Origin: Gammaproteobacteria bacterium
Lineage (GTDB): Bacteria; Pseudomonadota; Gammaproteobacteria; Enterobacterales; Psychrobiaceae
Direction: 5' to 3'
Length of the DNA: 36,443 bases
Assembly (NCBI GenBank): GCA_013214965.1
Contig: JABSRU010000042.1
Coordinates: 1-36,443 of the forward strand
In this document: in pieces, positions 1 through 36,443 of the stretch
Numbering within the stretch: position 1 is the first letter of the stretch
How the letters are laid out: the number at the start of each line of letters is the position of its first letter
Program-made: the position numbers and the translations under genes
The notes under the pieces: model-generated
Told to the model about the DNA's origin: nothing
Database searches by the model: none
What the model saw: only the letters and a program-made list of their open reading frames with translations

Positions 1-206
1 AACCGCATAATAAAATGTTTCTCAAAAATTCATAATCCTTTAAATCTAACATTGACGGCTTAAGGCGCTTTTGCGCGTTAGCGAGATAGAATATTAGGTC
101 AACATTGTCGATTGGATGGCTTTTTTGACACTATACTAACCAGAACGTGATCAAATTAACTCGATGAGCACCGGTGATGTCGTAATACTACAAATTAACC
201 CGGTGA

Positions 207-586
207 TTTAAGATCCCTTTTGATCAACGCCCTATTTATCGAAAGAAGCTACATAAATTTTCAGTACCAACAAACGACACCGCGATCATGTTAAGTGCCG
301 TCAGCCATGCAATCAATCATATATTTGTCAGCGGAGTGCCATTTTATCGGGCGGGGATTAGTTGTTTAGAGTTGATAGAGAGTCAATTTATGCAACCTGA
401 TTTGTTTGAACCATCACGTGACAATATACACTAACGCACTGCATCGATGCGCTTAATCAGTGTTATGGTGGCGACACAGTCAAACATGCCGCCTTAGGCA
501 CTGAGCAAGCATGGAATATGCGGCGAGAATTTCTATCACCAGCATATACCACCGATTGGAACGCCATACCTAAGATATACTGTTAA
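207..586 (+). pseudogene. umuC: umuC (Y-family DNA polymerase V subunit) 3' remnant
   Basis: Only the C-terminal part of a UmuC-like polymerase survives. From base 207 an open stretch reads through VPTNDTAIML and VPFYRAGISCLELIESQ, which resembles the UmuC little-finger region (PTND..., then YRKAGV-like). It hits a TAA at 432-434. The match continues in another frame from base 431 as THCIDALNQCYGGDTV, then AWNMRREFLSPAYTTDW, ending at TAA 584-586. The MRRE-LSP-YTT block is the usual UmuC tail. A frameshift near 421-433 and the missing N-terminal catalytic part make this a dead gene. No umuD is visible. Bases 1-206 show no gene I can recognise; they may hold more eroded umuC sequence. Confidence 0.75.
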
Positions 587-609
587 TATGAAGTCTATTA
601 ATTAAACAA

Positions 610-3372
610 TCAATCATCTTCCCATTGTTTAATTTTGTTCTTTTTCCGTTCTTCCTTTTCAGCGACGTCTGCCATAACATTTAAAAGGACATTTCCAACT
701 TGTGCCAACGGTGCTTCTGGCGGAATTTTGGGGGCTGAAAAACGCTTTTTAATGGCAATAATAACTTTAACTGCCCACCAGGCAATCACTAGATATAAAA
801 AGTACGCTGCCCATGTTTTGCTAAAGTACGTAATAATCGCACACACGATAATAACGGGTATTAATGAACCGATAATAAAGTTTTTTATTTTTGTCATCAC
901 CTTCTTAATAGCAATGGTTATATCGGTTGGTTTCAATCTATCAGGCTGTTTTAATTCGAAATTATTTTGATTAGCTAAATAGCAATCGTAAGCCGTTTTT
1001 CCATCCTTGTTAATAACGTTAATATTGGCACCGGCTTGTAGTAAAGCTTCAGCCCCACTAGCATTGATGTTTTCGCAACAATAAATTAACGGTGTATTAC
1101 CTGACGCCCCAGGAATATTAATATCAGCACCTAAGCCTATTAAAATAGAAACCTGATCGGTTTCACACAGTGCACCAAAAGCAGCGGCGGTGCATAATGG
1201 TGTTTCCTCAGTATCGTTAGCTTTTTGGTTAATATCGACTCCTGCGTCGACCAGAGGTTTGATTAAACGACTATGTTGATGATAAACGGCAGAAATCAAT
1301 AGAGAATCCCCCTGGCTATCATTTTTTATATTAGCTCCGCTGCGCACTAGAAAATTGAATACATCTAAATGACCATTACGAACTGCATAATATAGTGCAT
1401 TATCACCCTCATCATCTTCATAGTTCACTGGCGCATTATGATTGAGTAACATCTCACATATATTTAAATCGCCATGACATGCAGCCAACATTAAACAGCT
1501 TGAGTCTGTGCCTTCAAGGGATAAGACATCTTCAATAGATTCTTGAATCCGTGCGAGTTCACTCATGGCGTCCATGCCTAACAGTGACAACATGGCATCG
1601 CCAGTTTCGTCATCACTGTCGACTTCATCCTTATCTAAAAAACAAACCCTGTGATTAGCGTTGGCACCCATTTGGAGAAGTGCCAATACTTGTGCATCAT
1701 TTGAAGAAATGACGGCTAAAGATAATGCAGAATTTCCAAGGGTATTTTTATGTTCGAGTTCAGGGTTTTTCTCACATAAATACCTAAAACAATACTCAGC
1801 ACCGGCCTCAACAGTTTGTATCAGTAAACTATTACCCTGGTCGTTAACAATGTTTTTATCAGTTAACTCACAATACAGTACTTTAAAAGCAACCACGTTA
1901 TCCGTGGATAACATTAACCAAATTCTTTCTTCTAAAGGCATGTCGTTAAATGATGTCATCAGATTGTCAAAAACAGGATTACGGGGATCAAGTTTTTCAA
2001 AAGCAAACTCAATGAAGGGGTGTCCGTCATCATTTTCGCTTTGTAGACTAAAGCCGTTAGTCGCTAACAGTTCCAAGCTGGTCGGCGTTAGCTCATGTAC
2101 CAGATCATGTAATGGCGAGTCTTGAGCTGTAAATTTTATTTTACCATTCAATAGTAGCTGTAAATTACCATCACAGTGATATTTAACCGCCATGTTGACC
2201 GCATCAATATTATCAATCTCTAAACAATCTACGCGCTGTGATGCTTTGTTAATCCAATCATTTAATAACGTGGTCGCAAATGGATTGGCTGATAATGTAT
2301 CCGTAATAGATTCAAACTCGTCTTCTAAATCTATCTCATCAATAATGAGAGAAAGCAAAGCATGGCCACACTCAACACTGCCAGCATAAACAGCAGATTC
2401 AAATAGTTCCAATTTGTCATCATTGATAATATCAGAGTAATTCTCCCTAAAATGATTGTAGATATCAATATTATCACTCTTAACGGTATCACTTATCAAT
2501 GCAGCAATGTTATCGCTATCCTCGGGGCTATGAGCAAGTAATGTTAGTGCTTTTTCGTTGTCATGATGAATAATGGCTACTGATATGTTATCCCAAACAT
2601 CACCGGAGTAAGCACCTTTAGGGGGAATTAATTGCAATGTTTTCTTTAAATTTTTACCTAAACAAGCATGGTTTTCAAATAAATGCCAGAGCAAAGATCC
2701 ACCCTGTGAAAATTCAAAATTAGTGTTTGCGCGATGTTTTAATAAACTATGAATAAAAGCGATATCTTTGACATTTTGCTGTTCAACGATATATTGTAAT
2801 ATCGTTTCATGGTCAATTAAGTTATTAGGATCGGCCCCCAGTTCTAAGACAAAATTAAATAGATTAAGTTGATTCTGATCGTAAATTTCACGTAAAACAG
2901 AACTTTTATCCACGAAGGTCAAAAATTCATGATCATTTTTCATTAACCGACTGACTTGACCAAACTCTTCTTCAGCCAATAACGTCCAAAAATCATGCAT
3001 TGGGTCAAAATGTGTCAGTAACGTCGCTAATTGACTCCCTTCAACCGGTTGGCCGCGGAAAAAAAACACATCTTCAGATTCACCAACTTGATCAAAATAA
3101 GTGTGTACTTTAATAAATTCAACATTCAATGGTTTGAGTTTTTTTAATAAATCAATGTCGATATCCCCGGAGGTGCCAGTTTCCAACTGAATATCAATCG
3201 ATGCATCAGAAACACTAATTTCATCTAAACTTAATTGTTCATTAATCAAATAACTCAAGTCTAACGTTTTTATTTTCTCATCTAATGACAAATGGTGTAA
3301 TTTTTTCTTGGCGAGTTCCCCGTCCTTAGGTGTAACAAAATAACCGGTATAGTGAAAATGATTAGCAGACAT
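610..3372 (-). CDS. Large ankyrin-repeat protein with C-terminal membrane anchor
   Basis: A 920-residue protein starting at ATG 3372, chosen because AAGGGAA lies five bases upstream; the frame is open 63 bases further but only to a TTG. Degenerate ankyrin repeats run through most of the protein and are clearest in the C-terminal third, for example NALYYAVRNGHLDVFNFLV and the GADIN and GANINV turns. Near residues 831-874 two hydrophobic segments (NFIIGSLIPVIIVCAIITYF and AYFLYLVIAWWAVKVIIAI) should form a hairpin that leaves both ends in the cytoplasm, followed by a charged tail rich in Lys and Glu. There is no signal peptide. Ankyrin stacks bind other proteins; the partner here is unknown. 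The gene stands alone between decayed sequences (umuC on one side, IS630/TonB scraps on the other), which suggests an accessory locus. Function not recognised. Confidence 0.85.
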   Translation of the reverse strand: MSANHFHYTGYFVTPKDGELAKKKLHHLSLDEKIKTLDLSYLINEQLSLDEISVSDASIDIQLETGTSGDIDIDLLKKLKPLNVEFIKVHTYFDQVGESEDVFFFRGQPVEGSQLATLLTHFDPMHDFWTLLAEEEFGQVSRLMKNDHEFLTFVDKSSVLREIYDQNQLNLFNFVLELGADPNNLIDHETILQYIVEQQNVKDIAFIHSLLKHRANTNFEFSQGGSLLWHLFENHACLGKNLKKTLQLIPPKGAYSGDVWDNISVAIIHHDNEKALTLLAHSPEDSDNIAALISDTVKSDNIDIYNHFRENYSDIINDDKLELFESAVYAGSVECGHALLSLIIDEIDLEDEFESITDTLSANPFATTLLNDWINKASQRVDCLEIDNIDAVNMAVKYHCDGNLQLLLNGKIKFTAQDSPLHDLVHELTPTSLELLATNGFSLQSENDDGHPFIEFAFEKLDPRNPVFDNLMTSFNDMPLEERIWLMLSTDNVVAFKVLYCELTDKNIVNDQGNSLLIQTVEAGAEYCFRYLCEKNPELEHKNTLGNSALSLAVISSNDAQVLALLQMGANANHRVCFLDKDEVDSDDETGDAMLSLLGMDAMSELARIQESIEDVLSLEGTDSSCLMLAACHGDLNICEMLLNHNAPVNYEDDEGDNALYYAVRNGHLDVFNFLVRSGANIKNDSQGDSLLISAVYHQHSRLIKPLVDAGVDINQKANDTEETPLCTAAAFGALCETDQVSILIGLGADINIPGASGNTPLIYCCENINASGAEALLQAGANINVINKDGKTAYDCYLANQNNFELKQPDRLKPTDITIAIKKVMTKIKNFIIGSLIPVIIVCAIITYFSKTWAAYFLYLVIAWWAVKVIIAIKKRFSAPKIPPEAPLAQVGNVLLNVMADVAEKEERKKNKIKQWEDD

Positions 3373-3600
3373 GTGTTCCCTTATTATATTAATTGGCCAA
3401 TTAAAAGTAGAAGAGACTTGACACAAAAAATACAACCAACCGTGTAATTTAGCTGTAAGGCATACTGTGACATGGCATATTCCATTATTATTGAATCACT
3501 TTACAATATAACAAGCTCAAATAACAAACAATTAAAGTGTGACTTACAATCATGTCTACGTTTTTTTGCAGGGAAATAATAAAACCACCACTTAGATTCA

Positions 3601-3850
3601 TTAGCTAAATGGCGATGGTCGAGTGATAAGCGTGAGTGCGATCAAATTAAAACGGTTCTATTACGTGATGAAAACTGGCCTACACCAATGATTGCCCAAG
3701 CATTACGAATTCACGAAACAACCATCGTCCGATATATTGATAATTATGTTCGCGATGAAAAACTCACTTGTGATAGTGGTGGTTCTTAGGGCTATTTAAG
3801 TCAAGAACAAACCGAACAATTCATTGATCATTTATGCCAAATCAGAGCTA
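3601..3850 (+). pseudogene. IS630-family transposase N-terminal fragment
   Basis: Translation from 3601 gives KWRWSSDKRE, then IKTVLLRDENWPTPMIAQAL and ETTIVRYIDNYVRDEKL, the helix-turn-helix N-terminus typical of IS630-type transposases, followed by SGGS, an in-frame TAG at 3787-3789, and YLSQEQTEQFIDHL. The catalytic DDE domain is absent and the upstream part is in a different frame with stops. The fragment stops near 3850, where an unrelated coding remnant on the other strand begins. Family assignment comes from the HTH and the GGS-YL linker pattern. Confidence 0.7.
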
Positions 3851-3984
3851 CGATGGCCTTTTATTTCTATGCGCTCAACATTTGTTTCTGATAACTCAGT
3901 TTGTTGTGCTGTAGCAGGGATCATTAAAGATGATAATAGGGCTGATGCTAATGAAATTTTGACTAGATTAGGCTGCTAAACCAT
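3850..3984 (-). pseudogene. 5' remnant of a TonB-dependent receptor gene
   Basis: On the minus strand an ATG at 3984 is followed by GTT and an in-frame TAG, then QPNLVKISLASALLSSLM and IPATAQQTELSETNVERIEI followed by KGHR. This is a Sec signal peptide with an Ala-X-Ala cleavage site, then the start of a mature TonB receptor: V-E-R-I-E-I resembles a TonB box. The reading frame reaches a stop soon after, where the IS630 fragment starts on the opposite strand. So only about 40 codons remain, with a nonsense codon at position 3. It could in principle be another outer-membrane protein, but the ERIEI motif favours a TonB receptor. Confidence 0.5.
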
Positions 3985-4037
3985 TGTGTACCCACGGGGT
4001 AAGTGATTCGTAATTGCATAAGTGGTATTTGCGTGAT

Positions 4038-4256
4038 TTATGGCATTTTAAACGAAGGTAAATTAGCTTTAGCCATCATAAATAAGACACCGCCGGTGGT
4101 CAAAAAGAAGAATGTTGCAGCGCCTACACTGTAGCGAATTAACTCTGTTGCGTCATCACCAGCGACTAAAAACCAAATAAGGCAAGCGAAGGCTATCATA
4201 AAATTCGCCATTGCAAATAACCACGATATTTTTTGAAACAAAGATTTATCAGACAT
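4038..4256 (-). CDS. Small two-helix membrane protein
   Basis: 72 residues with two hydrophobic stretches, WLFAMANFMIAFACLIWFLV (about residues 13-32) and YSVGAATFFFLTTGGVLFMM (about 42-61), separated by a short acidic turn (AGDDATE). The C-terminus is short and proline-ended. No signal peptide cleavage site and no catalytic motif are visible. I do not recognise the family. It is transcribed away from the MTHFR-like gene, and the shared 225-base spacer has two dyad symmetries. Confidence 0.6.
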   Translation of the reverse strand: MSDKSLFQKISWLFAMANFMIAFACLIWFLVAGDDATELIRYSVGAATFFFLTTGGVLFMMAKANLPSFKMP

Positions 4257-4305
4257 ACAGCACCTACTTAGCTAAAAAAACTATTGTACTTGCTCAAAAA
4301 TATCC

Positions 4306-4358
4306 ATCCTTGATTTCCCTCAAGGATATATCCTTTTACCTATACCAAAGTAGGTATA
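4306..4358. repeat. Two short inverted repeats in a divergent promoter region
   Basis: ATCCTTGA at 4306-4313 pairs with TCAAGGAT at 4320-4327 over a 6-base loop, and TATACC at 4341-4346 pairs with GGTATA at 4353-4358. The palindrome GGATATATCC (4324-4333) lies between them. They sit between the divergent small membrane protein gene and the MTHFR-like gene, so they may be operators; no regulator can be named. Confidence 0.4.
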
Positions 4359-4481
4359 TCAAATAACAGCAAAGACTAATAACCATTAGGCTTACATGTT
4401 ATTGTTAAACAACTTATCAGCGTGTTGATTTTTCACGGCTTATAAATCACCATTTAATCAACAGTCGAAGGTTATTATTTA

Positions 4482-5474
4482 ATGAATTCAGTGTTACGCG
4501 CCAAATCAGCAGACGCAAAGTTCGGGGTATATTTTATCGGAACAACGCCCCCTCGTGCGACATCAAGTCTCGAAAATGTTGAGGCGGTCGCAGACAAGTT
4601 ACTCGCGCGTCTTGATAAAGTAGATTTTGACGGGTTAATTGTTTATGACATTCAAGATGAAAGCAGTCGTACTGATATCAAACGCCCTTTTCCATTCTCA
4701 AAAACGTTTGAACCTTGCCATTATTCGCAAATTTTAGGCATAAAAACTAAAAAACCAATCATTACTTATAAAAGTGTGTCGCAAAAAACCAAAGAAGAGT
4801 TTTCAACTTGGCTTGATAATAGCTGGCAGCTCTATGGTGTAAGAGATATTGTATTAGTCGGCAGTCCTTCCGCTAAAGGCAAGCAGTCTTTAAGCTTGGT
4901 TGATGCTTACCAAGTTCAAAAAGCCCATCGTTTTAATTATTATCTTGGCGGGGTTACTATTGCTGAGCGCCACGCTAGTAAAGGCGATGAGCACTTACGC
5001 ATGATCAATAAAAATACTCAAGGATGTGAGTATTTTATTTCACAAGCAGTTTATGATGCTTCAGCTACCATTGATATGCTCGCTAATTATGCACGTGAGT
5101 GTCGGTTACGAAACATTCAACCACGACGAATTATTTTAACCTTTACGCCATGTGGCAGTGAAAAAACTCTGGAGTTCATGAAGTGGTTAGGTATTGCCAT
5201 TCCTAATGCAACGAAGTGGCGTATTCTTGAAGCGGCAAATCCATTAGCCGAGTCGATTAAAATTTGCCGAGCCAATCTCGAACAAATTATTGAAAATTGT
5301 ATGAGTTTAAATATTCCCTTGGGACTTAACATTGAAAGCTTAACCAATCGGAAAGAAGAAATTGATGCATCAATAAGACTGTATAAACTATTAAAAGCGA
5401 CGTTAGACTTAGCGTTAGCTGAACGTGAGTTTCAGGTGGTTGAGCAAGAATTTACTCTCGCGAATAAATCATAA
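4482..5474 (+). CDS. Methylenetetrahydrofolate reductase-like TIM-barrel protein
   Basis: 330 residues resembling the single-domain (beta/alpha)8 MTHFR family, which normally uses FAD to reduce 5,10-methylene-THF to 5-methyl-THF. Visible family-like traits are an early strand with a conserved-looking acidic turn (LIVYDIQDES), a mid-barrel GGVTIAERHASKGDE segment, and KNTQGCEYFISQAVYD, which corresponds to the position where MTHFR reads AGADF-ITQ-FFD. It diverges from E. coli MetF, so cofactor and substrate use are inferred only. GAAGG lies about ten bases before the ATG. The CBS-domain gene follows 85 bases downstream on the same strand, suggesting co-transcription. No methionine synthesis genes are nearby. 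Confidence 0.7.
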   Translation: MNSVLRAKSADAKFGVYFIGTTPPRATSSLENVEAVADKLLARLDKVDFDGLIVYDIQDESSRTDIKRPFPFSKTFEPCHYSQILGIKTKKPIITYKSVSQKTKEEFSTWLDNSWQLYGVRDIVLVGSPSAKGKQSLSLVDAYQVQKAHRFNYYLGGVTIAERHASKGDEHLRMINKNTQGCEYFISQAVYDASATIDMLANYARECRLRNIQPRRIILTFTPCGSEKTLEFMKWLGIAIPNATKWRILEAANPLAESIKICRANLEQIIENCMSLNIPLGLNIESLTNRKEEIDASIRLYKLLKATLDLALAEREFQVVEQEFTLANKS

Positions 5475-5559
5475 TATTTCGAATTTATTGATATATTATA
5501 AAGCTTTTTTTTAAAAAAAGGTCTAAGCTTAATTTAATAATTATAAAAGGAAATGCCGA

Positions 5560-5991
5560 ATGAAAACATTAATTGTAAGTGAATATATGATTCACCAGCC
5601 GATTAAATTTGATAGCGCAATGACTATTGCTTCGGCAGTTGAACTTTTTTTAAAGAAACCACAAATTGGTGCGCCAGTGGTTGATAGTGAGAATCACGTC
5701 ATTGGTTTTTTGTCTGAGCAAGATTGTTTAAATAGCATGTTAGAATCGACTTACCTTGGAGAATCACATGAAATTGTTGCCGACAAAATGCGCACCGAAG
5801 TGTTAACCGTTTCGCCTAATGACTCCATTTTAGATATTGCTAAATCAATGACCGCGAAACGGCCAAAGGTTTATCCAGTCGTTGACGACAATAACAAATT
5901 GTTAGGTGTTATCACCCGTCATCACTTACTTGAAGCGATAGACAATCAGCTTAATGCAAACTATCAAAAGGGTCATGCTCGTTTAGTTTAG
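5560..5991 (+). CDS. Tandem CBS-domain protein
   Basis: 143 residues made almost entirely of two CBS domains, a Bateman module that binds adenine nucleotides or S-adenosyl compounds. The first spans about residues 8-65 (GAPVVDSENHVIGFLSEQDC), the second about 75-135 (VYPVVDDNNKLLGVITRHHL). There is no attached enzymatic or membrane domain, so it probably acts as a regulatory subunit. AAGGAA sits seven bases ahead of the ATG. Its position 85 bases after the MTHFR-like gene suggests that the two work together, but the sequence does not prove this. Confidence 0.85.
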   Translation: MKTLIVSEYMIHQPIKFDSAMTIASAVELFLKKPQIGAPVVDSENHVIGFLSEQDCLNSMLESTYLGESHEIVADKMRTEVLTVSPNDSILDIAKSMTAKRPKVYPVVDDNNKLLGVITRHHLLEAIDNQLNANYQKGHARLV

Positions 5992-5999
5992 ATTTGGAA

Positions 6000-6029
6000 A
6001 CTAGTTTAGTGACTAATCACTAAACTAGT
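6000..6029. repeat. Perfect 13-bp inverted repeat at a convergent gene junction
   Basis: ACTAGTTTAGTGA (6000-6012) and TCACTAAACTAGT (6017-6029) form a perfect 13-bp stem with a CTAA loop. It contains the zapE stop codon (6025-6027) and lies just after the CBS gene stop. There is no U-tract on either side, so it is not a textbook intrinsic terminator, but its placement suggests that it ends or stabilises both transcripts. Confidence 0.6.
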
Positions 6030-7128
6030 GCTTACTTAAATACTCGAGTGATTGCATTTCGGTTAACCGGCTAAATGTCCGCTTAAATTCAAAGCTTAGC
6101 GCCCCGCCACTGTATAATTGATCAAGCGTAACATTGGCACATATATATAAATTCACATTTTGATCGTATAACTCATCCACTAAACTAATAAATCGTCGTG
6201 CAGCATCGTCTTGTACTGCATAATTTAATGTTCTTTCGCCCGTTGCTGTTGCAACACTGCCATCTTCCGTACCGCGCGCTCGGATCCATCCGCGACATTC
6301 ACCGCCCAGTTCAGGAACATCACCGATAAAGACATGCTTAAAACGCTTTGCTAAGTCAATGTAATCAAGGGTCGATCTTGGACCATTGCATAAATCATCA
6401 AAGCGAAACCAAATAGCTTCGCGGTCACGTTTAATGACCATAATTTCTCGACCGAGAATGCTCACTGGCTTATCTACGCATTGTTCTATAATCACCAAGT
6501 GATTAAAACAATCCTTAAATTGATTATATTGCTCTAAACCAAAATAAGTACTTTGATGAGTTAAGCACCGCAGGCGGTGATCTTCAGCGCCATTGAGGTG
6601 AAACTCAGTGGTGTACTTTAATAATAGGGCAATGGTTGGTTCAAAACGTTGACGTTGTAATCCCCCTTGATAAAGATCGTTAATCGCAATATTGGACGTG
6701 GCCACTAATGTTACCCCTTGCTCAAACAATGCTTCAAATAAGCGGCCCAAGATCATCGCATCACCAATGTCTGACACAAAGAATTCATCAAAACAAAGTA
6801 CACGGCATTGTTTAGCCAAGCGATATGCAATGCGACGCAACGGCTCACTATGGCCTGACTCATGATTAAGTTCTTGATGCATTTTTGCCATAAAATGATG
6901 GAAGTGCAGTCTCATTTTGCGCGGTTCTTTGATTGAATCATAAAACATATCCATCAAATATGTTTTACCACGTCCGACTTCGCCCCAAATATAAACACCG
7001 TTAACAGCCGCGGTTTTGTCGCGCTCTAATTGTTCTGCGATTCGGGATAAGACCGAAATAGCCTCATACTGGCAGGGGTCAAAATCTATCTGATTATTGT
7101 CGATGTTGTTTTGATACTTACTCTTCAT
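6025..7128 (-). CDS. zapE: ZapE/AFG1-family ATPase (cell division)
   Basis: AFG1-like P-loop ATPase of the ZapE type, a protein that in E. coli associates with the Z-ring during constriction. Walker A is GEVGRGKT and Walker B is VLCFDEFFV, followed by the conserved SDIGDAMILGRLFEALFEQG segment and the sensor-like VATSNIAINDLYQGGLQR. The C-terminus has the usual YSGGALSFEFKRTFSRLTEM. I place the start at ATG 7128 because GGAA lies five bases upstream; ATG 7137 is an alternative, and the frame is open up to a TTG at 7173. The length of about 368 residues fits the family (about 375 in E. coli). It is convergent with the CBS gene and lies downstream of gnd on the same strand, with about 200 bases between them. 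Confidence 0.93.
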   Translation of the reverse strand: MKSKYQNNIDNNQIDFDPCQYEAISVLSRIAEQLERDKTAAVNGVYIWGEVGRGKTYLMDMFYDSIKEPRKMRLHFHHFMAKMHQELNHESGHSEPLRRIAYRLAKQCRVLCFDEFFVSDIGDAMILGRLFEALFEQGVTLVATSNIAINDLYQGGLQRQRFEPTIALLLKYTTEFHLNGAEDHRLRCLTHQSTYFGLEQYNQFKDCFNHLVIIEQCVDKPVSILGREIMVIKRDREAIWFRFDDLCNGPRSTLDYIDLAKRFKHVFIGDVPELGGECRGWIRARGTEDGSVATATGERTLNYAVQDDAARRFISLVDELYDQNVNLYICANVTLDQLYSGGALSFEFKRTFSRLTEMQSLEYLSKH

Positions 7129-7331
7129 TTTTTCCATTCTAATTAACGTGTTGTACTGTAGATTTATAACCAAAAACAGGATAAATTAAACTAAAAATAA
7201 CCATAGAATTAAAGGATTGAATTCCCCGATAAAATCTCAGTACCATACGTGTAGCACAAATATTGTACGTGCAGCTTTTGTCTCAAGCAATAGCTAACGT
7301 CAAAGTTGCGTTGGCTAGCAAATGTGGTGAT

Positions 7332-8858
7332 TTATACCTTAATCATTGGACGCTGTGCATCATTCCATTGGACGTGAAACTTCTTACCTTTGGCCGTATC
7401 GATACGCTCAAAAGTATGAGCACCAAAGTAATCCCGTTGTCCCTGGAGTAAACTGGTCGGTAACCGTTCGCAACGATAAGAGTCATAATAAGCTAAAGCA
7501 GAACTAAATCCGCCACACGGGAGCCCTGCTAACGTTGCATGGCTGATTGCTTTACGCCAGTTCCCTTGGTACAGGGATATTTGTTCAATGAAATAAGGGG
7601 CAAGCAATAAATTATTCAGTTCTTCATCGAGTTGATAAGCTTGGGTAATTGATTGTAAAAAGGATGCTCTAATAATACAACCCGCTCGCCAAATTTTAGC
7701 AATGGCTGCAAAATCTAAATTCCACTGTCGTTCTTTGGATGCCATATTCATCAATTGGAATCCTTGAGCATAGGCACAAATTTTAGAACAATAGAGTGCG
7801 TCATGCAGAGCGGTAATAATCTCCTGATGTTGCTGTTCATCAACGGGGGAGTTAACTGGACCTTTTAGTAATTTAGAAGCCGTGACGCGTTCTTCTTTTA
7901 AAGTTGATAATGAACGAGCAAAAACAGATTGTGCAATAGTCGTTGCAGGACTTCCTATTTGCAATGCGCTCACCGCCGTCCATAAACCAGTGCCTTTTTG
8001 TCCGGCTTTATCTAAAATAACATCAACTAACGGTAATCCGGTTTTTTGATCAACATAATCAAGAACTTCAGCACTAATTTCCATTAAGTAACTATTCAGC
8101 AACCCTTGATTCCACTGCCTGAACACTACCGCTATTTCGCTTGGGCTCATTAATAACGACTCACGCATAATATGATAGGCTTCACAGATCAATTGCATGT
8201 CGGCATATTCAATTCCATTATGGACCATTTTGACATAATGACCTGAGCCAGCTGGCCCGATGTAGGTGGTGCATGCCTCACCGACCGGCAATGGTTGTTC
8301 AATCGAGGTTCTTTCTAGGGGCAAACCCGTTTGAGGATCAACCTTGGCTGCTATCGCTTGCCAAATGGGTTCAATGCGAGTCCATGCATATGGGTCGCCA
8401 CTTGGCATCAATGATGGACCAAATCGAGCCCCAACTTCACCACCCGATATTGCAGTGGTAAAAAATAAAAACTTACCATTGTATGACTTTTCTCGTTCAA
8501 TGGTATCGGTCCATAAGCTATTGCCAGTATCAACGACAATATCGTCGGCACAAATACCAGCATCAATGAGTTTATGGCAGACATCATCAACCGCTTGTCC
8601 TGCTGGTACTGACAATATAATCAAATGTGGTGCTTTTAGTTTGGATAATAACTCGGTAAAAGAATGGCAAGGTTCTATTCGTGGCGATTGCTCACCTCGT
8701 TCTAATGTATCTTGAGTAATTAATGAAGCCACTTTTGTGTGGTCTAAATCAAATCCAGCAATTTTATAACCGTTATCTGCGAGATTAAGTGCAATATTTT
8801 TTCCCATAACACCCAGTCCAATAAAACCGATGTCACATAAATTTGGTTGCGCTGCCAT
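7332..8858 (-). CDS. gnd: 6-phosphogluconate dehydrogenase (decarboxylating), probably NAD-type
   Basis: Oxidises 6-phosphogluconate to ribulose-5-phosphate and CO2 in the cytoplasm. The N-terminal Rossmann fold has GFIGLGVMGKNIALNL. Active-site segments are present: SGGEVGARFGPSLMP, GHYVKMVHNGIEY (catalytic Lys and Glu), AGQKGTG, and the C-terminal GQRDYFGAHTFERID. 508 residues is somewhat longer than E. coli Gnd (468). After the second beta strand it reads GFDLDHTK (Asp37-Leu38-Asp39) where E. coli Gnd has FNRSREKT. The Asn-Arg-Ser that cradles the NADP phosphate is replaced by Asp-Leu-Asp, which argues for NAD preference; this is inference from family structure. ATG at 8858. An 11-bp inverted repeat lies 35-71 bases upstream. 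Confidence 0.95.
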   Translation of the reverse strand: MAAQPNLCDIGFIGLGVMGKNIALNLADNGYKIAGFDLDHTKVASLITQDTLERGEQSPRIEPCHSFTELLSKLKAPHLIILSVPAGQAVDDVCHKLIDAGICADDIVVDTGNSLWTDTIEREKSYNGKFLFFTTAISGGEVGARFGPSLMPSGDPYAWTRIEPIWQAIAAKVDPQTGLPLERTSIEQPLPVGEACTTYIGPAGSGHYVKMVHNGIEYADMQLICEAYHIMRESLLMSPSEIAVVFRQWNQGLLNSYLMEISAEVLDYVDQKTGLPLVDVILDKAGQKGTGLWTAVSALQIGSPATTIAQSVFARSLSTLKEERVTASKLLKGPVNSPVDEQQHQEIITALHDALYCSKICAYAQGFQLMNMASKERQWNLDFAAIAKIWRAGCIIRASFLQSITQAYQLDEELNNLLLAPYFIEQISLYQGNWRKAISHATLAGLPCGGFSSALAYYDSYRCERLPTSLLQGQRDYFGAHTFERIDTAKGKKFHVQWNDAQRPMIKV

Positions 8859-9223
8859 GTTGTGCTTTACCTTTTGCTTCAGATACGTCGAAAACCGCTC
8901 AATTAATCTGCAATCTCGATTGAGCGGTTGCTGTAATAATACTACATATTAATCCTAAAAATGTGACATTAATCGACTCAAACTGTTTGCCCGCTCATCT
9001 TTGCAGCAGTTTTTGGCCGTTATCTTTAGATTATGTAATGATTCTACAATTAAGCGAGTTAGACTTTGGGCGTATTTAGATTAATCCTAAGTTGTTAGCC
9101 TTTAGGAGTACTGCTAATTAATTATTGATTTGGTCTATTGATTAATAGCTCGAAATCTTGCACGACCCTATGATGATTAAATAACCAACTATAAAAAATT
9201 ATAAATAATAACATAGGATGCCA
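8859..9223. promoter_or_regulatory. Divergent intergenic region between gnd and porin, with an inverted repeat
   Basis: 365 bases without a gene, carrying the divergent promoters of gnd and the porin. AACCGCTCAAT (8893-8903) pairs perfectly with ATTGAGCGGTT (8919-8929) around a 15-base spacer, in the probable gnd leader. The porin ribosome site AGGA is at 9215-9218. The rest is AT-rich, with no other structure I can support. Confidence 0.5.
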
Positions 9224-10396
9224 ATGATGAAAAAACCTACTTCAATGCAACTAACTGCCGTCGCTGCTTTGTCAGTTTTAGCTTTAAATGCTAGTGCCGC
9301 TGTGACCATCTATGAAACTGATACCATGTCATTCTCTACTGATGGCCTAATCAATGTATTTTACACCAACAGTGATATCGAAAAAACTGACGCCGCAGGT
9401 GCTAAAACTAGCCGTGATCAATCGCGAGTGCGGATGGGCTTTTTACCAAATAATATCGGGTTTAATTTCAGTAAACAAACCGATGATCTAAAACTTGGTA
9501 TGCGCTCTTCGTTTTGGGTATCTATTAATGATACGGATCAAAGCCGTGACGCGACATCATCAGATCTAGGCACTGGCTCTTTAATTGATGTCAGACAATT
9601 CTATGGTACGGTCAGTGGCAGTTGGGGTGAAATTTTAATCGGTAAAGATTTTGGCTTGTATAACCGTGAAAATATCATGAGCGATCAACTTTTACTCGGT
9701 TTTGGTCAAACCTCTGATTTTTTCGGTTTGGTTGATGGTGGCAATGTCTCATTTGGTAATATTAGCACCGGTTATACATACGCCTTCCCGAAAGCTCAAA
9801 TCACCTACCGCACGCCTAAAAGTGATAGCGGATTTAAGTTTGCTATTGGTTTGATGGACCCGAATAAAACGTCACCTGATTCATCTGAAGACCGTCCTCG
9901 GATTGAAGCCGAATTAGTTTACAGCACCAACATTAATGATAATCTCTCGGTTAAAGGTTGGGTTAGTGGTGTGTCTCAAACTACCGAAACGGCTGGTGTC
10001 ACACAAAACCAGTCTGGTCTTGGTTATGGACTTAATCTTGGTTTTAGTGGCGTGTCTCTCACCGCATCCGGTTTTCAATCGGAAGGACTAGGACACGTTG
10101 CCGGTCTTGACCACATTGTTACTAATGATACGGTTGAATCCGATGGTTATTTAGTCCAAGGCGCTTATGTGTTGGGCGGCAACCGAGTCGTATTAACGGT
10201 TGGTGAGTCAACGGTCGAAAAAACCGGTAGCATCCTTGATGCAACACACAAAAATACTGGTGTCGCTTACTTCCGCACCATTACGCCAGGCTTAACCGTC
10301 GTCTTTGAATATAACAAAACAGAAGCTGATGTGACTTCATCGCTTGTTGCTGAAGAAAATAATACCATTGCTATCGGTGCTGTTATCACGTTCTAA
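9224..10396 (+). CDS. Outer-membrane general porin
   Basis: A 390-residue Gram-negative porin. The signal peptide MMKKPTSMQLTAVAALSVL continues to an ALNASAA cleavage region. The mature part is a run of alternating polar/hydrophobic beta strands (WGEILIGKDFGLYNRENIM, where the porin L3 loop region would be) and ends in the outer-membrane signature phenylalanine (AIGAVITF). I place the start at ATG 9224 since AGGA at 9215-9218 is five bases upstream; the ATG at 9218 overlaps that site and cannot use it. Beyond passive diffusion its substrate is unknown. It sits directly ahead of the response regulator gene but has its own strong terminator, so it is a separate transcript; a role in alcohol uptake is only a guess from location. 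Confidence 0.85.
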   Translation: MMKKPTSMQLTAVAALSVLALNASAAVTIYETDTMSFSTDGLINVFYTNSDIEKTDAAGAKTSRDQSRVRMGFLPNNIGFNFSKQTDDLKLGMRSSFWVSINDTDQSRDATSSDLGTGSLIDVRQFYGTVSGSWGEILIGKDFGLYNRENIMSDQLLLGFGQTSDFFGLVDGGNVSFGNISTGYTYAFPKAQITYRTPKSDSGFKFAIGLMDPNKTSPDSSEDRPRIEAELVYSTNINDNLSVKGWVSGVSQTTETAGVTQNQSGLGYGLNLGFSGVSLTASGFQSEGLGHVAGLDHIVTNDTVESDGYLVQGAYVLGGNRVVLTVGESTVEKTGSILDATHKNTGVAYFRTITPGLTVVFEYNKTEADVTSSLVAEENNTIAIGAVITF

Positions 10397-10420
10397 TCAT
10401 TAGAACGGGTTAACAATCAT

Positions 10421-10453
10421 AAAAAAACGGAAGATGAGAATTTTCCGTTTTTT
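10421..10453 (+). terminator. Intrinsic terminator after the porin gene
   Basis: AAAAAACGGAA (10422-10432) pairs with TTCCGTTTTTT (10443-10453) around a 10-base loop, 25 bases after the porin stop, with the T-rich arm giving the U-tract. Confidence 0.85.
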
Positions 10454-10564
10454 CTTATACAACTAAATACAACCTAAAATACACCTAAAGGATGAGGCTA
10501 ATTTCCTTGATAAATTATCGATATGCGTTAAGTTTAATAGAGTAAGAATTCTTTAGAGTATATT

Positions 10565-11233
10565 ATGTTAAAAGTATTAGTAGCAGATGATCACCCCTTA
10601 TTTCGCGACGCTATTATCAATATTATTGGCCGTCGCTTCGAAGGTTGTGTGACTTATGAAACTCAGGATATTGATGCAACGTTAGCCTTTGTTAAAGAGC
10701 ACGACGATCTAGATTTGATTTTGCTCGATCTCAATATGCCAGGCATGTCGGGATTAAATGGCTTATTGGATTTGCGAAACGAATGCCCGACAACACCAGT
10801 GGTCGTTGTTTCTGCCGAAGAGGAAAAACAAACAATATTACAAACACTCGCCTATGGTGCAGTTGGTTTTATTGCAAAATCGTCATCAAAAGATACCATT
10901 GGTGACGCGTTGGAAAGTGTCCTTAACGGTAATGTCTATTTACCTTCTGATATCATTAGAAATACTGATAATCAACGCAGTTCCGGTGGTCGTCAACATG
11001 ATCTCAGAGTCGGTGTAGAAACTCTGTCATCGCTAACTAGGCGGCAGTTAATGGTGTTGAAATGTATGACAAAAGGTGAGGCCAATAAACAAATAGCCTA
11101 TAATCTCAACATTTCTGAAACCACCGTAAAATCGCATGTCTCCTCTATCTTGAAAAAACTAGGTGTCTATAATCGAGTGCAAGCAGTCGTTGGCTGTAGT
11201 GATATCGATTTTAACCAATATTTAAAACGTTAA
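10565..11233 (+). CDS. LuxR/NarL-family response regulator (ErbR/AgmR-like)
   Basis: 222 residues: an N-terminal receiver domain with acidic pocket VADDH, phospho-acceptor Asp55 in [10 protein letters not shown], and the switch Lys in GFIAKSSS, then a C-terminal LuxR-type HTH (about residues 155-212; [20 protein letters not shown], then [19 protein letters not shown]). Regulators of this type (ErbR/AgmR/ExaE, PedR1) control PQQ-dependent ethanol oxidation in pseudomonads. Its place beside the kinase and the alcohol genes makes the same role likely. It converges with the hybrid kinase gene, with only 16 bases between the stops, so the two are expressed separately. The ATG has a weak upstream site (AGAG). 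It is the only response regulator in the window and so is the probable output of both hybrid kinases. Confidence 0.9.
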
Positions 11234-11249
11234 TCATTGTCTCGTTGTA

Positions 11250-13814
11250 TTATTTCAATAAATAAAGCATCGAGGTTTTAAGCTTCATTGGTTTAATCGG
11301 CTTATTGAGCAATAAAATGCCAGCATCTTTTGTTGCCACTTTTAGTGATTTAGAATAATTGGCTGTAATCATAATAATAGGGAGCTCTGTTTGTTGACCT
11401 CTGGCTGCATTAATCTGTTGAGCGACGTCTAGCCCTGTCACATTGTCATCGAGATGATAATCTAAAATTAATAAATCAACCGCATCGTTAGCAACAGAAA
11501 CCTGACTCGCTAAGTCATCATAATCTAATGCGGTTACTACTTCACAATCCCAATTACTGAGCAGTATTCCCATGCCATCACAGATACTTTGGTCATTATC
11601 AACGATCCAGACTTTGCTATTTTGCAACTGAACTTGTGGCGTCACTAATGTGGCATAGTCTCTTTGAATATCCTTAATTGTTCCACCAGGTACTAACACC
11701 GAGAACACCGAGCCTTGCCCGGAAATTGATTCAACTTTAATAGGATGTTCTAAAACTTTAGATAGCTTATCCACGATAGCTAAACCAAGTCCTAAGCCAT
11801 TGGAGCATGCTTTGCTAGATCCTTTAAGCCTTTTGAACTCTTTGAAAATCTCAGTCAGTTGATTTTCGGCGATACCAACACCATTGTCTAGCACTTCAAT
11901 TCGAATGTTGTTACCCACCCTTCTCGCCCCGATTAATACCTTACCTTTGGCACCATAACGAAAGGCATTAGTTAAGAAATTTCGTAAAATTCGGGCTAAC
12001 AAAAAACTGTCAGAATGAATAACAAGTTCACTGGATACATAGCGCAACTCAATGTCAAACTGTGGCGCAATTTGGCGATATTCATGAACCATATTGGTGA
12101 GTAAGTCGCTTAGTTTAAACGAGTTTTTGTCGGCGGTTACCACGCCGGCATCTAACTTTGAAATATCCACTAAGGTACAGATTAAATTTTCAAGATCATC
12201 AAGAGAATTTGAGACACAATTGACTAAGTGACGAATTTCGTCATCTTGTAATAATTCTGACACCGAACTGGTGAATAGCTGAGCGGCATTAAGCGGTTGG
12301 AGTAAATCATGGCTGACCGCCGCCAAAAATTTAGTTTTTGAATTATTTGCTTGTTCAGCCTCACTTTTTGCGGTGATTAAATTGAGCTGCGCTTTATTAT
12401 GTTGTTCAATTTCAACTTGCAATTGACTGTTAAGCGTTTGTAATTGCGAAGTCCTTTGCTCGACTCGTATTTCTAATTCGTCGTATGATTTCTGTAACGC
12501 TTTGGCATTTTGGCGTCGCTGCGTTACATTTCGAACCAGCACAAAGAAACCAAGCACATGGCCATAAGCATCTTTATTTGGGACGTAGGATTTAAGTAAA
12601 TGAGAAATCGTGCCATCGGTATTATTCTCGTCGATTTCAAAGCTTACACTTTGCCCGGTCAGCGCTTTATTAACATAGGGTTCTAATATATTGTAATCAC
12701 CAAAAATTCGAGAATCTTCTAGTGTTACATCATTTAAATCACCGTTTTTGAGACCATACCAATCTAAATACACACGATTAGTAAACTGAAATTTCAAGTC
12801 GTTACCAATGTATGCAATCATTGCAGGTACATTATCGGTAATCAATTTTAACCAATTTTTACTCTTCTTAAGCGACTGTGCATAACGATGGCGCTGTGTA
12901 ATGTCGGTAAAGGTCTTAATTAATTCACCGCTGACTAATTGATGTTCACGAATTTCTAATACGGTGCCATTGGATAACGTTTGCAGTTCATCATTGCGCT
13001 TATTACCGGTTTTTGGTTCCAGATCTAGTTCGGTAAGATGTTGCAAATTAGAGAAATATGGACTGGATTTAAGAATTTGCGGTGATAAATGACTAATCTC
13101 AGAAAAACGTTTATTCCACACTTCAATTTGATTCGACGCACTTAACATCACCACACCTTGTGACAAGTTATCGACTAAGTTTTGTAATAAACGGGATTTT
13201 TGGGCCATTGCGCGATCAAAACGCGCTGATTCAGCAACTTTTAGGGCGGTGATGTCAGTATAAAGCATCACCCAACCACCTTCGATAGTCCGACGCTCAT
13301 TAAGTTGAAACCAACGGCCGTCATTGAGCTGATACACTGGACTGTTAACTGCATCCCCGGGATAAGCTTGACGAATGATCCCTTTTGATTTGGCTAGCTC
13401 CTTTAAATCCTTTAAGTTAACACCTGGGTCTATCGACAGTTTTGAATTACGCCAAAATTCAGAAAAATGAGAGTTTTGAAACACAATTCGACCATCGCAA
13501 TCGAGTAAAACAAAGGCATCGGAGATACTTTCGATGGCATCAGCAAAACGTTGTCTAAAGATCCCAGCTTGATGATTTGCATGTTTAAGGGCACGATTAC
13601 TTTGCTCAAGTTCTGCTAAAGTTTCGTTTAAGGCATGGGTTTTTTCCCGCACTTGATCCGCTAAATGAACTGAATGTTCAAACGCTGAATAAGGAGCATA
13701 TTGATTCCCACCACCTTCTTCAACTCGCTTAATTAACGCCTGATTAATTTTTTCTAGCTTGGCATTTTTCTCAGTCAGGTGCTTAATTTGATCCTGTAAT
13801 TGTTCAGTTAACAT
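11250..13814 (-). CDS. Soluble PAS hybrid histidine kinase with receiver domain (ErcS'/NahK-like)
   Basis: 854 residues from ATG 13814, chosen because this ATG overlaps the FIST gene stop (ATGTTAACTGA); the frame extends upstream only to a TTG at 13901 inside the FIST gene. Layout: coiled coil (residues 1-80), PAS (about 85-190), a second PAS (about 205-305), a third PAS (about 315-440), coiled coil, HisKA with His502 in AVSHDLLQPLNAAQLF, HATPase with DNGVGIAE and NGLGLGLAIVDKL, and a C-terminal receiver with Asp785 in LLILDYHLDD. No membrane segment, so it senses in the cytoplasm. The HDL-QPLNAA H-box is that of the ErcS/ErcS'/NahK group linked to ethanol oxidation in Pseudomonas. It is translationally coupled to the FIST protein, which may deliver the signal. 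Confidence 0.9.
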   Translation of the reverse strand: MLTEQLQDQIKHLTEKNAKLEKINQALIKRVEEGGGNQYAPYSAFEHSVHLADQVREKTHALNETLAELEQSNRALKHANHQAGIFRQRFADAIESISDAFVLLDCDGRIVFQNSHFSEFWRNSKLSIDPGVNLKDLKELAKSKGIIRQAYPGDAVNSPVYQLNDGRWFQLNERRTIEGGWVMLYTDITALKVAESARFDRAMAQKSRLLQNLVDNLSQGVVMLSASNQIEVWNKRFSEISHLSPQILKSSPYFSNLQHLTELDLEPKTGNKRNDELQTLSNGTVLEIREHQLVSGELIKTFTDITQRHRYAQSLKKSKNWLKLITDNVPAMIAYIGNDLKFQFTNRVYLDWYGLKNGDLNDVTLEDSRIFGDYNILEPYVNKALTGQSVSFEIDENNTDGTISHLLKSYVPNKDAYGHVLGFFVLVRNVTQRRQNAKALQKSYDELEIRVEQRTSQLQTLNSQLQVEIEQHNKAQLNLITAKSEAEQANNSKTKFLAAVSHDLLQPLNAAQLFTSSVSELLQDDEIRHLVNCVSNSLDDLENLICTLVDISKLDAGVVTADKNSFKLSDLLTNMVHEYRQIAPQFDIELRYVSSELVIHSDSFLLARILRNFLTNAFRYGAKGKVLIGARRVGNNIRIEVLDNGVGIAENQLTEIFKEFKRLKGSSKACSNGLGLGLAIVDKLSKVLEHPIKVESISGQGSVFSVLVPGGTIKDIQRDYATLVTPQVQLQNSKVWIVDNDQSICDGMGILLSNWDCEVVTALDYDDLASQVSVANDAVDLLILDYHLDDNVTGLDVAQQINAARGQQTELPIIMITANYSKSLKVATKDAGILLLNKPIKPMKLKTSMLYLLK

Positions 13815-14988
13815 TTTTGGGCTCGCCTGAAATAAAGACACCAGTAAATGTTTGATTGAGGTGAACACCGTTTTGATGTTCGCCATAGGTGTTGAAACCA
13901 ATCACCTTGTGCTTAATAAATAGCTTATTCGCCGTTGAATTCAATTGTGACTGTTCGATCTCTAGCCGTCTCAAAATACAATCACAGGCTAAGGTGATTT
14001 CTGGAGCCCCAATATCTTGATTAAATTGTGATAATTTTTTATCTAAGTTATTAAAAACATCACCTAGCTCTATTGCTGTAAGCACAATACCATTATCGAC
14101 CGCACAGTAGAAAGTTAAACTTTGATCTTGCTGATTAACCTTTTGAATTGATCGGAAAAAATAATTACCACCCACCATTACAGCCAATGGATTGATTGAA
14201 AAAACATCAGGATTTAAATCTTCCACTGCCATCCCTAATAATCGTGCATATTCAACCGCAGCGGGCTCAGCATTTAACTCGTAAACGGTGCGTGTGACCG
14301 GGTCAGACTCGGTGACCACCAATTTTTCACCGGCCTTATCAATATGGTTAATGCTTAATACTTCAAAAGGTAAATCGGTATTAACCATCACCACGACAGC
14401 CGCTTGTGAATAGAATTTTCCCTGATAGTAGACAAAGGTTTTTGTTAAATTGGTGTCATCACCCGCTGAACCACCAAAATGAGGGATGCCCCCAGAAGCG
14501 GAATTTAATATATTAAGAAACTGCTCTTCTTGAAATGATAAACCATCTAATAGAGTTAAAATGAAGGTATTGTTGGCGATTGGGGCAACCGACTTGCTTT
14601 TGCATTGTTCAGTCAATTTGTTAATGGTTGATTGAGCCGACTCAATATCAAAATTATCGATAGCACCAACCAGTTGGGCATTAATCGAGAAATGTTGCTC
14701 ACAAAAACCAATGGCGACAATACAATGTTGCTCATAACCTTGCTCAGTGATTTCACCCGACGTGGTACAACCGACCACCGGTAAATCACCAAAACTATTG
14801 GCCATTGATTGACCTAATGCGGTTAAATCGTAGATGGTTGAACAGAAGAACAACACAAAACGAATATTAGACTGGATACTATCGTGACCAAGTAATTGTG
14901 ATTTCAATTCATTGGTGGCAACAATAGGGTCAAGTGAACGAGTCACCGCGGTAATAGTTTTATTTAGTGTCATAAATGGACTGCCCAT
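13804..14988 (-). CDS. FIST-domain sensory protein
   Basis: 394 residues with an N-terminal FIST domain (about 25-220: NIRFVLFFCSTIYDLTALG, GCTTSGEITEQGY, GGSAGDD) and a C-terminal FIST_C domain (about 225-370). FIST (F-box and intracellular signal transduction) domains are predicted small-ligand sensors, often next to signal-transduction genes. There is no signal peptide or membrane helix. The gene follows the NosR-like gene by 34 bases, and its last codons overlap the kinase start by 11 bases, so the two proteins are probably made in balance and act as a sensor/kinase pair. The ligand is unknown; an alcohol- or aldehyde-related molecule would fit the neighbours. Start ATG 14988 has a weak ribosome site; ATG 14973 is an alternative. 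Confidence 0.85.
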   Translation of the reverse strand: MGSPFMTLNKTITAVTRSLDPIVATNELKSQLLGHDSIQSNIRFVLFFCSTIYDLTALGQSMANSFGDLPVVGCTTSGEITEQGYEQHCIVAIGFCEQHFSINAQLVGAIDNFDIESAQSTINKLTEQCKSKSVAPIANNTFILTLLDGLSFQEEQFLNILNSASGGIPHFGGSAGDDTNLTKTFVYYQGKFYSQAAVVVMVNTDLPFEVLSINHIDKAGEKLVVTESDPVTRTVYELNAEPAAVEYARLLGMAVEDLNPDVFSINPLAVMVGGNYFFRSIQKVNQQDQSLTFYCAVDNGIVLTAIELGDVFNNLDKKLSQFNQDIGAPEITLACDCILRRLEIEQSQLNSTANKLFIKHKVIGFNTYGEHQNGVHLNQTFTGVFISGEPKNVN

Positions 14989-15022
14989 AATTTACTTATT
15001 TTTATAATATTATAGTTAACTA

Positions 15023-17053
15023 TCAAACATTTTTTCTTTTTGTATACTTATTAATAACACATAGGGTTGGAGATTCAATAGTCACGACACATTCATAACA
15101 GCCAATGCATTCTTGGTAATTAACGCTACCATCATTCTTAATGGCATCTATACCACATTTTTTCTGACGACAAAGCTGACATGGTGACCCGCACTCTTTA
15201 CGCCGTGGAATCCATTTAAAGGCCGTAGAATAGCCGATAACAGCTAAACCAGCCCCTAACGGACAAAGGTAACGACAATAAAACTTATGAATCTTTAAAC
15301 TAACAGCCAGTAAGATAATTGCATACAAGACAAAAGGCCAATATCGTACAAAGAATAGAGTGATACTGGTTTTAAAAGGTTCTATCTCAGCTAGTTGTTC
15401 CGCTAACGTCAGTGAGTAAAACGAACAGCCCACCAGCAATATTAAAATCACATATTTAATTTTTTGTGCCTGATGGTGGCGAGAAATTTTATATTGCCGG
15501 ACTCGTAGCTTGACGGCGATGTAGCTAATAAACTCCTGTAATGCCCCAAAAGGACATAACCAACCACAATATAATGCCCGACCCCAGAAAAATAAACTGA
15601 CAAATACAAAACTCCATAAAATAAAGATGATCGGATCAAGTAAAAACACCTCCAACCTAAATCCTTGTTGCAACGACAATAACAAGGTATAAATATTAAC
15701 TACCGACAGCTGTCCTTGAGCATAGCCTCCAATAAAAACAAGGGTAAAACCGAGACAAAGTGGTCGTAGCCAACGGTAATTAAACAAGGTAGTGGCGGTG
15801 TATTTTATCCGAATAAAAAATGTTAATACTAGGCTTAAAAAAGCGACTAGAATGGCAATCTCAAGCGCTCTGTTTTTCCATATTCGCTGCCACAGTGGTT
15901 CGATTTTAGCCTCAATAACTGGCACAATCAGAAATAAGCTCGATGGTAATTTTAAGTTAACAGTAAACCACTGACGTTTAGTAACCATAAACGACTGCTG
16001 ATAGGTAATGCCCAAACCAACCGACATTTTTTGACTGACTTCAAAACCCGATTGTGATTTTATTCTAAAGAGTTTCAATGCCTGATAAGAAGGGACATCA
16101 CCGGCTAGATTGGGATCATAATAACTGTAAAAATCGATATCTCTAATATCGACGGGAAATTTCCCCTGACTAACCGCTAAGCGTTCGGGTACTGTTTGTG
16201 GAATAAAGTCATCCCTAATGAACGAGAATTGGCCACGACTCAATATCATTAACGCTTGCTCTCCGGGCTTTAGTTCCGTGATTAACCGTTGATATTCTTC
16301 AATGCCGAGGATGTTTCTCCCAATCAGTGGCACATTAACAAAGGCAAAATATAAATCCACTGCTGGCAGGGTCGAATCAAGATCAAATAAATAAGCCAAT
16401 AAAGGCTGGATAGTTGTTATTTTTTGCTCACTTAATTGCCAGTGAAAAATATAACCTTGTTCGATGAGTTGTTCGAAAGATAAATCCTCATCGGTATCTT
16501 CAACTAACACCGCATTTGCACGCTTGCTAAAACCATCTAACATTTTACGCGCAACGGTTAATGCTGCACTAATGATGGTATCGTTAATCACTAATACAGA
16601 TACCGTGGCTTTAGTGATGCCATCAAAATACGTTATCCCATCGTTTTGATGACGCCTGCCAATAATAAATCGTTCTTTAATCGAATGACCTTGGTATTGA
16701 CGAACGAATTCAAATAAGGGTTCTTCGCCTAAACCATGTAAGAAAATAGGCTCATGATGATTGATCACTTTTAAATCAACCAAAATTCCTTGCGGATCTA
16801 GGGCAATTAATAGATTAATTGTTTTACCAGAAAAACCAACAAAATCAGTAAAGTCATCAGATTGAAAAACATAACCTAATAGCTGACTAAGCTGATAAAC
16901 ACTGGTCACGGCTAAATTAGGATCTGAAACTTCGATTCGAGTTGCGCTGGGAAATAGAGATTTGATGTCATCAGGAATACTCGTCGCTTGATTATTACTT
17001 AGACAAGTATTTGAGAACAAAAATAAGAAGATAAAGAGGAGTATTTTGGCCAT
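15023..17053 (-). CDS. NosR/NirI-like membrane flavoprotein with polyferredoxin tail
   Basis: 676 residues: signal peptide (AKILLFIFLFLFSNTCLS), periplasmic FMN-binding domain, several membrane helices from about residue 390, two CxxxCP motifs (YCGWLCPFGALQ, YCRYLCPLGAG) and a C-terminal iron-sulfur region with CGSPCQLCRQKKC and CIGCYEC. In the FMN domain, DGITKATV (Asp144-Thr150) fits the ApbE flavinylation pattern Dxx[ST]xAT, so Thr150 should carry covalent FMN. NosR moves electrons across the membrane for nitrous oxide reductase maturation, but no nos gene is present. Here it follows the ALDH gene by 39 bases and precedes FIST and the kinase, so it may serve electron flow or redox sensing in alcohol oxidation. 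The first C-terminal cluster ends C-x4-CG rather than the usual C-x3-CP. Confidence 0.85.
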   Translation of the reverse strand: MAKILLFIFLFLFSNTCLSNNQATSIPDDIKSLFPSATRIEVSDPNLAVTSVYQLSQLLGYVFQSDDFTDFVGFSGKTINLLIALDPQGILVDLKVINHHEPIFLHGLGEEPLFEFVRQYQGHSIKERFIIGRRHQNDGITYFDGITKATVSVLVINDTIISAALTVARKMLDGFSKRANAVLVEDTDEDLSFEQLIEQGYIFHWQLSEQKITTIQPLLAYLFDLDSTLPAVDLYFAFVNVPLIGRNILGIEEYQRLITELKPGEQALMILSRGQFSFIRDDFIPQTVPERLAVSQGKFPVDIRDIDFYSYYDPNLAGDVPSYQALKLFRIKSQSGFEVSQKMSVGLGITYQQSFMVTKRQWFTVNLKLPSSLFLIVPVIEAKIEPLWQRIWKNRALEIAILVAFLSLVLTFFIRIKYTATTLFNYRWLRPLCLGFTLVFIGGYAQGQLSVVNIYTLLLSLQQGFRLEVFLLDPIIFILWSFVFVSLFFWGRALYCGWLCPFGALQEFISYIAVKLRVRQYKISRHHQAQKIKYVILILLVGCSFYSLTLAEQLAEIEPFKTSITLFFVRYWPFVLYAIILLAVSLKIHKFYCRYLCPLGAGLAVIGYSTAFKWIPRRKECGSPCQLCRQKKCGIDAIKNDGSVNYQECIGCYECVVTIESPTLCVINKYTKRKNV

Positions 17054-17085
17054 AAAAAAATCGCTTCCCTTTGCAAGGAAGCGAT
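17054..17085 (-). terminator. Terminator/attenuator between ALDH and the NosR-like gene
   Basis: On the minus strand ATCGCTTCC and GGAAGCGAT form a perfect 9-bp stem (arms 17077-17085 and 17060-17068) with an 8-base loop, followed at once by seven T and then the ATG of the NosR-like gene (17053). It begins 8 bases after the ALDH stop. The only visible ribosome site for the next gene, GGGAAG, lies in the loop and 3' arm. It should therefore reduce expression of the NosR-like/FIST/kinase genes relative to the ALDH. Confidence 0.85.
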
Positions 17086-17092
17086 ATCTCGC

Positions 17093-18613
17093 TTAGAAGA
17101 AGCCTAGTGGGCTTGTGCTATAGCTCACTAATAGATTCTTGGTTTGCTGATAATGATCCAGCATCATTTTATGTGTCTCACGACCAATGCCTGATTTCTT
17201 ATAACCACCAAATGCGGCATGTGCAGGATATAAATGGTAACAATTGGTCCAAACACGACCAGCTTGAATACCACGTCCCATGCGATACGACTTGTTCATA
17301 TCTCGGGTCCAAACACCAGCACCTAAGCCATAGGCTGTATCGTTAGCAATTTCTAATGCTTCAGCTTCGTCTTTAAAGGTAGTAACAGCGACAACAGGTC
17401 CAAAAATTTCTTCTTGGAATATTCGCATTGAGTTATCCCCCTTCAGAATAGTCGGTTGAATATAAAAACCAGTAGAGAGTGAATCAGACAGTGACTCTTT
17501 GTTACCGCCAGTTAATACTTGGGCACCTTCCTGCTGACCTATTTGTAAATAACTAATGATCTTATCGTATTGCTCCTTAGAGGCTTGAGCACCAACCATG
17601 GTCGCTGTATCTAGTGGATTACCACGTATGATTTTATCAGCTTTGGCGATAACTATTTTCATGAAATCGTCAAAGATATCTTCTTGCACTAACGCTCGTG
17701 AAGGACAAGTACAAACTTCGCCTTGATTGAAGAAACCAAGCACAAAACCTTCTGCACATTTATCAATGAATTCATCTTCCTGATCCATGATATCGCTAAA
17801 GAAGACATTAGGTGACTTACCTCCGAGTTCAATCGTTGATGGAATAAGGTTTTCTGCAGCACATTTAAGAATATGACTACCAACCGCCGTTGAACCTGTG
17901 AATGCAATTTTAGCGATTCTTGTGCTGGTTGCTAGTGCTTCACCGGCTTCTTTACCATAACCATTAACCACATTGAGCACACCTGGTGGAATTAAATCCC
18001 CTACAATCTCTAGCCACACTAATATACTTGCAGGGGTTTGTTCCGCTGGCTTTAAGATCACACAGTTACCAGCGGCCATTGCAGGTGCCAGTTTCCAAGC
18101 GGCCATTAATAACGGAAAGTTCCAAGGAATGATTTGACCAACAACCCCTAAAGGCTCATGAAAATGATAAGCAACAGTGTCATTATCAATCTCTGACATA
18201 GTGCCTTCTTGAGCACGGATACAACCGGCGTAATATCTGAAGTGATCAATCGCTAGTGGCACATCGGCAGCCAATGTTTCACGAATCGGCTTACCATTGT
18301 CCCACGTTTCTGCCACGGCTAGCTTCTCAAGGTTTTGCTCCATCGCGTCGGCAATTTTTAGCAACATATTCGAACGTTCTGTCACTGAAGTTTTACCCCA
18401 AGCGTCTTTAGCTTGATGAGCTGCATCAATCGCTAAATCGATATCTTGGCCACAAGAACGTGGAATTTCACAAAAAGCTTCACCGGTAACAGGCGTCGTA
18501 TTGGTAAAGTAATTGCCTTTAACAGGCGCTTGCCATTGACCATTAATGTAATTGCCATAACGGGATTTGAAAGAAACTGCGGCACCTTCGCTGCCTGGAC
18601 ATGCATAAATCAT
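17093..18613 (-). CDS. exaC: NAD-dependent aldehyde dehydrogenase (ExaC/AldB-type)
   Basis: 506 residues of the ALDH superfamily, oxidising the acetaldehyde-type product of the alcohol dehydrogenase to the acid in the cytoplasm. Key residues are the NAD fold [10 protein letters not shown] and FTGSTAVG, the general base Glu262 in [11 protein letters not shown], and the nucleophile Cys301 in [11 protein letters not shown], a signature shared with E. coli AldB and Pseudomonas ExaC. The C-terminal [14 protein letters not shown] is typical. Start ATG 18613 follows GAGGTG by four bases. It lies behind the exaA terminator with its own 180-base leader that contains a GCTTGG/CCAAGC dyad, so it probably has its own promoter. 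NosR-like, FIST and kinase genes follow, attenuated by a hairpin at its end. Confidence 0.93.
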
Positions 18614-18673
18614 ATATCACCTCGATTACCTAGCCTTATTGCATCATGCTCTTTAAGGCTTGTTATAAATATC

Positions 18674-18689
18674 GCTTGGTCATCCAAGC
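18674..18689. promoter_or_regulatory. Dyad in the ALDH upstream region
   Basis: GCTTGG (18674-18679) pairs perfectly with CCAAGC (18684-18689) around TCAT, 61-76 bases before the ALDH start. This suits an operator or leader hairpin; the binding protein is unknown, the local response regulator being one candidate. Confidence 0.4.
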
Positions 18690-18792
18690 ACTGTATTTAT
18701 AGTAGTCCGACTGCGAACAAAACACCTATGCTTCCTTGGCACATAAAAACTCATACTTTCGAAGGATAAAACCTATATAAAACAATATTCAT

Positions 18793-18824
18793 AAAAAAAC
18801 CGAGCGGTTAAGCTCGGTTTTTTT
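18793..18824 (-). terminator. Intrinsic terminator after the PQQ alcohol dehydrogenase gene
   Basis: CCGAGC (18800-18805) and GCTCGG (18812-18817) with a 6-base loop, extended by seven A/T pairs on the outer side. It starts 18 bases after the exaA stop in the direction of transcription and separates exaA from the ALDH gene. The symmetric A/T flanks mean that it could work both ways. Confidence 0.9.
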
Positions 18825-18841
18825 ATTTAAATCAATATGAT

Positions 18842-20605
18842 TTACTTTGGAAGTTTAAAGGTCCAGACCATGCCACCTTGGTTGAAGTTTTTAACACGTT
18901 TAGCAACTTCACCGCCCCATAATGGTACCGCACCACCCCAACCGGAAAGGACAGAGATATATTGTTCGCCACCCATTGTCCAAGTGATTGGCGAACCTAT
19001 AACACCAGAACCCGTATTAAACTTATACTTAATTTCACCGGTCTTGGCATCAAAGGCCATTAAGTAACCTTCAGGGTTACCCATAAACACAAGGTTACCC
19101 GCGGTTGTTAACACGCCTCCCCAAAGTGGCGCGTAATTCTTATAACGCCATACTTCTTTACCTGTTTTAGGGTCGATTGCACGTAGCACCCCAATATAAT
19201 CGTCATTGATTGCCTTAATGGTAAATCCGGCCCCTAAATATGCTGCCCCTTTCTTATAGGCAGTTGGTTCATTCCAAATAGACATTTCCCATTCATTCGA
19301 TGGTACATAGAACAGTTCGGTGTCTTTACTGTATGCCATTGGCATCCAGTTTTTACCCCCTAAGAAAGAAGGTGCTGATACTACTGTGCTGCCTTTTTTA
19401 CCATCCTTACTGCTCGCTGGATTACCAGGTCTGTTAGCATCATCAAAGATAGGTCGACCTTTATCATCTAACCCTTTAGCCCAAGTGATCTTATCAACAA
19501 AGGGGAAACCACGAATAAAGTCACCATTTTCACGGTTAAGGACATAGAAAAAACCATTTCGATCGGCAGTTGCCGCCGCTTTAATCGTTTTACCATTGAC
19601 TTTATAATCAAATGACACTAACTCGTTAACGCCATCATAATCCCAGCCATCATGAGGTGTTGTTTGGAAGTGCCATACTATTTTGCCATTATCAGGGTTA
19701 ATCGCTAAACGTGATGATGAAAAGTAATTATCACCAGGGCGTAAGTGAGAGTTCCAAGGTGCTGGGTTGCCGGTACCAAAGAACAACAAATCGACATCTT
19801 TGTCATAGGTACCGCCTAGCCAAGGTGCTGCGCCACCTGATTTCCATAAATCTCCGGGCCATGTTTTACCCGGTGCACCACCTGAAATACCAGCTTCTAT
19901 CTTTTTACCATTTTCCCACACATAACCCATGTGCCCTTCAACTGTTGGGCGCTCCCACACGATGCTACCTGTTAATGCATCATAGGCACGAACTTTACCG
20001 ACGATACCAAATTCACCACCAGCAACACCGGTAATGACTTTTCCTTTAACAACGATTGGTGCCGCAGTGATTGAATATCCCGCTTTATAATCTTCTACTT
20101 TCTTTTTCCAAACCACTTTACCGGTGTCTTTATTTAAAGCCACCAGCTTTGAATCTAATGTCGCAAAAATCACTAAGTTATCGTACAAAGCAACACCACG
20201 GTTAATCACGTCACAACACGGCATGATGCCATCAGGTAATCGAGCATCATATTGCCACAGCTCGTCACCCGTCATCGCATCAATAGCGTAAACCCGAGAA
20301 TAAGATCCTGTAATGTACATCACACCATCTTTGACTAACGGCTGTGATTCTTGACCACGTTGCTTTTCGCCACCTAATGAGAATCCCCATACTGGACGTA
20401 ATTCACTGACGGTCTTATCGTTAATCATTGTTAATGGGCTATAACGTTGCCCTCTAAGGCCTAGTCCGTATGAAACAACGTCGTCCGTTGTCATTTGGTC
20501 ATTGCTGATATCTTTATCGGTAACATTTGCGTTAGCCGTGGCGCTAAGTGCGAGCGCTACCATGACCGAAAGCTTAAGTAATTTAACCTTGCTGACATTA
20601 TTCAT
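18842..20605 (-). CDS. exaA: PQQ-dependent alcohol dehydrogenase, predicted lanthanide-type
   Basis: 587 residues with a signal peptide ([16 protein letters not shown]), so periplasmic. The eight-bladed propeller of quinoprotein alcohol dehydrogenases is clear: vicinal Cys130-Cys131 in [10 protein letters not shown], metal ligands Glu198 (AGGEFG) and Asn280 (GTGNPAPWN), repeated W-motifs such as [15 protein letters not shown] and [13 protein letters not shown], and no C-terminal heme domain. The catalytic Asp322 lies in [11 protein letters not shown], and Asp324 two residues on is the extra acid that coordinates lanthanides in XoxF, ExaF and PedH; calcium enzymes have Ala or Ser there. So a Ln-dependent ethanol-type dehydrogenase is predicted. 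ATG 20605 follows GAGGAA by seven bases. It is flanked upstream by the XoxJ-like and cytochrome c genes, its likely partners. The symbol is given by family; exaF or pedH may suit better. Confidence 0.93.
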
Positions 20606-20799
20606 TGAATCTTCCTCGTCTATTATTGTAATTCGGTTACAACTAATGTCCGTTAATAACCCTTTTTATTGACTTACATTTTTCTCAACCCAAAGCAAGT
20701 CCTGACTATATCTTAGGGTGATCCCCCACACTTTTGATATCCAACCCTCTATGGAATATGTTCATCACTTAGGATGAAATTAGGAGGATAAAAAACGAA
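20606..20799 (-). promoter_or_regulatory. Probable exaA promoter/leader region
   Basis: 194 bases between the binding-protein stop and exaA. It holds an imperfect palindrome, GGGTGATCCCCC on the plus strand (20715-20726), with one mismatched pair, and the GAGGAA ribosome site near 20616. There is no terminator after the upstream gene, so read-through from the cytochrome c operon is possible as well. Confidence 0.4.
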
Positions 20800-21678
20800 C
20801 TACTCATCGCTATAGTATTGAGGTTGTTGATAAAAGGTATGATGCTTGGTAAAGATGGATTTTATTTTTCCGCTTTTAACCAGTTGACCAATAATGTCGC
20901 CGACAGCATAGCCCAGCTGACGATATTCATCTTTAACCGCCATGCCGATATCCCATTGCTGTTTGCCCAAGGTAGGGAATGCATTCTTGGCTAACTTGAA
21001 TTGATCAGACAGCATCCATTGACTAGCTGTGACTTGGCTTCTTAAGCCCATTACCGCATCAACTTGTGAGAACTTCATTGCTGCAATCGCTAATTCAACC
21101 GTGGGAAAATGATGAGTATGGTTACGCATGCGACCATTAAAAGCAGAGGTTAAATAAAAATCAGGTACCGTATCAATTTCAACACCAATGGAATGGTATT
21201 GAAACAATGCCATGGTCTCTATTTTTTCTATTTTTTGACTATTGAAGATGATTTGCCAAGACTCAGTATGATAAGGTGCAAACATATGCACCCTATCGTG
21301 AACTCGCTCACCGATGTCATCACGTAATTGTGTATACTGTCGGTCATAAGGGACACGAAGCATTAAGTCAGCAATTTTTCGCTGTAAGCTATGCCCTTTC
21401 CACAGATTATTTCTCAAGTCATCTTCAACACTTTCATCAGCAGTCATCCATTGAAAACTTAGTTTAACCTTAAGTTTATCCGCAATGGCCTGGGCAATAT
21501 CAATATCAATACCCTGTGGATGACCCTGTTTATCCAGTGATGAAAATGGCTTAAAGTCACGATAGACAGAAATGATGATACTGTTTGACTCAATAATATC
21601 ATCATAGGATCTTGCGCTTGCTGAAGAGGCTGTGATGGCGGCAAGTATTAGCCCGAGCCATTGCTTACTCTTCAACAC
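20800..21678 (-). CDS. Quinoprotein-associated periplasmic substrate-binding protein (XoxJ/MxaJ-like)
   Basis: 292 residues. A signal peptide (LGLILAAITASSASA) is followed by a family-3 type solute-binding fold: VYRDFKPFSSLDKQGHPQGI near the N-terminus, DIDIAQAIADKL, then DLMLRVPYDRQYTQL. Proteins of this family are encoded with PQQ dehydrogenases (MxaJ, XoxJ) and are thought to help activate or assemble the enzyme rather than transport. No permease or ATPase gene is nearby, which supports that. The reading frame has no ATG near its start: GTG 21678 or TTG 21675 must be used, overlapping the end of the cytochrome c gene by about 14 bases, which points to translational coupling. exaA follows 194 bases later. 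Confidence 0.8.
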   Translation of the reverse strand: MLKSKQWLGLILAAITASSASARSYDDIIESNSIIISVYRDFKPFSSLDKQGHPQGIDIDIAQAIADKLKVKLSFQWMTADESVEDDLRNNLWKGHSLQRKIADLMLRVPYDRQYTQLRDDIGERVHDRVHMFAPYHTESWQIIFNSQKIEKIETMALFQYHSIGVEIDTVPDFYLTSAFNGRMRNHTHHFPTVELAIAAMKFSQVDAVMGLRSQVTASQWMLSDQFKLAKNAFPTLGKQQWDIGMAVKDEYRQLGYAVGDIIGQLVKSGKIKSIFTKHHTFYQQPQYYSDE

Positions 21679-22105
21679 TGACCGACTCTAACCAGGTACG
21701 CACTGACCATAGTGCTTCTTGACTGAGGTAATCGGCCATTTTTGGCATGTAGACGGCACCATTTCGAACGGCACCATTTCGGACACGGTAGACATACCAC
21801 TCATCTCCGTCGAAATCGCTGGGTAACATCCGCAAGTCAGGTGCAATTCCACCAGAAATCCCTTCTAAGCCATGACAACGTGCGCAGTTTTGATTATAAG
21901 CAGATGCACCTATTCTCAGTATTTCTTTACGCAAGTCACCTGTAACATCGCGATATGGATTTTGTTCTTTCCATTCTTTACCCAACGCTGTAATCGTGGA
22001 CGTATCCATGGCTTGTGGAGTGACATCACCATGCGCTAACACACCAAATGATGAGGTCATCATCACGCCAATACAAAGACTTTTTACTAATTTAGAACTG
22101 TTCAT
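21665..22105 (-). CDS. Periplasmic cytochrome c (c550/PedF-type electron acceptor)
   Basis: 146 residues with a signal peptide ending near VLAHG and one heme site, Cys74-Ala-Arg-Cys77-His78; Met120 in VYMPKM is the likely sixth ligand. Small c-type cytochromes of this kind (ExaB, PedF) take electrons from PQQ alcohol dehydrogenases and pass them towards the terminal oxidase. The ATG follows AAGGTG. The gene overlaps the binding-protein gene by 14 bases. The stretch before the Met ligand reads RNGAVRNGAV because of a 15-bp tandem duplication (21753-21767 and 21768-21782, 14 of 15 identical). An 11-bp direct repeat and a TATTATTAT/ATAATAATA dyad lie upstream. Confidence 0.88.
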   Translation of the reverse strand: MNSSKLVKSLCIGVMMTSSFGVLAHGDVTPQAMDTSTITALGKEWKEQNPYRDVTGDLRKEILRIGASAYNQNCARCHGLEGISGGIAPDLRMLPSDFDGDEWYVYRVRNGAVRNGAVYMPKMADYLSQEALWSVRTWLESVSVEE

Positions 22106-22115
22106 CGCTACACCT

Positions 22116-22222
22116 TATTATTATGCTATCAGTATAATAATAGGTGATTTATCAGGATTTAACATGACACTTTAGCGCCCACCAATCTCATTCTTTAGTA
22201 GGAAGTCTGAGGGAAGTCTGAG
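22116..22222 (-). promoter_or_regulatory. Cytochrome c upstream region: AT dyad and 11-bp tandem repeat
   Basis: GGAAGTCTGAG occurs twice head-to-tail at 22201-22211 and 22212-22222, 96-117 bases before the cytochrome c start. The 11-bp period is one helical turn, as expected for activator sites on one face of the DNA. TATTATTAT (22116-22124) pairs with ATAATAATA (22134-22142) just before the ribosome site. Confidence 0.45.
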
Positions 22223-22231
22223 TCTAGGTGA

Positions 22232-24499
22232 TTAAAATTGATAGCTTAAGTTCACCGAATACGAGCGCGGCGCTGCAGGACCGACAAAGAGTTCTGAGCT
22301 AATTGTTGGGTAAATATCACCCAGCACCTCGTCGGCTTCACCGTAACCGCCAAAGGTGAAATATTGTTTATCTAATACATTATCAACTCTCAACGATAAA
22401 GATAACTCAGCGGTTATTTGGTAATTGTAAAACCAATTAATCACGCCGTGACCGGCTATTTTATCATTTTCATTGGCCTCATCACCTCGATAATATTGTG
22501 AGGAGGAAGCGGTAAATTCGGCACCCGTTTCGTTTGAATCATTGATTTGGTGATTAAACATCAACTTTAGCTGGTGTTTAGGTTGACCAGGAATTGTATC
22601 ACCGGGCATCACTTGACGATTTTCGCCCTGAGGGTTAACCGGACTAAAAGAAACAAAGGGCGATTGAAACGTGGCATCTAAATAGTTATAACTGACATTG
22701 AATTGGCTGTCTTCAAACTCAAATGCCCCGGCAAATTCAAATCCCTGACGTTGAGTTTTATCAACATTGACAAAAAAACCTTCAGAAGACTTTGATCCCG
22801 CTTGTTGAAAAATAATATCGTCGTGACTTTCACTACGATAGGCCGTTACCGTATACTTTTGGTGCTCAGTGCCAAACGAACCGCTGACTTCATGAGTTTT
22901 CACCACGACTTGCTCTAACGGTGGATCTGAGACAAAACCATTAGGTAATTTACACGGGTCGTCTTCATCGGCACAACTTAACTCCGCAGGGCTTGGAGTT
23001 CGGGATGACTCACTATAGCTCCACTTTAGATGGAAATTCTCGGTTACTGGATAAGACACCCCTATCGCGGGGTTAAAGCGGCGAAATTCATGATCACCAT
23101 CTAAAGAACCTTCACCAGAGTCGATTAAATCATTTAGCACGACCTTCGAGTAATTGTAGCGCCCGGCCAGATTAACAGTTAATTGATTAGGCCACTCGAT
23201 GGTATGAGAAAAGTAAGAAAAATGATGTTTATTACTCGCATCAAGCTTGACCATGGAGTCTAAGATAAACGAACTGATTGGCGTGACAGAGCGATCATCA
23301 GCAGCGCTGTCGTTATGTAAAATGGCCAGTTGGCTGTCACTAACAAAATCAATGTTTGCTGATTCAAGTCCCGCACCAATCATCAATGATTGCTCCGTGT
23401 TAGCCAATTGAAACTGATAGTTATATTGTAAGGTAATTCCATAGCTGTCATTCTTAACGCGGGATGTATTATAACTGCCATCAACCTCTTCTAAATCAAC
23501 CGAAATAGGCTGACTCAATAATAACTCCTCGTCATCATCACACAACACCTTTTTTTGCTTAACCATGCAAGGATCAAAGTCACTATCGTCACCATTGATA
23601 CTGGCGATAGTATTACGCCGATAGTAAATATTGCTGTCAAATGAACTGTAATTGTTGATAGTGGTGTTAGATGCTAAAGACCAAAGCGATAAATTGGTTG
23701 CGGTTTGATCTGGCTGAGTATAAATGGCGGTTGCTGACTGAGCGGTTAGTAATTCAATCGGTACGGCGCCATTACCGATTAATTGATTGTCATTAGTAAC
23801 ATACAACAGTTTTAAATTGGTGTGATCACCGCGATATTTTGCATTAACGAGTAACTGCCTGACATCACTGGGTGATGCATCACGCCAACCACCTTCTTGA
23901 TAACGATTAAAATTTAGATAATATCCCCAACGCTCATTGTGATCGCCCGATTGAATATTGAATTGGCGCTGACCAAAACTGCCGAGGCCTAACGTGACGT
24001 CATGTTGTTGATAAGAAAAGCCGTCTTTAGTGGTTAATGCTAATGCCCCGCCTAAGGTGTTTTGACCAAATATTGGATTAGAACCAGAGAACAGCGCTAT
24101 GTTATCAATGGAAGATAACGGGATAAGATCCCAATTAACCGTGTCACCGAACGGTTCATTAAATCGGCTGCCATCAAGATAAACACTAATCCCTTGGGGT
24201 AAGCCCAACAATGGCGAGGCTGTAAATCCTCGATATTGAACATCTGGTTGAAAAGGATTGTTTTGAACATCATTAATACGAACGCTAGCCAGTGATAACG
24301 CCAACTGTTGACTTAATGTTTTGACATTTGAGCGTTCAATCGCATTGGCATCGATGGTTTGTACTGTGCCGAGCAAATAGGATTGGTTATTGTGCTGCCC
24401 AATCGGGCTTTGACCTATCACCGCGATACGTTCTACTTCTTGAGCGATGCCTTGAAAAGAAATGGCTACTGTCACTATCATCCCAACAAATCTTTTCAT
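22232..24499 (-). CDS. TonB-dependent outer-membrane receptor
   Basis: 755 residues from ATG 24499, which follows GGGGA by 8 bases and opens a signal peptide (MKRFVGMIVTVAISFQGIAQ); the frame extends 64 codons further upstream without a signal sequence. A TonB-box-like VERIAVIG is followed by the plug domain (VQYRGFTASPLLGLPQGISV, VNWDLIPLSSIDNI, GQNTLGGALAL) and a 22-strand-type barrel ending in SVNLSYQF with the terminal Phe. It imports a scarce ligand with energy from TonB. As first gene in the row ahead of cytochrome c, XoxJ-like and exaA, a lanthanide chelate (compare LutH in Methylobacterium) or PQQ (compare PqqU) is a plausible cargo, but the sequence does not decide between these and unrelated ligands. 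Confidence 0.9.
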   Translation of the reverse strand: MKRFVGMIVTVAISFQGIAQEVERIAVIGQSPIGQHNNQSYLLGTVQTIDANAIERSNVKTLSQQLALSLASVRINDVQNNPFQPDVQYRGFTASPLLGLPQGISVYLDGSRFNEPFGDTVNWDLIPLSSIDNIALFSGSNPIFGQNTLGGALALTTKDGFSYQQHDVTLGLGSFGQRQFNIQSGDHNERWGYYLNFNRYQEGGWRDASPSDVRQLLVNAKYRGDHTNLKLLYVTNDNQLIGNGAVPIELLTAQSATAIYTQPDQTATNLSLWSLASNTTINNYSSFDSNIYYRRNTIASINGDDSDFDPCMVKQKKVLCDDDEELLLSQPISVDLEEVDGSYNTSRVKNDSYGITLQYNYQFQLANTEQSLMIGAGLESANIDFVSDSQLAILHNDSAADDRSVTPISSFILDSMVKLDASNKHHFSYFSHTIEWPNQLTVNLAGRYNYSKVVLNDLIDSGEGSLDGDHEFRRFNPAIGVSYPVTENFHLKWSYSESSRTPSPAELSCADEDDPCKLPNGFVSDPPLEQVVVKTHEVSGSFGTEHQKYTVTAYRSESHDDIIFQQAGSKSSEGFFVNVDKTQRQGFEFAGAFEFEDSQFNVSYNYLDATFQSPFVSFSPVNPQGENRQVMPGDTIPGQPKHQLKLMFNHQINDSNETGAEFTASSSQYYRGDEANENDKIAGHGVINWFYNYQITAELSLSLRVDNVLDKQYFTFGGYGEADEVLGDIYPTISSELFVGPAAPRSYSVNLSYQF

Positions 24500-24705
24500 A
24501 CTAATATCCCCAACAAATATATTACAAGCACCATGACAGTAATATATTGTTTTTACCATGTTTATAGAATGAAATAGGTCTAAAGGTGGAGTCGTACAAA
24601 CCCGAATTAGGTCAAAATGATGAAAACTATAATTATCCATTATTTTACTAGTGTTCAAACCCATCGAAATATACAATATGTTTTTTATCAAGAATTTGTA
24701 TCATC

Positions 24706-25341
24706 ATGTTTGAATTATTAGATTTGTCTTTGTTAGTCAACTGGCTGGGACTATTTGGTATTGCGGTTTTTGCGGTGTCAGGCGCTTTGGATGCAGCCCG
24801 TAAACACATGGATATATTAGGTTTTATGCTGATTGGCACATTGACGGGTTTAGGCGGCGGTACCATTCGTGATGTTTTGCTCGGTAAATTACCAATGTAT
24901 TGGGTCATTGATGGTACCTACGTTGGATTATGTTTATTAATATCCTGTATTACTTATTTTGTAGCACCAAAGTTAGCCTCACGGCGTAAAACGCTGATTT
25001 GGATGGATGCCATCGGCCTATCATTATTTTGTGTCACCGGTGCCCAAATCGCGGTGCAGGAAGGTGCGGCTCCGGTTATCTGTGTTTGTTTTGGGGTCAT
25101 TACCGCCACTTTTGGTGGCATCTTGCGTGATGTATTATGCGGCTTTGATTTAGTACTGAGTCAGCGGGAACTTTATGTCACCAATGCAGTGGTTGGCGCC
25201 ACAGTGTATCTTGGATTACATTGGCTAGGCACCGGAGAAACTATCGCAGTGTTTGGAGGTTTTATCGCTGCACTTGCTTTACGTAGCGCAGCGATCATTT
25301 GGGGATTGAGCTTACCTGCTTATCAATCACCGAAGAAATGA
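24706..25341 (+). CDS. TRIC-family (UPF0126) membrane cation channel
   Basis: 211 residues built from two similar halves of three helices plus a seventh, as in the prokaryotic TRIC family (formerly UPF0126, E. coli YadS/YicG). Each half has the glycine-rich signature: FAVSGALDAARKHMDILGF with GTLTGLGGGTIRDVLLGKLP, and GVITATFGGILRDVLCG. Homologues form trimeric channels for monovalent cations in the inner membrane. The start has no clear ribosome site. It diverges from the TonB receptor gene over a 206-base spacer and converges on the DUF501 gene, 18 bases away. It is probably a housekeeping gene unrelated to the island. Confidence 0.88.
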   Translation: MFELLDLSLLVNWLGLFGIAVFAVSGALDAARKHMDILGFMLIGTLTGLGGGTIRDVLLGKLPMYWVIDGTYVGLCLLISCITYFVAPKLASRRKTLIWMDAIGLSLFCVTGAQIAVQEGAAPVICVCFGVITATFGGILRDVLCGFDLVLSQRELYVTNAVVGATVYLGLHWLGTGETIAVFGGFIAALALRSAAIIWGLSLPAYQSPKK

Positions 25342-25359
25342 TGACAAATATCAACAGAA

Positions 25360-25878
25360 TTAAAGAGTAAACTGACGTTTATTTAACTCAAATTCTTGAT
25401 CCATCAGTTGCCCAATCACGTTATCACCGCATAGGTGATGGGCATACTGCATATGTAAACAACGCACTTTATCCCACTGTGAAATACCACCAATACCATA
25501 TTGATCAAATAGTTTAATAAACCCTAGTGACTCAAGACGTTCTTTATCACTTGGCACCATCGCCGCCCAGCGATCCTTAACGTATTGCTGGTGGTTTTTA
25601 TAAAAAGCAGTGCGCAGTGTTTCATCTTCTAATATCCGTTCTTCAATTAACTTGGTCCAACCTGACGTTTCAATTTCGGCAATCGCTTTGTGTAAGTCCT
25701 TTGAACATAACCAGTACATTGTCGGAAACGGCTTATCATTGACCAAAGAACGCGTTTGTAACACCAAAGGAACGCCAGTTGATGTTTGAGCGGCTATTTT
25801 TACAATACCGCGAGGCTCACGTCCGAGCTGACGACGGATGATCGTCAGTTGATCTTCGGTTAAATGACAATTAGACAT
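25360..25878 (-). CDS. DUF501 family protein
   Basis: 172 residues of the DUF501 family, with unknown biochemical role. Visible family-like features are the N-terminal QLGREPRGIVKIAAQTSTG, the PTMYWLCSKDLHKAIAEIE segment, and a C-terminal QWDKVRCLHMQYAHHLCGDN with conserved-looking Cys and His that could bind a metal or nucleotide. It is soluble with no signal peptide. It lies 58 bases downstream of the symporter-kinase gene on the same strand, so the two may share a transcript, though DUF501 genes elsewhere are not tied to alcohol metabolism. Confidence 0.85.
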   Translation of the reverse strand: MSNCHLTEDQLTIIRRQLGREPRGIVKIAAQTSTGVPLVLQTRSLVNDKPFPTMYWLCSKDLHKAIAEIETSGWTKLIEERILEDETLRTAFYKNHQQYVKDRWAAMVPSDKERLESLGFIKLFDQYGIGGISQWDKVRCLHMQYAHHLCGDNVIGQLMDQEFELNKRQFTL

Positions 25879-25936
25879 AAATTAGCTGCTTCACATTAAA
25901 AAGCGGCGAGTATACGGTATAAATGACAATAGGTCG

Positions 25937-28900
25937 TTATTTTTTTGTGACTAAACTGGATATTACCGCCCGTAATGCTGCGGGTCTCACCATTTTTGCC
26001 ATGTATCGATAATCTTTTCCCTCAACTTCCTCCACCAGCGCTTTGCGGGTGTCGGCCGTAATAAGCACCCCGGGGATCTGAAATTGATATTTTTCCCTTA
26101 ACGCATCCATTGCATCTAAGCCAGATTCATTATCGTCAAGGTGGAAATCGGCTAACATAATGTCAGGCAATCCCTCTAAGTCATCTACGATTGCAATGGC
26201 CTGTTCTAGATTCTTAGCTAAATAAACATCACATTGCCAACGCTTAAGTAGTAAATCAAGACCGACTAAAATCTTTTCTTCATTGTCGATACATAACACT
26301 TTAATCCCGGCCAATTGTGAATTACCAATGTTTGCGATTGGGGTCACCACTTGCGGTTTGAAGTTTCTGACAATTGGCACCAATACACTGAACACCGAAC
26401 CGCGGTCGACTTCTGATTTTAGGGCTAGCTTATGGCCTAACACTTTGGAAATACGATCAACAATAGCTAAGCCTAAACCTAAGCCACTGCGATCATACAC
26501 TGAGCTATTCTCCAACCGTTTAAATTCAAGGAATATGTCATTAACTTTCTCATCTGGAATACCCTTGCCTTGATCCCACACCTCTATCCGTAAATTCTCA
26601 CCGACTCGGCGACAACCTAGCAATACTTTCGCGCCACTACCGTAACGAAAAGCATTGGTTAAATAGTTCTGAATAATCCGTCGTAATAAATTAATATCAC
26701 TGTTAATGGCAATGGATGAGTTAACCACTTTAAAGCTAACGGTATAGTCAGCCGACATTGCACCAAACTCGGCACTAAAATTATCTAATAATTGAGAGAT
26801 CTGAAAATTGGATTTATTGACTTCAATCGCACCTGACTCCAGTCGTGAAATATCTAATAGATCCGCCAGCAATTGCCCCGAGGCTTTGAGCGAGTCGGCG
26901 ATGTGTCTAACCGTCTCTTTAACCTGAGGATCGGTTTGATCCTGTTGCAATAAGGACGCTGTGAATAATCGCGCCGCATTAAGTGGCTGCATAAGGTCAT
27001 GACCAATGGCCGCCATAAATCGGGTTTTACTTGAGTTAACTTGTTCAACTTTTTCTTTGGCATCAATCAGTCGGTCATTAGCCATCGACAGTTCAATGGT
27101 TCTTGCGCTTACTCGTGCTTCTAGTAGCTCCTTCGAACGAATTAACTCACGTTCTACTTGGCGGTATTGGGTAATATCTGAAAAAGTCGTGACAAAACCA
27201 CCATCGGGCATCGGATTGCCTTGCATTTTTATCACTTTGCCGTCGGGACGAGTTCGCTCAAAATGATAAGGAAGCCCTTTAATTACTCGGTCCATCCGTC
27301 GATCAACATGTTCTTTAATATTGCCGGGGCCGCAATACCCTCGTTGTGCATTAAATTCAATTAAGTCTGCAATCGGTTTACCGACTTCAAGAAAGCCTTT
27401 TGGATAATCGAACAGCTCAACATAACGTTGATTCCACGCCATTAAATTATAATGTTCATCGATTACGCTCATTCCCTCACTCGCGTGCTCAATAGCGCCT
27501 TGCATCAGTTTTTGACTGACTAAAATTTTAGAAGATGCTTCATCAATTAAGCTAACCAAATCATCAAGCGGCATATCTCGGCCTTCAACAACCGAATGCA
27601 TAACTAAGGAAGCACTGGAGGTGCCAATGACCGAGGACAATAATAATTCAGTATGGGTAATAAGGCCACTGGTCGCAATCTTGTTACGGTTATTGTGACT
27701 GATAAACCTAGGTGAATACTCAATAAAACTCGCATAGGCTTTGTCATGGCCGACAAAACGACTGGCCAGCATCAATAATTCTTGCTGTGAGATAGCGGCA
27801 CTTTTAATCGCTTTTTTATGATTAAGACGATCAACAAAAATGCCCGCTTGCATCCGCTCACGAACCCCTGAACGAAACATGAAAGAGCCCCAAATGTAAC
27901 ACAGCGAGTTAACCAGTAAGCTTAACAATATCCAACCATAGCTTGGCTGCATATCTTTAATCCAATCTAAAGAACTAAATATATCAATATGTCCGGTCAT
28001 CGGTTTGGTTAGTGCATAAAACCAAATGAAGAGCCCTGCCGCCAAGCCAATGAAGACGCCTTTTCGATTACCATGCTTCCAATAAACAGCCCCCACTAAC
28101 CCCGGCAAAATTTGAGTGAACACGCCAAACGCTATTTGGCCGAGATTTGCTAATGAGTCTTGTGAAGAGAGTTCGACGTAGAACAACCAACCCAATAATA
28201 ACAAAACAAAGATAATAATCCGTCGAATATTAAGAATATTGCTGCTAAACCGATTAAAGCTGTGCTGTTCTATGTAACCAGAACGCAACAGAATAGGCAT
28301 AACCCACTCATTACTCACCATAATTGATATGGTTAATGCGGCAACAATCACCATGCCTGTCGCCGCAGAAATCGCGCCTAAGAAACCAAATAAGGCTAAA
28401 AAATCATAGCCTAACGATAATGGCAAAGCGATAACATAGGTATCAGCCGAAATAGACGGGTCTAACACCAACTTACCCGCTAATGCGATTGGTAGCACAA
28501 ACAAGCCTGCTAATACCAAGTAACAGGGAAAAATCCATCGACTATTAGTTAGTTGCTGTTTGTCATCGCATTCAACCATCATGTTATGAAATTGACGGGG
28601 CATACATAAAAATGAAGCCATCATCACGAGCGTTTGCGCGAATATTCCGCCCCAATGACTAAAACTGTTATCAATGGCCAATAAGTCACGCTGTTCTGCA
28701 CGCTGCCAAATATCACTAAAGCCATCAAAATAGCCCCATGTAACCGCAACACCAATGGCTAACAGTGCAAATAATTTAATGATAGATTCAAGCGCAATAG
28801 CTAGCATTAAACCGGGATGATGTTCTGTTGCGTCGAGTTTTCGGGTGCCAAATAAAATGGTGAATATCGCTAACAACAAGGCAATAAACAACCCTATTTG

Positions 28901-29362
28901 TTCTTTTTCAACAATAGATTGCGGCGTAAATATATCAATGCTATTCACCATCGCCTGTAATTGCAGGGCAAAATACGGCAATGTGCCCACCACTGAGATT
29001 AATGTGACGGTGGCTGCTAACCCTTGAGACTTACCATAGCGAGATGCCACAAAATCAGCCAACGAGGTTATTTTAAGCTCGCTGGTAATTCTTAAAATTC
29101 GATTAAGCAAAGGGAAAAAGAACATAAACAATAAGATTGGCGCAATATAGACAGGAAGGTATGACCACAAGCTATTAGCTGACATCCCAACGGTGCCTAA
29201 AAAACTCCATGACGAACAATAGACCGCCAACGATAAGCCATAAATAGTATTACGGGCACCTTGTTTGAAAATGCCGAAATGTTTATCACCAAGCCAAGCC
29301 ACTAAAAAGAGCGCCCCAATATAACCAATCGAAATTATCGGTAATAAACTGCTGTGATCCAT
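25937..29362 (-). CDS. Sodium:solute symporter-fused hybrid histidine kinase (ErcS/CbrA-like)
   Basis: 1141 residues. Residues 1-500 are a 12-13 helix SSS-type transporter domain (YGLSLAVYCSSWSFLGTVGM, SLADFVASRYG). A linker leads to a PAS domain (about 615-735), HisKA with His788 in AAIGHDLMQPLNAARLF, HATPase (DQGKGIPDE, SGLGLGLAIVDRI) and a receiver with Asp1070 in IMLADFHLDD. Kinases of this build (CbrA, ErcS) couple nutrient entry to gene control; ErcS belongs to the Pseudomonas ethanol oxidation network. ATG 29362 follows AAGGAA. From the H-box to the end it closely resembles the soluble kinase at 11250-13814, so the two look like paralogous inputs. No response regulator gene adjoins it. 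Confidence 0.93.
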   Translation of the reverse strand: MDHSSLLPIISIGYIGALFLVAWLGDKHFGIFKQGARNTIYGLSLAVYCSSWSFLGTVGMSANSLWSYLPVYIAPILLFMFFFPLLNRILRITSELKITSLADFVASRYGKSQGLAATVTLISVVGTLPYFALQLQAMVNSIDIFTPQSIVEKEQIGLFIALLLAIFTILFGTRKLDATEHHPGLMLAIALESIIKLFALLAIGVAVTWGYFDGFSDIWQRAEQRDLLAIDNSFSHWGGIFAQTLVMMASFLCMPRQFHNMMVECDDKQQLTNSRWIFPCYLVLAGLFVLPIALAGKLVLDPSISADTYVIALPLSLGYDFLALFGFLGAISAATGMVIVAALTISIMVSNEWVMPILLRSGYIEQHSFNRFSSNILNIRRIIIFVLLLLGWLFYVELSSQDSLANLGQIAFGVFTQILPGLVGAVYWKHGNRKGVFIGLAAGLFIWFYALTKPMTGHIDIFSSLDWIKDMQPSYGWILLSLLVNSLCYIWGSFMFRSGVRERMQAGIFVDRLNHKKAIKSAAISQQELLMLASRFVGHDKAYASFIEYSPRFISHNNRNKIATSGLITHTELLLSSVIGTSSASLVMHSVVEGRDMPLDDLVSLIDEASSKILVSQKLMQGAIEHASEGMSVIDEHYNLMAWNQRYVELFDYPKGFLEVGKPIADLIEFNAQRGYCGPGNIKEHVDRRMDRVIKGLPYHFERTRPDGKVIKMQGNPMPDGGFVTTFSDITQYRQVERELIRSKELLEARVSARTIELSMANDRLIDAKEKVEQVNSSKTRFMAAIGHDLMQPLNAARLFTASLLQQDQTDPQVKETVRHIADSLKASGQLLADLLDISRLESGAIEVNKSNFQISQLLDNFSAEFGAMSADYTVSFKVVNSSIAINSDINLLRRIIQNYLTNAFRYGSGAKVLLGCRRVGENLRIEVWDQGKGIPDEKVNDIFLEFKRLENSSVYDRSGLGLGLAIVDRISKVLGHKLALKSEVDRGSVFSVLVPIVRNFKPQVVTPIANIGNSQLAGIKVLCIDNEEKILVGLDLLLKRWQCDVYLAKNLEQAIAIVDDLEGLPDIMLADFHLDDNESGLDAMDALREKYQFQIPGVLITADTRKALVEEVEGKDYRYMAKMVRPAALRAVISSLVTKK

Positions 29363-29646
29363 ACATTTCCTTGTTGAATTTTTTTATTGAAACTATATGA
29401 CATTTAGACAAGTGATTCAATTCCCTGTCACTCTGTTATTACTGTAACTAGCCATTAAAAGCATCAACAACCTATCCTATTAGACTAAAATATAACCCCA
29501 CTTTAGTCTAAACAATCACGGTACATTAATTTAAAAATTTGATTGCTTTTAGTCAAGAATAATTAAATAACAATTCGATCTATAACTATGATTAATAACA
29601 GTTAAAAAAATAACAATACGAAATTAGAAGACTCAACAACCTCTAA
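29363..29646. other. AT-rich upstream region of the symporter-kinase gene
   Basis: 284 bases, very AT-rich, holding the kinase promoter and its AAGGAA ribosome site. I see no gene, repeat or strong hairpin in it. Confidence 0.4.
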
Positions 29647-30008
29647 AGCGATTTTGTCGATGATAACTATGTTGATGCGATGCAGTTGAGCTATAAAATG
29701 GATAATCTAACCTTAGCTGCACGCTACCAAATATCGAAAGATTGACGATTTTACCAAGGCATGACAACGCAAGGCGAAACAGTTAAAGAACGAGTTAACC
29801 AAGTGTATGCAGGATATCAATTGGATAAGTTGAAATTTCAAGTCGCATATTCGACCATTGATATGGAGTCATACAGCCTAGCGACAGTCGACACTGACCA
29901 GTGGCTGTTCGAAACGATATATCAACATAAGCATGGCACGTTCTATCTCGAATATACCTTGTGGGGTAGCAGGCTAAGCTGGTGTTGGGTTATAAATACA
30001 ACTTCTGA
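29647..30008 (+). pseudogene. 3' remnant of an outer-membrane porin gene
   Basis: From 29647 the frame reads SDFVDDNYVDAMQLSYKMDN, then LTLAARYQISKD, an in-frame TGA, then VKERVNQVYAGYQLDKLKFQ and further amphipathic beta strands. After the YLEYTLWG segment the frame is lost, and the typical porin end KLVLGYKYNF followed by TGA (30006-30008) appears in another frame. So the last third of a Gram-negative porin survives with one stop and one frameshift near 29960. It ends in YNF whereas the intact porin at 9224 ends in VITF, so it is probably from a different porin subgroup rather than a recent copy. Confidence 0.75.
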
Positions 30009-30071
30009 TTAGTCATTTACTTTAATCCTGAAGTTCATTAGATTTAATCATTTAATGGGCTTTTAAACGGG

Positions 30072-33000
30072 CTATACACTTAGTTTGCTATCGAATGGCA
30101 GAATTAACATAAATGTCACACCATTATCAACAGTTGAGCGACACTTTATCTCTCCCTTAAAAACTTGAGTCACCAAATTATAGACGATATGCATGCCTAA
30201 ACCACTTCCCCCTTCGTTACGTTTAGTGGTCATAAAAGGTTCGTAAATTTCACGCAGCACCTCAGGTGTCATACCGCAACCATCATCTTGATAACAAATA
30301 GTAAAATGTGAGTTATTTTGAGATATCTCGATATTAATATGACCAGTTGTCTGATGACAAAAGCCATGGTGCAAAGAATTATTCACCAAGTTAGTAATAA
30401 TCTGATACAAAGGGCCAGGATAGGTTGTTGTTAGGACATTATCATCACCCAGTACCTCAACAGTGATATCTCGATGACGATGCGACGACCTAATCGCATT
30501 AATAATATCGTTGATATTACCTTTAACATTGATACGGCGTGCTGCTTCACTGCTTTGGTCAACCGCTACTTTTTTGAAGTTGGTAATGAGATCGACCGCA
30601 CGGGTCAAGTTTCGCCAGATTAAGGTATAACTTTGCTGCTGAGCAGCCACCGACTTAGTGAGTTTGGTCAACGATAACGTTTTGTCCTCAAGCTGAACTT
30701 GCATTTTGTCTAATTCGTCGCGGTTATAACTGACGGCTGTTACAACGATACCTAGGGGAGTATTAATTTCATGAGCGACACCAGCCACTACTGCGCCTAA
30801 GGATGCCATTTTCTCACTTTCCACTAGGCTCTCCTGTGCTTGTTGTAATTTCGTGAGCGCATTGTTGAGTTTGTCGTTCTTTATAGACAACTGTTGGGTC
30901 CGTTGCCACACCACCGTTTCAAGATGTATATATGCACGGCGTTTTAATTTAATAAACATAACTGAGAAAATTAATAGGATTAACCCGTAACACAGCTTAC
31001 TGACATTACTCCACCACCATGGCGGTGAAATGCTAATGGCTAGTCGGTGAATAACCGAACGACGTTTTTTATCATCTTGCACATAAACTGATAATTGATA
31101 TTGACCGGGCGGAATCTTCATCAGATTGATCTGGTTATTACCACGATTTAATTTCAACCATTGTGATGATATGCCCCCTATTTGATAGAAAAAATCTATA
31201 GAATACTGTGAGTAATTTAATGCGGTGTAATTAAAGGACAGTATATCTTGCTGATAAGATAATTTAAGCTCTTTTAAGTGCTCTACTGCGACAGTATTAT
31301 TGTCTAATGTATTCCCAAGGACAGTCACTTGAGTAAGCATTATCATGGGTGGGGCCTGATTATCGGTCACATCGTTAGGCATAAACTGATTAAAGCCATT
31401 GATACCACCAATAAATACTCGACCAGTTTTTGATAATGCTGCGGCCCCAGCGTTATATTCGAGACTTTGAACACCGTCAAGTAGTGAAAAAGTTGTTACT
31501 TCATAGGTTTGTATATCAATGCGAGCAAGTCCGGCACTTGTGCCAAGCCACATTGCACCTTCATTATCGTTGACGATGGCCCAGACTGCTTTGCTATTAA
31601 GTCCATCACCTTTATTAAAAGTTTGTAACACTTTAAAATCATTATCAATGATCGTCACGCCATTACTTGATGCCACCCATACATGACCATGATTATCGGA
31701 CGCTAGCATATAAATTACGTTAGAGCTTAGTCCATTGTCTTTAGTCAAACGTTCAACCACGTTATTATGATAACGATAGAGGCCATCACCCAACGTGCCA
31801 AACCATAATTCATTACCGACAACTAATAGATCAAAGGGATCTTTAATCATATCAATGGCATCGAATGAAAACGGGTGAAAATCATCAATATCTTCATTGT
31901 ATACCAGCAAACCTTCTCCTCGTGATGAAACGATTATTTTGTCACCATACAGGGCTATGTTGTTGTAAAATAAAGAATGTGGAGCACTATCAAGGTAGAG
32001 TGATACCGTTTTTGTATCAAAATCAAAGGCAATAATTCCATCTCCTAATGTCAGCAACCATAATATGTTATTGATCACTGCTACATCAGATATAAACAAC
32101 TGATCATACTTTGCTAATGCTGGATATATTTTCCCTAAAGGGGAAAACTCATTATCTTTATATAAGAAGGCTCCTTTGGATGTCCCTAACCAGAGATTAT
32201 TACGGTCATCTATAACAATGCTGCGCATATCATCGTTGATTAGTGGTGACTTTGGATAAGTATGGCGATTAATATGACCTAAAGTCGTACTGCCTAATTT
32301 AATATAATTTAAACCACTAATTTGGGTTCCTAGCCATAGGTTGTTCGCATTATCTAACAACATAGATTCAATGTTGTTTTCACTTAACGTGTCTGGTATT
32401 AGTGGACTACTTTTAAGTCGCTGGATAATAACCCCGTCAAGAGAAACGAAAATAACTCCCATCATTGAGCCCAAAATATACCGTTCTTCAGCACGAATTA
32501 TATTTTTCACCAAATGAGTGATTGTACCGCTTATCATCAAATCCCAAACAGGCTCCAACTTAGAGTCATTAATTTGATACGCATAAACATGACCATCATT
32601 TTGTGAAAATAATAACAGATCATCATCAAGCAAAACTGAATTAGCTTTTACATTGGTTAACTTAACCGTTATATTATTTTTTATGGTCCAGTAATATATA
32701 CCTGAATTAGTGGCTATGTAGACCCCAGAAGAATCGACCGCTTGTCCATATACTCTGGCATTTGTGGTGTCAGAATTAATTAGGATATTGCGAGTAACAG
32801 CATCAATAAAATAAACACCATTTTGCAATGTCGCAACATACACACCATCGACGGCACATGACACTTTAATTATGTTGTCGGAGGGAATGTTGGGGTATTG
32901 TTCTTTGAGGACTATCACCATGGTATCATGTTGATAATCATAGATACTGAGCCCTGACTTAGTGCCAATCCATAACCAATCACGACTAACATCATCACAT

Positions 33001-33278
33001 ATACTGGTGATAGCATCACCAGATAAACCTTCATTATCAGTGAAGTACTGCCGAAATTTTACGCCATCATAGCGATTTAATCCCGATTGGGTTGCGGCCC
33101 AAATGTAGCCTAATTTATCTTGGGCAAGGGATAAGACTGACGGTTGAGACAAGCCATCTAGCTGATCTAACGATAAAACCCGCTGATTTGTTTTATCAAA
33201 GACTATGTCAGATTCTGCCGATTGACCGAGCATAGTCACAGATATCATGACCAAAAATATGATATATCGATAATACAA
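30072..33278 (-). CDS. Periplasmic-propeller sensor histidine kinase (Reg_prop/Y_Y_Y)
   Basis: 1068 residues if started at TTG 33278, which follows GAGGT closely and opens the signal sequence YYRYIIFLVMISVTMLGQSA; no ATG gives a better start, although ATG 33248 inside the signal peptide is possible. The periplasmic part has repeated two-component propeller units (GYIWAATQSGLNRYDGVKF, NNLWLGTSKGAFLY, GHVWVASSNGVTII, GAMWLGTSAGLARI), then a Y_Y_Y domain. A membrane helix lies at about 761-779, then a coiled coil, HisKA with His836 in VVAGVAHEINTPLG, and HATPase with GSGLGMHIVYNL. There is no receiver or DNA-binding domain and no adjacent regulator. Such propeller sensors often detect carbohydrates, but the ligand here is unknown. 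Confidence 0.9.
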   Translation of the reverse strand: MYYRYIIFLVMISVTMLGQSAESDIVFDKTNQRVLSLDQLDGLSQPSVLSLAQDKLGYIWAATQSGLNRYDGVKFRQYFTDNEGLSGDAITSICDDVSRDWLWIGTKSGLSIYDYQHDTMVIVLKEQYPNIPSDNIIKVSCAVDGVYVATLQNGVYFIDAVTRNILINSDTTNARVYGQAVDSSGVYIATNSGIYYWTIKNNITVKLTNVKANSVLLDDDLLLFSQNDGHVYAYQINDSKLEPVWDLMISGTITHLVKNIIRAEERYILGSMMGVIFVSLDGVIIQRLKSSPLIPDTLSENNIESMLLDNANNLWLGTQISGLNYIKLGSTTLGHINRHTYPKSPLINDDMRSIVIDDRNNLWLGTSKGAFLYKDNEFSPLGKIYPALAKYDQLFISDVAVINNILWLLTLGDGIIAFDFDTKTVSLYLDSAPHSLFYNNIALYGDKIIVSSRGEGLLVYNEDIDDFHPFSFDAIDMIKDPFDLLVVGNELWFGTLGDGLYRYHNNVVERLTKDNGLSSNVIYMLASDNHGHVWVASSNGVTIIDNDFKVLQTFNKGDGLNSKAVWAIVNDNEGAMWLGTSAGLARIDIQTYEVTTFSLLDGVQSLEYNAGAAALSKTGRVFIGGINGFNQFMPNDVTDNQAPPMIMLTQVTVLGNTLDNNTVAVEHLKELKLSYQQDILSFNYTALNYSQYSIDFFYQIGGISSQWLKLNRGNNQINLMKIPPGQYQLSVYVQDDKKRRSVIHRLAISISPPWWWSNVSKLCYGLILLIFSVMFIKLKRRAYIHLETVVWQRTQQLSIKNDKLNNALTKLQQAQESLVESEKMASLGAVVAGVAHEINTPLGIVVTAVSYNRDELDKMQVQLEDKTLSLTKLTKSVAAQQQSYTLIWRNLTRAVDLITNFKKVAVDQSSEAARRINVKGNINDIINAIRSSHRHRDITVEVLGDDNVLTTTYPGPLYQIITNLVNNSLHHGFCHQTTGHINIEISQNNSHFTICYQDDGCGMTPEVLREIYEPFMTTKRNEGGSGLGMHIVYNLVTQVFKGEIKCRSTVDNGVTFMLILPFDSKLSV

Positions 33279-33320
33279 AATGACCTCACTAAGCCCAAAA
33301 TCATAAGATAAGCATAGTGT

Positions 33321-33344
33321 AAACTGTCTCAATCGAGACAGTTT
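33321..33344 (-). terminator. Hairpin at the end of the desulfhydrase gene
   Basis: AAACTGTCTC (33321-33330) and GAGACAGTTT (33335-33344) form a perfect 10-bp stem with a 4-base loop that overlaps the stop codon of the desulfhydrase gene. The U-tract on the minus strand is short (TTT), so it may be a weak terminator or a processing hairpin before the propeller-kinase gene 43 bases on. Confidence 0.55.
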
Positions 33345-34338
33345 ATTTTATAAATTTTAAACCCTCTGAATAAGCAAATAAGGCGGGCGCACCGCCGGTA
33401 TGCCAAAACAACACACTATCTGTTTTCTTAATTTCTCCCGTTCGAATCATATTGATTAAACCGCCCATTGCTCGACCAGTGTAAACTGGATCCAATAAAA
33501 TACCTTCTGTTTGCGCTGTTAATGAAATGGCTTCGTTTTCTAATTCCCCAATAACCCCATAACCAGCTCCCACATAATCAGAGTTGAGAATGAGATCTTG
33601 ATCTGAGAATTGTTGATCAGCACCAATCAATTTTGCCGTTTTGTTAGCGAGCGATACAATGTATTGATCAAAAGGAACCTTATCGGTTTCATCTTTATCA
33701 ATATTAATACCTACTATTTGGTAAGAAGACTTTAGGAGTCTTTTACCAAGCATTAAACCAGCATGGGTTCCGCCGGAGCTTGAGGCAAAAATAATATAAG
33801 TTATTGATGTCTTTATCTCTTTAAGCTGCAATTCAAGCTCTTTTAGTGCTTCAATAAATGCGATGGCTCCGAGTTCATTTGAGCCGCCATAAGGCACAAC
33901 ATAGGGTTTTTTACCTGCCTTTTTTAATTGCTCGACAATTTGAGGAATGTCTTCACCTTTGCGGTTATTCCCTGCCCAGTGGATCTGACAACCAAATATT
34001 TTATCAAGTAATAGATTACCATCAAAGTGTTGAGGTTCTTGCCCGCCTAAAACAAGATGGCACTCTAGTCCTAATTTTGCGGCCGCAGCAGCGGTTTGAC
34101 GACAATGATTTGATTGGGCAGCACCTGCAGTTACAATAGTATCAGCCCCTTGAGCAAGCGCATCGCCCAAAATATACTCTAACTTTCTGGTTTTGTTGCC
34201 CCCTAAAGCCAGCCCCGTATTATCATCTCGTTTCATGAAAATTTTTGGACCATCAATTTTTTTGCTTAAATTGGTCAGCTCAACTAGCGGTGTTGGGAAA
34301 AAGCCCAATGCCTCCCTTGGTATATTCTCGTATCCCAT
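33343..34338 (-). CDS. PLP-dependent D-cysteine desulfhydrase / ACC deaminase family enzyme
   Basis: 331 residues of fold-type II PLP enzymes. The PLP lysine is in LALGGNKTRKLEY (about residue 48-52), followed by TAGAAQSNHCRQTAAAAAKL, the phosphate-binding ASSSGGTHAGLMLG loop and the C-terminal FWHTGGAPALFAY. The family contains D-cysteine desulfhydrase, ACC deaminase and L-cysteate sulfo-lyase; sequence inspection alone cannot decide. In a marine bacterium a D-cysteine or cysteate role is more likely than ACC. ATG 34338 follows AAGGA by six bases. The NSS symporter gene lies 390 bases upstream on the same strand and could supply an amino-acid substrate. Confidence 0.88.
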   Translation of the reverse strand: MGYENIPREALGFFPTPLVELTNLSKKIDGPKIFMKRDDNTGLALGGNKTRKLEYILGDALAQGADTIVTAGAAQSNHCRQTAAAAAKLGLECHLVLGGQEPQHFDGNLLLDKIFGCQIHWAGNNRKGEDIPQIVEQLKKAGKKPYVVPYGGSNELGAIAFIEALKELELQLKEIKTSITYIIFASSSGGTHAGLMLGKRLLKSSYQIVGINIDKDETDKVPFDQYIVSLANKTAKLIGADQQFSDQDLILNSDYVGAGYGVIGELENEAISLTAQTEGILLDPVYTGRAMGGLINMIRTGEIKKTDSVLFWHTGGAPALFAYSEGLKFIK

Positions 34339-34728
34339 GTTTTATCCTTGACTGTATTTTGAACAATTATTTAATAAGATGACCATATTAGAGATAGCTT
34401 AAACTTGCAAACTTTAAGTCCTGAAGTATGTTTTTTAAAGACGCTGTCAGTAACAATCCTTTGATTTATCCCGTCTCTCAGAGCATATTTGATATAGTCA
34501 CACTCATGCTTGCTACGGATTTCAGCAATCGTAAATCTCGTTAGCTTAGGTGCCAACAAGCACTATTAAATACGTTATCGATGCTATTTAAGTGGCGGGC
34601 GTTGCATAGGTTAATGTCTGCTGCGTCAGTGTAGCAGAACCCTAGGAAGCATTAAAAATTAGAAAATATTTGGGTGTCGCTTATGTAATGATGGATTAAT
34701 GATGGATAAGCGCCAATATCTAATACGA
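34339..34728. other. Intergenic region without a recognisable gene
   Basis: 390 bases between the NSS symporter stop and the desulfhydrase start. It contains the desulfhydrase ribosome site (AAGGA) and a tandem TAATGATGGAT near 34686-34710. A 62-codon open frame on the minus strand (34371-34559) lacks any family feature, and I do not call it. Confidence 0.4.
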
Positions 34729-36105
34729 TTATAAAGAGACCACGCCAATGAGTTGCAAGAAGAGGATGGAAATGGCTATCGGTGCCAACCATTTCATTGA
34801 CATTAACCAGATACGATAGATTAGTGGCGTACATTTTAATTCCGCTTGACTGATAGCCGACGTCACGCGCCAGCCAACAAAAATCGCTAGCAGTAGTCCC
34901 CCAATGGGTAGCATGATATTGGATGCCGTATAATCAAGGATCGAAAAAATATGATAGGAGTGTCCATTAATTTCTAATTGTGTCCAAGGCGCACCACTCA
35001 AAGAAAAAACAGTGGCCAAACTCATGAACCATAAGACAAGCCCAGATAGGGTTGATGCCTGCCAACGTGATAGTGACCAATGTTCGACTAAATAGGCAAC
35101 GGATGATTCGAGTAAGGCAATGGTAGAGGTGAACGCCGCTATCACCAACATCACGAAAAATAAGGTACCAAATAACACTCCGCCAGGCATTTGGCCAAAG
35201 GCAATTGGTAAAGTTTGAAATATCAATCCCGGTCCTGCTGATGGTGCAAGGTTATTGGAAAAAACAATGGGAAATATCGCAAGACCGGCTAATAATGCGA
35301 CGATAGTGTCGGCTGCGGCGATATAAAGTGACGTCTTATAGATCGATATATCCTGTGGCATATAAGAGCCGTAGGCTAGCATGATCCCAGATGCTAAGCT
35401 CAGGGTAAAAAAAGAATGGCCAAGAGCGATGACCACCGAATTAATGGTTAATTTGCTAAAATCAGGTTTAAACATAAACTCGAGTGTTGTAACAAAATCA
35501 CCACTGAAGCCAGAATATAACGCAGTTATCACCAGTAAGATTATCATCAATGGCATCGCGTATTTTATTGTTCGTTCTAATCCTCGTTGCACGCCTTTTG
35601 CAACGACAATCACTGTGGCTGTCAATATCGCTGCCGACCAATATATGAGCTGCATTGGCCGCTTAAGATGTTCAACAAATAGTGCTTCAATACCAGCGGC
35701 ATCTTGACTGATAAAATCGCCACTGAGCGCTTTAAACACATAGGCTAATGCCCAGCCAGCTATCACGATATAAAAAGAAAGGATTAGGTAACCAGTTAAT
35801 GCTCCCAGCCAACCGACGGCTTGCCAACGTGAACTGACTTTTGACTCTTGCGCTAGCCGTTTTACACTTGTGCCCGGATTACTGCGACCACGGCGACCAA
35901 TCATAACCTCGGACATCATCATTGGTATACCAATAAAAACCACACAAGCGAGATACACGAGAACAAAGGCTCCACCGCCATTTTCACCCATAATATACGG
36001 AAATTTCCAAATGTTACCCAAACCAACAGCCGCGCCAGTTGCTGCAAGGGTATAAGTTAAACTATTGGACCAGTATTCATGTTGTGATTGCTTTAGATTA
36101 ATCAT
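34729..36105 (-). CDS. NSS-family sodium-dependent amino acid symporter
   Basis: 458 residues with about 11-12 membrane helices of the neurotransmitter:sodium symporter (LeuT-like) family. Helix 1 carries the signature GAAVGLGNIWKFPYIMGENG with the unwound GLGN sodium/substrate site. Further hallmarks are the helix 5-6 region (HSFFTLSLASGIMLAYGSYM) and the helix 8 stretch AFTSTIALLESSVAYLVE. It takes up an amino acid or related compound with sodium. I start at ATG 36105, seven bases after GGGGTG; the frame also has a GTG at 36114. The desulfhydrase gene downstream hints at a sulfur amino acid, but the 390-base gap makes an operon uncertain. Confidence 0.93.
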   Translation of the reverse strand: MINLKQSQHEYWSNSLTYTLAATGAAVGLGNIWKFPYIMGENGGGAFVLVYLACVVFIGIPMMMSEVMIGRRGRSNPGTSVKRLAQESKVSSRWQAVGWLGALTGYLILSFYIVIAGWALAYVFKALSGDFISQDAAGIEALFVEHLKRPMQLIYWSAAILTATVIVVAKGVQRGLERTIKYAMPLMIILLVITALYSGFSGDFVTTLEFMFKPDFSKLTINSVVIALGHSFFTLSLASGIMLAYGSYMPQDISIYKTSLYIAAADTIVALLAGLAIFPIVFSNNLAPSAGPGLIFQTLPIAFGQMPGGVLFGTLFFVMLVIAAFTSTIALLESSVAYLVEHWSLSRWQASTLSGLVLWFMSLATVFSLSGAPWTQLEINGHSYHIFSILDYTASNIMLPIGGLLLAIFVGWRVTSAISQAELKCTPLIYRIWLMSMKWLAPIAISILFLQLIGVVSL

Positions 36106-36443
36106 AATATTCACCCCAGAGTGATCTGATTATTTTCTCTTCAGCTACTTAATAAATTATAGTCTTTATTTTCATATATACCCATATCCAATGAATGTAC
36201 AGGTTTTGTAACGCTCTAAAGCCCCACGTAGTACCGCCTCATGACATTTACATTTCTTGCGCTTTATCGTCGATTTATTAATGCTTCGCTTAAAGCCCAC
36301 AGTTCAAGTTATTCTGTAATATTTGATTCCAAACAGCAAAAGTCCGTTAAACAATAAACACCTCTAACATACCAACTTAGAAAATTGTTAGAAAACCCTG
36401 TAGTTACAAGGCTGACAATGATTTTCTAACTTTCTTCTAAAAA
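36106..36443. other. Right-end intergenic region
   Basis: 338 bases with the symporter promoter region and no gene I can support. Near the window end GTTAGAAAA (36387-36395) is matched by TTTTCTAAC (36422-36430), a 9-bp inverted repeat. Its role is unclear because the sequence stops just beyond it. Confidence 0.35.

Follow-up and report, generated by a model that had tools for sequence, protein, structure and literature searches.

A NosR-like membrane flavo/iron-sulphur protein, distinct from NosR, within a PQQ alcohol dehydrogenase gene cluster

The window analysed here is a single stretch of DNA of 36,443 nucleotides from a gammaproteobacterium of the family Psychrobiaceae, and positions refer to it unless another locus is named. 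The genes and features around a NosR-like gene on its minus strand are listed below, with profile scores given against the profile cut-offs.

9218..10396, plus strand: porin-like protein at the cluster edge (by eye; no Pfam match; recurs in 9 of 24 loci)
10565..11233, plus strand: LuxR-type response regulator in the AgmR/ErbR position (profile scan, position)
11250..13901, minus strand: NahK/ErcS'/PedS1-type hybrid histidine kinase (NF041832, 497 against 400; NF041831, 955, under 1500)
13804..14988, minus strand: NosP, of the FIST-domain nitric-oxide sensor family (NF041558, 540.9 against 450)
15023..17053, minus strand: NosR-like membrane flavo/iron-sulphur protein of the exa-type clade, 676 amino acids (reading frame, profile match, trees)
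15059..15193, minus strand: ferredoxin-type cysteines C621, C625, C628, C633 and C649, C652, C655, C665 (sequence; kept in 24 of 24 exa-clade proteins)
15260..15277, minus strand: CRYLCP, second CX3CP site, residues 593–598 (C593 to P598; sequence, Pfam)
15551..15568, minus strand: CGWLCP, first CX3CP site, residues 496–501 (C496 to P501; sequence, Pfam)
16604..16624, minus strand: candidate flavinylation motif DGITKAT, residues 144–150 (D144 to T150), with Lys where nosZ-linked NosR has Gly
17060..17085, minus strand: terminator-like hairpin followed by T6, between exaC and the NosR-like start (hairpin scan)
17093..18613, minus strand: ExaC acetaldehyde dehydrogenase (NF050026, 962 against 900)
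18791..18826, minus strand: terminator-like hairpin of 15 pairs after exaA (hairpin scan)
18842..20605, minus strand: ExaA/PedE-type PQQ alcohol dehydrogenase (TIGR03075, 781.6 against 480)
20800..21678, minus strand: PedG-like periplasmic binding protein, SBP_bac_3 (label from position and from recurring next to PedF; profiles stay below cut-off)
21665..22105, minus strand: PedF cytochrome c550 (TIGR04494, 198.5 against 122)

Read along the minus strand, the gene order is PedF cytochrome c550, PedG-like protein, ExaA, ExaC, NosR-like protein, NosP and NahK-type kinase. ExaC is the upstream neighbour of the NosR-like gene, with ExaA next but one, and NosP and the kinase lie downstream. A PQQ alcohol dehydrogenase (PQQ-ADH), PedF, an aldehyde dehydrogenase, the NosP/PedS1 pair and a LuxR regulator are found together, as expected of a ped/exa cluster. 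The NosP-NahK pair is known from such clusters, according to the available text of a review (PMC12997753), and the FIST/kinase pair of the window matches it, since its FIST protein exceeds the NosP cut-off and its kinase is of the NahK type. The original prediction, made from the window sequence, had described this protein as FIST-type, which the profile score of 540.9 (cut-off 450) upholds and refines to NosP. It had also seen no nos, nir or rnf gene in view, and none was recognised in the window (Pfam on 20 of the 21 larger reading frames, with 34729–36114 read by eye).

Beside pedF lies a TonB-dependent receptor (22232–24691), relatives of which occur near several clusters. Its match to PqqU is weak (81 bits against a cut-off of 1200), and a role in PQQ or metal uptake is possible. 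Large sensor kinases are also encoded near the cluster, at 30072–33332 and 25937–29362 (Reg_prop propeller type and membrane-PAS-kinase-receiver type).

The NosR-like reading frame is open on the minus strand throughout 15023–17053 and translates to 676 residues. Its top NCBIfam match is NosR, spanning residues 19–665; Pfam Fer4_5 (CX3CP; PF12801) is matched over its threshold (55.7 against 22), and FMN_bind falls below its own (17.4 against 22). The protein opens with a signal-like start and an FMN-type domain, which a further long stretch outside the membrane follows; hydropathy gives several membrane helices, and there are two CX3CP sites and eight ferredoxin-type cysteines. The cysteines of both kinds are conserved in all 24 exa-clade proteins, the window protein included. 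A structural model built from 26 sequences was poor (mean pLDDT 62), and only its FMN-domain match is used here: Foldseek paired it with RnfG, a covalent-FMN fold, at an E value of 6.6e-5. A PDB sequence search with the window protein returned only a weak RnfG match (E 0.38). An FMN domain, identified by motif and fold, is therefore combined with two CX3CP sites and a ferredoxin-type C-terminus in one membrane protein. Reading frame, profiles and neighbours all agree with the original prediction of such a NosR-like protein between the aldehyde dehydrogenase and the FIST/kinase genes. The gene product is a membrane flavin/iron-sulphur protein that is related to, yet distinct from, NosR.

The genome of the window (4.25 Mb in 144 contigs, 95.7% complete) has its own nos cluster on another contig, where profiles identified NosR, NosZ and NosD; the labels NosF and NosY were given by position to an ABC ATPase and a permease. 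The NosR homologue of this cluster is 35–37% identical to the window protein, and scores 1102 bits with the NosR equivalog NF046105 (cut-off 1000 bits) against 582 for the window copy. The original prediction had named as a counter-indication a nos cluster elsewhere in the genome without its own nosR; the one found has its own. No nosZDFY genes accompany the window gene, and NosZ was matched at none of the 24 exa-clade loci. Clade-I nosZ was absent from 10 of the 23 exa-clade genomes searched (the genome of L039 left out), and the protein is in this respect independent of nosZ.

In a tree of 70 proteins, a split with SH-aLRT support of 100 separates all 33 nosZ-linked NosRs from every one of the 26 rows that have exa-type neighbours, which in L043 and L044 are only distant ExaA/ExaC paralogues. 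The nosZ/exa split holds in a second tree of 78 rows, which takes in all non-nosZ rows longer than 500 amino acids and 22 nosZ-linked rows drawn randomly. On the nosZ side of this tree are four rows (L251, L253, L255 and L257) that I take to be NirI, a NosR relative beside nirS. They belong to the same family as the window protein, and one of them (L251) has an R in the flavinylation motif, but they differ from it in having no exa gene nearby; three of the four have a distant radical-SAM (PqqE-like) match. At L253, apbE overlaps the NosR-like gene. Exa-linked and unlinked rows are interleaved in the trees, and the ExaA link may have arisen once or more than once; several origins have been reported (Meheust et al. 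2021, PMC8238504, available text). L042, L043 and L044 (around 9968–12050) form a separate NosR-like subgroup with 38–40% identity and a TSAT motif, thus with S before A-T, and have at most distant ExaA/ExaC paralogues nearby.

The candidate flavinylation motif of the window protein, DGITKAT, does not match the DxxSGAT motif of NosR. All 24 exa-clade proteins have [ST][KR]AT, against the [ST]GAT typical of nosZ-linked NosRs, with K in 6 and R in 18 at the residue preceding A-T. This residue is also K in five outliers of the class sample described below (L076, L077, L078, L095 and L101) and in 12 of 13 further rows of the phylum sample, the other having S, whereas among 83 nosZ-linked rows it is G in 80 and S in 1, the motif not being found in 2. 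In the samples used here the motif tells exa-linked and nosZ-linked rows apart, except for a few rows of either kind that have S. Two single rows stand apart: L251, taken for NirI, has SRAT, so a basic residue here is not unique to the exa side, and the NosR-like protein of L037 (Vibrio fluminensis) has NGVSRAT, with Asn replacing the otherwise constant Asp.

The motif Thr is present in all 24 exa-clade proteins, and Thr150 is invariant across the 26-sequence alignment. In a divergent subclade of eight rows, a Pfam-confirmed apbE overlaps the NosR-like gene in seven (L200–L203 and L205–L207; not L101). Together, the invariant Thr150 and the overlapping apbE suggest that window-type proteins may carry covalent FMN; the K or R, where the established ApbE motif has Gly, counts against this. 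ApbE is present somewhere in all 34 genomes searched, eight of which have a single match (G005, G170, G153, G353, G311, G082, G390 and G396). The window's genome has two ApbE, both outside the window, one of them adjoining an NqrF-like gene (by eye), and an ApbE dedicated to the K/R motif was not found there. In the exa clade the next labelled gene after the NosR-like gene is NosP or PqqB and not apbE, and an immediately following apbE is likewise missing in L101, in L095 and, except for L201, in the unlinked rows examined.

Conservation of the neighbourhood was assessed at 24 exa-clade loci (the window, G005, L021–L041 and L045), which were collected by NosR-like homology alone and of which 14 are from Colwellia. 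Neighbours in the relatives were labelled by BLASTP against the window proteins and a few reference reading frames of L010 and L013. Labels confirmed by profiles over cut-off are NosZ, NosD, PqqB, PqqC, PqqE and the PQQ-ADH-system transporter components TIGR03863, TIGR03866 and TIGR03864, while NosF, NosY, PqqF, PedC and PedG were named from their position and similarity; the binding protein labelled PedD-type is that of TIGR03863, and need not be the Pseudomonas PedD.

Among labelled genes, ExaC lies directly upstream of the NosR-like gene at 23 of the 24 loci, and NosP and NahK are both within the examined stretch at 23. The lack of conservation in relatives that the original prediction had named as evidence against it is thus not what is observed. 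The next labelled gene downstream is NosP at 18 loci and PqqB at 6. Cytochrome c550 (PedF) is beside the NosR-like gene, within the examined stretch, at 16 loci, and an ExaA of at least 70% identity lies in the stretch at 17, L025 having only a 39% paralogue. Where a close ExaA is missing from the stretch, it is found elsewhere in the genome; the exaA of L023 (Colwellia maritima) is broken into two reading frames, yet the NosR-like gene and its neighbours there are open. The cassette ExaC-NosR-like-NosP-NahK occurs in Alteromonadales, Vibrio and Shewanella.

In G005 the NosR-like gene shares its contig with ExaA and pqq genes, and the whole of that contig gave no match to ExaC, NosP or NahK. 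Ped genes accompany the NosR-like gene in G666 and G198, with NosP/NahK not found in the examined stretch, and six loci of the divergent subclade lie in exaA/ped clusters, again with no NosP/NahK in the examined stretch. NosP was found in none of 13 examined phylum-sample rows linked to neither nos nor nir. The link to PQQ-ADH is therefore broader than that to NosP/NahK, since G005, G666 and G198 have ped genes or ExaA with no NosP nearby.

In a class sample of 369 genomes, a NosR-family match at E ≤ 1e-100 was found in 40, of which 6 were assigned to the exa side and 34 to the nosZ side by the 70-protein tree (G267 by NosZ linkage). PQQ-ADH (E ≤ 1e-150) occurs in 60 of the 369 genomes. Each of the 6 exa-side genomes has it, compared with 5 of the 34 nosZ-side ones (p 1.2e-4); in a Fisher test of the 6 against the remaining 363 genomes, p is 1.5e-5. 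These p values ignore the relatedness of the genomes. NosP (E ≤ 1e-60) is present in 16 of the 369, and in 4 of the 6. Only 6 of the 60 PQQ-ADH genomes carry the NosR-like protein at E ≤ 1e-100, and the protein is therefore accessory. In one nosZ-side genome, G273, a NosR-like fragment linked to ExaA also lies at the end of a contig; it was left out of these counts.

A phylum sample of 398 genomes gave 74 match rows in 66 genomes at E ≤ 1e-90. Of the 69 rows examined, 50 have nosZ linkage, 4 are those taken for NirI, 2 lie at the ends of contigs and 13 belong to none of these groups. These 13, with the window, G002 and G170, make up 16 non-nos, non-nir rows; ExaA or PedF (at least 40% identity, within about 9 kb) is found at 9 of them against none of the 50 nosZ-linked rows (p 3e-7, likewise disregarding relatedness). 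The other 7 of the 16 are unlinked to exa/ped genes, which counts against a dedicated PQQ-ADH role. PQQ-ADH was present in all 28 genomes of NosR-like relatives tested, 27 over cut-off and one with a split gene. PedF c550 was over cut-off in all 34 genomes tested, 30 of which have an exa-side NosR-like gene (the G273 fragment included), the other 4 being PQQ-ADH genomes with no such gene at the threshold. Since c550 is present in all 34, the NosR-like protein is no replacement for it in these genomes.

The original prediction had placed the gene in an alcohol-oxidation operon. Membership in an alcohol-oxidation cluster is borne out, but a single operon is too simple, as terminator-like hairpins follow both exaA and exaC. 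The exaC hairpin leads into a run of six T ahead of the NosR-like ATG, and AGGGAAG, an apparent Shine-Dalgarno sequence, lies in the hairpin's 3' arm. The scan alone is weak evidence, with 13 terminator-like sites in the region against 8.5 expected (sd 2.8). Among relatives, a stem of at least 8 pairs lies within 70 bases after exaC at 15 of the 23 loci with ExaC (9 with a T-run), and a stem with a T-run follows exaA at 9 of 16; no such stem was found within 70 bases after the NosR-like gene at any of 23 loci, this 70-base scan overrunning into the next gene at short gaps and missing later hairpins (seen by eye, e.g. in L030). Mean folding z-scores are −2.8 after exaC, −3.4 after exaA and +0.3 after the NosR-like gene. 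Because terminator-like hairpins precede it, the layout suggests that the NosR-like gene may be expressed at a lower level than ExaA and ExaC, and jointly with NosP-NahK at loci where that pair comes next.

The conserved anatomy, clade, motif signature and neighbourhood, the co-occurrence with PQQ-ADH, the co-presence of c550 and the overlapping apbE argue for a dedicated redox protein of the PQQ-ADH system. On balance, these comparisons make it probable, if by no means assured, that the protein is a dedicated transmembrane electron carrier of the exa/ped system, forming its own group beside NosR and auxiliary to c550; it would likely provide an extra electron path beside the usual cytochrome. 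ApbE would attach FMN to Thr150 in the periplasm, and electrons would pass between the FMN, the [4Fe-4S] clusters of the two CX3CP sites at the membrane and the cytoplasmic ferredoxin-like domain, so that the carrier would join the ExaA/PedF branch in the periplasm to the quinone pool or to a partner in the cytoplasm. Given the terminators preceding its gene, this auxiliary path alongside c550 would probably be less abundant than ExaA and ExaC. For such a carrier I lean slightly, by analogy, to outward over inward flow, in which quinol or a cytoplasmic reductant would poise or re-activate the periplasmic branch, as NosR is proposed to supply NosZ, and the protein would not be the main exit for electrons from alcohol oxidation.

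An alternative is that the flavoprotein is the main inward exit, taking electrons from ExaA (or PedF) to the transport chain in the job of cytochrome c (Meheust et al. 2021), a proposal published on the basis of gene clusters (PMC8238504, available text). It agrees with the ExaA linkage seen in several subclades. PQQ enzymes of acetic acid bacteria reduce ubiquinone, which also speaks for it. However, low FMN and Fe-S potentials would make the inward step uphill, c550 sits beside the NosR-like gene at 16 of the 24 exa-clade loci, and the terminators suggest expression below that of exaA. With PedF in 34 of 34 genomes, 30 of them having an exa-side NosR-like gene or fragment, substitution for cytochrome c is rejected for the genomes tested. 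Its presence throughout and the terminators disfavour a main exit, leaving room for a minor one, and I regard this alternative as possible but rather unlikely.

The original prediction also offered a redox sensor for the kinase, in which the protein would read the quinone or periplasmic redox state and would control exa expression by signalling to NosP/NahK and the LuxR regulator. The frequent NosP and NahK neighbours (NosP next in 18 of 24 loci, both present in 23), and the scan of 23 loci, in which no terminator was found behind the NosR-like gene, would suit such a role, as would the reported action of NosR in regulating nosZ transcription (PMC7660919, available text). As a general role, it does not fit G005, G666, G198 and the six divergent loci, where NosP/NahK are not beside the gene, or the 13 phylum rows lacking NosP. 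The available text of the ped review likewise describes NosP/PedS1 homologues and none of NosR, FMN, ferredoxin, flavoprotein or 4Fe-4S (PMC12997753). With relatives in exaA/ped clusters that have no NosP/NahK nearby, kinase sensing as the core function is set aside as quite unlikely. That the gene is a spare nosR for nitrous oxide reduction, landed in an alcohol cluster, would account for NosR being its best family match, but is extremely improbable and was rejected given the own nos cluster with its 1102-bit NosR, the 10 of 23 exa-clade genomes with no clade-I nosZ, and the separate clade and motif.

The favoured carrier can be set beside known systems. It shares with NosR (NF046105) the alignment layout, the FMN-type domain, the second non-membrane stretch, the two CX3CP sites and the ferredoxin-type C-terminus, and differs in its score (582 against a cut-off of 1000), lack of nosZ linkage, [ST][KR]AT motif and separate clade. 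MauN is another NapH-like protein beside a quinoprotein, a parallel for which a literature search gave no paper. The related NosR and PceC are considered to hand electrons outward to periplasmic reductases (PMC12052999, PMC7660919, available text). PceC, which belongs to organohalide respiration, is a membrane protein carrying covalent FMN and is considered a link between the quinol pool and a periplasmic redox enzyme (PMC12052999). PceC differs in that its partner is a reductase. PceC is not known to have a ferredoxin-type C-terminus. The Pseudomonas ped cluster has PedF, PQQ-ADH, an aldehyde dehydrogenase, NosP/PedS1, AgmR and ABC transporter genes in common with the clusters described here; it differs in that NosR, FMN, ferredoxin, flavoprotein and 4Fe-4S go unmentioned in the available text of the review (PMC12997753).

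Flavinylated NapH-like proteins have been associated with ExaA in 172 genomes by bioinformatics, with a proposed role (Meheust 2021, PMC8238504, available text), and the window protein would be filed with them: it is a PF12801 protein (55.7 against 22) in a cluster with ExaA, its FMN domain assigned by motif and fold only. The difference lies in function, the protein being proposed there as a counterpart of cytochrome c, where here c550 is present in all 34 genomes. In the available text of a 2024 flavinylation paper, NapH, alcohol, ethanol and PQQ were not found (PMC11334425). A broader reading, which I consider unlikely, is that of a further NosR-family class serving periplasmic quinoproteins, in which outward reductant (or quinone-pool reading) would poise or re-activate a PQQ dehydrogenase with its own cytochrome c, co-transcription with NosP-NahK in Alteromonadales, Vibrio and Shewanella would tie together NO, quinone redox state and alcohol oxidation, and the basic residue of the ApbE motif would mark an altered flavinylation site.

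The original prediction knew of no described role for such a protein with PQQ dehydrogenases. No experimental role for a NosR-like protein of ExaA clusters was indeed found in the literature searched, but the general association with ExaA, with a proposed role, has been in print since 2021 (PMC8238504, available text). Not found in the literature searched, and new here, are the clade and motif that set the protein apart from NosR, the c550 co-presence, the ExaC-NosR-like-NosP-NahK cassette, the apbE overlap in the divergent subclade and the terminator layout. According to the available text of the review (PMC12997753), it is not known to which terminal acceptor PedF passes electrons in P. putida, and the NosR-like protein may bear on how electrons leave PedF and on what else an exa/ped cluster needs. 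As a flavo/iron-sulphur protein of the membrane, it accompanies PQQ alcohol dehydrogenases and is distinct from NosR. It also calls for caution in annotation, in that a NosR-family match does not imply N2O respiration.

The window's genome encodes a second PQQ-ADH on another contig (G000:C122, locus L131, 9158–10987), only 37% identical to the ExaA of the window. Near it lie a gene resembling S-formylglutathione hydrolase and one for a small protein of cupredoxin type, both judged by eye, along with homologues of two genes of the ped transporter system, and the locus looks like a methanol-type cluster.
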